Below are positions 1-48,874 of a stretch of DNA of 48,874 bases, one piece after another; the first letter of the stretch is position 1, and each line of letters starts with the position of its first letter. The translations under genes and the position numbers were made by a program. The stretch is from positions 1-48,874 of the forward strand of contig JAKSLJ010000024.1 in assembly GCA_024401275.1 (NCBI GenBank), read 5' to 3'. This DNA is from Bacteroidaceae bacterium (GTDB lineage Bacteria; Bacteroidota; Bacteroidia; Bacteroidales; Bacteroidaceae). The notes beneath the pieces were generated by a model. That model was not told where the DNA came from, made no database searches, and was given only the letters and a program-made list of their open reading frames with translations.

Positions 1-44
1 GTACCGATTTGGTACATCAGCTCATCCCAAAAAATCCCCAAAAA

Positions 45-297
45 CGCAAACAAACAAACAAACAAACGAAATCTGCCCCTACTTTGGGAATTTTGGAAAG
101 CCGAAAAAGTGCTCATGATAATATAATATATATACTTATACATAAAACTATTAGTATATATATATAAATATATATTTATACATAAAACTATAAGTATATA
201 TATATATTATATTATCATGACTGCTCAGCGACCTTTTGCCGGGCCCATAGTAAGAGAGAGAAAAGTTGTTTGTTTGTTTGTTTGCGTTTGTTTGCGA
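45..297. repeat. Nested inverted repeat with AT-rich core
   Basis: Outer arms are CAAA repeats at 45-67 and the complementary GTTT repeats at 265-286. Inner arms are 113-140 (starting TCATGATAATATAATATA) and 189-220 (its complement, ending TATTATATTATCATGA), differing mainly by a 4-nt TA-tract length change. Inside, TTATACATAAAACTA occurs twice as a direct repeat with a 40-bp period (136-165 and 176-205). The whole could extrude as a cruciform or fold as a long RNA hairpin. No open reading frame accompanies it, so it is not an obvious insertion sequence. Confidence 0.75.
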
Positions 298-736
298 TTG
301 TGAATAAATGTTAAAATCCCAACAAACTCCATCCGTGATCTACGGAGCAGGTATAAGTGCTGATGGTATTGATACTATTTGTGTCGAAATAGTGTTATTT
401 TTGGCACGCCAGTTGTATATATACACGCATAGGTGTGCAGCGGCACACGGGAACCCCAAAAACAAAATGCTTGGCGAAACGCATCGTTTCAAGGCGCAAA
501 AACACATCGAAATGCTATGCGAAACAAAACATGATCCTTGGCGAACAAAAACGGGGCCGAAAAGATGACTCCTTGAAACGCGGACTCACCGATTCCTTAT
601 TTTCGAAAAACACGCAAACCGCAAACAACCGCAAACAAACAAACAAAAAATGGGAGACAAAACTTGTTTTCTGTTTTTAAGTCCTATGGATTTCTTGATG
701 TATTTATTTTCCGTGATACGGAAAACCGAATTTTTC

Positions 737-767
737 TTTGTAACATTAAAAGAAAAGTGTTACTTTG
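737..767 (+). promoter_or_regulatory. Bacteroidetes-type promoter of the lipoprotein gene
   Basis: TTTG at 737-740, a 19-nt spacer, then TTACTTTG at 760-767. This matches the Bacteroidetes -33/-7 pattern with one deviation in the -7 box. The predicted transcript starts about 25 nt before the ATG at 797. Confidence 0.6.
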
Positions 768-796
768 CCATCGTAAAAAAAACTGTACTCCGCTGA

Positions 797-1774
797 ATGT
801 ATAAAGTAGTAAAACATATAAAAGTTCTCTCCCTTCTTATTCTCCTCTTACTCACCTCGTGTGCCGACAAGACTGCGGAGGTGAAGACGAGGGCGATGTA
901 TTACTGGAACACGGCGTTCAGGATTGACGCGCAGAAGGAGAGATTCTTGGCTGAACATAAGGTGGAGCGACTCTATGTGCGCTACTTCGATGTGGTGGAG
1001 AACGAGAGCGGCGAACCCATGCCGAACGCTACGATAGACCTCCCCCACGACTCCCTCCGACTCCCCCACGAGGGGGAGGGAAATCTCCGCAAAGGGAAAG
1101 ATTTCAAGCTGGAGATTATCCCGACGGTGTATGTGCATAACGACTGCATGAGGAAACGCCATGACGGGCTGGCGGAAAAGATTCTGAAGCGCCTGCTGCA
1201 GATGAGCGAAACGCACCACATGGGCAAGGTGAACGAGATACAGATGGACTGCGACTGGACACAATCGACAAGGCAGAACTTCTTCGCCTTCCTCGAGGAA
1301 CTCCACGCCATGACGCAGCAGAAGGGCATCACGCTCTCGGCAACAATCCGTCTGCACCAGCTCTCACAGCCTGTTCCACCGGTGGACTGCGGCGTGCTGA
1401 TGGTCTATAACACTGGCGACCTGCGCAAGATGGAGGTGGAGAAGCCCATTCTGGACCTGAACGATGTGAAGCCATATCTCGGCCAGCTGAAAAAGTACGA
1501 CCTCAGGATGGCGGCGGCTTTCCCGATATACAAGTGGGACCTGGTATTCCGCAACGGCAAGTTCGTGGACATCCAGCACGAGGAGGGCGAGATTCCAATG
1601 CTCGAGACCGACACCATCGTTACGCGAGAGCCTACGCTGCAGGACATCCTGGAATGCAAGGAGGCCGTGGCAAAAGCCTGTCCCGACTGCATGAGCGAGA
1701 TAATTCTCTTTGATTTGAATAACTACAATATTAACCGCTATAAACAAGCTGATTATGAAAAGATTTTTAATTAG
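797..1774 (+). CDS. Putative lipoprotein, unknown function
   Basis: The 325-residue product starts with a lipoprotein signal: a positive N-terminus, a Leu-rich core and the lipobox LLTSC with the lipid-bearing Cys at residue 22. The mature part has alternating beta/alpha character with phrases such as EIQMDCDWT, ITLSATIRLHQL and LMVYNTGDL. This recalls TIM-barrel-like glycoside-hydrolase-related proteins of the DUF3142 kind; that link is by impression only. Residues about 82-97 (IDLPHDSLRLPHEGEG) are encoded by a GC-rich palindromic stretch that looks like an in-frame repeat insertion. The gene overlaps the next by 20 bp, so the two are very likely co-transcribed from the promoter at 737-767. 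It is probably anchored on the periplasmic face of a membrane or on the cell surface. Confidence 0.75.
   Translation: MYKVVKHIKVLSLLILLLLTSCADKTAEVKTRAMYYWNTAFRIDAQKERFLAEHKVERLYVRYFDVVENESGEPMPNATIDLPHDSLRLPHEGEGNLRKGKDFKLEIIPTVYVHNDCMRKRHDGLAEKILKRLLQMSETHHMGKVNEIQMDCDWTQSTRQNFFAFLEELHAMTQQKGITLSATIRLHQLSQPVPPVDCGVLMVYNTGDLRKMEVEKPILDLNDVKPYLGQLKKYDLRMAAAFPIYKWDLVFRNGKFVDIQHEEGEIPMLETDTIVTREPTLQDILECKEAVAKACPDCMSEIILFDLNNYNINRYKQADYEKIFN
1042..1080 (+). repeat. GC-rich palindromic stretch inside the lipoprotein gene
   Basis: CTCCCCCACGAGGGGGAG at 1061-1078 is a near-perfect palindrome. It is preceded by a partial direct copy (CTCCCCCACGACTCCC from about 1040). The stretch stands out from the surrounding codon use and keeps the frame open. 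A similar short palindrome (CCCCCGAAGGGGG) lies in the gap after recQ near 39474. Confidence 0.55.
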
Positions 1775-3884
1775 CATTGCTGCTATCCTTGCCCTCGCCA
1801 CAACTACGGCAAAGGCGTGCGGCTATGAAGACCAGTCGATGAGCTACTACATGTTCAGTTACTGCGACAACTCCTTCTCTGCCAACTACTCCAATGCCAT
1901 GAACAAGTTCTGGCAGGATTACTGCAAGAGGGACTACTGCCCAGGCATAGAGGAACTCATCAAGACGGCTACCCGAAAGAACGACACGCCGATGAAGATA
2001 TACTTGCAATACCTTAAGAAATATGACGATGTGCAGACTGTCTTGGGCGACAGGTGGGACTATCCTACGGAAGCCCAGATAGCACAGAGCAAGAAGGAAC
2101 TGAGGAGCATAGTGAGCACTGCTGCCATGAACCTCAAGGGCAAGTACGGCAACCGCTGGGCTCTGCTCCTGATGCGCGCCAACATGTGCCTGAACGACCA
2201 TCAGGCAAACATCGCCTTCTACAACAAGAATGTCAAGCAGTATGCCAACGACTGCTACAAGGACATGATGCGCAACATCTATGCCCGCGACCTTCTCCTT
2301 ACTGGCAAGAAGCAGGAGGCATGGAACATCTATGCCGAGCAGAACGACCAGCAGAGTCTGCTCTGGAGCGTGAGAAAGTTCACTAACCTTGCCGGCATAA
2401 AGACCATCTGCGCAGAGGATGCCAACGCTCCGGTACTGAACTTCCTTGTGCAGACTTATGTGAACCGCATCCAGGCGCTCATAGAGGAAAGCTCGGGCGG
2501 AAATGTGGAGGAAGGATATGAGGTTATGCCATACCTGGACTTCAGGAATGTGATTTGGGGAAAAGCTTATGCCCAGGTTTCTGCAAACCAGAAGAAGGAG
2601 TTCAGCGACTTCATTGCCTTTGCCAAGCAAATGGCTAACGGCGGAAAGACGAATGTGTCATGTATGTGGATGAGTGCTGCGTCGCTCGTGAACTACTTCA
2701 TGGAAGACTATAAGGAGGCGAAGTCTTGCATAGACAAGGCGATGGGCATGAAAGGCACTGAGGCTATGAAGAACAATGCCCGCCGCATCCGCATGCTGGT
2801 GGAGCCAATGGTGGCCGACATCAAGTCGGAAAGTTTCAAGAGCTTCATGGCCACTGAACTGCGCTGGCTTGACTCTCAAGTAAAAGGCGATGAAAGCAGT
2901 GCTGAGGCTGAGGCTCGCGAGAGAATAATCAGACATGGTCTTGCCGAGTTGTACAAGAGTCGCGGCGACGAGAACCTGCACATTGCGCTCTGTGCCGTTA
3001 CTGACTTCCACGGCTACGACAGGAACAGCGAGTGGTATGGCGGAAGATTCGACTACTCTTCTCCTTCGTTCCGCCTTATGGACAAGATGACCGCAAAGGA
3101 GATTGGGCAATATTTTGCCATGATAGACGGTGCTGCCGATCCGCTTGCGCAGTATCTCTCAGAGAAACTCTCTCCTCGCTATAATGCAAATTTCCGCAAC
3201 GACCTAATCGGCACGAAACTTTTAGCCGAGAATCGTCTGGCAGATGCGCTGCCTTATCTGAAGAAGGTCGATATGAAGTACCTTGAGAGTCAGGCAATCA
3301 GCTATTTCGCTGCCCACAGAAACTTCAAGAAACCTTACTGGGAGGGCTTGCAGCTGATAGGCGCTCCTATGTGGGACGATAATGGGGAATTGAGGAAGAA
3401 TTCGCTCAAGAGCAATGTGAAGGTGGACTTCTGCAATGAGGTTATCGCTCTGCTTAACCAATATTGCATAGCAAACAATGATGCGCGCAAGAACATTGCC
3501 TATCAGCTTGCCAATTGCTACTACCAGGCTTCGTACAAAGGTCGCTGCTGGTACATTACCCACTACGGCCAGAGCGTGACGGACGAGCAGAATCCTAAGG
3601 AGGCGAACTTCCCTGAGTTGGCTCGCAAATATCTTGCTGAGGCGGCTACTTCTACTGACGCAAACCTCAAGATGACTGCCTTGTTCGCGCAGGTGAGCAT
3701 GGCTCCTGACGAGTGGGTTACTTATGACTATGACGAGAACTACGACCTCGTGCCGCATATTCAGCGCGGATCCAAGCAGTATGCGAGCCTGAAGGCACTC
3801 GACAGCTACACTCGCGAAGTGGGCTTCGAGAAGAGTTTCATCTCGAAATGTGATGTCATAAAGCAGTTCAGAAAGTCAAGGTAG
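1755..3884 (+). CDS. Exported helical-repeat protein, unknown function
   Basis: The 709-residue product begins with a signal peptide (MKRFLISIAAILALATTTAKA) followed by CGYED. The rest is almost entirely alpha-helical in character. It has paired helices that look like TPR or Sel1-like repeats (for example MCLNDHQANIAFYNKNVKQYAN, about residues 138-159, and LAENRLADALPYLKKV, about 485-500) and many aromatic and Cys residues. No enzyme motif was found. The start overlaps the end of the lipoprotein gene by 20 bp, indicating translational coupling and a shared periplasmic or surface role. A Cys close to the cleavage region leaves lipoprotein processing possible, but the preceding residues TAKA do not form a good lipobox. 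The gene converges with the GH43 gene, 13 bp away. Confidence 0.75.
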   Translation: MKRFLISIAAILALATTTAKACGYEDQSMSYYMFSYCDNSFSANYSNAMNKFWQDYCKRDYCPGIEELIKTATRKNDTPMKIYLQYLKKYDDVQTVLGDRWDYPTEAQIAQSKKELRSIVSTAAMNLKGKYGNRWALLLMRANMCLNDHQANIAFYNKNVKQYANDCYKDMMRNIYARDLLLTGKKQEAWNIYAEQNDQQSLLWSVRKFTNLAGIKTICAEDANAPVLNFLVQTYVNRIQALIEESSGGNVEEGYEVMPYLDFRNVIWGKAYAQVSANQKKEFSDFIAFAKQMANGGKTNVSCMWMSAASLVNYFMEDYKEAKSCIDKAMGMKGTEAMKNNARRIRMLVEPMVADIKSESFKSFMATELRWLDSQVKGDESSAEAEARERIIRHGLAELYKSRGDENLHIALCAVTDFHGYDRNSEWYGGRFDYSSPSFRLMDKMTAKEIGQYFAMIDGAADPLAQYLSEKLSPRYNANFRNDLIGTKLLAENRLADALPYLKKVDMKYLESQAISYFAAHRNFKKPYWEGLQLIGAPMWDDNGELRKNSLKSNVKVDFCNEVIALLNQYCIANNDARKNIAYQLANCYYQASYKGRCWYITHYGQSVTDEQNPKEANFPELARKYLAEAATSTDANLKMTALFAQVSMAPDEWVTYDYDENYDLVPHIQRGSKQYASLKALDSYTREVGFEKSFISKCDVIKQFRKSR

Positions 3885-3897
3885 TTATTCTTGGCAC

Positions 3898-5349
3898 TTA
3901 TTTCATCTGCCAACCATCTATGCGAAGCGTTTCGCCACTGAGCAGGAAGACAAGGTCGTGCTTGCCTTTCGGAGATTTTTTGAGCGAGGTGGCGAAAGCG
4001 CTAATGGACTGATTATCAATGAGAGTGGTGGCAATAAGCTCGCCCTCAGGAGAGTCAAGGCGCACATCGAGCTGACCTTTGCCCTGAGCAAAGAGAATGA
4101 GCTGGCGAACCTTCTTACTGAAATCTACTCCGGCCACTTTTATTGCGCCCACACTGTCAGTTGCCGCCAGCATGTTGCCCGGTGTCTCTGTAGGCAAGAA
4201 ACGGATGCCGACGGTGGCGAAGGTGGTTTCCATCTCCTGTCTCTCAAAAGGATTCAGCGCATGGGTTTGGCTGACACCTTGGCGGGTATAGTGCGACATG
4301 GCAATTGACGGAACCGATTCATCGACCTCGATGTTCTCGACCACGATGTTGCGGAAGCCGCCTTTAATGCCCTTGTTGCGCTTGAGGTCCATAGTGTGGC
4401 CGAAGACATACCATTTGCCCTGGTACTTATGCAGGTGGGTGTGGTTGTTGCAGTATTCAAAGCCGTCTTCGCCCGGATTTCGCATATAATGGTGCTGATA
4501 CTTCCAACTCTCCGTCTTTAGCGGGTCGCCTTCTGGCAGCATGTAAGCCATGGAACAGATTGACGGAGTAGGTCCTCCCATCTTCCAATCGTCTTTTGGC
4601 TGCCAGTCAAGATTGTATGTGTAAACCATTCGTCCGCCGATGAAATTCAGCTCGTTAGCCTCAAAATGGTGCTGTGCGGGAAGTGGTACGAAGGGACTGT
4701 CGAAAGAGAGCATATCCTTGCCCAAGCGTGCCAGTCGCGACTGAGCACCGCCGAAGACGAGCCATCCCGTTCCGTCGTCGTCAATTGCCACGCCCGGATC
4801 GAAGCAGACATCCATGCCCACGCCGGGAGTCTTCGCATCGACGATGCTTTTTTCCAGTGGACTCTTCCAAGGACCGACTGGCGATGTCGCCGTAAGCACT
4901 CCCGTGCCGAAGCCGCTATTGGAAAAGTAGAGGTAGAAGTGCGTCTTGCCGTCTTCTTCCACTCGCGAGCAGATGGTCGGAGCCCATGAGGCGATAATCC
5001 ATGGCGCGAGTTTCTTGGTCGGAATAAGACCGTGGAAAGTCCAGTTTACCATGTCGTTCGTTGAGATCATTGCCAGCGTGTTTATTCTTTCGTATGTGTT
5101 GGCGCTATCCGGTCGCGTCTCGTCGTGCTGCTGCTGGTCGTTGGTGCCATAGACATAGAGCCTGCCCTGATATTCCACCGCAGTAGGATCGGCAGTATAG
5201 ATGAAGTCGAGCATCGGGTTATGGTAGGCGCTGTCCATCTTGAGTGTGCCGCGCCATTCCACCCGAAGTGGTGCTGTGGGACTTTTCTTTGGCTTTCCGA
5301 ACATGGAAACGCTGGCGAGCAGAGAGAGGAGAATAAAAAACGGTTTCAT
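3898..5349 (-). CDS. Glycoside hydrolase family 43 enzyme, exported
   Basis: The 483-residue product has an N-terminal signal sequence and the five-bladed beta-propeller pattern of GH43. Candidate catalytic residues are visible: the general base Asp in YTADPTAV (residue 54), the pKa-modulating Asp in DVCFDPGVAIDDDG, and the acid Glu in HHFEANELNF. Further family-typical phrases are WAPTICSRVEEDGKTHFYLYFS and YCNNHTHLHKYQGKWYVF. The C-terminal ~130 residues look like a beta-sandwich, CBM6-like domain. GH43 enzymes release arabinose or xylose from plant polysaccharides; the exact substrate cannot be told. It probably acts in the periplasm. A TATATTTG box at 5442-5449 (minus strand) could be its -7 element, giving a leader of about 90 nt. 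No PUL partner genes (SusC/SusD) adjoin it. Confidence 0.88.
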   Translation of the reverse strand: MKPFFILLSLLASVSMFGKPKKSPTAPLRVEWRGTLKMDSAYHNPMLDFIYTADPTAVEYQGRLYVYGTNDQQQHDETRPDSANTYERINTLAMISTNDMVNWTFHGLIPTKKLAPWIIASWAPTICSRVEEDGKTHFYLYFSNSGFGTGVLTATSPVGPWKSPLEKSIVDAKTPGVGMDVCFDPGVAIDDDGTGWLVFGGAQSRLARLGKDMLSFDSPFVPLPAQHHFEANELNFIGGRMVYTYNLDWQPKDDWKMGGPTPSICSMAYMLPEGDPLKTESWKYQHHYMRNPGEDGFEYCNNHTHLHKYQGKWYVFGHTMDLKRNKGIKGGFRNIVVENIEVDESVPSIAMSHYTRQGVSQTHALNPFERQEMETTFATVGIRFLPTETPGNMLAATDSVGAIKVAGVDFSKKVRQLILFAQGKGQLDVRLDSPEGELIATTLIDNQSISAFATSLKKSPKGKHDLVFLLSGETLRIDGWQMK

Positions 5350-5531
5350 TTATGATTTACTTTTTTTTGTATTTTTATTGCTTACGCAAGCCGTAGGCTA
5401 TAAAATTAGTTTCACAATTGTAATTTACGGTTTTTCAACTGCAAATATAAGGAAAATCTGTGGCAAGAATAAGCAAAACTAATGTTTTTCGTGGTTAATT
5501 TCCACTCTTTTGGCTCTTTTTCTGCGGAAAA

Positions 5532-5563
5532 TTTGTATAATACATTAGGTATGTTTATCTTTG
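5532..5563 (+). promoter_or_regulatory. Promoter of serB
   Basis: TTTG at 5532-5535, a 20-nt spacer and TATCTTTG at 5556-5563 fit the Bacteroidetes promoter pattern. The start codon lies 22 nt downstream of the -7 box. Confidence 0.7.
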
Positions 5564-5585
5564 CAAATCCAAAAGTAATCTTGTT

Positions 5586-6830
5586 ATGAACAAAGAATTA
5601 ATACTGTTGAGAATTACCGGCGAAGACCGACCTGGTCTTACAGCTTCTGTGATGAATGTTTTGGCAAAGTATGGCGCAAACATTCAGGATATAGGACAGG
5701 CAGACATCCACTCCACACTTTCACTGGGAATCCTTATCCAAGTAGATGAGGAGAACTCCGGTCGCGTGATGAAGGACCTGCTGTTCAAGGCGAGCGAATT
5801 GGGCATTTCCATTAGGTTTTATCCCGTCACTCTCGAGGAATACGAGGACTGGGTAAGCCGTCAGGGAAAGAACCGCTATATCCTTACCCTACTTGGCAGA
5901 AGGCTTTCTGCGCATCAGATAGAGGAGGTTACGAAGTTCATCGCAAAGCATGGACTGAACATCGACTCCATCCGCCGTCTTACCGGTCGTGAGTCCATAA
6001 TGCATCCAAAGCATACGGAGCGCTCCTGCATTGAGTTTTCCGTGCGCGGTCTCATTCCTGACAAGGCAAATTTGCAGAAGGAACTGATGAGCCTGTGCAG
6101 CGAGATGGGAGGCGATGGCGAGGCTGTTGACTGCTCTTTCCAGGTGGACGATATGTACCGCCGTATGCGCCGACTAATCTGCTTCGATATGGACTCTACG
6201 CTCATTCAGGCGGAGGTAATAGACGAGCTGGCACGCCGCCATGGTGTTTACGACCAGGTGGCAGCCATCACGGAGAGTGCCATGCGCGGTGAGATTGACT
6301 TCAAGGAGTCGTTCACTAAGCGTTGCTCTCTGCTCAAGGGACTCGATGTGAAGGTGATGCAGGACATTGCCGAGAATCTTCCTTTCACGGAAGGTGTTGA
6401 CCGACTGATGTATGTGCTCAAGAAGTACGGCTACAAGATAGCCATCCTCAGCGGTGGATTCACTTTCTTCGGCGAATATATCCAGAAGAAGTACGGCATC
6501 GACTATGTATATGCCAACGAGCTTGAGGTTGACGAGACAGGTCATCTTACCGGTCGCTATGTAGGCGAGATTGTTGACGGTCATCGCAAGGCAGAGCTTC
6601 TCCGACTTATTGCTCAGGTGGAGAAAGTGGATTTGGCGCAGACTATAGCCGTCGGTGATGGTGCCAATGACCTTCCGATGCTCGCTCTCGCTGGTCTCGG
6701 AATAGCCTTCCATGCAAAGCCTCGTGTCGTGGCAAATGCCAAGCAGGCAATCTCTTCAATCGGACTCGACGGAGTGCTTTATTTCCTCGGCTTCAAGGAT
6801 TCTTATCTTGACGAGAGAGGCAGAATGTAA
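5586..6830 (+). CDS. serB: Phosphoserine phosphatase with N-terminal ACT region
   Basis: SerB dephosphorylates O-phosphoserine, the last step of serine synthesis in the cytoplasm. The 414-residue protein has an N-terminal ACT domain (about residues 4-80, ITGEDRPGLTASVMNVLAKYGANI) and a second ACT-like segment (about 97-180). The HAD phosphatase domain starts near residue 196. The HAD motifs are intact: CFDMDST with nucleophile Asp201 and Asp203, ILSGGF (motif II), and GDGANDLPML with Asp358. This long two-part architecture is common in Bacteroidales and suggests allosteric sensing of an amino acid, probably serine; that is inference. The gene stands alone with its own promoter and converges with the TonB-receptor gene across a repeat-filled gap. 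Confidence 0.95.
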   Translation: MNKELILLRITGEDRPGLTASVMNVLAKYGANIQDIGQADIHSTLSLGILIQVDEENSGRVMKDLLFKASELGISIRFYPVTLEEYEDWVSRQGKNRYILTLLGRRLSAHQIEEVTKFIAKHGLNIDSIRRLTGRESIMHPKHTERSCIEFSVRGLIPDKANLQKELMSLCSEMGGDGEAVDCSFQVDDMYRRMRRLICFDMDSTLIQAEVIDELARRHGVYDQVAAITESAMRGEIDFKESFTKRCSLLKGLDVKVMQDIAENLPFTEGVDRLMYVLKKYGYKIAILSGGFTFFGEYIQKKYGIDYVYANELEVDETGHLTGRYVGEIVDGHRKAELLRLIAQVEKVDLAQTIAVGDGANDLPMLALAGLGIAFHAKPRVVANAKQAISSIGLDGVLYFLGFKDSYLDERGRM

Positions 6831-7275
6831 TAATTTAATTGAGAATTGATAATGGATAATTGATAATTAGGATGCGCGACAAAATTATCAATTATCCATT
6901 TTCAATTTATTCAACTTTCGCAAGTGCTCAAGTTGTTGATTTTAAGATGTTTATTAGGATTTTAGTTTAGATTTCGAGCATCTTCGATGCGATCCAAAAT
7001 AAAATCGTCCCTAAGAGCGACGTACTGGAGCGTATTTTAAGTTAAGATTTTTGTTGAAGATTTTAGTAAGGATAAAAAATCTCAAAATAAAATCTCAACT
7101 GAAAATGCGCTCAAATTCTTCGCTTTATGAAGGCCTTTAGAAGGATCGCTTCGCTCGACATCCAAACCAAAATCTTTATAAAAATCCAGAGAAAAGTGAA
7201 AAATGAAAATTGAAAATTGAAAATTAGGCTGCGCGACAAAATATTATCAATTTTCAATTTTCAATTATCAATTTA
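6831..7275. repeat. Convergent gap filled with nested palindromes
   Basis: Three structures lie in series. At about 6836-6912 an inverted repeat is built from AATTGATAATGGATAATTG and its complement around GATGCGCGAC. At about 6950-7190 there is a long imperfect palindrome: GGATTTTAGTTTAGATTTCG on the left matches the complement of GACATCCAAACCAAAATC on the right, with GAGCG-containing inner parts. At about 7198-7272 a second AATTGAAAATTG-type hairpin carries GCTGCGCGAC at its centre. No gene is seen. The position between two convergent genes would allow a role in stopping transcription. Confidence 0.7.
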
Positions 7276-9621
7276 TCAAAACCTGACGTCAAGGCTAGCA
7301 CCCATCATGAAAGGTTCGCCTTTCTGAGCGATGATGAGCTTAGTGCCGTTTGAAGTGCTGGTGAAGGCGAATGTGGTAGGCTGATAGTTGAGCAGATTGT
7401 TTGCCCAAAGAGAAGCCCTGAAGAAGCCGAAATCAGCTGCTGCACGAATGCCGAACTGCGTGTAGAAAGGCTGTGCGAGAGTGTTTTCTTCATCCCAATA
7501 AATCTTTCCACGACCGAGCATGTTGAGCTGCACGGAATAGCGGTTCCATTCGTAGCCGATATTTGCGTTTACGGTGTGCTGCGGAATGAATGGCACCTTC
7601 TTGCTTTCAAGGAAATCGGTGTGCGTGAACGAGTAGTTCAGCAACCATGTGAGTCTGCCCGGGATGAGCTTTGTGTCAAAGTATGATGGGAAACTTGATT
7701 TGTAAATCTTGTCGGAGAGCTGAGTATGGCCGCTGAGGTTTATTTCGCCACCGATGGAAGTGCTCTCGCCGGCATTCTTCATCATGCGACCGTAGCCGTA
7801 CTCGGTAGCCATGACTGAGAGCTGGAGGTCCTTGACCTTAGAGTAGAACGCGGAGTAGCGGAGATTGAGAGAGCTTCTGCTGCCGCTTCCGAATGTGTGG
7901 TTTCCGCCAAACTCAAAGTTCCACGAAATCTCAGGATCGTAGCCGATGCGGTCCGTAACCTGAGCGTAAGCCGCTGCGTCGTGCTCGATGGTAATGTCGC
8001 CCTGACGGATTTCAGAAAGACGACTTTGCATAGTCTGCATAAGTTCTGCCTGAAGAATGTCGGAGAACATCTGGAAATTGAAACCGCCTGCGCGATAACC
8101 TTCTGCGGCTGAGATGTACCAATCCTTGAACTTGAGCGAAGCTTTTGGCAGAATCATGTTTGAAGTCTTGTGGAGGTGGTCGCTATAGGTGGAAGTTACA
8201 TTGCGTGGCATCTCCGTAGCGAGAACCTTTATCATGGCGTCAGTAACCGACGAAGTGCTGTACTTGAGCTCCTGGCGGTTGAAGTCGTAGCGAAGTCCGA
8301 GTGTGGCAGAGAAATCGTCAGTGAAGCGGAATGAGCTTTCATGGAATACACCGAGATTCATCATCGGAGTGCGATATTCGCCCGGATTCTTCATGTCAAC
8401 GCCTACGCTTACGGCAGCTGCCATAGCAGGTGGCATGGCTGCTGTCATTGCCTTGTAGATGATGTTGGCAATATTGCCGGTAAACTCCTTGTCGAAGTAA
8501 ACCGGAGAGAAGGCTGTGAGCCACTTATGGGCAGCATAGATTCCGCTTGATGTGCGCCATCTGTCTGTGATGTTTCCCTTGAGATTGAGCTCTTCCGTGA
8601 TAGCCTTACCTCGCTGATGCTGAGTGAGATGCATGAGATTGACGGCAGTGTAGTCCTGGTCCATCTCCATGTTGTCGTTCAGATACTGGAACGATGTTGT
8701 TGACTGAAGGCGCCATTTGCCAGCGTAGTAAGCAAGGTTGAGTCCGGCATCGAAAGTGGTGCGATAGTAGCGGCCGATATAGTTTGTCGCTGGCGAGCTG
8801 ATGCTGTCTGGAATGATGTTTTCGCCATCGAGTCCGCCCTGACGGAGCAAGCCATAGGCAAAGCCGCGCTGCTCAACGCGCTGGATGTCGCCAAAGAGCG
8901 AGAGCTGGAGCTTGTCGCTTGCATTCCATGCTATGCGAACCTTTCCACCGCCTTCCTCAATGTCATCGGCACGACGGTTGAGGTTTGTGTTCCACTGATA
9001 ACCATGAGAGCCGCGATAGAAACCCTGTACGGAAGCTGCCAAATTATCAATGATAGGGAATGTGAAACCGCCTTCGACGATTCTGCCGCCATGGTTTTCC
9101 ACACCCGCATGAGCCTTGAAGCGTGGAGCACCTCGGCGCACTGCTTCCAGCGGATTCTGACCTTCTATTATCATGAGTCCGCCCTCAGTGTTCAAACCAT
9201 AAAGCGTGCCTTGAGGACCGCGAAGCACAGCCATCTTGTCTATGTCGTAGAAATGGCGGTTCATTCCGCTCTTGAAGAGCAGAGGAATGTTTTCGTAATA
9301 AACGCCGACTGAAGGGGAATTGACGCGCGAACCGATGCCACGGATATACATGGAAGATGTAAGGCGCGAACCGTACTGCGGAATCTCAAGAGCTGGAACA
9401 TATTTTGCAAGTTCCTGGAGGTCGCGGATATTGTTTTTCTCAAGCAGTGTGCTGTCAAGAATGGTGTAGCTTACCCCCTGATTCTCTATGGACTGAGTGG
9501 ATTTCGCCAGTCCGCTGACAATGATTTCGTCGAGTGTTCTCTCCTTCATTTCCGTCTGTGCCGAAAGCGATACTGGCAAGGCGATGAGGAATGTAATGAT
9601 TAGTAATGAGATTTGTTTCAT
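7276..9621 (-). CDS. TonB-dependent outer-membrane receptor
   Basis: The ATG at 9621 is chosen because it begins a good signal peptide (MKQISLLIITFLIALPVSLSAQ); a longer frame upstream runs through the promoter. The 781-residue protein has an N-terminal plug (DEIIVSGL, the LRGPQGTLYGLNTEGG plug motif) and a long beta-barrel ending in a terminal Phe (SLDVRF), the usual signal for outer-membrane assembly. There is no carboxypeptidase-like N-terminal extension and no SusD gene next to it. This argues for a siderophore, vitamin or small-ligand receptor rather than a SusC polysaccharide importer. The ligand is unknown. The gene is divergent from the SGNH hydrolase gene, 159 bp away. Confidence 0.92.
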   Translation of the reverse strand: MKQISLLIITFLIALPVSLSAQTEMKERTLDEIIVSGLAKSTQSIENQGVSYTILDSTLLEKNNIRDLQELAKYVPALEIPQYGSRLTSSMYIRGIGSRVNSPSVGVYYENIPLLFKSGMNRHFYDIDKMAVLRGPQGTLYGLNTEGGLMIIEGQNPLEAVRRGAPRFKAHAGVENHGGRIVEGGFTFPIIDNLAASVQGFYRGSHGYQWNTNLNRRADDIEEGGGKVRIAWNASDKLQLSLFGDIQRVEQRGFAYGLLRQGGLDGENIIPDSISSPATNYIGRYYRTTFDAGLNLAYYAGKWRLQSTTSFQYLNDNMEMDQDYTAVNLMHLTQHQRGKAITEELNLKGNITDRWRTSSGIYAAHKWLTAFSPVYFDKEFTGNIANIIYKAMTAAMPPAMAAAVSVGVDMKNPGEYRTPMMNLGVFHESSFRFTDDFSATLGLRYDFNRQELKYSTSSVTDAMIKVLATEMPRNVTSTYSDHLHKTSNMILPKASLKFKDWYISAAEGYRAGGFNFQMFSDILQAELMQTMQSRLSEIRQGDITIEHDAAAYAQVTDRIGYDPEISWNFEFGGNHTFGSGSRSSLNLRYSAFYSKVKDLQLSVMATEYGYGRMMKNAGESTSIGGEINLSGHTQLSDKIYKSSFPSYFDTKLIPGRLTWLLNYSFTHTDFLESKKVPFIPQHTVNANIGYEWNRYSVQLNMLGRGKIYWDEENTLAQPFYTQFGIRAAADFGFFRASLWANNLLNYQPTTFAFTSTSNGTKLIIAQKGEPFMMGASLDVRF

Positions 9622-9659
9622 CAATATAAAATAAATGTTATTTGTTACTTTTGAGAGCG

Positions 9660-9667
9660 CAAAGTTA
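9660..9667 (-). promoter_or_regulatory. -7 element for the TonB-receptor gene
   Basis: TAACTTTG on the minus strand matches TAnnTTTG, 38 nt upstream of the chosen ATG. No clear TTTG was found at the standard 19-20 nt spacing, so the promoter may need an activator. Confidence 0.5.
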
Positions 9668-9741
9668 CGATTATTTGTCGCAAAAGCATGATAATCACTC
9701 AAAAAAAACAATCTTTCGTTATTTTTATCATAATAAATTGG

Positions 9742-9749
9742 TAAATTTG
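9742..9749 (+). promoter_or_regulatory. -7 element for the SGNH-hydrolase gene
   Basis: TAAATTTG on the plus strand matches TAnnTTTG, 31 nt before the ATG at 9781. The -33 position is weak. Confidence 0.5.
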
Positions 9750-9780
9750 CAACCGAAAATAATCAATATTTCGGTTCACT

Positions 9781-10494
9781 ATGAAAAAGTTATCTCTATT
9801 TATTCTTTTTTTCGCTGTGATTGCTATGACGGCAAACGCACAGAAGAAGGTTTCCATTCTCGGCGATTCGTATTCTACTTTCAAGGGCCACATTCAGCCT
9901 GATGTCAATGAGCCTTGGTATCCGCAGACTGCAAGGGACAAGGACGGAAAGTTGCAGAACGATGTGCAGAAGGTGGAACAGACTTGGTGGCGCGTGCTGC
10001 TCGACAATAACAAGGACAAATATGTGCTTGAGAAGAACAATTCCTACTCTGGTGCTACAATCTCTTGCCACGGCTACAAGGATCAGTCGGGAAAGCCTGA
10101 AGACTATTGCTACCGCTCATACAATACTCGCTGCGTGAATCTTGGCAATCCTGACATCATTCTCATCTTCGGCGCTACAAACGACAGCTGGGCTGGCGCA
10201 GAAGTGGGTGATTATCAGTATGCTAACTTCACGAAGCAAGACCTTTGGTTCTTCCGTCCTGCCCTTGCGCAGCTCTTGCAGAATGTGCAGATGTACTATC
10301 CAAAGGCTCAGATTTATTACATCCTGAACAGCGAACTTCGCGAGGAAATAAACGAGTCTATCTACACTCTCTGCAAGACATACCATGTGCCAGTAATCAC
10401 GCTCCACGACATTGAAAAGCAGTGGGGACATCCTTCCATCAAGGGCATGAAGGCGATAGCGGAACAAGTTCAATTGATAATTGATAATCAATAA
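9781..10494 (+). CDS. SGNH/GDSL-type hydrolase, exported
   Basis: The 237-residue protein has a clear signal peptide (MKKLSLFILFFAVIAMTANAQ). SGNH-family blocks follow: the nucleophile in ILGDSYSTF (Ser30), a Gly in YSGATIS, Asn in IFGATNDSW, and a C-terminal Asp-x-x-His-like region around LHDIEKQWGHPSIKGM. Such enzymes are esterases or lipases, often removing acetyl groups from polysaccharides; the substrate is unknown. It probably acts in the periplasm. The last codons (LIIDNQ-stop) come from an AATTGATAAT repeat that continues into the intergenic palindrome, so the native C-terminus appears to have been replaced by repeat sequence. It converges with dgt. Confidence 0.85.
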   Translation: MKKLSLFILFFAVIAMTANAQKKVSILGDSYSTFKGHIQPDVNEPWYPQTARDKDGKLQNDVQKVEQTWWRVLLDNNKDKYVLEKNNSYSGATISCHGYKDQSGKPEDYCYRSYNTRCVNLGNPDIILIFGATNDSWAGAEVGDYQYANFTKQDLWFFRPALAQLLQNVQMYYPKAQIYYILNSELREEINESIYTLCKTYHVPVITLHDIEKQWGHPSIKGMKAIAEQVQLIIDNQ

Positions 10495-10645
10495 TGGATA
10501 ATGGAAAATGGATAATTGATAATAGTAGGGCGAGGATTTCCGAGCCGCGATTCTGTTTTATGCGCTAAACGGCTCGGAAATCCTCGCCCTACAGTTTGGG
10601 GACAAGATATTCTCAATTCTCAATTATCCATTTTCAATTATTGCA
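10475..10645. repeat. Nested palindrome between SGNH-hydrolase and dgt genes
   Basis: Outer arms (about 10475-10523 and 10600-10640) are made of ATTGATAATGGATAATG-like words and their complement. The inner part, 10525-10592, is one copy of the GTAGGGCGAGGATTTCCGAG hairpin found three times in the window. It sits between two convergent stop codons and covers the last codons of the hydrolase gene. Confidence 0.8.
10525..10592. repeat. GTAGGGCGAGG hairpin, copy 1
   Basis: Left arm GTAGGGCGAGGATTTCCGAG, right arm CTCGGAAATCCTCGCCCTAC, nearly perfect over more than 20 bp. The loop contains GCGATTCTGTTTTATGCGC. Copies 2 and 3 are at 31714-31786 and 40912-40985. Confidence 0.85.
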
Positions 10646-10651
10646 AAGCAA

Positions 10652-12025
10652 TCAAACTTTCGGCAAACTGAGTCCGGTAATCTTTTGGTATTTGTCGAGC
10701 GCATAGACATCAGTCATGCCGCTGATGTAGTCGATGACTGCCATGATGCGCGTCTCAAGGTCTGGTGAGTCAATGTCATACTGACTGCTCACGCTACCGA
10801 TGAGTCGGCGAGAGTAGAAGCGGTAAGGATTGACGACAGCCTCTATCATCACATCGAGCAGAGTGTCCATAATCTTGAATCCGCCGAACTCCACATCGAG
10901 AACCGGCTTGCTCACATAGATGTTCTTATACGAGAACTCGCAGCATCTTTTGTATGCTTCGCGTTCTCGTTTTGGCATATTGTCGGTCAGCGAACCAATG
11001 AAAGTGCCGTTCAGAATGGCTTCTTCGTTCTCCACGAAAGTCTCTACGCAAGCTCGTTCAAGCACTCCGATAACGCAGGCGCGGAAATAAGCTATCTGCT
11101 CTGAAGTGTCTTCTACGCCTTCTTCTTCAAGACGTTTTTCTATGGTCTGCTGCATCTGCTCAGGAAGGAAGTCGAACATCAGACGCTTTGTGTCCTCAAA
11201 CGAGATGATTCGGAGCTTGTGGGCATCTTCTATGTCCATTATCTCATAGCAGATGTCGTCAGCAGCTTCCACGAGGTAAACCAGCGGATAGCGGCGGTAA
11301 CTGAGCGCTGCCTCGAATCCCGGAAGGGCTGGTTCCATGCTGCCTTGTGTGCGAGGTTCTGATGGCAGCCCAAGCTCCTCGGCAATCTTTGCGAAAGCCT
11401 TTGCCTCTGACTGGAAGAAACCAAACTTCTGCTTCTTCTGGTCGGCAAGAACCGATGCGTAAGGATATTTGACTATGCTGGCGAGAGTGGAGTAGGTCAT
11501 GGCAAAACCTCCCTCGCGGCGACCTTTGAAGCGGTGGGCGAGGATGCGGAAGGCGTTGGCATTACCCTCGAAATGCGTTATGTCGCTCCAGAAAGTCGGA
11601 GAGACGCGGTCTCTAAGGTAGTTTCCCTTGCCTTCGGTGAAGAAAGTCTGTATGGCTTTTTCGCCGGAATGACCGAATGGCGGATTGCCCATGTCGTGAG
11701 CAAGACAAGCGGCTGAGACGATGGTGCCAATCTCTGGAAAAAGTGTTTCTGAGAGTTCAGGGCGCTTCTTCAAAATGGCGCGTGCAACATCAGTGCCGAG
11801 CGACTGACCAACACTTGCCACCTCAAGGCTGTGGGTGAGGCGGTTATGCACGAAAATGCTGCCTGGCAGCGGAAAGACCTGCGTTTTGTTCTGCATGCGG
11901 CGGAAAGGTGCCGAGAAGATTAGACGGTCGTAGTCGCGCTTGAATTCTGAGCGGTCGTCATGGCGTTCAGGATGGCGATCCTCCTGTCCGAGACGCTTGT
12001 TTGTGATAAGTTTTTCCCATTTCAT
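10652..12025 (-). CDS. dgt: dGTP triphosphohydrolase (HD family)
   Basis: Dgt hydrolyses dGTP to deoxyguanosine and triphosphate and affects dNTP balance and mutation rate. The 457-residue protein has the HD-domain metal ligands in order: His65 in NRLTHSLEVA, His110-Asp111 in AHDMGNPPFGHSGE, and a later Asp in VEAADDICYEIMDIEDAH. The N-terminal RSEFKRDYDRLIFSAPFRRMQNKTQVF is typical of the family. The length is as expected. A TAACTTTG box ends only 5 nt before the ATG, so the mRNA may be leaderless. It is divergent from xerD. Confidence 0.93.
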   Translation of the reverse strand: MKWEKLITNKRLGQEDRHPERHDDRSEFKRDYDRLIFSAPFRRMQNKTQVFPLPGSIFVHNRLTHSLEVASVGQSLGTDVARAILKKRPELSETLFPEIGTIVSAACLAHDMGNPPFGHSGEKAIQTFFTEGKGNYLRDRVSPTFWSDITHFEGNANAFRILAHRFKGRREGGFAMTYSTLASIVKYPYASVLADQKKQKFGFFQSEAKAFAKIAEELGLPSEPRTQGSMEPALPGFEAALSYRRYPLVYLVEAADDICYEIMDIEDAHKLRIISFEDTKRLMFDFLPEQMQQTIEKRLEEEGVEDTSEQIAYFRACVIGVLERACVETFVENEEAILNGTFIGSLTDNMPKREREAYKRCCEFSYKNIYVSKPVLDVEFGGFKIMDTLLDVMIEAVVNPYRFYSRRLIGSVSSQYDIDSPDLETRIMAVIDYISGMTDVYALDKYQKITGLSLPKV

Positions 12026-12029
12026 AACG

Positions 12030-12037
12030 CAAAGTTA
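12030..12037 (-). promoter_or_regulatory. -7 element of dgt, very close to the start codon
   Basis: TAACTTTG on the minus strand ends 5 nt before the ATG at 12025. With the usual start of transcription a few bases after this box, the transcript would begin at or next to the ATG. Confidence 0.55.
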
Positions 12038-12090
12038 CACTTTTTTGAGAGAAACGGCAAGAAATCCTTTTTATTTTTCCCTTTTATTCG

Positions 12091-12098
12091 TAATTTTG
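12091..12098 (+). promoter_or_regulatory. -7 element of xerD
   Basis: TAATTTTG on the plus strand matches TAnnTTTG, 50 nt before the GTG start at 12148. The leader between them is made of repeated TTGTAAATTGTAA words. Confidence 0.5.
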
Positions 12099-12147
12099 CA
12101 GAAAATTTCAATTGTAAATTGTAATTTGTAAATTGTAAATCCCCGCG

Positions 12148-13032
12148 GTGTTAAAGAAATACAGACGATACTTAAAACTGGAACGCAACTTCACCGAGAA
12201 TACCATCGAAGCCTATATGCGCGATGTGGAGAGATATGTAGTCTTTCTGCGACAAGCCGGCATTGAGAGTCCTGTGGATGCGGAACTGAAGGATGTGGAA
12301 ATGTTCTCTGCATCTTTGCGCGATGTGGGCATTGGTCCGCGTTCGCAGTGCAGGATATTGTCTGGCGTTCGCTCGTTCCATAAGTTTCTCTTGCTCGATG
12401 AATATACCGACAAGAATCCTACGGAACTCCTTGAGTCACCACGCCTTGGCGACCATCTGCCGGAAGTTCTCTCCGTAGAGGAGATTGACATGATGGAGGC
12501 TGCCATAGACCTTTCGAAGTGGGAAGGTCAGCGCAACAAGGCTATCGTGGAGGTGCTGTTCTCTTGCGGCTTGCGAGTGTCGGAACTCGTAAACCTTGAG
12601 CTCTCTTCGCTCTATCTTGAGGAAGGTTTCATCCGCGTTTTCGGAAAAGGCAGAAAGGAACGACTCGTGCCAATCTCAAAGGCAGCGATAAAGCAGTTGC
12701 AGCTGTGGTTCATGGATCGCAACCTCATGACTAACATAAAGAAAGACGAGGAACCGTATGTTTTCCTGAACCGTCGTGGTGCCAGACTTACTCGCACCAT
12801 GATTCTTATAATGATAAAAGATCTCGGCGTAAAGGCTGGAATAAAGAAGACCATTTCTCCACACACTCTCCGCCATTCCTTTGCCACGAGTCTTCTTGAG
12901 GGTGGTGCCGACTTGCGCGTCATCCAGGCCATGCTCGGACACGAAAGCATCGGAACGACGGAAATCTACACGCACATTGACACCCACACCCTGAGAGAAG
13001 AGATCCTCAACCATCATCCGAGGAATAAGTAA
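12148..13032 (+). CDS. xerD: XerD-type tyrosine recombinase
   Basis: The 294-residue protein has the two-domain Xer layout: an N-terminal SAM-like core-binding domain (about residues 1-85, LERNFTENTIEAYMRDV) and a catalytic domain. All catalytic residues are present: Arg143 (CGLRVSELV), Lys167 (FGKGRKER), His239 and Arg242 (PHTLRHSFA), His265 (LGHESIGTT) and the nucleophile Tyr274 (EIYTHID). The start is GTG after a CCCCGCGGT stretch. Housekeeping XerD resolves chromosome dimers at dif, and this sequence looks like that type. However, it directly faces the minus-strand cassette-like array (1 bp between its stop and the first array gene), so a second role in moving array genes is possible. That role is inference. 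Confidence 0.9.
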   Translation: MLKKYRRYLKLERNFTENTIEAYMRDVERYVVFLRQAGIESPVDAELKDVEMFSASLRDVGIGPRSQCRILSGVRSFHKFLLLDEYTDKNPTELLESPRLGDHLPEVLSVEEIDMMEAAIDLSKWEGQRNKAIVEVLFSCGLRVSELVNLELSSLYLEEGFIRVFGKGRKERLVPISKAAIKQLQLWFMDRNLMTNIKKDEEPYVFLNRRGARLTRTMILIMIKDLGVKAGIKKTISPHTLRHSFATSLLEGGADLRVIQAMLGHESIGTTEIYTHIDTHTLREEILNHHPRNK

Positions 13033-13033
13033 A

Positions 13034-14707
13034 TCAAAAACCTATTCTTTGCGCTTTGTGCTTGCTCAGACTTTCGCTCTTGCATGCATCATGAATGGCT
13101 TCGATATTCATGCTGTCGCTCTCCGAAAGCACATTGTCGATGAGCTGCTTGCGGGCGATGTTCTCTATCTGTCCACCGCTGAAGTCGTATGACTTCGCAA
13201 GGCTCAACGCTTCGTCGTCAGTGAGTTCCGGAAGCATTGATTTCCATATATGGCGACTCTCGTTCGGCGTTGGCTTCTCGAATTCTATCTTGTAGAGGAA
13301 ACGGCGTTCAAAGGCACTGTCCAGCGAACCCGTGAGGTTTGTCGTGGCAATCATGATGCCCTCCAGCTGTTCCATCTCCTGAAGGATGATGTTCTGCATG
13401 GCGTTCTCCATCTTATCGACACTGCCTGTTGCACCCTCTGCGCGCTTGTTTAGGACAGCGTCAGCCTCGTTGAAGAGTAGGATAGGGGCTATGTCGTTGT
13501 TCTTCGCAAGACGCTTGTAGCGGTCGAAGATTTCCTTGATGTTCTTCTCCGTTTCGCCCACCCATTTTGAGCGGACATTCGGAACCTCAACGAGCATGAT
13601 GTCCCTGCCTGTCAGTCGTGCCAACTGCTGCGCCGTTTCTGTCTTGCCAGTGCCTGGACCTCCGTAGAAGAGACAGGTGAAGCCGGTGCGCATACCCTTC
13701 TCCTTCAGTCGCTGCTGTACGCGAGCCATGCGTACCTTTCCGAGGAGCGACTGCAACTGATTGACCTGCTTGGTCACATTATCATTGTAGTACAGAGTCT
13801 TCGGTGTTATGTCCTCATGACGAGTAAGGTTTGAACGATTCTCTTTCTTGACATTCAGCTTCAGTTCGCTAAGCACCTCGCGCTTTGAGTAGTCCGTTAG
13901 TCGCCAGCACTCCGTATCAGCCTGACCGTCTTCAAACGAGTGCTCGACAAGCTTTTGCTTCATCAATGTATGCGTTCCGGCAGTAAGGTCAGCCACATGG
14001 CGGCGAAGTGAAGAATTTTCGAAATAATACCTGATGTCACTACGGCAAATCCTGTCATCGTGATCTTTGATGAAGATGCGACACAGCACGAGATAGAGTT
14101 TTAGGTTGTCGTTGTTGAGACCGAAGGAGCGCAGACGTCCCGTGAGTTCGATCTGAGGATTGCTGTTGATGAGTTCATCGATGCACTGATATAGTTCTGA
14201 GTCCTCTATCTCATCGTTCTCTCGTCTCACGAGCAGACGGTCAAGATGGTCATAGAACTCCAGTGGGGTAAGGCCGTCAATGCGCTCTTTCTCAGGCAAT
14301 GTTCCGTTTCGCAGACATTCTATCGTCTTGTTTGGTACACGATAGGTGATGTCGCCATCTCCATCCTTCTTGCGCATGATGATGCCTTGATGCACAAGGC
14401 TGTCAATGTGCTCTGCCATTGAGAGAATCTTTACCATACGAACATCGAAGTGGCGCGCGATATCCTTCATGTTTATGCGCGTGTCATTGCACTGGTCAAT
14501 GAAAACGGCAAGGAACAGCGCCTCCATCTCGTTCTCTATGCCAAGTCGCGCCATCAGTTCCTTGATATAAGGCTTCGCAGGCGTAACTAACTGTTGCTTG
14601 CCTCTTTTCATCTCGGTAGTGATACCCTGGTCGTTGGTCATTTCCACAATCATCTCGATGACCTCAAGAACATTCATCTTCTTCATCATTGTTGAATTCT
14701 TTTCCAT
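13034..14707 (-). CDS. AAA ATPase of unknown function, array gene 1
   Basis: The ATG at 14707 (MEKNSTMMKK) is preferred over a longer frame because an AAGGAAAAGG ribosome-binding stretch lies just before it and the upstream extension is translated repeat. The product is 557 residues. The N-terminal ~300 residues are unrecognised and helical. The C-terminal AAA domain has Walker A GGPGTGKT (about residue 346), a Walker B written LLFNEAD (Asn in place of the usual Asp), a sensor IATTNL and an arginine-finger-like FERRF. The phrase VPNVRSKWVGETEKNIKEIF is typical of the CDC48/FtsH-like clade. It could unfold or remodel proteins; partners are unknown. It is the array gene nearest xerD and converges with it. 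Confidence 0.8.
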   Translation of the reverse strand: MEKNSTMMKKMNVLEVIEMIVEMTNDQGITTEMKRGKQQLVTPAKPYIKELMARLGIENEMEALFLAVFIDQCNDTRINMKDIARHFDVRMVKILSMAEHIDSLVHQGIIMRKKDGDGDITYRVPNKTIECLRNGTLPEKERIDGLTPLEFYDHLDRLLVRRENDEIEDSELYQCIDELINSNPQIELTGRLRSFGLNNDNLKLYLVLCRIFIKDHDDRICRSDIRYYFENSSLRRHVADLTAGTHTLMKQKLVEHSFEDGQADTECWRLTDYSKREVLSELKLNVKKENRSNLTRHEDITPKTLYYNDNVTKQVNQLQSLLGKVRMARVQQRLKEKGMRTGFTCLFYGGPGTGKTETAQQLARLTGRDIMLVEVPNVRSKWVGETEKNIKEIFDRYKRLAKNNDIAPILLFNEADAVLNKRAEGATGSVDKMENAMQNIILQEMEQLEGIMIATTNLTGSLDSAFERRFLYKIEFEKPTPNESRHIWKSMLPELTDDEALSLAKSYDFSGGQIENIARKQLIDNVLSESDSMNIEAIHDACKSESLSKHKAQRIGF

Positions 14708-14734
14708 ATTGCCTTTTCCTTTTTTATGTTTTAC

Positions 14735-14769
14735 AAAAAAAATGCGTGCTCCATAAGTAGAACACGCAT
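14735..14769 (-). terminator. Terminator-like hairpin between nucleotidase and AAA genes
   Basis: On the minus strand a 10-bp stem (ATGCGTGTTC / GAGCACGCAT, one wobble) with an 8-nt loop is followed directly by a run of T. It lies after the nucleotidase stop and before the AAA start, and it abuts the -7-like box of the intergenic module. It can act as the nucleotidase terminator or as an attenuator in the AAA leader. Confidence 0.7.
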
Positions 14770-14817
14770 AATATAGTAACAAATGGAAGAAAATTCAATT
14801 TTCAGGGCAACTTTTTT
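14767..14817 (-). repeat. Array module copy 1 (before the AAA gene)
   Basis: On the minus strand it reads AAAAAAGTTGCCCTGAAAAT, then TGAATTTTC, then ACTATATTATGCGTG. ATTG and TATATTA are 20 nt apart. The TGA is the stop codon of the nucleotidase gene. Confidence 0.85.
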
Positions 14818-15325
14818 CTTCGTCCTCCAATTCTGCCCATTTTATTTCGTCAAGGAAATAGTCAATAACAGTATTCCAGTCAGGGAACTCTGATGTGCCG
14901 AATTGTATGTGACGCTCGCCGAAGTCGCTTGCACCATGCCCAGTACGATCATCAATAAGATAAGCGCCTTTTTGTGCAGCAAGCAATCCTTTGCAGTGTG
15001 TGATGATCACCTTCTTGTGGAAGACATCATCAAGATGTTTCGTCACCCATGTCAATTTGTCTGACCATGCAGAAGGATTGCCCCATGGAGCAGTGGAGAG
15101 GATGTAAAGGTCGTAGCCCATGTCCTTCAATGCACGTACACCATGTATTGATCCAGACATTGGTTCCATCATCGAGAAGATGCCTGGCACATCGTCGTAG
15201 TGTGCTTTGCCCTTACCATCATCGGCATACTCTCGCTTTGTTGCCTCATCAAGCTTATCAATACCACTTTGGAAATTTACCAACACACCGTCCATGTCCA
15301 CAAAAATCTTTGTCTCTTTCATCAT
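14795..15325 (-). CDS. 5'(3')-deoxyribonucleotidase-like HAD phosphatase, array gene 2
   Basis: The 176-residue HAD protein has the nucleophile motif FVDMDGVLVNF (Asp10, Asp12), motif II in YILSTAPWGNPSAW, a Lys in KKVIITHCKGLL, and the acidic motif YLIDDRTGHGASDFG. These match the cytosolic 5'(3')-deoxyribonucleotidase family (NT5C), which dephosphorylates deoxyribonucleoside monophosphates. Two adjacent Met codons leave the start uncertain by one residue. The last codons (KSCPEN-stop) are encoded by the intergenic module. A nucleotide-depleting enzyme in a defence-like array is plausible as an anti-phage factor, but housekeeping salvage is equally possible. Confidence 0.85.
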   Translation of the reverse strand: MMKETKIFVDMDGVLVNFQSGIDKLDEATKREYADDGKGKAHYDDVPGIFSMMEPMSGSIHGVRALKDMGYDLYILSTAPWGNPSAWSDKLTWVTKHLDDVFHKKVIITHCKGLLAAQKGAYLIDDRTGHGASDFGERHIQFGTSEFPDWNTVIDYFLDEIKWAELEDEEKSCPEN

Positions 15326-15343
15326 ATTCTATTTATTTTTTAG

Positions 15344-15427
15344 TACGCTATTATTATAGGACTCCGCTTGCGCCTGAGGCAAAGCCGAATAAACTTGTTC
15401 CGGAAACTCAAAATCCGGATTCCTTTT
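15344..15427 (-). repeat. Degenerate array module copy 2 (before the nucleotidase gene)
   Basis: On the minus strand the left half is recognisable (AAAAAGGAATCCGGATTT, then TGAGTTTCCGG) and the TGA is again a stop codon, of the 125-residue gene. The right half is interrupted by a CTCAGGCGCAAGCGGAGTCC stretch that is also present near 16121-16143, so the -7-like box is displaced. Confidence 0.6.
15358..15380. repeat. CCGCTTGCGCCTGAG element, copy 1
   Basis: Shares CCGCTTGCGCCTGAG and its flanks with 16121-16143. The two copies sit in the same relative place, between an array module and the start of a gene. A shorter fragment (GCTGCGCCTGAGCTC) is near 26397, in the leader of the kinase gene. 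Confidence 0.6.
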
Positions 15428-15785
15428 TACGTTCTATTAACATTTCAATCAACCAGTTCGGCAGGAGTAAAGTTAGCGTGTTTTTTATCTCATCCTCCGT
15501 ATTCAATCTTTTGCCATTGAAGATAACACTGCGCGAATCTATGATGAGTTCGTTGTCATCCTTCTGATAGCTGACCCCACGCATGAAGAGGATGCGCTTC
15601 TGCCAACCATTCTCTTCGAACCACAGTGCAACGCGTTGCTTTTCACGCTGGTGGGCAACTTTTATGCACTCCTCCTTACCACGGAGCGATGCTCCAATCA
15701 ATCGGCATGAAGGTTCGTCGTTCATGGTGTATGCATGTCTGCAGAACATACCACCCAATTCACAATATCTTTTTCTATCTGGCAT
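15408..15785 (-). CDS. Small unknown protein, array gene 3
   Basis: The 125-residue product is not recognised. The N-terminal half has four Cys (CELGGMFC, CRL, CIKV) that could bind a metal or form disulfides. The middle is basic (HQREKQRVALWFEENGWQKR) and the C-terminus is a leucine-rich helix (LTLLLPNWLIEMLIERKKES). No signal peptide or membrane segment is seen. It starts 20 bp after the stop of the 89-residue gene, with no array module between, so the two form one transcription unit and perhaps one cassette. Its stop codon lies in the degenerate module. Confidence 0.65.
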   Translation of the reverse strand: MPDRKRYCELGGMFCRHAYTMNDEPSCRLIGASLRGKEECIKVAHQREKQRVALWFEENGWQKRILFMRGVSYQKDDNELIIDSRSVIFNGKRLNTEDEIKNTLTLLLPNWLIEMLIERKKESGF

Positions 15786-15805
15786 AAATCACAAAACAGA
15801 TGTCA

Positions 15806-16075
15806 TTATTTGAAAGTCTCTGCCAGCGCCATTGCTTCATTCTCATCGAGGAAGAGGTGAACGCCACTCTCGAAGTGCACGGCACTGGTGTCAAGCATAG
15901 AGTACGGTGCTGTCAATCGGCAGGTCTGAGGCATGAGGTCTTCGCAAACAAGTTTGCTGGTGTCGTTCTCGGTGTCAATGTTCTCGATGGCGACTAACTC
16001 GCAAGAGTAGAGCTCAGGATCATTGTCAAACACGAGGTGAAGGGTAACTGGGAGTTTTGTTTCTTTGATTGTCAT
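15806..16075 (-). CDS. Small unknown protein, array gene 4
   Basis: The ATG at 16075 (MTIKETKLPV) is chosen because the longer frame upstream runs through repeat sequence. The 89-residue product is acidic and predicted mostly beta at the N-terminus (VTLHLVFDNDPELYSCELVAIENI). It resembles small immunity-like or phage-type proteins only in general character. It is cytosolic by absence of signals. No clear Shine-Dalgarno is present. Upstream lie the CCGCTTGCGCCTGAG element and module copy 3. Confidence 0.65.
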   Translation of the reverse strand: MTIKETKLPVTLHLVFDNDPELYSCELVAIENIDTENDTSKLVCEDLMPQTCRLTAPYSMLDTSAVHFESGVHLFLDENEAMALAETFK

Positions 16076-16120
16076 AACGAATCTAAAATAATATAAATTG
16101 TAAATGGTAAATCTGTAAAT

Positions 16121-16143
16121 TGGATTCCGCTTGCGCCTGAGCA
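16121..16143. repeat. CCGCTTGCGCCTGAG element, copy 2
   Basis: Second copy of the element at 15358-15380, again between a module and a gene start. Here it is continued by GCACCTACTGGAGCGCAAG, which closes a hairpin with CTTGCGC. Confidence 0.6.
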
Positions 16144-16171
16144 CCTACTGGAGCGCAAGAAATGAAACTAC

Positions 16172-16217
16172 GCATATAATATAGTCACATTGCGTCCAAA
16201 ATTCAATTTTTCGGCGA
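16172..16217 (-). repeat. Array module copy 3 (before the 89-residue gene)
   Basis: On the minus strand: AATTCGCCGAAAAAT, TGAATTTTGG, then ACTATATTATATGCG. ATTG and TATATTA are 20 nt apart. The TGA stops the short open frame at 16203-16361. Confidence 0.85.
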
Positions 16218-16361
16218 ATTCATTTTCTTCATCACTTTCTCGAAATCCTCAAAACTCATGTGAGGCATAGTGATCTCACCTTCGTCGTTCTTGTTTTCTG
16301 ATTTTGTAGTAATATGCTTGACAATAGTCTTTGGTATCTTCAATCTTTTCAGATTATTATG
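16203..16361 (-). pseudogene. Remnant or non-ATG small cassette gene
   Basis: An open frame of about 50 codons lies between two modules and ends with the TGA inside module copy 3. Its translation has protein-like composition: NNLKRLKIPKTIVKHITTKS, then ENKNDEGEITMPHMSFEDFE, then KVMKKMNSPKN. There is no ATG near the beginning and an in-frame TGA lies just upstream. The first ATG would give only 20 residues. Either a CTG/TTG start is used, or this is a cassette that lost its start codon. No function is assigned. Confidence 0.45.
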
Positions 16362-16372
16362 TTTTTGGTTTC

Positions 16373-16426
16373 ACATACAATATAGTAAAAAGTCGCCCGA
16401 AATTCAATATTTCAGGCGACTTTTTT
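16373..16426 (-). repeat. Array module copy 4, with perfect stem
   Basis: On the minus strand: AAAAAAGTCGCCTGAAAT, ATTGAATTTCGGG, CGACTTTTTACTATATTG, TATGTG. Here the two halves pair over about 15 bp (AAAAAGTCGCC...GGCGACTTTTT), giving a terminator-like hairpin. ATTG and TATATTG are 20 nt apart. Confidence 0.9.
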
Positions 16427-16430
16427 AGAA

Positions 16431-16889
16431 CTAATAGTTGTGTATCGCACTCATCCCGTCAATGTTCTGTATTGACCATTTCTGCTCAGGAAAGCGTTCT
16501 TTGAGGGCTTCGAGCACTTCGTCGCGGCGACTCTCTTCGTTGACGATGGTGATGATGAAGCGGTGAAGGAGCTCAGGGGCGACGGTTGCATCTTCGCACT
16601 TGATGTTGGACTTGGCGATGTCTTCGTGAGTGAAAATAATCTCAATATCAACGTTTTCTGAAGCATTGACGCGGTCAAGGAGTTCTGCGACACGATTGAG
16701 TAACGTAGGCACGAGCTTAGGGCTGTTCATCGTGTAGTCGATGTTATGGCGGTCAAGTTGTACTGTCTCGCCTGTCTCTTCGTCAGTAAAGTCTTCAACG
16801 TATGTCTTTACGAACTCAACAGGGATGTTCTTCTCGGCAGCAATTTCTTCTGCAAACGCTTTCAAGCGCATTTCAGTTTCTTTATTCAT
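16431..16889 (-). CDS. Small acidic unknown protein, array gene 5
   Basis: The 152-residue product is not recognised. It is strongly acidic and helical, with a heptad-like stretch LVPTLLNRVAELLDRVN and a second half (IEIIFTHEDIAKSN, HRFIITIVNEESRRDEVLEALKERFP) that suggests an alpha/beta fold. There is no signal peptide or membrane segment. It stands between module copies 4 and 5 as a single-gene cassette. Size, acidity and isolation would fit an immunity-type protein, but no toxin partner is present and the call is only a suggestion. Confidence 0.65.
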   Translation of the reverse strand: MNKETEMRLKAFAEEIAAEKNIPVEFVKTYVEDFTDEETGETVQLDRHNIDYTMNSPKLVPTLLNRVAELLDRVNASENVDIEIIFTHEDIAKSNIKCEDATVAPELLHRFIITIVNEESRRDEVLEALKERFPEQKWSIQNIDGMSAIHNY

Positions 16890-16904
16890 AGCTATTTCAT
16901 TTTT

Positions 16905-16965
16905 TGATTACACACACAATATAGTCAACTTTTCTGAAAATTCAATATTTCGTGCCACTTTTTTT
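16905..16965 (-). repeat. Array module copy 5 (before the 152-residue gene)
   Basis: On the minus strand: AAAAAAAGTGGCACGAAAT, ATTGAATTTTCAGAAAAG, TTGACTATATTGTGTGTG, TAATCAAAAA. ATTG and TATATTG are 19 nt apart. Confidence 0.9.
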
Positions 16966-17015
16966 GAATCTATCGACAATTTCTTTGCTAACATACTATA
17001 CAGACTGGTAGGTCA

Positions 17016-17912
17016 TCAGTCTTGGGAATTCTTGTTGCCAAATGGAGAGTCCTCAAAAGCGTCGGGATCGACTCTCGTTCCTTCCGGTATCTGTATGTCC
17101 TCTATGGCTGTATCTTCAAATGCACATACACCTATACTATTGACTTTGCCTGCAAACTCAACAATGGAAAGTTGCCTGCAACTAGCAAATGCATAATCAT
17201 CTATAACGTCTATATCCCCGGCAAAGTGAATGGCTTTTAGCGTTGGGAGGCAAACAGCAAAATCATATATGCTCTTTATGCTGGCAGGAAAGAACACCTC
17301 TTCAAGCTCCTCAGGATCAATAGTATTACTTCCATACTGTGGATCTGCAAACACATCTCCAAAACTGGTTACCTGATAGGTTGTGCCATTGTATTCTATC
17401 TGTTCAGGTATCCTCAGCACTTTACCCTTGATGCAGTTATCACAATTGAGTATGGCTGTCCCATCCTTTCCCAAAACATAATTCAGACCATCCACATTCG
17501 TCAGTTTAATGCGTGGCACGAAATAACGTTCCTCCTTGTCGTTTGTGTCGCCGGCAGGAGCTTCGTAGAATATCTTGACAGACGAATATGCCCCCTCTAT
17601 CATCTCGCGCATCCTGGGATTCTCCCAATGCTTGTTGATGAAGATCCAGAGTAGGTATTCTTCGCCATCGTCCGTCTGTTTCCATTCAAGTGCATTGCTG
17701 TCATAGTTCCAATAACCTCCGAGGTCAGCGTAGGTCAGTTCGCTACCAATCAGACGAGCAAAGTGCTCGATCTCGCATCCTGTCCAATCAGAGCCTTCTG
17801 CTTTCTGTTTTTCGCGAGCTGTCTGTTCTACTTGGTTTATCTTACTCTCGATATCCAAGAGTTCTTCTTTACTGCCAGTCAAGGCATAATATACAGGAAT
17901 CCAATTTGCCAT
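17016..17912 (-). CDS. Leucine-rich (BspA-like) cytosolic protein, array gene 6
   Basis: The 298-residue protein starts with MANWIPVYYALTGSKEELLDI, a ferredoxin-like N-terminal module that resembles the start of the 194-residue array protein. The middle is unrecognised (about residues 55-170). The C-terminal ~120 residues carry BspA-type leucine-rich repeats (LRR_5), seen as VFFPASIKSIYDFAV, LKAIHFAGDIDVIDDYAFA and LSIVEFAGKVNSIGVCAFE. No signal peptide is present, which is unusual for BspA repeats and points to intracellular recognition of a protein partner. It follows the 135-residue gene by 32 bp without a module, so both belong to one transcription unit. Confidence 0.75.
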   Translation of the reverse strand: MANWIPVYYALTGSKEELLDIESKINQVEQTAREKQKAEGSDWTGCEIEHFARLIGSELTYADLGGYWNYDSNALEWKQTDDGEEYLLWIFINKHWENPRMREMIEGAYSSVKIFYEAPAGDTNDKEERYFVPRIKLTNVDGLNYVLGKDGTAILNCDNCIKGKVLRIPEQIEYNGTTYQVTSFGDVFADPQYGSNTIDPEELEEVFFPASIKSIYDFAVCLPTLKAIHFAGDIDVIDDYAFASCRQLSIVEFAGKVNSIGVCAFEDTAIEDIQIPEGTRVDPDAFEDSPFGNKNSQD

Positions 17913-17944
17913 ACTAAATATATGTTATAGGAGTGTTTTATAAT

Positions 17945-18352
17945 TTATTTCTCTATAATGGCCCGGTGCGTGATGGCGACTTTGTCGTCGGCATCGGTGG
18001 TGTGTTCAGTCAGAATGTCGGCACGGTCGAGGTTCTTTGCTTTGCGGTGCTCAACGTCACGCATAATGGCATCGTTGATGATTTCCTGTCTTTCGGGAGA
18101 CAATGTAGATACAGGTCGGCCTATTGGCAGAAGATTTGTGGCAGGGATGCGCACGCCTTCGTAGAGGAAATACTCATACGCCCCTTTCTCGTTGGCGGTA
18201 AGGCTGGTGGTGACGGTGAACACGTCTTTATCACTTTGACGAAGGTGCGCTACTTTCAGTTCTTTGCCATTGCGCTCAAGAATCTGGAGCAGGATACTCT
18301 TCTCATTAGGATAATACTTTCGTCCGATCTGGAATTTCGTGATTGTCTGCAT
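17945..18352 (-). CDS. Small unknown protein, array gene 7
   Basis: The 135-residue product is unrecognised. The N-terminal half looks like a beta-rich domain (FQIGRKYYPNEKSILLQILE, KELKVAHLRQSDKDVFTVTT) and the rest is charged and helical. There is no signal peptide. A module (copy 6) lies just before it, and the leucine-rich gene follows within 32 bp. The C-terminal half (residues about 98-135) is rich in Asp and Arg. No function is proposed. Confidence 0.65.
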   Translation of the reverse strand: MQTITKFQIGRKYYPNEKSILLQILERNGKELKVAHLRQSDKDVFTVTTSLTANEKGAYEYFLYEGVRIPATNLLPIGRPVSTLSPERQEIINDAIMRDVEHRKAKNLDRADILTEHTTDADDKVAITHRAIIEK

Positions 18353-18365
18353 AAGTTGTTACGTT

Positions 18366-18427
18366 TTTGATTACACTATTAATATCATCAACTTTTCTGA
18401 GAATTCAATATTCGGGTCGTCTTTTAG
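18366..18427 (-). repeat. Array module copy 6 (before the 135-residue gene)
   Basis: On the minus strand: AAAAGACGACCCGAAT, ATTGAATTCTCAGAAAAG, TTGATGATATTAATAGTG, TAATCAAAAACG. ATTG and GATATTA are 19 nt apart; the -7-like part is GATATTAAT instead of TATATTG. Confidence 0.85.
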
Positions 18428-18460
18428 GTTCTTTTAACGGAAGTGATTCATTTCCTCTCG

Positions 18461-19024
18461 CTACACATCCAGATACCAATCGTCTTGAAACTCGGCACGC
18501 TCAACAACTTCTTTGGCAGATTCGTCCCCCAATGCAGCAGCCTCCTTGAAAAGAAGAAGCGCAAAGGGAATTTCCTGCTTGATACCCATACGAGGATAGC
18601 CCTGTGTACAATATAAGGCATAGTTATAGATCTGGGGTGCCTCTTTGAGTTCGCGTGCTCTTTCAAAGAAGCACTTCTTGTTCATCACCAGTTCCTCATC
18701 ATCACAGATGGATATGATGTCGCTTTTATCCATCTTGTTGCAGTCGCTTATCAGCTTATCTTTCAGCGCTTTTATATCGCACGCTTCTTTCCATGACTTG
18801 AATCCCAGAGTAGTTGCACCGACGATGACGATTCGCATGGCATCCCAGTTGTTGTCTTCTACCAATGGAGCCAACCATGTGATGTCGGAAGACTTGAAAT
18901 CTTCATAACTCATGTTGCCTATAATACTAAGCTGCATGTCCCTGTCTGCAGCCCTTGCTGCTTCGATATGCTCAGGGGTTGGATTCAAGAACCACAACAT
19001 ATTATTATCTGTTGAATTTGCCAT
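18461..19024 (-). CDS. Sel1-like small protein, array gene 8
   Basis: The 187-residue product begins MANSTDNNMLWFLNPTPEHI. The first 110 residues are helical, with an ankyrin- or HEAT-like feel (DRDMQLSIIGNMSYEDF, WDAMRIVIVGATTLGFK). The C-terminal part has one clear Sel1-type unit (PFALLLFKEAAALGDESAKE, then VVERAEF), so it probably binds a protein. There is no signal peptide. It stands alone between module copies 6 and 7. Function unknown; a protein-binding inhibitor or immunity role would fit but is not shown. Confidence 0.7.
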   Translation of the reverse strand: MANSTDNNMLWFLNPTPEHIEAARAADRDMQLSIIGNMSYEDFKSSDITWLAPLVEDNNWDAMRIVIVGATTLGFKSWKEACDIKALKDKLISDCNKMDKSDIISICDDEELVMNKKCFFERARELKEAPQIYNYALYCTQGYPRMGIKQEIPFALLLFKEAAALGDESAKEVVERAEFQDDWYLDV

Positions 19025-19037
19025 CGTTTCAATTATT

Positions 19038-19095
19038 CGTTAAATTAATATCATCAGTCTTTCTGAAAAATCAATTTTTAGGAAATACAATATTC
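19038..19095 (-). repeat. Array module copy 7 (before the Sel1-like gene)
   Basis: On the minus strand: GAATATTGTATTTCCT, AAAAATTGATTTTTCAG, AAAGACTGATGATATTAAT. The second ATTG and GATATTA are 19 nt apart, exactly as in copy 6. The upstream GTCGCC part is missing; instead AATATTG occurs a second time. Confidence 0.75.
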
Positions 19096-19113
19096 AGACA
19101 TACAATAGATGCA

Positions 19114-20583
19114 TTACGAATCAACAAGTTTTCTTATTCGCTCGACTAATCCCGAAATCTGTGTTTTCAGATATTCAGAATCGATTTCTTCTTCATTATT
19201 TGACAAATAGAGTCCGTCAACCATAAAAGAGGTGTTGTTATACGGAAGTCCAAATAGAGAATCGGAACATGAATCGTCCAAAGAAAAATTCTCATCAAGA
19301 GGATATAATAAGCCACCTACTAACACTTCTGAATTTGGAAGATTTGAATAGTACTGAATGTATGAATGTATTTGAAAGAAATCACTACGATCAACATCGT
19401 TTTTATTTCCTGTCATACGTTTATATTTGGCATCAAACACCATGTACTGACTCTTGCCATTCAGTTCACGTTTCAATACAATGTCAGGAATTATAGTGCG
19501 ACCATAAAACATACCATTGTATACTTCTGTTTCACAATCATATTGTGGCAAAACCTCCCAATTGTCAGTACCAAGGGCAACTCCCAATACTTTTCTCAGA
19601 TATGCTTCCCATATCTCTGCCATATCGAGAAACAAGCACATGCCACTACCGTCTTTCACGTTTTCGATACTAAGAGATTTGCCATGTATAATCTGCCATG
19701 AAAGATCAACCAACGGTTTCCAACTCTGGTATATGCTTTTGTATTCAATATTCTTGTAGTCTTCTTTGGATATATTGAAATCTTGACCTTTACATTTCGT
19801 CACGAGTGTATTGATAGCATCTTGTACATTTTGCGGAATGCTGGATTTGCTGATGCTTATCTTTGATAGCACCTTGTAAGCCCGATAGACGATAGAACAC
19901 ACCAAATAATCAAGTTCCTTTTCTCGATATTCAGAAACGATTTGTTTCGTAGCAATATAGGAACTAATAGATTTGTGGATATTGATGTGCCCTCTTACTT
20001 GCAAACCCTTTTGCGAGTGCAACACTGTTTTGCGAGGCAAACCATACTTATTGGCCAATGCGAATTTACGAATCCATAAGTGATTCATTATCAAATGCAT
20101 GAGTTCATTCCAATCTTTTTTCTGAATTTTGCTTTTGCTACTATCAGACTTTAGTAGATTGAAATGATATAGTTCACCAAGCATAGCAAAGAGGCATGAT
20201 TCTCCAAATCTTGGTTTTATGGATATTTGGATATCATTGATTACAATTTCTCCTATATATCGACCAGCATGCCACGCTCGCTGACGTACCCATGTTGTCT
20301 CATCATCCTTAGAACGACGGAAAAGAAAACCTTCCTTATCGAAATAAGGATATGCCAATCTGCTATCTTCATCCCTATAATGCTTATCATCAATAGGAAT
20401 AGGTGCCACAGATTCCAACATCTGCACCAAAGCGTCAGATGCTTTGTGGCGTTTATCACTCTTTGCCAATGAAGATACATCTCCTATGGCATTTTCAGCA
20501 TAGGAGATATCCTCTTCTTTATCATTTTTTCTGCTGCTGATAAAGAATGGCATATTGTCTTTGGCAATAACTCTAAGTGCCAT
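19114..20583 (-). CDS. mcrC: McrC-like nuclease subunit of McrBC restriction system
   Basis: McrC is the nuclease partner of McrB; together they cut DNA with modified cytosines (type IV restriction). The 489-residue protein has an N-terminal region with WVRQRAWHAGRYIGEIVI and KPRFGESCLFAMLGEL, typical of McrC, and a C-terminal PD-(D/E)xK nuclease fold. The visible catalytic residues are Asp367 (TIIPDIVLK) and Asp384-Lys386 (VFDAKYKR). It lies 14 bp after mcrB, so they are co-transcribed. The two genes are visibly more AT-rich than the flanking housekeeping genes, which points to recent acquisition. Confidence 0.9.
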   Translation of the reverse strand: MALRVIAKDNMPFFISSRKNDKEEDISYAENAIGDVSSLAKSDKRHKASDALVQMLESVAPIPIDDKHYRDEDSRLAYPYFDKEGFLFRRSKDDETTWVRQRAWHAGRYIGEIVINDIQISIKPRFGESCLFAMLGELYHFNLLKSDSSKSKIQKKDWNELMHLIMNHLWIRKFALANKYGLPRKTVLHSQKGLQVRGHINIHKSISSYIATKQIVSEYREKELDYLVCSIVYRAYKVLSKISISKSSIPQNVQDAINTLVTKCKGQDFNISKEDYKNIEYKSIYQSWKPLVDLSWQIIHGKSLSIENVKDGSGMCLFLDMAEIWEAYLRKVLGVALGTDNWEVLPQYDCETEVYNGMFYGRTIIPDIVLKRELNGKSQYMVFDAKYKRMTGNKNDVDRSDFFQIHSYIQYYSNLPNSEVLVGGLLYPLDENFSLDDSCSDSLFGLPYNNTSFMVDGLYLSNNEEEIDSEYLKTQISGLVERIRKLVDS

Positions 20584-20597
20584 AAATTATCACAAGG

Positions 20598-22454
20598 TTA
20601 AGAATCAGACTCTTCTACTTGGGCTTCTTCATTGCCCAATTCGGAACTATTTCCATTGTATGCTTTTTTACAGTTATCTATGAATGTCTTCTTTTCTGTC
20701 TTATCCATTGAACCGCAATAAGCATCAAGTGTTGGAAGAATACTAATTTCCCAAAGGATGTTCCTTGCTTGGTTCCAGTTATTTGCTCCAGACGAGGATT
20801 CTTTCAAGTTCTTGTAAATATCTGCAACTTCAGCAAAGAATGCATGACCAATATGATAATTAGGTCCTAAACTATCTTCCTTGTCAATCAGCTTATTCAC
20901 AGCAGAGCTGCAAGTAATGAAATCATCGATATTTACATTCTTGTCATCTCCGATGTTTTCCAATCTGCTATTTATAATCGACTCCAAGGAATCCTCACTA
21001 TAATCATGTCTTTCCCATATAAAACGGCGACGAAGTGCAAAGTCTATGCGTTCAAGAGAGAAGTCAATCTCGTTCATTGTACCAATGAAATATACATTAT
21101 CAGGAACATTAAGTACAAGATATTCCTCCTCATTGTCCTTAGTTCCTTCTTCCTTTCCCTCAGACTTGTCTACATTTTTCTTTAGTGTAAGTCGAACATC
21201 GGTATTTCTTTTTTCTATAGCGGTAAACAATTCACCAAAAACACGAGACACATCCACACGATTCATTTCATCAAGAATGACGATGTAGGGCATTGACGAA
21301 TCTTCCTTTGCTTTCTTTATAATGTTAAAAATGAATCCTTCTTTTGTCTCAATGCCTTCTTTCCCCATCGTCTGCCCTGCGATGAAGTCCTCGTAATTAT
21401 AGTTTATATGGAACTGAAGGTAATAAATATACTTACTCAGGATGTTATCTTTATCACACAGTTTTTCGGTTGCGTTTTCTGCATTTATGATATCCCTTAT
21501 GCAATCCTTGCACTTTTGCTTATCACTCGCTTTTTTGTATGACTTCATGACAGATCTTACAAGTATCTCCTTTGCAAGTTCCATGGCAGTATAGGTTTTT
21601 CCTGTTCCTGGAGGTCCATATAACACCATTGCTTGCTTGTATTCAAGAAGTTGTACTCTGCTAAGTGTAGAACTCACACTTTCCCCCTTCCATAATAATG
21701 GGAAGTGTTTTGAATAGAATGTACCTTCTGTTTCGATAATACTCTTAATGAAGATGTCCTTTCGCAAGGATTTTAGTTTTTTGTCATCGTCATCGCCAGC
21801 TATTACGCATCCAATCTCCTCGCATTTCTTAATGATACGTTGTTTATCTGCAGTTGACGCTATTGGTTCGTATTCGTCTGGATTACATAGATGAAGGAGT
21901 AGGTTCTTTACTCCATCAGGGACTTTAAATTCGTAAGATGTGGAAGATTTGCACTCTTGTATTACTATATCTTTTTTCGCTCCAAATGAATTAAAGCAAG
22001 ATTCAAAACACTGTTTGAAAAGATAGACTATAAAACGGATTCCATTTGTCTTTGTTTGAACATATCCTGAGCCGGCACCTGCTACATTTACAAATGGAAT
22101 GAAGTCGTATTCTGAGTTTTCTTTTTTTTGCTTTTCTTTTTGTTCCTTTGACAAACCTTTGGAGTTCTTGACACAAAGTTCATATTGTGTTTTTCTGCTA
22201 TTAGGAAAACACCAAAGCCACAAAGCATGATTAAGTACTAATAACTCGCTTCTTTTGGTTATATCTTTTACCGCATCAGTAAACGGAAGGTCTTTCCCTT
22301 CTTTTGTCTTCTGACACAATGCTTTATATACATTATCAATTGCAGATTTGATTTCTGATATTTCTTCTCCTTTTGTAATATATGACTTTCCCCCAATAAG
22401 TAGATCTCGTATAAAATCATCAAAATACTCGTATGGAAATCCTTTTTTTCTCAT
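20598..22454 (-). CDS. mcrB: McrB-like GTPase subunit of McrBC restriction system
   Basis: The 618-residue protein has a C-terminal AAA+ domain with Walker A YGPPGTGKTYTAME (about residue 280), Walker B IVILDEMNRVDVSRVFGEL (about 391) and the McrB signature FIGTMNEIDFSLERID, whose MNxxD element gives GTP preference. The N-terminal ~250 residues presumably recognise modified DNA and do not resemble the E. coli McrB DNA-binding domain. A zinc-ribbon-like pair of Cys (KQKCKDC) sits in an insertion after Walker A. It acts as a hexameric motor with McrC. It follows the smaller McrB-like gene across a 90-bp gap that carries a conserved GTGGTGGGG repeat rather than an array module. Confidence 0.9.
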   Translation of the reverse strand: MRKKGFPYEYFDDFIRDLLIGGKSYITKGEEISEIKSAIDNVYKALCQKTKEGKDLPFTDAVKDITKRSELLVLNHALWLWCFPNSRKTQYELCVKNSKGLSKEQKEKQKKENSEYDFIPFVNVAGAGSGYVQTKTNGIRFIVYLFKQCFESCFNSFGAKKDIVIQECKSSTSYEFKVPDGVKNLLLHLCNPDEYEPIASTADKQRIIKKCEEIGCVIAGDDDDKKLKSLRKDIFIKSIIETEGTFYSKHFPLLWKGESVSSTLSRVQLLEYKQAMVLYGPPGTGKTYTAMELAKEILVRSVMKSYKKASDKQKCKDCIRDIINAENATEKLCDKDNILSKYIYYLQFHINYNYEDFIAGQTMGKEGIETKEGFIFNIIKKAKEDSSMPYIVILDEMNRVDVSRVFGELFTAIEKRNTDVRLTLKKNVDKSEGKEEGTKDNEEEYLVLNVPDNVYFIGTMNEIDFSLERIDFALRRRFIWERHDYSEDSLESIINSRLENIGDDKNVNIDDFITCSSAVNKLIDKEDSLGPNYHIGHAFFAEVADIYKNLKESSSGANNWNQARNILWEISILPTLDAYCGSMDKTEKKTFIDNCKKAYNGNSSELGNEEAQVEESDS

Positions 22455-22466
22455 TTTCTTTTTTTA

Positions 22467-22515
22467 TTTCCCTCCCCACCACAACCATCTCTGTAATGGG
22501 GAGGTCTGTTTTACA
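22467..22515 (-). repeat. GTTGTGGTGGGG repeat, copy 1
   Basis: On the minus strand: GTAAAACAGACCTCCCCATT, ACAGAGATGGTTGTGGTGGGG, AGGGAAAT. CCTCCCCA can pair with TGGGGAGG. The same sequence with about ten changes is at 23471-23522. It follows the stop of the 280-residue gene by about 30 nt and precedes mcrB. Confidence 0.8.
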
Positions 22516-22544
22516 TTATTTTAATTCTTTAAAATCTGTAGTTA

Positions 22545-23387
22545 TTATGCCATATTGTATGCGTCTACAACTTCTTGCATTCTTTCCTGTGCATCAGGCA
22601 TACCTCGTAGGTATTCTGCTACAAGTCCTATAAGGGTCGAATGCCAGAGTTCTGACCAGTCGCCATGTAGGTCCTGTATCTTTAGGAAATAAGAAGGGCC
22701 GATGTGGTATGCGCTGTTTAATCCAGGAATCTGCTCGATGGCTGCGTTTATCGCATTCATCTTCGACAAGGCGACATCTTTCAAATTGTCAATATTGCCA
22801 TCCCACATGTCAATGCGAGACACGGCTGTAACCTCTTTGAAAGCGAAGCGACGACGCATAGAGTAATCCATAGGAACTGCGCTGTGGTCAATTTCGTTCA
22901 TCGTACCGATGATAAAGACATTCTCAGGAACGAAGAAGCCGTCTTTGAACTCACCTTCTTCATCAAGATATTGATAACGTGTTCTCACCTTGCCTTCAAC
23001 ACCGCGGAGAGCAGGTTCAATAGCATAAACCAGTTCACCAAACACTTCTGTCAGGTTGCAATGGTTGATATTGTCGATGATGAATACATAGTTCTGCTCT
23101 GGGTCATTCAGAGCCTTCTTGCAGAACGCCTTGAATGGACCATCCTTGCGTTCTGAACCGATATTACCCTTGACATCTCTCACAGGACGCAGTCCCTCCA
23201 TGAAGTCCTCATAACAGGTTGAGGGAGTAAAGACCATCAACTCCCAATGCGGATGGTTGAGTTTGTCGGTGTCGCCTGTTATTGCCTCTGCAAGTTCCTT
23301 TGCGAGAAGTGTCTTACCTGTGCCTATTGCACCATTGAGAATCACATTGCGTGATGTAAGTACGAAAGATTTGAAATAATCAACCAT
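22545..23387 (-). CDS. McrB-like AAA ATPase lacking DNA-binding region, array gene
   Basis: The 280-residue protein is essentially a bare McrB-type AAA+ domain. Walker A is [15 protein letters not shown] (Gly19-Thr26), and the McrB signature FIIGTMNEIDHSAVPMD with Asn164 and Asp167 is present. The Walker B segment reads VFIIDNINHCNLTEVFGEL, so the catalytic Glu expected after Asp105 is Asn106. This suggests it binds but hardly hydrolyses nucleotide and may work as a regulatory subunit with the full McrB encoded next to it. It carries its own module (copy 8) in front. It could alternatively be a separate MoxR-like ATPase, but the close match to McrB favours a paralogue. Confidence 0.82.
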   Translation of the reverse strand: MVDYFKSFVLTSRNVILNGAIGTGKTLLAKELAEAITGDTDKLNHPHWELMVFTPSTCYEDFMEGLRPVRDVKGNIGSERKDGPFKAFCKKALNDPEQNYVFIIDNINHCNLTEVFGELVYAIEPALRGVEGKVRTRYQYLDEEGEFKDGFFVPENVFIIGTMNEIDHSAVPMDYSMRRRFAFKEVTAVSRIDMWDGNIDNLKDVALSKMNAINAAIEQIPGLNSAYHIGPSYFLKIQDLHGDWSELWHSTLIGLVAEYLRGMPDAQERMQEVVDAYNMA

Positions 23388-23410
23388 GGTATATTGTCTT
23401 TTGTTTGTTT

Positions 23411-23463
23411 TTGATTATGTGTGTAATATAGTAATGTTCGGTTCAGATTTCAATTAGTCGGAC
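23411..23463 (-). repeat. Array module copy 8 (before the McrB-like gene)
   Basis: On the minus strand: AAATATGTCCGACTA, ATTGAAATCTGAACCGAAC, ATTACTATATTACACACA, TAATCAAAAAC. ATTG and TATATTA are 20 nt apart. Confidence 0.8.
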
Positions 23464-23470
23464 ATATTTG

Positions 23471-23522
23471 CCTTTCCCCCCCCACCACAACTATCTCTGC
23501 AATGTAGAGGTTGTTTTTACAT
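23471..23522 (-). repeat. GTTGTGGTGGGG repeat, copy 2
   Basis: On the minus strand: GTAAAAACAACCTCTACATT, GCAGAGATAGTTGTGGTGGG, GGGGGAAAGG. It starts about 13 nt after the stop of the 194-residue gene and is followed by module copy 8. Compared with copy 1, the sequence is conserved better than the stem. Confidence 0.8.
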
Positions 23523-23534
23523 GTCTATTTCAGT

Positions 23535-24119
23535 TTACTCTTCACATCCGCCAATCTCAATGTTGTCCCTATAGCGTTCAATCTCGTTGAAGCCGCAGGC
23601 AAGGTCTTTTTCGTCGCAGTACTCTTGGATTTTCTCAATGGTGTCATATTCATCAGAGAGTTTGTACTGCTTGCGGATATGGGCGAGTGCTTCTTCTTCG
23701 GTGATGAAATAGACATCGTCTTCATCTTCCTCTGTCCATACACGATAGTTCTCAGGGAAGTACTTACGCTCAAAGTCGCTTGTCTGAGGTTCCCAATCCT
23801 CAGAGCATTCAATGAAGTAATAGATCTTTGCTTCTTTATCTCCGAGTTGTGCAAGAACATCAGCAACAATGTGGATTTCTTCCCAAGGATATGCCTGAGT
23901 GAAGAACAGAACGCTCACACCGTCACGCTCTTCAACTCGTGCGCCAGTATACCATTCTGCACGATAAGCATATTCATACTCGTCCATGTCAACCTCCAAT
24001 CCGAGGTTCTCGATAGACTTCACCATCCAGCCTTCGCCACGGTTGATGGCATCAGCAACTTGCTCGAGGACTTCCTTCTTGCCCTCAATAGCATACTTTG
24101 TAAAACAGTAATTTGCCAT
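23535..24119 (-). CDS. Small acidic protein with ferredoxin-like N-terminus, array gene
   Basis: The 194-residue product begins MANYCFTKYAIEGKKEVLEQ. The pattern (MAN, aromatic, YAxxG, KEExL, then IN) matches the start of the 298-residue leucine-rich array protein, so both probably share an N-terminal fold of the YubB/DUF1281 kind. The rest is very acidic (WTEEDEDDVYFITEEEAL, YDTIEKIQEYCDEKDL). There is no signal peptide. It is preceded by module copy 9 and followed by a GTTGTGGTGGGG repeat. DNA-mimic or immunity roles would be compatible with the acidity, but nothing proves them. Confidence 0.7.
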   Translation of the reverse strand: MANYCFTKYAIEGKKEVLEQVADAINRGEGWMVKSIENLGLEVDMDEYEYAYRAEWYTGARVEERDGVSVLFFTQAYPWEEIHIVADVLAQLGDKEAKIYYFIECSEDWEPQTSDFERKYFPENYRVWTEEDEDDVYFITEEEALAHIRKQYKLSDEYDTIEKIQEYCDEKDLACGFNEIERYRDNIEIGGCEE

Positions 24120-24139
24120 AATATCTAATTTTTTTCTTT

Positions 24140-24195
24140 ACGCGTTTAATATAGTACTTGTTTGCTCAAAATTCCATATTTGGGGTGACTTTTTT
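24140..24195 (-). repeat. Array module copy 9 (before the 194-residue gene)
   Basis: On the minus strand: AAAAAAGTCACCCCAAAT, ATGGAATTTTGAGC, AAACAAGTACTATATTAAAC, GCG. ATGG (for ATTG) and TATATTA are 20 nt apart. This is the copy farthest from xerD. Confidence 0.85.
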
Positions 24196-24206
24196 CTCCC
24201 GTCCCA

Positions 24207-24404
24207 TTATAATTCCGTGATAATCCAGTTGCCGGCAGAATCATAACGGTCTGCGCGTGAAGAGAATCCGGCACGACACAATGCCTCCCTTACCTCTGAA
24301 GGACGGGGAGTTCCTGTGCTGGATGTGATGACCTGAAGCATGTATCCCTTGGGAATACCTGCATCGACAAAATCTCGTGGGGCTTGTAAAAGAAGTGTTC
24401 GCAT
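24207..24404 (-). CDS. Small unknown protein at the far end of the array
   Basis: The ATG at 24404 is chosen because the longer frame upstream runs through the -7 box and the kinase terminator. The 65-residue product (MRTLLLQAPRDFVDAGIPKG, ending WIITEL) has no signal or membrane segment. It looks like a short conserved Bacteroidales hypothetical protein with a small alpha/beta fold. A TATCTTTG box at 24424-24431 (minus strand) matches the canonical -7 element, unlike the array modules, so this gene may be the boundary gene rather than a true array member. Confidence 0.65.
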   Translation of the reverse strand: MRTLLLQAPRDFVDAGIPKGYMLQVITSSTGTPRPSEVREALCRAGFSSRADRYDSAGNWIITEL

Positions 24405-24423
24405 AGTATTGTTTTGACGCGGC

Positions 24424-24431
24424 AAAGATAA
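24424..24431 (-). promoter_or_regulatory. -7 element of the 65-residue gene
   Basis: TATCTTTG on the minus strand, 19 nt before the ATG at 24404. A TTTG lies only 12 nt upstream of the box, too close for the standard spacing. Confidence 0.45.
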
Positions 24432-24506
24432 GCAATAATTAGCAAATATGCTTGTTCCATTTTGTTCCAATTTCGGTTGGGGGGCGCTTTTCCTTTGTAA
24501 TGGCAT

Positions 24507-24539
24507 AAAAAAGCCCGACATTCGTGGGGAGATGTCGGG
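24507..24539 (-). terminator. Intrinsic terminator of the kinase gene
   Basis: On the minus strand the stem CCCGACAT / ATGTCGGG (24532-24539 with 24514-24521) is followed by a C and a run of T. It begins about 37 nt after the kinase stop codon and insulates the array from the kinase operon. Confidence 0.8.
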
Positions 24540-24575
24540 GGAATTGGTGTCGTGAGGGCACGGCACCTCCATGGT

Positions 24576-26372
24576 TTATTGCATAGCTACAATCTTGAAC
24601 TTCCGCCATACGGGATGTTTGCGGTAGGCGGGGATGCTTTGGGTAGGGACATGGAGCGTGCCGTAGTGGGTGAAGGTGTCATCGCTGATGTCCTGCGGGG
24701 TAGGGCGGTGGTTGTAGATGTCGGCAAGGGCGTCGCAGCCTTGGAATGAAGGGCCGATGTTTATGCAGGTTGAAGGAATGGATATAGAGGAGAGTGAGGT
24801 GCATCCTTTGAAGACGTACCAGCTGATCTGCTTCACGCCTTCGGGCAGCTTGATGCTCTCCAAGGAGGTGCAGCCACAGAATGCCGCGTTTGGCAGTTCC
24901 GGTGTGGAAGGCGGTATATTGACGCTTTTGAGGGACGTGCAGTCCTGAAAGACATTGGAATCAAGATGGATTACGCTGCTAGGAATGGTGATGTGGGTGA
25001 GCTGGCGGCAACCTTGGAATGCGCAGTTGTAAACGCGCATTATACTGTCGGGAATGGTGTATTCGCCTTTCTTTGTTGCGGGGCATTGGCGGAGTATCTT
25101 GCCCTCGTTGGAGAAGAGAACGCTGTCCTTGACAAATAGCCAAGGATTTGTCTTGTTGACGATGAAGGTGTCCAATGACTCGCATGAGGCAAAGGCTCCG
25201 TTGCCTACGCTGCGCACGTTTCCCGCGAAGTAAACAGACTTAAGTGACGGACAATTGAAGAATGCGTTGTTTCCGATTTCGTGCATCCAAGAGTTGAATT
25301 CTATGTTCCTGATGTCCTTTTGCCCAGAGAAAGCTTTCTCGTTTATGGCTATGACGTTGTATGTGCGAGTGTGGAACGTAACTTGTTCTGGGAATCTAAG
25401 CATGCTGTCCTTTACAACTTCTGCGTCAGCATTTGTTATCATTACGCCGTTGACACCATGATAGTCATACACCTTATAGCTGAAACCGTCAACCGTGAAT
25501 TTTTCTGCGTACCAGAACCGATAGAAACTTATGCTACAGATAACAAGGATTAGGGTTGCAGCTACGCTGGTGGCTGTTATTTGCCAGACATTTGTCTTCT
25601 TGCTATTGTAGAATGCGTCGGTGTCTTCAATAATCTGTTGTGCATTGGAATAGCGGTTTTCAATGTCCTCTTGTGTACATTTATTAATAATACGACGAAG
25701 AGGCTTAGGTAGTCGCACTCCGCTTTTTGCAACTATATGCTGAACAATAATGCCGAAGGAATAGATGTCTGAAGCGGCACAGAGGGCATTAGTGTTTCCG
25801 CTTTTCAGTTCAGGCGCAGCAAAAGACGTGGTTTTTCCGAGCGACGAAACCCAATCGTCGCTGCAACTGTAGCCGAAATCTATGATGCGGACATTGTCTG
25901 AACGGCGCGTGATGATGATGTTTTGCGGCTTAAGGTCAAGATGGATAATGCCGGCTGAATGCAGGTCGCAAAGAGCTTCTAGCATCTGATAGATGAAGCG
26001 TCTAAGGTTAGCTTTGTTGCGGAAATAGTCTGGAGACTGTTCTAATCTTGTCTCGAGTGTGTCGCCATCTATGTAGTTTAGGGTTATGGAAAGGTGCTCG
26101 CCGTCATTGTTGAACGAACGATAGCGTGGAAAATAATCTGAGGAAAGTTCAGATCCGATGCTGTATTCCTTGATGAAACTGTTGCGCATACGCTTGTCTG
26201 CATACAGCTCTGGACGGAGTTGCTTGATGAAGAGTCGCTGCCCGCCATGTTCAGCATCGTATGCCTCCCATGCCAGACAGGTGCTGCTGTCGTATTTTTC
26301 CAGTCGCATGGCATCAACTCCCTCGTAAGGAAGTTCCTGCGATGGTATCATTTCGCTAGAGCCAATTGACAT
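24576..26372 (-). CDS. Membrane Ser/Thr kinase with BspA-like leucine-rich ectodomain
   Basis: The 598-residue protein has a Hanks-type kinase domain (about residues 20-255) with Lys50 (LFIKQL), catalytic HLDLKPQN (Asp146), DFG (Asp165) and an APE-like AAPELKS. The Gly-rich loop is not obvious. A single membrane helix follows (about 263-288). The C-terminal ~310 residues are BspA/LRR_5 leucine-rich repeats (CPSLKSVYFAGNVRSVGNGAF, CTSLESIKLPEGVKQISWYV) and would lie outside the cytoplasmic membrane. This is a receptor-like layout: an extracytoplasmic recognition domain coupled to a cytoplasmic kinase. The gene follows an unknown 187-residue gene and the htpX-lemA pair on the same strand, and ends in an intrinsic terminator. 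Ligand and substrates are unknown. Confidence 0.88.
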   Translation of the reverse strand: MSIGSSEMIPSQELPYEGVDAMRLEKYDSSTCLAWEAYDAEHGGQRLFIKQLRPELYADKRMRNSFIKEYSIGSELSSDYFPRYRSFNNDGEHLSITLNYIDGDTLETRLEQSPDYFRNKANLRRFIYQMLEALCDLHSAGIIHLDLKPQNIIITRRSDNVRIIDFGYSCSDDWVSSLGKTTSFAAPELKSGNTNALCAASDIYSFGIIVQHIVAKSGVRLPKPLRRIINKCTQEDIENRYSNAQQIIEDTDAFYNSKKTNVWQITATSVAATLILVICSISFYRFWYAEKFTVDGFSYKVYDYHGVNGVMITNADAEVVKDSMLRFPEQVTFHTRTYNVIAINEKAFSGQKDIRNIEFNSWMHEIGNNAFFNCPSLKSVYFAGNVRSVGNGAFASCESLDTFIVNKTNPWLFVKDSVLFSNEGKILRQCPATKKGEYTIPDSIMRVYNCAFQGCRQLTHITIPSSVIHLDSNVFQDCTSLKSVNIPPSTPELPNAAFCGCTSLESIKLPEGVKQISWYVFKGCTSLSSISIPSTCINIGPSFQGCDALADIYNHRPTPQDISDDTFTHYGTLHVPTQSIPAYRKHPVWRKFKIVAMQ

Positions 26373-26419
26373 TGTTTTTTTGTTAATTGAAAAATGCTGC
26401 GCCTGAGCTCTTTTTACTT

Positions 26420-26983
26420 TTAATTTATCACTTTTACGTTTATTCCGCCATTCTTACCGCAAACATAGCTCATGGTAGGGATGCCTGGTCGAAGTAATCT
26501 GTTGCAGTAGAGTGGCATTCCTGAGACAAATTGGCTGCAATAGAAGGTGTCGTCTTTTTGGAGCTTGCTGTTATGCGACTCCAGAACGCGGAAAGTTTCT
26601 GTGCCGATATATTCAAGTGTGACTTTGCGGTCTGGACTCCACGTTACATGGATTTGATTTCCTATGCTTAGCGTGGACGATAGAAGGATGTTTTGTTCGC
26701 CCAATAGCTCGCTGGAAGACTCATCAGAACTGCCTTTCGCGTTGCTGAAATCAGTGAAGTCTGCATAGCCGACAAGTCTGGAAAGGATATTAAGCGTGTT
26801 CTGCGACACACCGCCTTCCTTCTCTTGATAGCCCCAAAAGCGACGGAGTGTAGTGGCTGAAACCATGTTCTTGGTATATGTGAATACAATCTCTGCAAGC
26901 ATGTCAAAATGCCTGCGCGTCTGCATCTTGTAGCCAATAAAGGTTTCTACTTTTTCTTGCAAAAGTATATAGTCATTCTGCAT
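26420..26983 (-). CDS. Unknown protein preceding the kinase gene
   Basis: The 187-residue product is soluble. The N-terminal ~80 residues (TRRHFDMLAEIVFTYTKNMV, SATTLRRFWGYQEKEGGVSQ) look like a helix-turn-helix or helical domain. The C-terminal half is beta-rich (HVTWSPDRKVTLEYIGTETF) and contains several Cys. The gene is 12 bp downstream of the protease gene and 47 bp upstream of the kinase gene, so it is part of the same operon. It may be a regulator or a substrate of the kinase; this is inference from position. Confidence 0.7.
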   Translation of the reverse strand: MQNDYILLQEKVETFIGYKMQTRRHFDMLAEIVFTYTKNMVSATTLRRFWGYQEKEGGVSQNTLNILSRLVGYADFTDFSNAKGSSDESSSELLGEQNILLSSTLSIGNQIHVTWSPDRKVTLEYIGTETFRVLESHNSKLQKDDTFYCSQFVSGMPLYCNRLLRPGIPTMSYVCGKNGGINVKVIN

Positions 26984-26995
26984 TGGGGCAATAGT

Positions 26996-28015
26996 TTAGA
27001 ATTGTTCGAGGATCTCTATTCTGTTTTTGATGTCGGGATGAGTGGCGAACATGCTGGAGAAGAAACTTGAACCGTTGAGACTTTGCGGATGTGCGATGAA
27101 GAGCTGGGCAATGTCGTCGCGCTTACAGCCTTGAAGTCCAGGATTGTCGGAAATCTTGCGGAGTGCTGAGGCGAGTGCTAGCGGATTGCGTGTAAGCTCT
27201 GCGCCGCCGGCATCTGCCATATACTCGCGTTTGCGGGAAATTGCGAAACGGGTGGCGAGCATAAATACGTAGGCAATGGCTATGCAGACCAAGCCGATGA
27301 TTAGAGCTACTATTATGGCAACACCGCCGTTCTTGTTGTTTCGGTTTTCGCTGCTGAAACTGCTGATGCGGCGGCCGCTGTCGCCATACCATAGGACGCG
27401 CTTGAAAATTTCCCAGATGAGAGAGAGGGCTGTGGAAACGATTCCTACGAAAATGATGGATGTGATGAGAAGTCGGGTGTCGCGGTTTCTGATATGAGTG
27501 AGCTCGTGTGCAACGACACCGGCAAGTTCCTCGTCGTCAAGAACTTCTATTATTCCTGAAGTAAGCGTAACGGCATAACTGCCATCGTCTATGCCGGAAG
27601 CAAATGCATTGAGTTGCGGATCACGAACTACATAAAGCTTTGGCATCTTCATGCCGCAGCTTATGCAGAGATTCTCCACAATATTGTAAACTCTTTTGTT
27701 CTCTCTTCGTTCCAAAGGCTCTGCGCCAGTGGCAGCGCGTACTATTGATGCGTTGAAGAAGTAGGCTATCGTAAACCAAATGCCTACACCTCCCACTACC
27801 CACGGCAGGGTAGCGAGAAACTGGTTGCCAACGGCATTGAAGTCAACCTGGGCAACGTATTCGCCATATTGGTCGTAGTAGCCATCGGTAAGACTACTCA
27901 TGATGGTGAGGAACATCCATATCATTCCCAGTATGATACAAGGAAAAGAAAGGAGCAACAACACGCTGTACATGTTGTTGCGCCTTATTTGTGTATGAAT
28001 ACCAACGTACTGCAT
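26996..28015 (-). CDS. htpX: M48-family membrane metalloprotease (HtpX-like)
   Basis: The 339-residue protein has N-terminal membrane helices (about 17-42 and 72-92) and the zinc motif HELTH (His170, Glu171, His174 in GVVAHELTHIRNRD). Further membrane helices follow (about 181-205 and 230-258), then the third ligand Glu in SRKREYMADAGGAELT. HtpX proteases degrade misfolded membrane proteins. The start codon overlaps the stop of lemA (TAATG), so the two are translationally coupled; LemA-M48 pairing is common in bacteria. Assignment to M48 is firm; the gene symbol is by similarity. Confidence 0.88.
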   Translation of the reverse strand: MQYVGIHTQIRRNNMYSVLLLLSFPCIILGMIWMFLTIMSSLTDGYYDQYGEYVAQVDFNAVGNQFLATLPWVVGGVGIWFTIAYFFNASIVRAATGAEPLERRENKRVYNIVENLCISCGMKMPKLYVVRDPQLNAFASGIDDGSYAVTLTSGIIEVLDDEELAGVVAHELTHIRNRDTRLLITSIIFVGIVSTALSLIWEIFKRVLWYGDSGRRISSFSSENRNNKNGGVAIIVALIIGLVCIAIAYVFMLATRFAISRKREYMADAGGAELTRNPLALASALRKISDNPGLQGCKRDDIAQLFIAHPQSLNGSSFFSSMFATHPDIKNRIEILEQF

Positions 28016-28578
28016 TAGAACTTTACTTCTGGAGCTTTAGTCACTGTAGCACGCTCCTCAGCAGAGATTTCGAACATAGACTCCTTGTGGAAGCCGAATG
28101 AACCTGCGATGAGGTTTGCTGGGAATGACTGCACCTGAGTATTGTAGTCCTTTGTAACAGAGTTGAAGAAACGACGAGCTGCAGCGAGCTTGTTCTCAAT
28201 GTCGGAAAGTTCTTCCTGAAGCTCAAGGAAGTTCTGGTTAGCCTTCAGCTCTGGGTAAGCTTCTACAGAAACCTTAAGGTTTGCGAGAGCCTGACCGAGC
28301 TGTTGCTCTGCCTGAATCTTTTCGTTGATGGAAGTTGCGCCCATAGCAGCTGCGCGAGCCATAGTAACCTTTTCAAGGGTTTCTGATTCGTGAGCCGCAT
28401 AGCCCTTTACGGTTGCTACGAGGTTAGGAATAAGATCGTGACGCTGCTGGAGCTGAACGTCGATGTCTGCGAATGCTTGTTCGCGATTGTTGCGGAGCTT
28501 TACAAGACTGTTGTAAATGCTCACGAGCCAGAGTGCCAATAACACTATGGCTACAATAAGAAAGATGAATGGCATCAT
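28015..28578 (-). CDS. lemA: LemA family protein
   Basis: The 187-residue protein has an N-terminal membrane helix (about residues 3-22) followed by the long helical LemA domain. Hallmarks are LVKLRNNREQAFADIDVQL, RHDLIPNLVATVKGYAAHE and FNSVTKDYNTQVQSFPANLI. LemA proteins are small membrane-anchored proteins of uncertain function, often encoded with M48 proteases or TPM-domain proteins, as here. The gene follows the AraC-type regulator by 29 bp on the same strand and overlaps the protease start. Confidence 0.93.
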   Translation of the reverse strand: MMPFIFLIVAIVLLALWLVSIYNSLVKLRNNREQAFADIDVQLQQRHDLIPNLVATVKGYAAHESETLEKVTMARAAAMGATSINEKIQAEQQLGQALANLKVSVEAYPELKANQNFLELQEELSDIENKLAAARRFFNSVTKDYNTQVQSFPANLIAGSFGFHKESMFEISAEERATVTKAPEVKF

Positions 28579-28607
28579 AGTAGTTTGGTTTTATGGTTTA
28601 TGTTTAT

Positions 28608-29468
28608 TTATTTGTTTCTATATTCGCGTGGAGACATTCCCGTGCGTTCCTTGAAGAATTTGCCGAGGAATGACTGAGAAGGGAAATGAAGTTCTTCGGT
28701 AATCTCCTTGATGGAGCGTGAAGAGTTGCGTAACTGGACGCGAATCTCACGAATGACATAGTTGTCAATCCACTCGTTTGGAGTTCGCTGTGAGACGGCT
28801 TTGATGGTCTCTGAGAGATACTTCGGCGTAATCTTTAGCTGCTCTGCATACCATCCGACGCGGCGCTCTGTCTTGTAATGCTCCTCCACAAGATTGATGA
28901 AGCGGAAGAAGGCGTCGTGAGAGCGGTTGAAGTTTTCTGGATAAGTTGTCTGCTGTCTGCGAATAGCGTTGCTGACAATATAGATGAGCGACATGATGAG
29001 CGTCTGGACAATGTCGTCACGGAAGTAGTTGCTCGTGTCTTCAATCTTCTCTTTTATCAGATTGCAGAAAGTCTGCACATCCTTTATCTCCGCAGGTTCA
29101 AGGTTTACTACTGAGCGCATTCGGGAGAAAAGGAAAAGGCTATTGAGTTCTTTTATGTCGCGAACCAATTCGTCGAAATAGTCTTTCGACCAAATCATTG
29201 CCATTCCTTGCAGGTTTTCTGAAAAACTGAAGTTTGCCGTAACGCGGTCTTTATGGATAATGATGAGGTCGCCAGGCTTGACTGTTCGTTCTTTTGTGTC
29301 AACTGTAAACTCTGCTTCTCCTTGCAGGCAAAGGGCAACAATGATGTGCTCAGAGCGTCGTGGCTCGGAGATAATAGGCAGTTTACTCATATCGCTAAGA
29401 AGGATGAGGTCGTCGCCGATATGTACAGTTCCTTCTATCTTGAGTAGTTCATCAAGGTTTGCTATCAT
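28608..29468 (-). CDS. AraC-family transcriptional regulator
   Basis: The 286-residue protein has an N-terminal cupin-like ligand domain (EAEFTVDTKERTVKPGDLII), a helical middle, and a C-terminal AraC DNA-binding domain with two helix-turn-helix motifs. The second ends in the signature FPSQSFLGKFFKERTGMSPREYR. The effector is unknown. It is the first gene of the araC-lemA-htpX-unknown-kinase run and could control it. A CCC...GGG hairpin sits in its leader at about 29512-29532. Confidence 0.9.
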   Translation of the reverse strand: MIANLDELLKIEGTVHIGDDLILLSDMSKLPIISEPRRSEHIIVALCLQGEAEFTVDTKERTVKPGDLIIIHKDRVTANFSFSENLQGMAMIWSKDYFDELVRDIKELNSLFLFSRMRSVVNLEPAEIKDVQTFCNLIKEKIEDTSNYFRDDIVQTLIMSLIYIVSNAIRRQQTTYPENFNRSHDAFFRFINLVEEHYKTERRVGWYAEQLKITPKYLSETIKAVSQRTPNEWIDNYVIREIRVQLRNSSRSIKEITEELHFPSQSFLGKFFKERTGMSPREYRNK

Positions 29469-29511
29469 GCTGTCTGTCTTTAGGTTTTGGGCTTTTGTTC
29501 TATTCTTTTTT

Positions 29512-29532
29512 GCCCAGCAGAGAACTGCTGGG
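29512..29532 (-). repeat. Leader hairpin of the AraC-type gene
   Basis: On the minus strand CCCAGCAG / CTGCTGGG with a 4-nt loop, about 45 nt before the start codon. It is not followed by a T-run. It belongs to the same structural family as the hairpins before ybeY, coaD, yebC and pheT. Confidence 0.65.
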
Positions 29533-29555
29533 GGATAATCTGGACTTTTGCGTTT

Positions 29556-29966
29556 TTAGCGCATGGCGAGAGCTTGGTTTTCCTCAGCTTCCATGATTTC
29601 GCGTTCGCCCGGCCCTTTGTCGTTTATTCCGCAGAGGTGCAGTATGCCGTGGATGATGACGCGATGGAGTTCTTCGTCGTAAGGGGTGCCTTCCTGCTGG
29701 GCATTTGTGAATATCGTATCGAGGGAGATAACAAGATCTCCATTGAGGACATTGCCTTCGCAGTAGTCGAAGGTGATGATGTCTGTGTAATAGTCGTGCT
29801 GCAGGAACTCACGGTTCACTTCGAGGATTTTCTCGTCGTCGCAGAAGAGATAGCCTATCTCGCCCACTTTCTTTCCGTGGGCAGCAGCAACGCGCTTTAT
29901 CCACGCCGTTGTCTCGCGGCGCTTGATCTTTGGGAAGGGGGTATTTTCGGAGTTGTAGGTAATCAT
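29556..29966 (-). CDS. ybeY: Endoribonuclease YbeY (16S rRNA maturation)
   Basis: YbeY takes part in 16S rRNA 3'-end processing and ribosome quality control. The 136-residue protein has the family segment DIITFDYCEGNVLNGDLVIS and the metal-binding region HRVIIHGILHLCGINDKGPG. Two metal-binding His are present; the third ligand position reads Asp-Lys rather than His, which I recall as usual for Bacteroidetes YbeY. Length is normal. The leader has a CCC...GGG hairpin ending 12 nt before the ATG. Confidence 0.9.
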   Translation of the reverse strand: MITYNSENTPFPKIKRRETTAWIKRVAAAHGKKVGEIGYLFCDDEKILEVNREFLQHDYYTDIITFDYCEGNVLNGDLVISLDTIFTNAQQEGTPYDEELHRVIIHGILHLCGINDKGPGEREIMEAEENQALAMR

Positions 29967-29978
29967 ATTTCTTTTTTC

Positions 29979-29998
29979 CCTGCAATGAATTGCAGGGC
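29979..29998 (-). repeat. Leader hairpin of ybeY
   Basis: CCCTGCAAT / ATTGCAGGG with a 2-nt loop, centred about 22 nt before the ybeY start. The minus-strand side facing the gene is A-rich, so it is not an intrinsic terminator for that strand. Confidence 0.65.
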
Positions 29999-30004
29999 AC
30001 GGGG

Positions 30005-30088
30005 GCTTTTTTAGCTCGATGTTTTTAGCTTGATGGCTTTTTCTTTTTAGCTCAATGGTTTTTTCTTTTTTAGCTCGAGGCTTTTTAT
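30005..30088. repeat. Degenerate TTTTTAGCTCGATGG repeats
   Basis: Four copies of TTTTTAGCTYRATGG-like words occur at starts near 30008, 30022, 30044 and 30067. The last three are 22-23 nt apart. They lie between the coaD stop and the ybeY leader hairpin. Confidence 0.55.
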
Positions 30089-30528
30089 GGCAGGAACTTG
30101 GAGATGTCTCTGCCGAAATGTTTCAGTTCGCGTACCATGGAGCTGCTGATAGCTGCTTTTTCCGGCGAAGCGAAGAGAACGATGGTTTCAATCTCTGGAG
30201 CGAGAAGTTTGTTTATTTCTGCCTGTTCGCGCTCGTATTCGAAGTCTTTTGTGGAGCGTACACCTTTTATTATATAACGTGCGCCCACGCGAGATGCGAA
30301 ATCTACGGTCATGTCGGAATATTTTTCCACTTCAACCTTCGGCTCATCTTTGTATATTGCGGCTATTTGCTGTACGCGCTCGTCGGGAGTGAGCATGGCT
30401 GATGGCTTGTGCTCGTTGTATCCCACGCCAATGACAATCTTGTCAAACAGCGGCAGGAAGCGCTTCACGATGTCGGCATGGCCGATAGTGAACGGATCAA
30501 AGGAGCCGGAGAAAAGGGCAATGTTCAT
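30085..30528 (-). CDS. coaD: Phosphopantetheine adenylyltransferase
   Basis: CoaD transfers AMP from ATP to 4'-phosphopantetheine in coenzyme A synthesis. The 147-residue nucleotidyltransferase has the N-terminal FSGSFDPFTIGHADIVKRF with the TxGH motif, GVGYNEHKPSAML, RSTKDFEYEREQAEINKLLA and the C-terminal ISSSMVRELKHFG motif. The length is slightly below the usual 155-165, but all motifs are intact. It lies between ruvB and ybeY on the same strand. Two hairpins (30548-30567 and 30584-30602) lie in its leader. Confidence 0.95.
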   Translation of the reverse strand: MNIALFSGSFDPFTIGHADIVKRFLPLFDKIVIGVGYNEHKPSAMLTPDERVQQIAAIYKDEPKVEVEKYSDMTVDFASRVGARYIIKGVRSTKDFEYEREQAEINKLLAPEIETIVLFASPEKAAISSSMVRELKHFGRDISKFLP

Positions 30529-30547
30529 GGGTGTTTCTTTTTATTTT

Positions 30548-30567
30548 GCCCGACGGAAAACCGTCGG
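30548..30567 (-). repeat. Leader hairpin of coaD
   Basis: CCCGACGG / CCGTCGGG with a TTTT loop (minus strand), 19 nt before the ATG. A second hairpin CCGAAAG / CTTTCGG is at 30584-30602. The word ACGGTGGCT follows each stem on the plus strand and occurs three times between 30570 and 30632. Confidence 0.7.
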
Positions 30568-30629
30568 GAACGGTGGCTGATGGGCCGAAAGCGGAACTTT
30601 CGGGGACGGTGGCTTGGCTGGAACGGTGG

Positions 30630-31658
30630 CTAATCAAAGAGACCTGGGGACATGATGTTTCCCTTGTACGGATTGCGGCCGAAATGTTCGTAAGCGAGTT
30701 GTGTTGCCATTCTGCCTCGTGAGGTTCTGTTGATGAAACCTTCCATGATGAGGAAAGGCTCATAAACTTCCTCTACGGTTCCTGCGTCTTCTCCAATGGC
30801 TGTCGCTATGGTAGAAACTCCAACAGGACCACCGGCAAACTTGTCGATGATGGTGAGAAGTATCTTGTTGTCAATCTCGTCAAGCCCGTAACGGTCAATC
30901 TTCAGCGACTCAAGCGCTTTCTTCGTGATGGTGAGATTTATCGTTCCGTCGCCGAGAACCTGAGCAAAGTCGCGCACACGGCGAAGCAGAGAGTTGGCAA
31001 TACGAGGTGTTCCGCGTGAGCGAGAAGCAATCTCGTAGGCAGCATCAGGAGATATTGGCACATTGAGCAGCGAAGCCGAACGAGTGATAATCTTGGAAAG
31101 AGTCTCTGGGTCGTAGTACTCAAGGTGCATGTTTATGCCGAAACGGGCACGAAGCGGAGCTGTGAGAAGTCCGCTGCGAGTCGTTGCTCCAACGAGGGTG
31201 AACGGCGAAAGGTCTATCTGAATGCTGCGAGCCGACGGACCTTTGTCTATCATGATGTCGATACGATAGTCTTCCATGGCAGAGTAGAGATACTCTTCCA
31301 CCACAGGAGAAAGGCGGTGAATCTCATCAATGAAGAGGACATCGTTCGGCTCAAGCGATGTGAGAATACCTGCCAGGTCACCCGGTTTGTCGAGGATAGG
31401 ACCGCTTGTGAGCTTGAAACCAGAGCCAAGTTCGTTGGCAATGATGTTCGACAGAGTGGTTTTTCCAAGTCCTGGAGGACCGTGGAGCAGGGTATGGTCG
31501 AGTGGTTCGCCACGCTTCAAGGCGCCTTTTACAAAGACGCGAAGGTTGTCAACGACATCCGGCTGACCGCTGAAGTCGTCGAAGCATAGCGGGCGGAGGG
31601 CTTTCTCGTAGTCACGATCGCTATTGGTGGCTGATTTTCTTATATCGAAGTCTGACAC
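30630..31658 (-). CDS. ruvB: Holliday junction ATP-dependent helicase RuvB
   Basis: RuvB is the motor of Holliday-junction branch migration with RuvA. A GTG at 31658 is chosen as start: the protein then begins at [21 protein letters not shown] and is 342 residues, the usual family length. An open frame continues 35 codons upstream, but it runs through a dispersed repeat and has no ATG. Walker [13 protein letters not shown] (Gly60-Thr67), Walker B FIDEIHRL (Asp111-Glu112), the [18 protein letters not shown] sensor/arginine-finger region and the winged-helix C-terminus ([20 protein letters not shown]) are all present. Confidence 0.93.
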
Positions 31659-31713
31659 AGTGGAATTTACGGATTTACAAGTTGGTTTTTGTTTTTTGGG
31701 TTTTTGGTTGTTT

Positions 31714-31786
31714 GTAGGGCGAACATTTGTGAGCCGCGATTCAGGTTTTCTTTCGCGGCGCAACGGCTCGGAAATCCTCGCCCTAC
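31714..31786. repeat. GTAGGGCGAGG hairpin, copy 2
   Basis: The left arm is diverged (GTAGGGCGAACATTTGTGAG) and the right arm intact (CTCGGAAATCCTCGCCCTAC). The loop holds GCGATTCAGG and CGCGGCGC. It sits between the lolC/E-type gene and ruvB, both on the minus strand. A further GCCCTACAT follows at about 31796. Confidence 0.8.
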
Positions 31787-31808
31787 ATCAGAGACGCCCT
31801 ACATTTTT

Positions 31809-33041
31809 TCATTTTTCACTCTTCTTGCTGAAGTAGCGTACCGGATACCAAGTGGCAATCCAAGACACAACAACAACGGTGATGAATACGATGAGGATGT
31901 CCGAAGGATGGACGCTGACAGGGTAGGCATTCACGATGAATGTTCCTTCCGACTGCCCGAGGGCAACAAGACCGAATGTCTGCTGGAGCCAACAGAGAAG
32001 GAGACCGACGAGAAGTCCTATGATGGCACCGATGCAGGCTATCATGCGACCTTCGTAAAGGAAAATCTTTGCAATCTGCTTGTCTTTTGCACCGAGTTTT
32101 CGGAGAGTCTCCGTGTCTTCCTTCTTGTCAATCATAAGCATCGACAGCGAACCGATGATGTTGAACGAAGCAACGATGAGAATGAACGAGAGGAAAACAT
32201 AGGCAAGGAGCTTCTCTATCTCCATGATATTGAATGTTTCCGCCTGCTGTTCGTATCGGTCTTTTATGACATAACCCTCGCCGAGAGTTTGCTTTATTTC
32301 CTTCTTTACGGCATCAATGTCCGAGCCAGGCTTCAGTCGTAGGTCAAGAGCCGACATCATATTCTGCATTCCGAAAAGGTTTCTTGCGAAATCTATTGAT
32401 GTTATGATGTGGCTTTTGTCGTATTTTGCCTGCTGAACGCTGAAGATTACTCCTGGCGAGAGAACCGAATCAACCACGAAAGCTTCACTCGGATCTTCCA
32501 AATCTATCAGCTGACCTTCACGCTGTGGAGCGTAAAGTTGCAGATAGTCAGAGTAATGAGCCGATGCGCCAAGAGCGTCTGCCAGTCTTATTCCGAGTAT
32601 TCCGAACTCAAGGTTTGCTGCTTGAAGAGTGAAATCGCCGTCGCCGTAGAGTATGCTGTTGATGTTCGTGAGTTTGTTGAAATTGTCTTCCACTCCCATC
32701 ACGGTTACCATAGCCTGCTTGCCCTTGTATGCGGCGAGTGCTTTCTCCGTAACAACTTCCGTGGCAACTTCAACAGCCTCAAGTTTCTTTACCTTCAAGA
32801 GCTTCTCGTCGTCAACAGGCATTGACTTACCTTTGGCAGGAGTAATCTGTACCTGCGGGTCGAAAGAAGTGAAGAGAGTAGCCACAAGGTCGTGGAAACC
32901 ATTGAAGACACTCATCGTGACAATGAGTGCCATGGTAGCCACAGCCACGCCAAGCATGCTGACAAGACTTATCAGATTGATGGCGTGCGTACTCTTTTTA
33001 GAGAAGAGATAGCGGCGGGATATGAATAGAGGGAAATTCAA
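31809..33041 (-). CDS. LolC/LolE-type ABC transporter permease
   Basis: The 410-residue FtsX-superfamily permease has the lipoprotein-release layout: an N-terminal RRYLFSKKSTHAINLISLVS, first membrane helix (about 20-45), a large periplasmic domain (about 46-270), then three membrane helices (about 277-305, 320-345, 375-400). The phrase SMLGVAVATMALIVTMSVFNG is typical of LolC/LolE. It likely extracts lipoproteins from the inner membrane together with an ATPase encoded elsewhere. It is preceded by aroQ on the same strand. Confidence 0.88.
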   Translation of the reverse strand: MNFPLFISRRYLFSKKSTHAINLISLVSMLGVAVATMALIVTMSVFNGFHDLVATLFTSFDPQVQITPAKGKSMPVDDEKLLKVKKLEAVEVATEVVTEKALAAYKGKQAMVTVMGVEDNFNKLTNINSILYGDGDFTLQAANLEFGILGIRLADALGASAHYSDYLQLYAPQREGQLIDLEDPSEAFVVDSVLSPGVIFSVQQAKYDKSHIITSIDFARNLFGMQNMMSALDLRLKPGSDIDAVKKEIKQTLGEGYVIKDRYEQQAETFNIMEIEKLLAYVFLSFILIVASFNIIGSLSMLMIDKKEDTETLRKLGAKDKQIAKIFLYEGRMIACIGAIIGLLVGLLLCWLQQTFGLVALGQSEGTFIVNAYPVSVHPSDILIVFITVVVVSWIATWYPVRYFSKKSEK

Positions 33042-33082
33042 GAAACCTACTTATTTACAATTTACGGATTTACAATTTTCAA

Positions 33083-33502
33083 TTATTCGCAGAGCGAGGC
33101 AACTGCCATCTCGTAGCCTTTGAGACCGAAACCGATTATGATTCCTGCAGCAACTGACGAGATGTAGGAATGATGGCGGAACTCTTCGCGCTTATGGACA
33201 TTGCTGATGTGAACCTCAATTACCGGAGTCTTGATGGCAGCAATGGCGTCGTGAAGGGCTACGGAAGTGTGGGTATAGGCACCAGCATTAAGCACGATGC
33301 CTTCGTAAGAGAAGCCAACCTCGTGGATTTTGTTTATCATCTCGCCCTCGATGTTGCTCTGGAAGTACTCAATCTCTGCCTCAGGAAACTTTGTGCGAAG
33401 TTCTGGAAGATAGCTTTCGAATGAGTTTGAACCATAGATGCCAGGTTCGCGAACACCGAGGAGATTGAGGTTCGGGCCGTTAAGGATTAATATCTTTTTC
33501 AT
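33083..33502 (-). CDS. aroQ: 3-dehydroquinate dehydratase, type II
   Basis: AroQ converts 3-dehydroquinate to 3-dehydroshikimate in the shikimate pathway. The 139-residue protein has the N-terminal signature ILNGPNLNLLGVREPGIYG with Arg18 and Tyr23 as catalytic residues. NAGAYTHTSVALHDAI and VIEVHISNVHKREEFRHHSY follow. Length is as usual for this dodecameric enzyme. The gap to purT contains two copies of TTACAATTTACCATTT. Confidence 0.96.
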   Translation of the reverse strand: MKKILILNGPNLNLLGVREPGIYGSNSFESYLPELRTKFPEAEIEYFQSNIEGEMINKIHEVGFSYEGIVLNAGAYTHTSVALHDAIAAIKTPVIEVHISNVHKREEFRHHSYISSVAAGIIIGFGLKGYEMAVASLCE

Positions 33503-33565
33503 TTACAATTTACCATTTACAATTTACCATTTGGCATTCGCCTTAGGCATTTACCATTTTGACTT

Positions 33566-34720
33566 TTACAGCACCGTGTCTGCCAGTCGCTTTGCTTTGT
33601 CGCGAAGAGCGTCTATGTCTGCATCTGTGTCGCCGTAAGCAAGCACGACTGCCATTCTTCTGCCAACATGAGCTTCTGGCTTTCCGAAGATACGGATGCG
33701 CGTATTCTCCTCTGAAAGTACGTCTTTCAGGTTGTAATCAAGTGGCTTGTCGCTTTCTTCCTTAGAAAGAACAACTGCTGAAGCACCAGCATGCTCAAGC
33801 TTTATGTCGTGGATTGGCAAACCGAGTACGGCGCGGCAATGCAGTTCAAATTCAGAGAGATTCGTAGTATGACCGAGCGTAACCATACCTGTGTCATGTG
33901 GACGAGGTGAAAGTTCGCTGAAGATTACGCCATCTTTTGCCAAGAAGAACTCAACGCCCCAGATGCCGGCACCTGTGAGCGATGCTGTAACCTTTGCTGC
34001 CATGTCCTGAGCATCCTTCAAATCCTTGTCTGAAATGGCGTATGGCTGCCAGCTCTCGCGGTAGTCGCCGCCCTTCTGAACATGGCCGATAGGTGGGCAG
34101 AAGAGGGTAGGGCCGCTCTCCTGAGTTACGGTAAGGAGTGTGAATTCAGAGTCGAAGTGGATGAACTCCTCAATGATGATTTCCTTTACATCTCCGCGGC
34201 TACCTTCCATTGCGTCGTCGAAAGCCTTGCGAAGCTGCGAAGCCTCTTTTACCAAACTCTGACCGTGGCCGGAAGAAGACATGAGTGGCTTGATGACACA
34301 AGGGAAGCCGATGCTCTTTGATGCTTCTTCAAGCTGCTCAAAAGTTGTAGCGTAGTAATACTTTGCCGTGCGCAAACCGAGTTCCTTTGCTGCAAGGTCG
34401 CGGATTGCCTTACGGTTCATTGTGTAGTTTACGGCGCGTGCAGAAGGTACAACCTTTATGCCCTGTTTCTCAAAATCGAACAGGCGCTCTGTGCGAATTG
34501 CTTCTATTTCAGGCACGATAATGTCTGGCTTATGCTTGTTTACAACGGCAGTAAGCGCATCTCCATCGAGCATGGAGAACACTTCGCGTTCGTCTGCAAC
34601 CTGCATTGCGGGGGCGTTATCATAACGGTCGCAAGCTACAACATGGCAGCCTTTTCTCTGTGCTGCAATAACAAACTCCTTGCCGAGTTCGCCTGAGCCT
34701 AAAAGCAGAATTTTCTTCAT
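33566..34720 (-). CDS. purT: Formate-dependent phosphoribosylglycinamide formyltransferase
   Basis: PurT makes formyl-GAR from GAR, formate and ATP in purine synthesis. The 384-residue ATP-grasp protein has the N-terminal [31 protein letters not shown] in the ATP-grasp B subdomain, [20 protein letters not shown] and the [13 protein letters not shown] metal/substrate region. The length is as expected. It has a near-perfect promoter (34762-34792). Confidence 0.96.
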
Positions 34721-34761
34721 TCAGTGTTAGTTTGTTTAGGATTTATTCTTTATTTCGCGGG

Positions 34762-34792
34762 CAAAGTTAGCAAAATTATTGGAAAACTCAAA
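34762..34792 (-). promoter_or_regulatory. Promoter of purT
   Basis: On the minus strand TTTG (34789-34792), a 19-nt spacer, TAACTTTG (34762-34769): a perfect Bacteroidetes promoter. The start codon is about 41 nt downstream. No PurR-like operator was recognised. Confidence 0.8.
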
Positions 34793-34864
34793 GGAAATGG
34801 ATGATTTTTTCAGTATTCATTGTAAATGAAGCTTGGCGGCACAAATTCTTTTCCCTTGCATTAC

Positions 34865-35090
34865 GAATGCTTTTCCTTGGCGTTTTTAATGCTTTTCCTT
34901 GGTGGGACGACTCATTTTCTTATAAGAAAAATAAAATTTTCTTACTAGAAATGAAAAGTTTTCTTACTAGAAAAAATAAATTTTCTTATAAGAAAATGAT
35001 ATGCAATCCTAAGGCTTATGTTTTGCTTTCCTTGGTGTTATGATTCGTAATCCTTTGCGTGAATATTTCCTTTGCTTTGCCTTGCTTTTA
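34865..35090. repeat. 22-bp-phased repeat array, locus 1
   Basis: GAATGCTTTTCCTTGG at 34865 and TAATGCTTTTCCTTGG at 34887 are 22 bp apart. Then come TTTTCTTATAAGAAAA (34915), TTTTCTTACTAGAAAT (34937), TTTTCTTACTAGAAAA (34959) and TTTTCTTATAAGAAAA (34981), each exactly 22 bp from the last. Further units begin near 35003 (GCAATCCTAAGGCTTATG), 35025 (GCTTTCCTTGGTGTTATG) and 35047 (GTAATCCTTTGCGTGAAT). Confidence 0.85.
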
Positions 35091-35141
35091 TTAACAAATA
35101 TGACTTTTTTTCATTTTTTATGATTTTTTTTGGCAAATTCC

Positions 35142-35172
35142 TTTGGTGTTAGAAAAAAAATGCGTAATTTTG
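35142..35172 (+). promoter_or_regulatory. Promoter of clpP
   Basis: TTTG at 35142-35145, a 19-nt spacer and TAATTTTG at 35165-35172 fit the Bacteroidetes consensus exactly. The leader to the clpP ATG is about 190 nt and contains small hairpins, so leader-based control is possible. Confidence 0.8.
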
Positions 35173-35365
35173 TGTTACAGAAGCGCAGAAAATGTGGCTT
35201 TTTATGAAAAGAAAATCCGGAAATAAATAGAAAGAACCACAGATTTTCCAGCTCTTACACATTAATATTATAATAGGCGGCAAAAAAGTAAATCCGCCAT
35301 AAACAAATGAACATTTGAGAGTATATCGGCTCTCAGCCGTAAACTTTCCATGACGAAAAAAAACT

Positions 35366-36031
35366 ATGATTAACGATTTCAAAAAGTTCGCTCGCCTCGA
35401 CAGAGGCATTTCATCGATGACGCTCGACAGCGTAATCTCAGCACAGAATCAGTATCTCAACCCTTATATCCTTGAGGAGCGCCAGCTGAATGTTACTCAG
35501 ATGGATGTTTTCTCACGCCTGATGATGGACCGCATCATCTTCCTCGGCACTCAGATAGACGACTATACTGCCAACACTCTCCAGGCGCAGTTGCTCTATC
35601 TTGACTCTGTTGACCCAGGCAAGGATATCTCAATCTACATTAACTCTCCTGGCGGTAGCGTTACTGCAGGTCTTGGTATCTATGACACAATGCAGTTCAT
35701 CAACTCTGATGTTGCCACAATCTGTACAGGTATGGCAGCTTCTATGGGTGCTGTCCTCCTCGTGGCAGGTCAGGAAGGAAAGCGCTCTGCTTTGCCACAT
35801 TCTCGTGTTATGATCCATCAGCCTCTCGGCGGAATGGAAGGTCAGGCACGCGATATGGAAATTCAGGTGGCTGAAATCCAGAAGCTCCGTACTGAGCTTT
35901 ACAACATCATCGCAACACATTCGCATACAGACTTCGACAAGGTGTTTGCTGATTGTGACCGCAACTATTGGATGACAGCTGACGAGGCTAAGGAGTATGG
36001 AATGATTGACCAAGTGTTGGCTAAGAAGTAA
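35366..36031 (+). CDS. clpP: ATP-dependent Clp protease proteolytic subunit
   Basis: ClpP forms the barrel-shaped serine protease that works with ClpX. The 221-residue protein has the catalytic Ser126 in [13 protein letters not shown], His151 in [10 protein letters not shown] and an Asp near residue 196 ([19 protein letters not shown]). The N-terminal ~30 residues are longer than in E. coli and probably processed. The clpX gene follows 5 bp downstream, so the two are one operon. A trigger-factor gene is not seen upstream; instead there is the repeat array. Confidence 0.97.
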
Positions 36032-36036
36032 TCAAG

Positions 36037-37275
36037 ATGAATAAATGTAGTTTTTGCGGTCAGAATGAGCGTCAAGTTCGTCTGCTTATCTCAGGTCTGA
36101 ACGCATTTATATGTGACGACTGCTCAAAGAGAGCGGCTGAGCTTGTTGATGTGCAGCTCGGCTCAGAGGCAGCTCAGGAAGACGGGGATGACTTCAACTT
36201 TGATACTGAAGGAAAAGGTAAAGGAAAGAAGCTCCCAAAACCGGCGAAGATAAAGGAATATCTCGACCAATATGTAATCGGACAGGATGAGGCAAAACGC
36301 TATCTTTCTGTGTCGGTTTACAACCACTACAAGCGACTCGGTCAGAAAAAGGCCGACGATGAGGTGGAGATTGAAAAGAGCAACATCATCATCGTAGGTC
36401 GTACAGGTACTGGTAAGACTCTCCTTGCCAAGACCATTGCCCGACTTCTTGATGTGCCTTTCACTATAGTTGATGCAACTGTGTTTACAGAGGCAGGATA
36501 TGTGGGCGAGGATGTTGAGAGTATTCTCTCGCGTTTGCTCCAGGTGTCTGACTATAATGTGAAGAAGGCAGAACGAGGCATTGTCTTCATAGATGAGATA
36601 GACAAGATTGCCAGAAAGAGCGATAATCCGTCGATAACTCGCGATGTTAGTGGCGAAGGTGTTCAGCAAGGCTTGCTCAAACTCCTTGAAGGAACTATCG
36701 TGAACGTTCCACCAAAGGGCGGCAGAAAGCATCCGGATCAGGATTATGTCAAGGTAAACACGAACAACATTCTCTTCATCTGTGGTGGTGCTTTCGACGG
36801 AATTGAGACAAAGATTGCGCAGCGCATGAACACTCATGTCGTGGGTTATAACTCTGTTAAGAATATAAAGCAGATTGACAAGAACGACCTCTTGAAGTAT
36901 ATCCTTCCACAGGATTTGAAGTCGTTCGGCTTGATTCCTGAAATCATCGGTCGTCTGCCTGTCCTCACTCATCTTGATCCGCTTGATCGCGATGCGCTGA
37001 AGTCTATTCTGACAGAACCGAAGAACTCGCTCGTAAAGCAGTATACAAAGCTCTTCGGCATGGACGATATAAAGCTTACATTCACAGAGGAAGCGCTTGA
37101 CTTCATTGTTGACAAAGCCGTTGAGTACAAGCTTGGCGCTCGTGGACTTCGCTCTATCGTTGAAGCAATCCTTATTGACGCAATGTTTGAAATGCCTTCA
37201 AAACGCAAGAAGTCGTTTGAAGTAACAAAGGAATACGCTGAAAATCAGTTGAACAAAGCAAATCTTGAAGTATGA
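36037..37275 (+). CDS. clpX: ATP-dependent unfoldase ClpX
   Basis: ClpX recognises and unfolds substrates for ClpP. The 412-residue protein has an N-terminal zinc-binding domain with Cys4, Cys7, Cys26 and Cys29. Walker A is [16 protein letters not shown], Walker [16 protein letters not shown]. The pore region [10 protein letters not shown], the GGAFDGIE segment and the sensor-2 [13 protein letters not shown] are present. The stop codon overlaps the recQ start (ATGA), so recQ is translationally coupled. Confidence 0.97.
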
Positions 37276-39461
37276 CAAATCGCATATATGACACTCTGAA
37301 ACAGTTTTTTGGCTTTGATTCTTTCAAGGGCCATCAGGAGCAGATTATACGCAATGTGCTTGACGAGAAAAATGTTTTTGTACTAATGCCGACGGGCGGT
37401 GGCAAGTCGCTTTGCTACCAGTTGCCTGCACTTATTATGGAAGGCACGGCAATAGTCATTTCTCCGCTTATCGCCTTGATGAAGAATCAGGTGGATGTGA
37501 TAAACGGAAATGCAGAGTATGACGGCATAGCACACTATATAAACTCTTCGCTTACCAAGGCTGTTGTCGATGGCATTAAGAAGGACATCACGGAAGGTCG
37601 CTGCAAACTGCTTTATGTGGCACCGGAATCGCTCACAAAGGAGGAATACATAACCTTCCTGAAGAGCGTAAAGATTTCTTTCTATGCTATAGACGAGGCT
37701 CACTGTATCTCGGAATGGGGACATGATTTCCGCCCGGAATATCGCCGCATTCGTCCTATTATCAATGAGATAGGCAACGCTCCGGTCATTGCCCTTACTG
37801 CAACTGCTACTGACAAGGTGCGTACGGATATAAAGAAAAACCTTGGCATAACAGATGCTGTTGAATTCAAGAGTTCGTTCAATCGTGCCAATCTTTACTA
37901 TGAGGTTCGTCCGAAAGGAAAGGATATTGACAAGCAGATTGTTAAGATTATCAAGCAGAACTCAGGCAAGAGTGGTATTATTTATTGTCTTTCGCGTAAG
38001 AAGGTGGAGGAACTTGCTGAAGTGCTTCGTGCCAATGACATAAAGGCTGCCGCTTATCATGCCGGAATGGATACAAAGCAGCGCTCTGAGACGCAGGACA
38101 ATTTCCTTCAGGAAGATATTGATGTCATCGTGGCAACAATTGCCTTCGGTATGGGTATTGACAAGCCGGATGTTCGCTTCGTAATACACTACGACATCCC
38201 AAAGAGCTTGGACGGCTACTATCAGGAAACTGGTCGTGCCGGTCGAGACGGCGGCGAGGGCAAGTGTATTGCCTTCTATGCTAAGAAAGACCTTCAGAAA
38301 TTGGAGAAGTTCATGGACGGAAAGCCTGTCTCTGAGCAGGATATTGGTCGTCAGCTTCTTCGTGAAACTGAGTCGTATGCAGAGACTTCCGTCTGCCGCA
38401 GACGAATGATTCTCAACTACTTCGGCGAAAAATATACTGAAGAAAACTGCCACAACTGCGACAACTGCAAGCATCCTCATGAGAAGCATGAAGCCTCTAA
38501 GGTTCTTACTCTTGTGCTCAGCACAATCGATAAACTGAAGGAAGACTTTGACACTACTCATATAGTTGATCTCCTTGCAGGAAAGGAAACGCACGATATT
38601 GTTACTCACCATCACGAAAATTCTCCGCTTTTCGGTAAGGGAAAGAAGTATGCCGAACTCCTTAAGCCAGTAATTCGTCAGGCTCTTCTCGAGGATTATC
38701 TCTATAAGGATGTTGAGAGTTATGGTCTTCTGAAGCTTACGGATAAAGGACGCGAGGCGATGGAGAATCCGCCACAGATGGAAGTAATGCTTGATGGCAT
38801 CTTTAATGAGGCAATTGGTGACGCTGAAGATGAGGCAAAGATTGAGGCACTTGACCCTATTTTGCTCAAGATGCTGAAAGACTTGCGCAAGAAGGTTGCC
38901 AAGACATCAAAGGATGCGAATGGAAATGTCGGACTTCCTCCGTATGTCGTATTCCAGGATATTTCGCTCGACCAGATGGCGACTGTTTATCCACATACGA
39001 TGGATGAACTGCAGAACATCAACGGTGTTGGTGCTGGTAAGGCTAAGCGTTTCGGTCAGCCTTTCCTCGACATGATAAAGGTTTACTGTGAGGAAAATGA
39101 CATTGAGCGTCCAGACGACCTGCGCTTCAAGACTGTAGCAAAGAAGTCGGCTTCTAAGGTTAAGATTATTCAGCTTATTGACAATGAGACTCCGCTTGAT
39201 GAAGTTGCCAAGGCTCAAGGCATGAGTTTCGAGGCATTGCTTAACGATCTTGATTCAATTGTCTATAGCGGAACGAAGCTGAATATTGATTATTATATAG
39301 AAGACATCCTTGACGATGAGCAGATAGATGATATCTACGATTATTTCCTTGAAAGCAAAACCGACAGCATGAAGGAAGCAATGAAGGAACTCAAGGATTA
39401 CTATGAGGATGACGAAGTGCGTCTCGTGCGCATCAAGTTCATCTCCGAGAATGCTAACTAA
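37272..39461 (+). CDS. recQ: ATP-dependent DNA helicase RecQ
   Basis: RecQ unwinds DNA in recombination and repair. The 729-residue protein has helicase motif [15 protein letters not shown] (residues 41-54), motif [19 protein letters not shown] (about 140), motif [12 protein letters not shown] and the zinc-binding [20 protein letters not shown] followed by NCDNC. It has an HRDC domain (about 560-640, [20 protein letters not shown]) and a C-terminal extension of ~90 residues rich in acidic residues. It overlaps clpX by 4 bp; the clpP-clpX-recQ order makes one operon. Confidence 0.96.
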
Positions 39462-39550
39462 AAGGCCCCATAGCCCCCGAAGGGGGAACTTTTAATAGTT
39501 TTGCTTTCATATAAAATTGTAAATTGTCAATCTATAAATTGTAAATTACA

Positions 39551-40846
39551 ATGATGAACATCGAAGAACTTTACAAGATTTATCTTGAAAATCCTAATAT
39601 AACAACCGACAGCCGCAACTGCCCGCCTAATTCTATCTTCTTCGGCATAAAGGGCGAGCGTTTTGACGGCACTAAGTTTGGCGATGCTGCTCTCCAGAAT
39701 GGAGCTGCATACGCTGTTACTGAAGGCGATACTTTGAAGACTCTGCAGGATTTGGCTAACTACCATATGAAGCAGATGAAAGCAAAGGGCTTGAAGGTTA
39801 TCGGCATTACCGGCACTAACGGCAAGACTACGACCAAGGAACTCGTCTCGACTGTGCTTCAGAAGAAGTTTAATGTGCTTTATACTCAAGGCAATTTCAA
39901 TAACCATCTTGGTGTGCCGTTGACCATTCTCCGCATTCGCGATGAGCATGAGATAGCTGTCATCGAGATGGGAGCAAATCATCCTGGCGAGATTCGCGAC
40001 CTTGTGAACATTGCAGAACCTTCGTGGGGCTTGATCACTTCCGTCGGTCGTGCGCATCTTGAAGGTTTCGGCAGCTTTGAAGGCGTCATTAAGACAAAGG
40101 GTGAGCTCTACGATTACCTTCGCGCTCACGGCGGAAAGGTCTTCCTCAATAAGGAAAACGAATATCTCGTTCCAATAGCAGAAGGCATGGAGCAGATTCC
40201 ATATGTTACCGGTGGGGTTATTGATAATGCAGAATGCAGAATGCAGAATGCTGAATCAAATACCGCGCAGCCAAATTCTGCATCCAGCATTCTGCATTCT
40301 GCATTAGTGAAGTTCCACTATAGCGTTTCTCCTGATGCAACAGAATATGTGCAGACACAACTTATCGGCAACTACAACATTGTGAATCTCCTTGCAGCAG
40401 TTACTGTAGGCAACTATTTCGGAGTAAGCTGTGAGGATATAAATGCCGCTCTCTCTGAATATACTCCTACTAACAATCGTTCGCAGCTGATGAAGACGGA
40501 GAAGAATACTCTCATCGTTGACGCATACAATGCTAATCCTACTTCAATGGCTGCTGCCCTTGACAATTTCCAGACTATTCCTTCTGAGCAAGAAAAGATG
40601 GTTATCCTCGGCGGAATGGGCGAACTTGGACCTGGTTCAGACGAGGAACATCAGAAGATTCGCGAGAAAATTCAGGAGATTGGCGTTAAGCATGTCTGGC
40701 TTGTTGGCAAGCAGTGGGGCAAGTACGATTTCGAGACCGTTGACGAAGTCATCGCACATCTGCAATTAGAACCGCTTGAGAATAAGCTTATCCTCGTGAA
40801 AGGCTCTAACTCACAGAAGTTGTTCAAACTTCCTGAACATTTGTAG
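39551..40846 (+). CDS. murF: UDP-N-acetylmuramoyl-tripeptide-D-alanyl-D-alanine ligase
   Basis: MurF adds D-Ala-D-Ala to the UDP-MurNAc-tripeptide in peptidoglycan synthesis. The 431-residue protein has an N-terminal substrate domain (TTDSRNCPPNSIFFGIKG), the ATP motif GITGTNGKTTTKELVS (about residue 85-100), FNNHLGVPLTILR, EMGANHPGEI and the C-terminal DAYNANPTSM. About 28 residues (DNAECRMQNAESNTAQ then PNSASSILHSAL) in the middle are encoded by a palindromic AATGCAGAATGC repeat inserted in frame. They would form a surface loop. Two start codons 3 bases apart (39551, 39554) are possible. Confidence 0.94.
   Translation: MMNIEELYKIYLENPNITTDSRNCPPNSIFFGIKGERFDGTKFGDAALQNGAAYAVTEGDTLKTLQDLANYHMKQMKAKGLKVIGITGTNGKTTTKELVSTVLQKKFNVLYTQGNFNNHLGVPLTILRIRDEHEIAVIEMGANHPGEIRDLVNIAEPSWGLITSVGRAHLEGFGSFEGVIKTKGELYDYLRAHGGKVFLNKENEYLVPIAEGMEQIPYVTGGVIDNAECRMQNAESNTAQPNSASSILHSALVKFHYSVSPDATEYVQTQLIGNYNIVNLLAAVTVGNYFGVSCEDINAALSEYTPTNNRSQLMKTEKNTLIVDAYNANPTSMAAALDNFQTIPSEQEKMVILGGMGELGPGSDEEHQKIREKIQEIGVKHVWLVGKQWGKYDFETVDEVIAHLQLEPLENKLILVKGSNSQKLFKLPEHL
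40226..40305. repeat. In-frame palindromic repeat inside murF
   Basis: The left arm 40226-40256 is four tandem AATGCAG/AATGCTG words; the right arm 40275-40305 is their complement (ATTCTGCATT words). The central ~18 nt (CAAATACCGCGCAGCCAA) form the loop. The insert keeps the murF frame open. Confidence 0.88.
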
Positions 40847-40911
40847 AAAAGATTTAAGCGAGGAACTCCAATTGAAAAAAAGTATTTGCAAGGAGCTCCA
40901 ATCTGATAAAT

Positions 40912-40985
40912 GTAGGGCGAGGATTTCCGAGCCGTTTCAATAAGCAAATATTATGCTTGCAAACGGTTCGGAAATCTTCGCCCTA
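40912..40985. repeat. GTAGGGCGAGG hairpin, copy 3
   Basis: Left arm GTAGGGCGAGGATTTCCGAG, right arm TTCGGAAATCTTCGCCCTA, with a loop containing a second small stem (AAGCAAAT / ATGCTTGC). It sits between the convergent murF and porin genes. Just before it, two AGGARCTCCAAT words (40861, 40891) are 30 bp apart. Confidence 0.85.
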
Positions 40986-40998
40986 ACTTTTTCCTTCT

Positions 40999-41646
40999 TT
41001 AGAACTGATAGCCTAATGTGATTCCCAAAGACAGGTTAGTACTTACTCCTGGGAAAATTGAAGCAATGGCACCTATCAATCCCGCCTGTGGGTCATAGAT
41101 GCGCTTGAAACCGCATTCGGCATTTAATCCAACAATGTAGTGATCATTGAAGATTGCCTCTGCTCCAATGGTCATACCATAGTCGAGGCGGCTAACGTAT
41201 CGTTTTCCCTTTCCGAAAGCATCGCAAGAAGTTTCGGTTTTTATTCCTTGTTCTGTCGTCGTCGTTTGGGTAGTTCCGCCAATTCCGTACGCAGCGTATA
41301 ATCCAGGTAGCACATTGTATTTGACTTTTCCATTTTCGCTTTCATATACCTTTATTCCAAGTCGTACAGGGATAGTGATGAAATGCGCCTGTGTGTCAAT
41401 CTCGCTATCCTTCACACTTCCGTCAAGAAAATGTTCAGCTTCTTCTTCTGTGGGTCTGTGGCGTAGTTGCCAATATGCACCTGGCACAATGCTTAGCTGA
41501 TCAGAAATGGGGATGTCAATGTCGGCACCTGCCCTGATGCCGAGGCTGAGATTAACCTCTGGACCAACGATTGCTGATACTTTTACTTGTGCATTTGCTG
41601 CAAGTGATGCAATTGCCATAATTGCTGTAAATACTATTCTTTTCAT
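40999..41646 (-). CDS. Outer-membrane beta-barrel protein (porin-like)
   Basis: The 215-residue product has a signal peptide (MKRIVFTAIMAIASLAANAQ) and alternating hydrophobic strands ending in LGITLGYQF with the terminal Phe of outer-membrane proteins. Strand pairs such as VKVSAIVGPEVNLSLGI and YGMTIGAEAIFNDHYIVGLN suggest an eight-stranded barrel. No pore or enzyme motif was recognised, so the role is unknown. It is convergent with murF. Confidence 0.85.
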   Translation of the reverse strand: MKRIVFTAIMAIASLAANAQVKVSAIVGPEVNLSLGIRAGADIDIPISDQLSIVPGAYWQLRHRPTEEEAEHFLDGSVKDSEIDTQAHFITIPVRLGIKVYESENGKVKYNVLPGLYAAYGIGGTTQTTTTEQGIKTETSCDAFGKGKRYVSRLDYGMTIGAEAIFNDHYIVGLNAECGFKRIYDPQAGLIGAIASIFPGVSTNLSLGITLGYQF

Positions 41647-41757
41647 ATTCTTTACTTTTGACTACCGAATACTTCTTGCATGTTCTCATTCTTTATTATT
41701 CTGCCGAACTATATGATGTTTGCAGAGTAAACATACAAGAAGGAAGTGGGAATAAAA

Positions 41758-41788
41758 AGGCGAGTATCATTGTGGTTGATACTCGCCT
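41758..41788. terminator. Terminator of yebC, probably bidirectional
   Basis: A 12-bp perfect stem AGGCGAGTATCA / TGATACTCGCCT with a 7-nt loop. On the minus strand it is followed by TTTTTATT, which gives an intrinsic terminator 20 nt after the yebC stop. Confidence 0.85.
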
Positions 41789-41807
41789 TTGGATGAAAAA
41801 TTTCTTT

Positions 41808-42542
41808 TTATTCCTCGGCAGGCTTGAGGTTTGTGTAAACGTTCTGAACGTCATCAAAGTCCTCGAGCTTCTCAACCATCTTGTCGATAGTAGCGCGCTG
41901 CTCTTCGTTAAGGTCGCCCTTGAGGTCGTTAGGGATGTAAGTGAACTCACCACCGATGTCCTCAAAGCCCTTGTCCTCAAGGAACTTCTGGATAGCTGCG
42001 TAGCTCTTAGGATCACCGTAGATAGTGATTGTGCCTTCTTCCTCATCCTCGTCGTATTCGTCTTCTGCGTTAACATCGATGAGTTCGAGAACGAGTTCGT
42101 CCATGTCGAGTTCAGCAGGCTTCTTGAAAGTGAACACGCACTTGTGGTCGAAGAGGAACGAGAGTGAACCTGTAGTACCGAGAGTACCTGAGAACTTGTT
42201 GAAGACTGAGCGTACGTCACCTACAGTACGAGTGGTGTTGTCAGTAAGAGTGTCCACGAAGATAGCGATTCCGTGAGGTCCGTATCCTTCGTAAGTAACT
42301 GACTTGTAGTCGCTCTGGTCCTTACCCATTGCGTTCTTGATAGCGCGCTCAATGTTATCCTTAGGCATGTTCTCACGCTTACAAGTAGCGATAACAGAAC
42401 GGAGTGCTGGGTTTGTGTCAGCGTCTGGACCGCCAGCCTTAACAGCGATGGCAATCTGCTTGCCAAGACGAGTAAATGTTTTTGCCATGTGGCCCCAACG
42501 CTTGAGCTTGGTGGCCTTACGATATTCAAATGCTCTTCCCAT
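41808..42542 (-). CDS. yebC: YebC/PmpR-family DNA-binding regulator
   Basis: The 244-residue protein starts MGRAFEYRKATKLKRWGHMA and continues with FTRLGKQIAIAVKAGGPDAD, TNPALRSVIATCKRENMPKD and the YEGYGPHGIAIFVDTLTDN block, all diagnostic for the YebC family. Members were described as transcription regulators (PmpR), and some recent work links YebC-type proteins to relief of ribosome stalling at prolines. A CCCAGCGG/CCGCTGGG hairpin lies in the leader, and an intrinsic terminator follows the gene. Confidence 0.95.
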   Translation of the reverse strand: MGRAFEYRKATKLKRWGHMAKTFTRLGKQIAIAVKAGGPDADTNPALRSVIATCKRENMPKDNIERAIKNAMGKDQSDYKSVTYEGYGPHGIAIFVDTLTDNTTRTVGDVRSVFNKFSGTLGTTGSLSFLFDHKCVFTFKKPAELDMDELVLELIDVNAEDEYDEDEEEGTITIYGDPKSYAAIQKFLEDKGFEDIGGEFTYIPNDLKGDLNEEQRATIDKMVEKLEDFDDVQNVYTNLKPAEE

Positions 42543-42581
42543 ATTTGGTTTTAAGTTTTTAGTTTTCGGTTTATGGTGAGA

Positions 42582-42601
42582 CCCAGCGGAAAACCGCTGG
42601 G
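42582..42601 (-). repeat. Leader hairpin of yebC
   Basis: CCCAGCGG / CCGCTGGG with a TTTT loop on the minus strand, about 40 nt before the start codon. The gap separates pheT (upstream) from yebC. Confidence 0.65.
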
Positions 42602-42631
42602 CATAGTCTTGTTTAGCGAGAAATGATGACT

Positions 42632-45103
42632 TTAGCGTAGCTCTGCGTTGAGCTGCTTAGTTAAATTCGCGATGAGTTTCTTCATGATGGCGTCAATCTG
42701 CTTGTCGTTCATTGTCTTCTCTATGTCCTGGAGGATGAAGTTGACAGCGTATGACTTCTTGCCTTCTGGGAGGTTCTTGCCTTCATAGACGTCGAAGAGT
42801 TCTACGCTCTTGAGGAGCTTCTTCTCTGTCTGCTTTGCAATCTGCTCAATCTGTGAGAACTCGATGTTCTTGTCGAGAAGCAGAGCGAGGTCGCGAGAAA
42901 CGGCTGGGAACTTTGATGCCTCCTTGAACTGAAGCTTTGCAGAGAGTGCGAGCTTTGTGAGGGCGTTCCAGTTGATGTCGGCGTAGAACACTGGCTGCTC
43001 GATGCCGAACTTCTTCAACTGCTTGCCTGCAACGATACCCATCTGTGCGATGACCTTGCCGCCACGGTTCTCAATATTGAGAGACTTCGCGAAGATGTTG
43101 TTCTGACCTTGCTTTACAACGAGTGCACCGCCAATCTGTACGCCGAGGCGAGCGAAGACGTTCTGGACATTTGCCTTGAGCTCATAGAATGTAGCTTCTT
43201 CGTCGGCATGTGCCCAAGAGCCCTGGACACGCTTACCTGAGATCCACATGCCGAGGTGCTGCTCTTCCTGGTAGCCACGCTGAGGATTATCCTCTGTCTG
43301 ACGCTCCTTATTAAATGTATATGTGTTACCAAACTCGAAGATATGGAGGTTTGGCATCTTGCGGTTTACATTGTGGGCGATGGTCTCAAGACCACCGAAG
43401 AGCAATGTCTGACGCATGAAAGCGAGGTCGTTGCTGAGAGGGTTCATGATGCGAACGCTCTGCTCTGCCGGATACTCGTTGAGCTCTGCACCTTCGTAGT
43501 AAGCGAGCTTTGTGAGAGAGTTGTTCATGATCTCGTTGAAGCCAGCACCGATGAGCTGCTCCGAAACGAGGTTCTGCATCTTGTGCTTCTCGTCCTCAGC
43601 GCCCTTGATGACGAGTGAAGACTTGAGGGAAGTAGGAATCTCAACATTATTGTAGCCGTAGATGCGGAGGATGTCTTCCACAACATCGCAAGGACGCTGA
43701 ACGTCAACGCGATAAGCAGGAACCTCAAGCTTCAAGCCTTCAGCAGTTTCCTCCACGATCTTCATCTCAAGCGAAGTGACGATGCTCTTGACTGTCTCTG
43801 CAGGAATAACCTTACCGATGAGGTTGTTCACATAGTCGTACTTGAGGTCAACAGAGAAATCCTTTATTGGCTCTGGATAGACATCCACGATTTCCATTGA
43901 AACCTTTGCGCCAGCGAGTTCCTTAGCCATGAGAGCAGCCTGCTGGAGAGCATAGATTGTGCCATTAGGGTCGATACCGCGCTCGAAACGGAAGGAAGCG
44001 TCAGTAGAAAGACCATGACGACGAGCCGACTTGCGAATCCATGTTGGATGGAAATAAGCCGACTCAAGGACTACGTTCTTTGTTGTGTCGTATGTGCCGG
44101 AACCCTTGCCGCCGAATACGCCTGCGATACACATTGCGTCGTTGACGTTGCAGATAGCGAGGTCGCGGTCAGAAAGCTTGTGCTCCTCGCCGTCGAGAGT
44201 GACGAAAGGAGTGCCTTCCGGCATTGTCTTAACGATGATCTCATGGCCGTCAACCATGTCTGCGTCGAAGCAGTGGAGAGGCTGACCGTAAGCCATCATG
44301 ATATAGTTTGTGATGTCAACGATGTTGTTTATAGGACGAAGACCGATGACATTCAAGCGGTTCTTCAACCATTCTGGCGACTCCTTGACCTCACAATCGG
44401 TAAGGCTGACACAAGCATAGCGCTTGCAAGCCTCTGTGTTCTCGATAGTTACCTTTACAGGAAGGTCGTTGTTGTCAACCTTGAAGTCGTCGCAAGAAGG
44501 GCGATGGAGCTTAGTCTCATAGCCGTTCTGAACGAGCCAAGCGTAGAGGTCGCGAGCAACACCCCAATGAGAGATGGCATCAGCGCGGTTTGCAGTGATG
44601 TCAACCTCAATGATGTAGTCGCTCTCAAGGTTGTAATACTCAGCAGCAGGTGTGCCGACAACTGCGTCTTCTGGGAGAACGATGATTCCGTCGTGGCTTG
44701 TGCCAACGCCGATTTCATCCTCAGCGCAAATCATACCGCAGCTCTCCACGCCACGAAGCTTTGACTTCTTGATGGTAAACTCCTTGTCGCCATCATAGAG
44801 CTTGCAGCCAAGAGCGGCAACGATAACCTTCTGACCAGCGGCAACATTAGGAGCACCACAGACAATTTGCTGTGGTTCGCCCTGGCCGAGGTCAACGGTA
44901 GTGATGTGCATGTGGTCTGAGTTAGGATGTACTTCGCAAGTAAGTACCTGGCCAACATACAAACCTTTCAGACCGCCTTTTATAGTCTGGACTTCTTCAA
45001 CGCCGCCAACTTCCAAGCCGCCTGATGTGAGAGCTGCTGCTACCTCATCTGGCGAGAGCGAGAAATCAACGTAGTCTTTAAGCCATTTGTAGGAAATGTT
45101 CAT
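42632..45103 (-). CDS. pheT: Phenylalanyl-tRNA synthetase beta subunit
   Basis: PheT pairs with PheS to charge tRNA-Phe. The 823-residue protein has an N-terminal tRNA-binding (EMAP-like) domain at about 40-150 (GQVLTCEVHPNSDHMHITTV), the B3/B4 editing domain at about 210-385 (NIVDITNYIMMAYGQPLHCF), the B5 domain and the catalytic-like core (EFGNTYTF). A C-terminal ferredoxin-like anticodon-binding domain follows (about 730-823, FPAVSRDLALLLDKNIEFSQ). Length is typical for Bacteroidales. A leader hairpin lies at 45128-45147. Confidence 0.97.
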   Translation of the reverse strand: MNISYKWLKDYVDFSLSPDEVAAALTSGGLEVGGVEEVQTIKGGLKGLYVGQVLTCEVHPNSDHMHITTVDLGQGEPQQIVCGAPNVAAGQKVIVAALGCKLYDGDKEFTIKKSKLRGVESCGMICAEDEIGVGTSHDGIIVLPEDAVVGTPAAEYYNLESDYIIEVDITANRADAISHWGVARDLYAWLVQNGYETKLHRPSCDDFKVDNNDLPVKVTIENTEACKRYACVSLTDCEVKESPEWLKNRLNVIGLRPINNIVDITNYIMMAYGQPLHCFDADMVDGHEIIVKTMPEGTPFVTLDGEEHKLSDRDLAICNVNDAMCIAGVFGGKGSGTYDTTKNVVLESAYFHPTWIRKSARRHGLSTDASFRFERGIDPNGTIYALQQAALMAKELAGAKVSMEIVDVYPEPIKDFSVDLKYDYVNNLIGKVIPAETVKSIVTSLEMKIVEETAEGLKLEVPAYRVDVQRPCDVVEDILRIYGYNNVEIPTSLKSSLVIKGAEDEKHKMQNLVSEQLIGAGFNEIMNNSLTKLAYYEGAELNEYPAEQSVRIMNPLSNDLAFMRQTLLFGGLETIAHNVNRKMPNLHIFEFGNTYTFNKERQTEDNPQRGYQEEQHLGMWISGKRVQGSWAHADEEATFYELKANVQNVFARLGVQIGGALVVKQGQNNIFAKSLNIENRGGKVIAQMGIVAGKQLKKFGIEQPVFYADINWNALTKLALSAKLQFKEASKFPAVSRDLALLLDKNIEFSQIEQIAKQTEKKLLKSVELFDVYEGKNLPEGKKSYAVNFILQDIEKTMNDKQIDAIMKKLIANLTKQLNAELR

Positions 45104-45127
45104 ATAGTAGTTTTGATTTTATTATAA

Positions 45128-45147
45128 AGCCCCGCGGATACCCGCGG
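45128..45147 (-). repeat. Leader hairpin of pheT
   Basis: CCCCGCGG / CCGCGGGG with a GTAT loop on the minus strand, about 25 nt before the ATG. It has the same size as the hairpins before yebC, coaD, ybeY and the AraC-type gene, with a different stem sequence. No T-box or Phe leader peptide was found. Confidence 0.65.
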
Positions 45148-45206
45148 GGAACAGTCGCTTATTGTCAAATATTCTCGACGTTATTTTCTGCTTGTTTTAA
45201 TATCGC

Positions 45207-46394
45207 TTATTCGCCGATAGTACAGATAGAAACACGGTTCCAATCGTTCTCTTCGAACATGTTACCAATACCCTGACCGCCAGCAACGATACGGCTTGCA
45301 GGAATACCGTACTTGTTTACGAGCATATCCTTAACTGCCTTTGCACGATCGTTTGCGAGACGGATGTTTACATCTTCTGGACCATCCTGTGAAGCATAAC
45401 CGTTGATAACGATTGTTGCCTCAACATGATTCTTGAGGTATGTAGCGATACGCTCTACATTAGGCTGCTGAGAAGGCTCGATAACTGTAGAGTTTACTGC
45501 GAAGTTTACAGTGCTTTCAAGAGTCTTCTTGCCAGTGATAACCTTTGTTCCACGAGCTTCACACTCTGCGAGTGAGTTCTTGAGGCGAGCATTCTCTGCC
45601 ATGAGTTCGTCGTTCTGTCTCTCAAGACGAGCCTTAGCGTCAGCTGCAACCTTGAGACGAGCATTGAGAGCGTTGAGAGCGTCCTGCTCCATTACTGCAA
45701 CTACAGTCTGGTAGCGCTTGCCGTTGCTGCTCTTGAAGTGGTAAGTAATACCAGCAGTAACTTCGCCCATGAGGTTGCGCTTGTCAAGTTCTGCGTTGTG
45801 GATTTCGCCGTTGTGGATGAGGTCGAAAACTGCTGCAGGCTTGAGAGAAATAGTCCATTCCTTCTCAGAACCGAAGTTGAAGTTGAAGTTGAGGCCGAAC
45901 TTCGCAGCTACAGTATTGTAGTCCATACCTCCATCCTTGTTAAATATATAACGGTACCAGCCACCACCGGCTACGGCTTCGATGTCAACAGGATTCTTAG
46001 TTCCGTTCCACTGACCAAGGAGGTTGAGAATGTTGAAACGGTTGAGGAGAGAAACTGAGCAGTAGTCAAACATAGTTGAGCTCTTGCTTGTTATAGTTCC
46101 TGCAGGAGAAGTACTCTTCATATCACGACACCATGAAGAAGTGTTGATGCCCCAGTTGCTTTCAAGTGTAAGACCATAGTTTGGAGTGAATTCCTTATTG
46201 ATTGCGAGACCGACAACTCCGCGGCTGTTAGGGAAAACAGGGAGTTTGCCGCCGAGAGGGGCGTTTGCGCCACCCTGGAGAGTAATGCTCCAGTTGTCAG
46301 TGAGCTGTGTGCCACTTATTGAAATTTCTTGTTGTGCGTTAGCCTGAGCAGCGATGGAGAGAGCTGCAATTGCTGATAAAAGAACTTTTCTCAT
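45207..46394 (-). CDS. OmpA-family outer-membrane protein
   Basis: The 395-residue protein has a signal peptide (MRKVLLSAIAALSIAAQANA), an N-terminal beta-barrel (about 30-225), a coiled-coil segment (about 235-275, DALNALNARLKVAADAKARL) and a C-terminal OmpA-like peptidoglycan-binding domain. The latter has VNGYASQDGPEDVNIRLAND type motifs (about 285-395). It links the outer membrane to the cell wall, as a major OmpA-type porin of Prevotella/Bacteroides. A good promoter precedes it. Confidence 0.94.
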   Translation of the reverse strand: MRKVLLSAIAALSIAAQANAQQEISISGTQLTDNWSITLQGGANAPLGGKLPVFPNSRGVVGLAINKEFTPNYGLTLESNWGINTSSWCRDMKSTSPAGTITSKSSTMFDYCSVSLLNRFNILNLLGQWNGTKNPVDIEAVAGGGWYRYIFNKDGGMDYNTVAAKFGLNFNFNFGSEKEWTISLKPAAVFDLIHNGEIHNAELDKRNLMGEVTAGITYHFKSSNGKRYQTVVAVMEQDALNALNARLKVAADAKARLERQNDELMAENARLKNSLAECEARGTKVITGKKTLESTVNFAVNSTVIEPSQQPNVERIATYLKNHVEATIVINGYASQDGPEDVNIRLANDRAKAVKDMLVNKYGIPASRIVAGGQGIGNMFEENDWNRVSICTIGE

Positions 46395-46463
46395 GATGTA
46401 ATTTTGTATTTAGTGTTTATTTATTTGCTCTGTCTGCTTGTTTATATTTCATATAAAACTCCG

Positions 46464-46495
46464 CAAAGTTAATGATTTTTTCGCTTTGTGGCAAA
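46464..46495 (-). promoter_or_regulatory. Promoter of the OmpA-type gene
   Basis: On the minus strand TTTG (46492-46495), a 20-nt spacer and TAACTTTG (46464-46471). The leader is about 65 nt. Confidence 0.75.
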
Positions 46496-46532
46496 TATTG
46501 ATAGAAAAAGATGCAATAATCTTGCGATATAA

Positions 46533-47798
46533 CTATTTATTTTCGCTCTTTATGTACTTTTTCCCCTCTTTTATTACTATTCCACGATGCTTTTCATTAA
46601 TGTTTTGCCCAAGTAAGTTGTAGAGTTTTTTGCATGAAGATCTCGATTCTTCGGCATTTTTGATTGCAAGCTGTTCGTCGGTGAGGAATGTCTTTAGAGT
46701 AGATAAAGCCTTGTTCGCTCTGCCTGTCTGATTGTCAAAAAGTCCTGCGTTGTACCAGTTGTCGGTAACGCGTTTTGTGTTCCAATCAAGTCCAAATTCA
46801 TTGGATTCCATAGACCACCAGAAAAGCCCGATGACGCTTTCGTGAGTCTTAAGCTTTTCGATTAAATCTGCTGTGAACTGGTTTTGTCCGTCATCGGAAA
46901 TAGGCCAAGTGGATGAGTAGTCGTAGCTTACATCACTTGGTTGCCAATGGTGGTAATAACCAGTCTCTACAATCATGATCTTTTTGTCCGCAAAGTCTCG
47001 CTCCATTTTCTTGATGGCAATGTCAAGTTGCGTGAGGTCTTTGTGCCAGTAAGGATAGTAACTCAAGCCCACAATGTCGTAATCAACACCCGCAGTATTC
47101 ATGTCGCTGTAAAAGTTGCCCAGATAAGTTGTGTTAGGAACACGCTCTGTGTGAAGGATAATCTTTGCTCGTGGACATTCTTCACGACAAGCTTTTATGG
47201 CATTTTTCAGTAGGGTGGTAAAGCGCTCGCGATTGCTTTCCTGTCCGGCGTAATACTTCTTGTATGAGCCGCCTTCTGCGCCCCAAAGCATGCCGTAACT
47301 TATTTCGTTGCCAGGCTGAATGAAGTCTGGTGTGGCTCCAACCTCATTTAATTTTGACAGACAGTCTTTAGTGTAGTCGTAAATCTTTGTATATAACTCA
47401 TTATCAGAGAGTGAGAGCCACTCCTTCGGTGTGAATTGCTTTGCTGGATCAGCCCATGAATCGCTGTAATGAAAGTCAAGTATTAGCGCAAAGCCATTGT
47501 CTTTTATGCGTTTTGCCAGTTTTATGACATAGTCTAGATCCTGGCAAACTCCTTGTCCTTTATCTGTTGTAGAGGCGTTGCTAGGGGTGACGAACAGCCT
47601 GACGCGCATGGCATTATGTCCGTTTTGCTTGAAGAAACTGAGCAAGTCGCCACAAGGATTTCCATTGTTGTCAAGATATTTTGCTCCATGCTCCTCATAT
47701 TTGGTGAGAAGAGAAATGTCGCCGCCCACAAAGTGCTGTGCCATTGTTGGCAGGAAAGAAGCCACTGCTAAGAAAAATGTGAGAATGTTTTTTTTCAT
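46533..47798 (-). CDS. GH53 endo-beta-1,4-galactanase, exported
   Basis: GH53 enzymes cut beta-1,4-galactan of plant arabinogalactan and pectin side chains. The 421-residue protein has a signal peptide (MKKNILTFFLAVASFLPTMA) and a TIM barrel with the acid/base Glu165 (FIQPGNEISYGMLW) and nucleophile Glu278 (IMIVETGYY). FVGGDISLLTKYEEHG and MRVRLF at the front are family hallmarks. The last ~30 residues (KLYNLLGQNINEKHRGIVI, then KEGKKYI) resemble the secretion/sorting-type C-terminal tails of Prevotella proteins. A TAACTTTG box at 47821-47828 (minus strand) could be the -7 element. Confidence 0.94.
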   Translation of the reverse strand: MKKNILTFFLAVASFLPTMAQHFVGGDISLLTKYEEHGAKYLDNNGNPCGDLLSFFKQNGHNAMRVRLFVTPSNASTTDKGQGVCQDLDYVIKLAKRIKDNGFALILDFHYSDSWADPAKQFTPKEWLSLSDNELYTKIYDYTKDCLSKLNEVGATPDFIQPGNEISYGMLWGAEGGSYKKYYAGQESNRERFTTLLKNAIKACREECPRAKIILHTERVPNTTYLGNFYSDMNTAGVDYDIVGLSYYPYWHKDLTQLDIAIKKMERDFADKKIMIVETGYYHHWQPSDVSYDYSSTWPISDDGQNQFTADLIEKLKTHESVIGLFWWSMESNEFGLDWNTKRVTDNWYNAGLFDNQTGRANKALSTLKTFLTDEQLAIKNAEESRSSCKKLYNLLGQNINEKHRGIVIKEGKKYIKSENK

Positions 47799-47820
47799 GA
47801 AAAGGGTGTTTTTATGGTGG

Positions 47821-47828
47821 CAAAGTTA
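47821..47828 (-). promoter_or_regulatory. -7 element of the GH53 gene
   Basis: TAACTTTG on the minus strand, 22 nt before the start codon. No clear -33 TTTG at standard spacing. Confidence 0.5.
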
Positions 47829-47845
47829 CGAAATAATAAAAAAAG

Positions 47846-47888
47846 AAAAGAAGGTTATGCGTAAAATCTGCATATAAAACCTTCTTTT
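47846..47888 (-). terminator. Terminator of the thiamine pyrophosphokinase gene
   Basis: An 11-bp stem AAAAGAAGGTT / AACCTTCTTTT encloses a smaller ATGC/GCAT stem. On the minus strand it is followed by CTTTTTTTATTATT. It lies 6 nt after the stop codon. Confidence 0.8.
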
Positions 47889-47894
47889 CATAAA

Positions 47895-48515
47895 TTATTT
47901 TGCCTTGTATGTCGAATATACAATATAGTTTCCGTCAGTCTTCAGCGTAAAAGAATGCCCTGTTGCTTCGTTGAGAGTACCTTGCCACAACTGTTTATAA
48001 GCGTAAGTTTGCCAACGCAATCCTTCAGAAATGATTGTAGAGCAAGATATATTGAAGATGCTGATTTGCTGTCCTGGGAATGAGCAAAACTCCGTAAAAC
48101 CGCTATTTCCTGTCTGGAAAACACCATAATCTGTGAGCATTGAAACCTCAATACCGAACTCTTCATGATAGAACGAAAGGAGCGAAATGTTGCCGAGAGT
48201 ATGATCTTCTCGCTGCCCTGTAGCACCGAGATAGGTGATTTTCTTCGCGCCTTGTGAAATGCAGAAGCGGGTTGCTTTGGTCAAATCGTTAAACTCCTGT
48301 TCTTTAATTATATGGATAATATCCTTGTATTCCTTTCTGATTTCTTCAGACAATGAGTCTCCATCGCCGACAATGGCATTCGGAATGCGACCGTAGGCAA
48401 TGAGTTTTTCTGCCGCACCGTCGCAACAGCAGACATATGAGGCATGGCTTAATGTCTCCAATGTCTCAGGAGAATTCGGGAAATTACCGTTTGCGAGAAT
48501 TACTGCTTCTAGCAT
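47895..48515 (-). CDS. thiN: Thiamine pyrophosphokinase
   Basis: The enzyme makes thiamine pyrophosphate from thiamine and ATP. The 206-residue protein has the motifs CCDGAAEKL, IVGDGDSLSEE (Asp51, Asp53), EFNDLTKATRF (Asp77, Lys80) and GATGQREDHTLGNISLL (Arg102-Asp104). The C-terminal beta-sandwich thiamine-binding domain ends SFTLKTDGNYIVYSTYK. Length is typical. No TPP riboswitch was seen before it; the upstream region is the 22-bp repeat array. Confidence 0.95.
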   Translation of the reverse strand: MLEAVILANGNFPNSPETLETLSHASYVCCCDGAAEKLIAYGRIPNAIVGDGDSLSEEIRKEYKDIIHIIKEQEFNDLTKATRFCISQGAKKITYLGATGQREDHTLGNISLLSFYHEEFGIEVSMLTDYGVFQTGNSGFTEFCSFPGQQISIFNISCSTIISEGLRWQTYAYKQLWQGTLNEATGHSFTLKTDGNYIVYSTYKAK

Positions 48516-48874
48516 TCTGATTGTTCTTTAGTATGGTTGCGAATCATCTTTGTTGTGGTTGCGAATCATCTTTGTTGTGGTTGCGAATCATCTTTGTTGT
48601 GGTTGCGAATCATCTTCCTAAGGGTTACGATTCTTTTCGCCGTGGGTTACGATTCTATTCTCCGTGGGTTATGATTCTTCTCCCTAAGGATTATGGTGTG
48701 TTTTCTTATAAGAAAAAGAAATTTTTCTAGTAAGAAAATATATTTTTTCTAGTAAGAAATTTTATGGTTTCTTATAAGAAAATGGGATGTAACTCCCTGC
48801 GAAGTGAATCTTCTTCTTTGGGAAAGTGTTTAGGTTCCTTAGGGAAAGTGTTTAGGTTCCTTAGGGAAAGTGTT
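48516..48874. other. Right-edge intergenic region
   Basis: Apart from a 19-nt AT-rich leader of the thiamine pyrophosphokinase gene, the whole stretch is the 22-bp repeat array. No coding sequence is supported; the 69-codon frame at 48521 merely translates the repeats. No promoter of the TTTG/TAnnTTTG type was seen for the kinase gene. Confidence 0.75.
48535..48874. repeat. 22-bp-phased repeat array, locus 2, runs off the window
   Basis: Seven consecutive 22-bp units begin at 48535, 48557, 48579, 48601, 48623, 48645 and 48667. The first four start GGTTGCGAATCATCTT; the next two start GGTTACGATTCT and the seventh GGTTATGATTCT. Four palindromic sites follow, 22 bp apart: TTTTCTTATAAGAAAA (48701), TTTTCTAGTAAGAAAA (48723), TTTTCTAGTAAGAAAT (48745), and TTTCTTATAAGAAAA (48768, in phase with 48767). 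The window ends in units starting GGGAAAGTGTTTAGG at 48820, 48842 and 48864. Confidence 0.9.

Follow-up and report, generated by a model that had tools for sequence, protein, structure and literature searches.

A promoter-like intergenic module in a putative mosaic cassette array of a Bacteroidaceae chromosome

Our analysis points to an array of small gene cassettes headed by a recurring promoter-like module, which probably doubles as the stretch of homology at which cassettes are exchanged, so that the array is a mosaic. The window, that is, the whole stretch of DNA analysed, is the 48,874-nt contig JAKSLJ010000024.1 of Bacteroidaceae bacterium (GCA_024401275.1), and the region studied runs from 12,148 to 24,404. 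A unit would consist of one promoter-like module and a single gene or a short run of genes, every unit being oriented towards the AAA ATPase gene; the module would supply each cassette with its own promoter and would offer short homology for the swap, gain or loss of cassettes between genomes, perhaps through recombination, homologous or 'semilegitimate', within the conserved boxes and without a dedicated site-specific recombinase. Both this route of exchange and a part for the array in phage defence or competition are our inference. If the reading is right, chromosomes trade small accessory genes between genera via promoter-borne homology, with expression kept and no dedicated recombinase involved; our searches of openly licensed papers brought up no report of such chromosomal arrays.

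The array and its module

The ORF map bears out an earlier, sequence-only reading of this DNA, in which the genes after xerD are all minus-strand genes facing it (Table 1), with a recurring module heading lone genes or short gene runs. Among the labels given there, Pfam supports the NT5C-type nucleotidase, the AAA ATPases, LRR_5 and McrBC, while 'Sel1-like' found no Pfam or NCBIfam match. The stop codon of the NT5C gene falls within module 1, and the N-terminal part of the LRR protein resembles, by eye, the protein encoded at 23535.

Table 1. Features of the array region, in window positions
Feature	Position	Strand	Basis or remark
xerD, core tyrosine recombinase	12148..13032	+	Pfam/NCBIfam
AAA+ ATPase, last array gene here	13034..14707	-	Pfam AAA 1e-24
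Module 1, core 14770-14798	14762..14802	-	window-trained + independent model
NT5C-type deoxynucleotidase	14795..15325	-	Pfam NT5C 4.6e-12
125-aa protein, no Pfam family above cut-off	15408..15785	-	ORF
89-aa protein, no Pfam family	15806..16075	-	Pfam scan
Module 2, core 16178-16206	16170..16211	-	window-trained + independent model
~46-codon ORF, sigma-70-like C-terminal part	16203..16343	-	similarity to L009 protein
Module 3, core 16379-16407	16372..16412	-	window-trained + independent model
152-aa protein, no family	16431..16889	-	ORF, Pfam scan
Module 4, core 16918-16945, 28 nt	16910..16950	-	window-trained + independent model
BspA-type LRR protein	17016..17912	-	Pfam LRR_5 6.5e-14
135-aa protein, no family	17945..18352	-	Pfam scan
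Module 5, divergent, TTGATGATATT variant	18373..18412	-	similarity + window-trained model
187-aa protein, no family	18461..19024	-	Pfam + NCBIfam scans
Module 6, divergent, TTGATGATATT variant	19043..19079	-	similarity + window-trained model
McrC-like	19114..20583	-	Pfam McrBC 1.8e-26; GC 0.37
McrB-like AAA_5 ATPase	20598..22454	-	Pfam AAA_5 1.7e-14; GC 0.36
Second McrB-like AAA_5 ATPase	22545..23387	-	Pfam AAA_5 7.9e-14; NCBIfam McrB 1.6e-38, below its cut-off
Module 7, core 23425-23453	23419..23456	-	window-trained + independent model
194-aa protein	23535..24119	-	relatives in two other arrays: L214 29%, L219 26%
Module 8, core 24148-24176, farthest from xerD	24140..24181	-	window-trained + independent model
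65-aa ORF outside last module	24207..24404	-	sequence

The module spans about 65 nt and consists of an A-tract, GTTRCCCC, TTGAATTTT, a variable spacer of about 10 nt, GTKACTATATTAT, a weak TGTAA, an A-rich leader and the ATG; its search pattern, TTGAATTTT-N11-ACTATATTA, typically lies 25–50 nt ahead of the start codon. Judged by position and by its promoter-type boxes, TTGAAT-17-TATATT, the module is a putative promoter. The classical sigma-70 promoter type is said to be absent in Bacteroidota. One study (PMC7366714) gives the primary promoters of this phylum as -33 TTTG and -7 TAnnTTTG. The module resembles these in having two boxes upstream of a start codon, but its boxes are nearer the classical sigma-70 layout and it carries long extra conservation.

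Eight of the nine copies initially proposed stand, six through an independent model and two as divergent variants. That model was built from 62 modules of other genomes, excluding the window, locus L009 and contig C9 of the window's own genome (a 19-sequence alignment that was out of register was also left out of model building), and it scored the copies at 42.0 (14798), 39.0 (16206), 25.5 (16945), 23.3 (16407), 18.0 (23453) and 15.1 (24176) bits, against a best score of 9.6 bits in 40 simulated windows. The copies at 18366 and 19038 fell below 6 bits. Over 35 nt the 18366 copy shows 83% identity both to the 16905 copy and to the 19038 copy, and over 62 nt it shows 79% identity to the 16905 copy; a window-trained model found the 18366 and 19038 copies at E 1.2e-6 and 4.0e-5, respectively, support that is partly circular because both were in its training set. 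The ninth copy, at 15344, is absent, and a different, GC-rich repeat, CGCTTGCGCCTGAG, distinct from the module, occurs at 15365 and 16128.

Within its own genome the module proved locus-specific and not spread genome-wide at ordinary genes, an outcome that would have refuted the sequence-only reading: a profile search returned eight window matches (E 2e-8 to 4e-5), the next two, both on contig C9, reaching only E 0.35 and 0.49, and the exact pattern gave 6 matches versus 0 reversed controls. Across the genus, 9 of 150 genomes, own included, had matches at E <=0.01, those in the others being single and weak; searching with array DNA gave matches in 125 of 398 genus genomes, and those listed were confined to short fragments of genes, usually the AAA gene, and showed no synteny. 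Across the family, 115 exact matches were found in 75 of 399 genomes (own included) versus 16 reversed-control matches, both sums added up by hand, and the model matched at E <=0.003 in 25 of 399 genomes and 11 of 30 genera (own included). There the module heads genes in mosaic arrays, and it lies upstream of AAA homologs in 6 of 52 loci (L007, L009, L011, L022, L023 and L038). It could also serve as a search handle for unannotated cassette genes in Bacteroidaceae.

The suggestion that the array collects defence or immunity genes holds in part. McrBC in the window and PDDEXK_4, DUF2779 and Mads/PDC-like matches in related arrays are defence-like, while most small array genes are without annotation, which makes 'defence' a minority assignment. 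Pfam and NCBIfam assigned none of the window proteins scanned, the small ones included, to an immunity family.

Gene shuffling at the module

Comparison of arrays showed that 33 of 145 homology-block ends between loci fell within 20 bp of a module, versus a mean of 3.8 and a maximum of 14 in 2000 rotations of a null that corrects for module density only; against an intergenic-only null, 25 of 65 block ends lay at modules (mean 9.5, maximum 20). These loci were picked for carrying modules, so the sample is biased, and two of the 43 (L199 and L224) have 2 kb of one contig in common; the genome set holds one genome per species, so that all array comparisons are between species.

In a pair test on 111 modules (those with less than 150 nt on either side left out), pairs sharing a gene, among those listed, shared only the downstream gene in 96 cases, only the upstream gene in 29 and both in 14. 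We then considered pairs in register with at least 84% identity over at least 100 nt. Against a background of 1.1%, the spacer matched with 0–1 mismatches in 5 of 13 such pairs with a shared upstream gene and in 9 of 16 with a shared downstream gene, differing in the other 8 and 7, with the caveat that pairs from related genomes are not independent. The spacer thus tracks either neighbouring gene, and therefore crossovers appear to have occurred on both sides of it. For example, module 2 and the module at L009:436 share the same upstream cassette and a spacer with one mismatch, and are followed by different genes. Together, the block ends and the pair test agree with the proposal that modules mark where cassettes differ between genomes.

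Could the module be a mere conserved regulon promoter, with a mosaic look arising from accessory gene turnover of the kind seen anywhere and block ends reflecting promoter conservation? Its usual place 25–50 nt before start codons is as such a promoter would have it, and so is its conservation ahead of some AAA genes in several genomes. Nevertheless, block ends at modules exceed the intergenic null, identical modules, spacer included, are common to different genera, and whole module-to-module units are shared (L216 2604-4272 and L225 8627-6968, 78%, each of the four ends lying 15 nt from a module centre), and we consider this explanation unlikely, if conceivable.

Gene families recur across genera in new orders, and the NT5C family recurs in other arrays and in one phage record. 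The reshuffled order, the two-sided crossovers and the lack of a conserved hairpin point to homology-driven exchange and not to one fixed recombination site.

The mosaic array with exchange at its promoter-like modules is best read as a chromosomal, stem-loop-free analogue of the PeSLs of T4-type phages, its genes being mixed and partly defence-like. PeSLs are repeated early-promoter elements between small genes and sites of gene shuffling, whose genes are said to keep their expression after exchange. Two papers (PMC4503421, PMC4177764), citing Arbiol (2010) and Comeau (2014), spell the name out as promoter early stem-loops and present these elements as mobile regulatory cassettes in T4-type phages. 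The likeness lies in a promoter-like element between genes, recognised here by sequence and position alone, and in gene shuffling with ends at the element, seen in our array comparisons. The differences are that no conserved stem-loop or terminator was found in 100 modules (region -22 to +22, mean z -0.01, median 0.26), that the arrays sit in bacterial chromosomes across a family and not in T4-type phages (the flank of L211 is chromosomal and the window adjoins core genes such as xerD), and that much of the content is defence-like or without annotation. One window copy, module 3, also forms a terminator-like hairpin.

The module in large phages

The same element also recurs often in some records of large phages, the longest being 410 kb. 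In viral sequences 102 stretches carried it versus 25 for the control, 80 of the 102 being listed and read, and 13 phage records, chosen for holding matches, gave 70 exact matches versus 1 control. With a lax pattern, AT-rich phage stretches gave 70 forward versus 23 reversed matches, making the phage contrast weaker than with the exact pattern. A general AT-rich artefact was rejected, PTm1 (30–31% GC) having 5 lax matches versus 8 reversed controls in 100 kb. In all seven records where a terminase was found, it lay on the strand opposite the module majority, as expected of early promoters. The promoter type of the module matches the putative early promoters of this large-phage group. One module-headed gene family at least, NT5C, seems common to arrays and phages; no other array family was clearly present in the 198 kb of phage sequence that we read.

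These observations raise the question of whether the arrays derive from early regions of large phages, or from a phage satellite, parts of which stayed behind in the chromosome. Besides the element itself, mainly on the non-terminase strand, and the shared NT5C, sigma-factor and deoxynucleotidase PHROGs each appeared in 4 of 80 scanned entries, a set made up of xerD, 74 of 93 de-duplicated module-downstream ORFs, four hand-added ORFs and one entry present twice (19 module-downstream ORFs, four AAA relatives among them, had been dropped by hand). A PHROG scan of ten large phage proteins left most without a match; one module-bearing record yielded an amidase and a head-closure protein. Against a phage origin, ordinary chromosomal genes (nadC, dnaX, ruvC and recQ types) flank L194, L195, L198, L210 and L211, of which only L211 is a multi-module array, and scans of viral contigs confirmed no relative of AAA or NT5C, the AAA scan being sensitive to close relatives only. 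Core length also differs, with 29 nt in 68 of 73 array-set modules (tabulated with 28- or 29-nt cores only, near-identical copies removed, from loci some of which were located by a model whose training cores were mostly 29 nt long) versus 28 nt in 77 of 88 viral sites, as does GC content, at 0.44–0.49 for most window genes versus 0.23–0.36 for the tabulated phage loci. We regard this origin as rather improbable.

Equally doubtful, or slightly more so, is the idea that cassettes wear phage early promoters on purpose, staying silent or low until a phage sigma factor or modified polymerase arrives, as a phage-triggered reshuffling defence or decoy array with sigma fragments as decoys or helpers. 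The idea builds on the module not having turned up at other host genes and on its likeness to a classical sigma-70 promoter. The module does tie the islands to the large-phage group, which makes arming by phage transcription testable.

XerD, rAID loci and integrons

Xer-type recombination appeared attractive, as xerD stands at the end of an array of co-oriented small genes with a repeated intergenic element, and a Xer-type tyrosine recombinase could use the module as its site to insert cassettes in a rAID- or integron-like manner. The module part GTKAC...GTAA is weakly palindromic, with the first GTAA at +6 in 19 of 100 modules. The role given to a XerD-type recombinase in the sequence-only reading was nevertheless not borne out: 58 of 60 genus genomes carry a single xerD ortholog, the array was absent from all 16 xerD neighbourhoods fetched, and a XerD query found, besides the window and these 16 loci, tyrosine recombinase homologs only in L208 (31%) and L200 (28%), a search that covered tyrosine recombinases similar to XerD. 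XerD was therefore rejected as the array recombinase and is likely a bystander, a chance neighbour at the array end. With crossovers on either side of the spacer and no hairpin, a Xer site is improbable, although in a variant of the idea a recombinase may act from elsewhere in the genome.

Integrons are cassette arrays with a recurrent element between genes, an integrase and attC hairpin sites. The window shares the cassette array and the recurrent intergenic element, but it is without an integron integrase or attC-like hairpin, its genes are aimed at the recombinase gene, and each cassette has one promoter-like module. Integron membership was rejected, XerD reaching 126 bits against TIGR02249 (cut-off 265) and no hairpin being found at -22 to +22.

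The rAID analogy in turn fails on GC content and orientation. In one description (PMC12247911), a rAID locus has two or more co-directional genes downstream of a rAID tyrosine recombinase, these being below 41% GC, with orphan immunity products and a conserved intergenic motif. Co-oriented short genes and a nearby Xer-type gene are common to both, and the motif that the independent model finds between the window genes is a candidate counterpart of the rAID motif. Here, however, xerD is a core gene convergent on the array, and the AAA, NT5C, second McrB-like and small genes have a GC of 0.44–0.49, only mcrBC lying at 0.36–0.37. The window proteins scanned had no immunity-family match in Pfam or NCBIfam, though orphan immunity products may still be among them. 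Membership was rejected on xerD orientation and conservation and on the GC of most genes.

Two small ORFs deserve mention. The 65-aa ORF outside the last module has, by eye, a host-type -7 box, TATCTTTG, in front of it and not a module. The ORF at 16203-16343, missed in the sequence-only reading, has about 46 codons from a TTG start or 21 aa from an ATG, and its stop codon falls within module 2. It corresponds to the C-terminal part of an L009 sigma-70-like protein (144 aa), with 84% DNA identity over 178 bp between the two genes and 37% protein similarity over 122 positions between the L009 protein and window 16206-16562. Fragments of sigma region 1.2/2 occur as stand-alone proteins, and some are fused to a nucleotidase.

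Array genes and module copies in the window

From 13034 to about 24404 all genes lie on the minus strand, facing xerD. The array products with names are an AAA ATPase, an NT5C-type nucleotidase, a BspA-type LRR protein, McrC and two McrB-like ATPases, while family scans of the remaining small array proteins of the window gave none above cut-off. Among the loci found, the best-matching named carrier of the AAA protein is a Bacteroidaceae MAG (79%).

The sequence-only reading had counted nine copies of the module, the repeated element that heads many array genes, and eight of them stand. Six score 42.0–15.1 bits in an independent model built from 62 modules of other genomes, with 9.6 bits as the best score in 40 simulated control windows. 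The remaining two have diverged; these variants, at 18366 and 19038, resemble each other, the former also resembling the 16905 copy; both are detected by a window-trained model, a partly circular result. The supposed copy at 15344 was rejected, as the repeat there is another one, CGCTTGCGCCTGAG, located at 15365 and 16128. This GC-rich sequence is perhaps a short interspersed repeat; the stretch 16109-16163 matches other genomes of the genus (93% in G096; 88% nearby in G194).

In the whole assembly (3.2 Mb, 71 contigs, 91% complete, with the window as an entire contig) the exact module pattern has 6 matches and 0 reversed controls, 4 in the window and 2 on contig C9, where the pair lies 0.5 kb apart with a small ORF after each. 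The module thus does not serve ordinary genes throughout this 91% complete assembly as a promoter. The C9 pair forms the genome's second locus, with two weaker modules. Separately, a gene whose product combines a protein kinase domain and BspA-type LRR repeats adjoins the array without a module, and a direct repeat flanks the second McrB-like gene, possibly as traces of cassette insertion or duplication.

Features of the window and of the second locus in the same genome
Feature	Position	Strand	Remark
xerD	12148-13032	+	
50-nt direct repeat (84%)	22467-22516 and 23473-23522		
65-aa ORF	24207-24404		preceded by TATCTTTG box, by eye
Kinase domain and LRR repeats	24576-26372		
Second locus (L087)	G000:C9:36812-37350		modules before 114-aa and 82-aa ORFs

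The module as a putative promoter, and its occurrence in genomes and phages

The consensus, taken from 68 modules having a 29-nt core, runs from an A-tract through GTTRCCCC, TTGAATTTTT, a variable stretch, TGTKACTATATTAT and a weak TGTAA to an A-rich run up to the start codon. Written as hexamers it is TTGAAT-17-TATATT, and a classical sigma-70 scan picks up 5 of the 8 window modules (44 sites in total versus 29.8 in shuffles). On sequence grounds we read the module as a putative promoter, with a layout different from that of the primary promoters of Bacteroides as PMC7366714 describes them (-33 TTTG and -7 TAnnTTTG).

A survey of 52 loci with relatives of the AAA gene, some truncated at contig ends, revealed a module immediately upstream of that gene in six other Bacteroidales loci (L007, L009, L011, L022, L023 and L038) and a weaker copy further upstream in L008. 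Across 399 family genomes (own included), at a limit of E 0.003 the window-trained model found the module in 25 genomes from 11 of the 30 genera, with a chance expectation of about 1; the exact pattern gave 115 matches in 75 genomes versus 16 reversed controls (both totals counted by hand from rows), some singly occurring matches of which may be chance. Clusters of six (G574), four (G458) and four (G775) modules occur on single contigs, and modules identical even in their variable spacer are found across genera, e.g. g14/g10 and g14/g21.

The strict pattern also occurs in viral contigs (102 stretches versus 25 for the reversed control, the latter all on different contigs). In the 80 listed stretches of the 102, 88 sites were read: an ORF begins within 150 nt of 62 of them, 11 fall within long ORFs, and the core measures 28 nt in 77, though some records are related and the counts are therefore not independent. 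A second pattern gave 70 matches versus 1 control in 13 phage records of 30.7 to 427 kb, picked because of their matches. The modules lie on a single strand in 11 of these records and mostly on one strand in the other two; Terminase_6N matches, present in seven, are on the strand opposite to the module majority in every case (about six independent cases, since two records have common sequence). The closest relatives of one terminase are Tenacibaculum phage PTm1 (30.6%), an uncultured 635 kb phage, Sphingomonas phage PAU and cyanophages (27-30%), all of which we take to be of the wider T4 type. PTm1 itself showed no module enrichment (5 matches versus 8 reversed in 100 kb). With a laxer pattern, 198 kb of module-bearing phages gave 70 forward versus 23 reversed matches, and array loci (197 kb) 70 versus 0. 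One module-headed phage gene encodes an NT5C nucleotidase that shares 54% identity (139 aa) with one from module locus L198 and 33% (156 aa) with that of the window; a search of the viral contigs for close AAA relatives found none.

Probable cassette exchange and its proposed route

BLASTN homology blocks (80% identity or more, 150 nt or longer) were collected between different loci in a set of 43 (window 11501-29500, L009, L087 and L194-L233). Two members of the set, L199 and L224, have 2 kb of a contig in common, and the overlap ends were left out by the locus-end rule. Of 145 distinct block ends, 33 were no more than 20 bp from a module core; rotating the ends inside each locus gave 3.8 on average and never more than 14 (2000 trials). 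With an intergenic-only null, 25 of 65 ends were at modules (mean 9.5, maximum 20). Of the pairs with homology among 111 modules, 96 had just the downstream gene in common and 29 just the upstream one; a further 14 had both, and some of these are adjacent modules within one locus. For example, a block of 178 bp (84%) common to the window and L009 spans a sigma-like remnant and module 2 and stops at the module, after which the following genes differ between the two genomes. The array is probably a mosaic whose cassettes are swapped at module homology, and exchange would proceed through homologous or short-homology recombination.

In pairs aligned in register, with 84% identity or more over 100 nt or longer, the variable spacer travels with a shared upstream gene in 5/13 and with a shared downstream gene in 9/16, and differs in the remainder. 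Since it sometimes follows one side and sometimes the other, crossovers lie to either side of the spacer, which differs from exchange at a single fixed point. This makes it unlikely that a Xer-type recombinase acts at the module. A search with XerD points the same way: of the other array-set loci, just L208 and L200 gave tyrosine recombinase homologs, a judgement that allows for a search covering tyrosine recombinases only. The window XerD clears the general tyrosine recombinase model's cut-off and scores 320.7 bits against the NCBIfam XerD model, slightly below its 329.6 cut-off. Of 60 genus genomes, the own one among them, 58 have one ortholog each (E up to 1e-60), G002 and G030 having none at that limit, and none of 16 fetched xerD neighbourhoods contained array genes of the window.

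The module region from -22 to +22 shows no folding beyond that of dinucleotide shuffles (mean z -0.01, median 0.26, n=100), whereas attC sites and PeSLs form stem-loops. The array works like the PeSLs of T4; given its chromosomal location and the absent stem-loop, we set it apart as a variant and not a PeSL member. On the features tested, the array is neither a rAID locus nor an integron.

Gene content of arrays elsewhere

Flanking genes were chromosomal in type in all five loci tested, including the multi-module array L211. The Pfam families seen most often in 80 scanned entries, made up of xerD, 78 distinct array-side proteins and one repeat, were NT5C (4), PDDEXK_4 (4), DUF2779 (3) and sigma-70 regions 2 (3) and 1.2 (3). 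PADLOC matches, among the first 25 of 100 families, included PDC-S26, MzaA and Mads-like ones. The array may serve in phage defence, and its putative phage-type promoter might even be meant for activation by phage.

Sigma pieces with only regions 1.2 and 2, or only region 2, occur in L196, L217, L219 and L232; NT5C nucleotidases with both regions fused behind are found at L218:1457-2230 and L220:9009-9779; and full-length sigma-70 factors directly follow the AAA gene in two Paludibacteraceae MAGs (L024:11714-12571, L025:11703-12560). The L196 piece (L196:2946-3467) is apparently a chimera: it is 86% identical over 146 aa to a complete RpoD-like protein of L231, and its 24-aa C-terminal tail matches DNA of an adjacent cassette gene. 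A module also lies immediately upstream of an IS1595-type transposase at L009:1146-1874 and L230:8676-9403 (95% between the two genomes).
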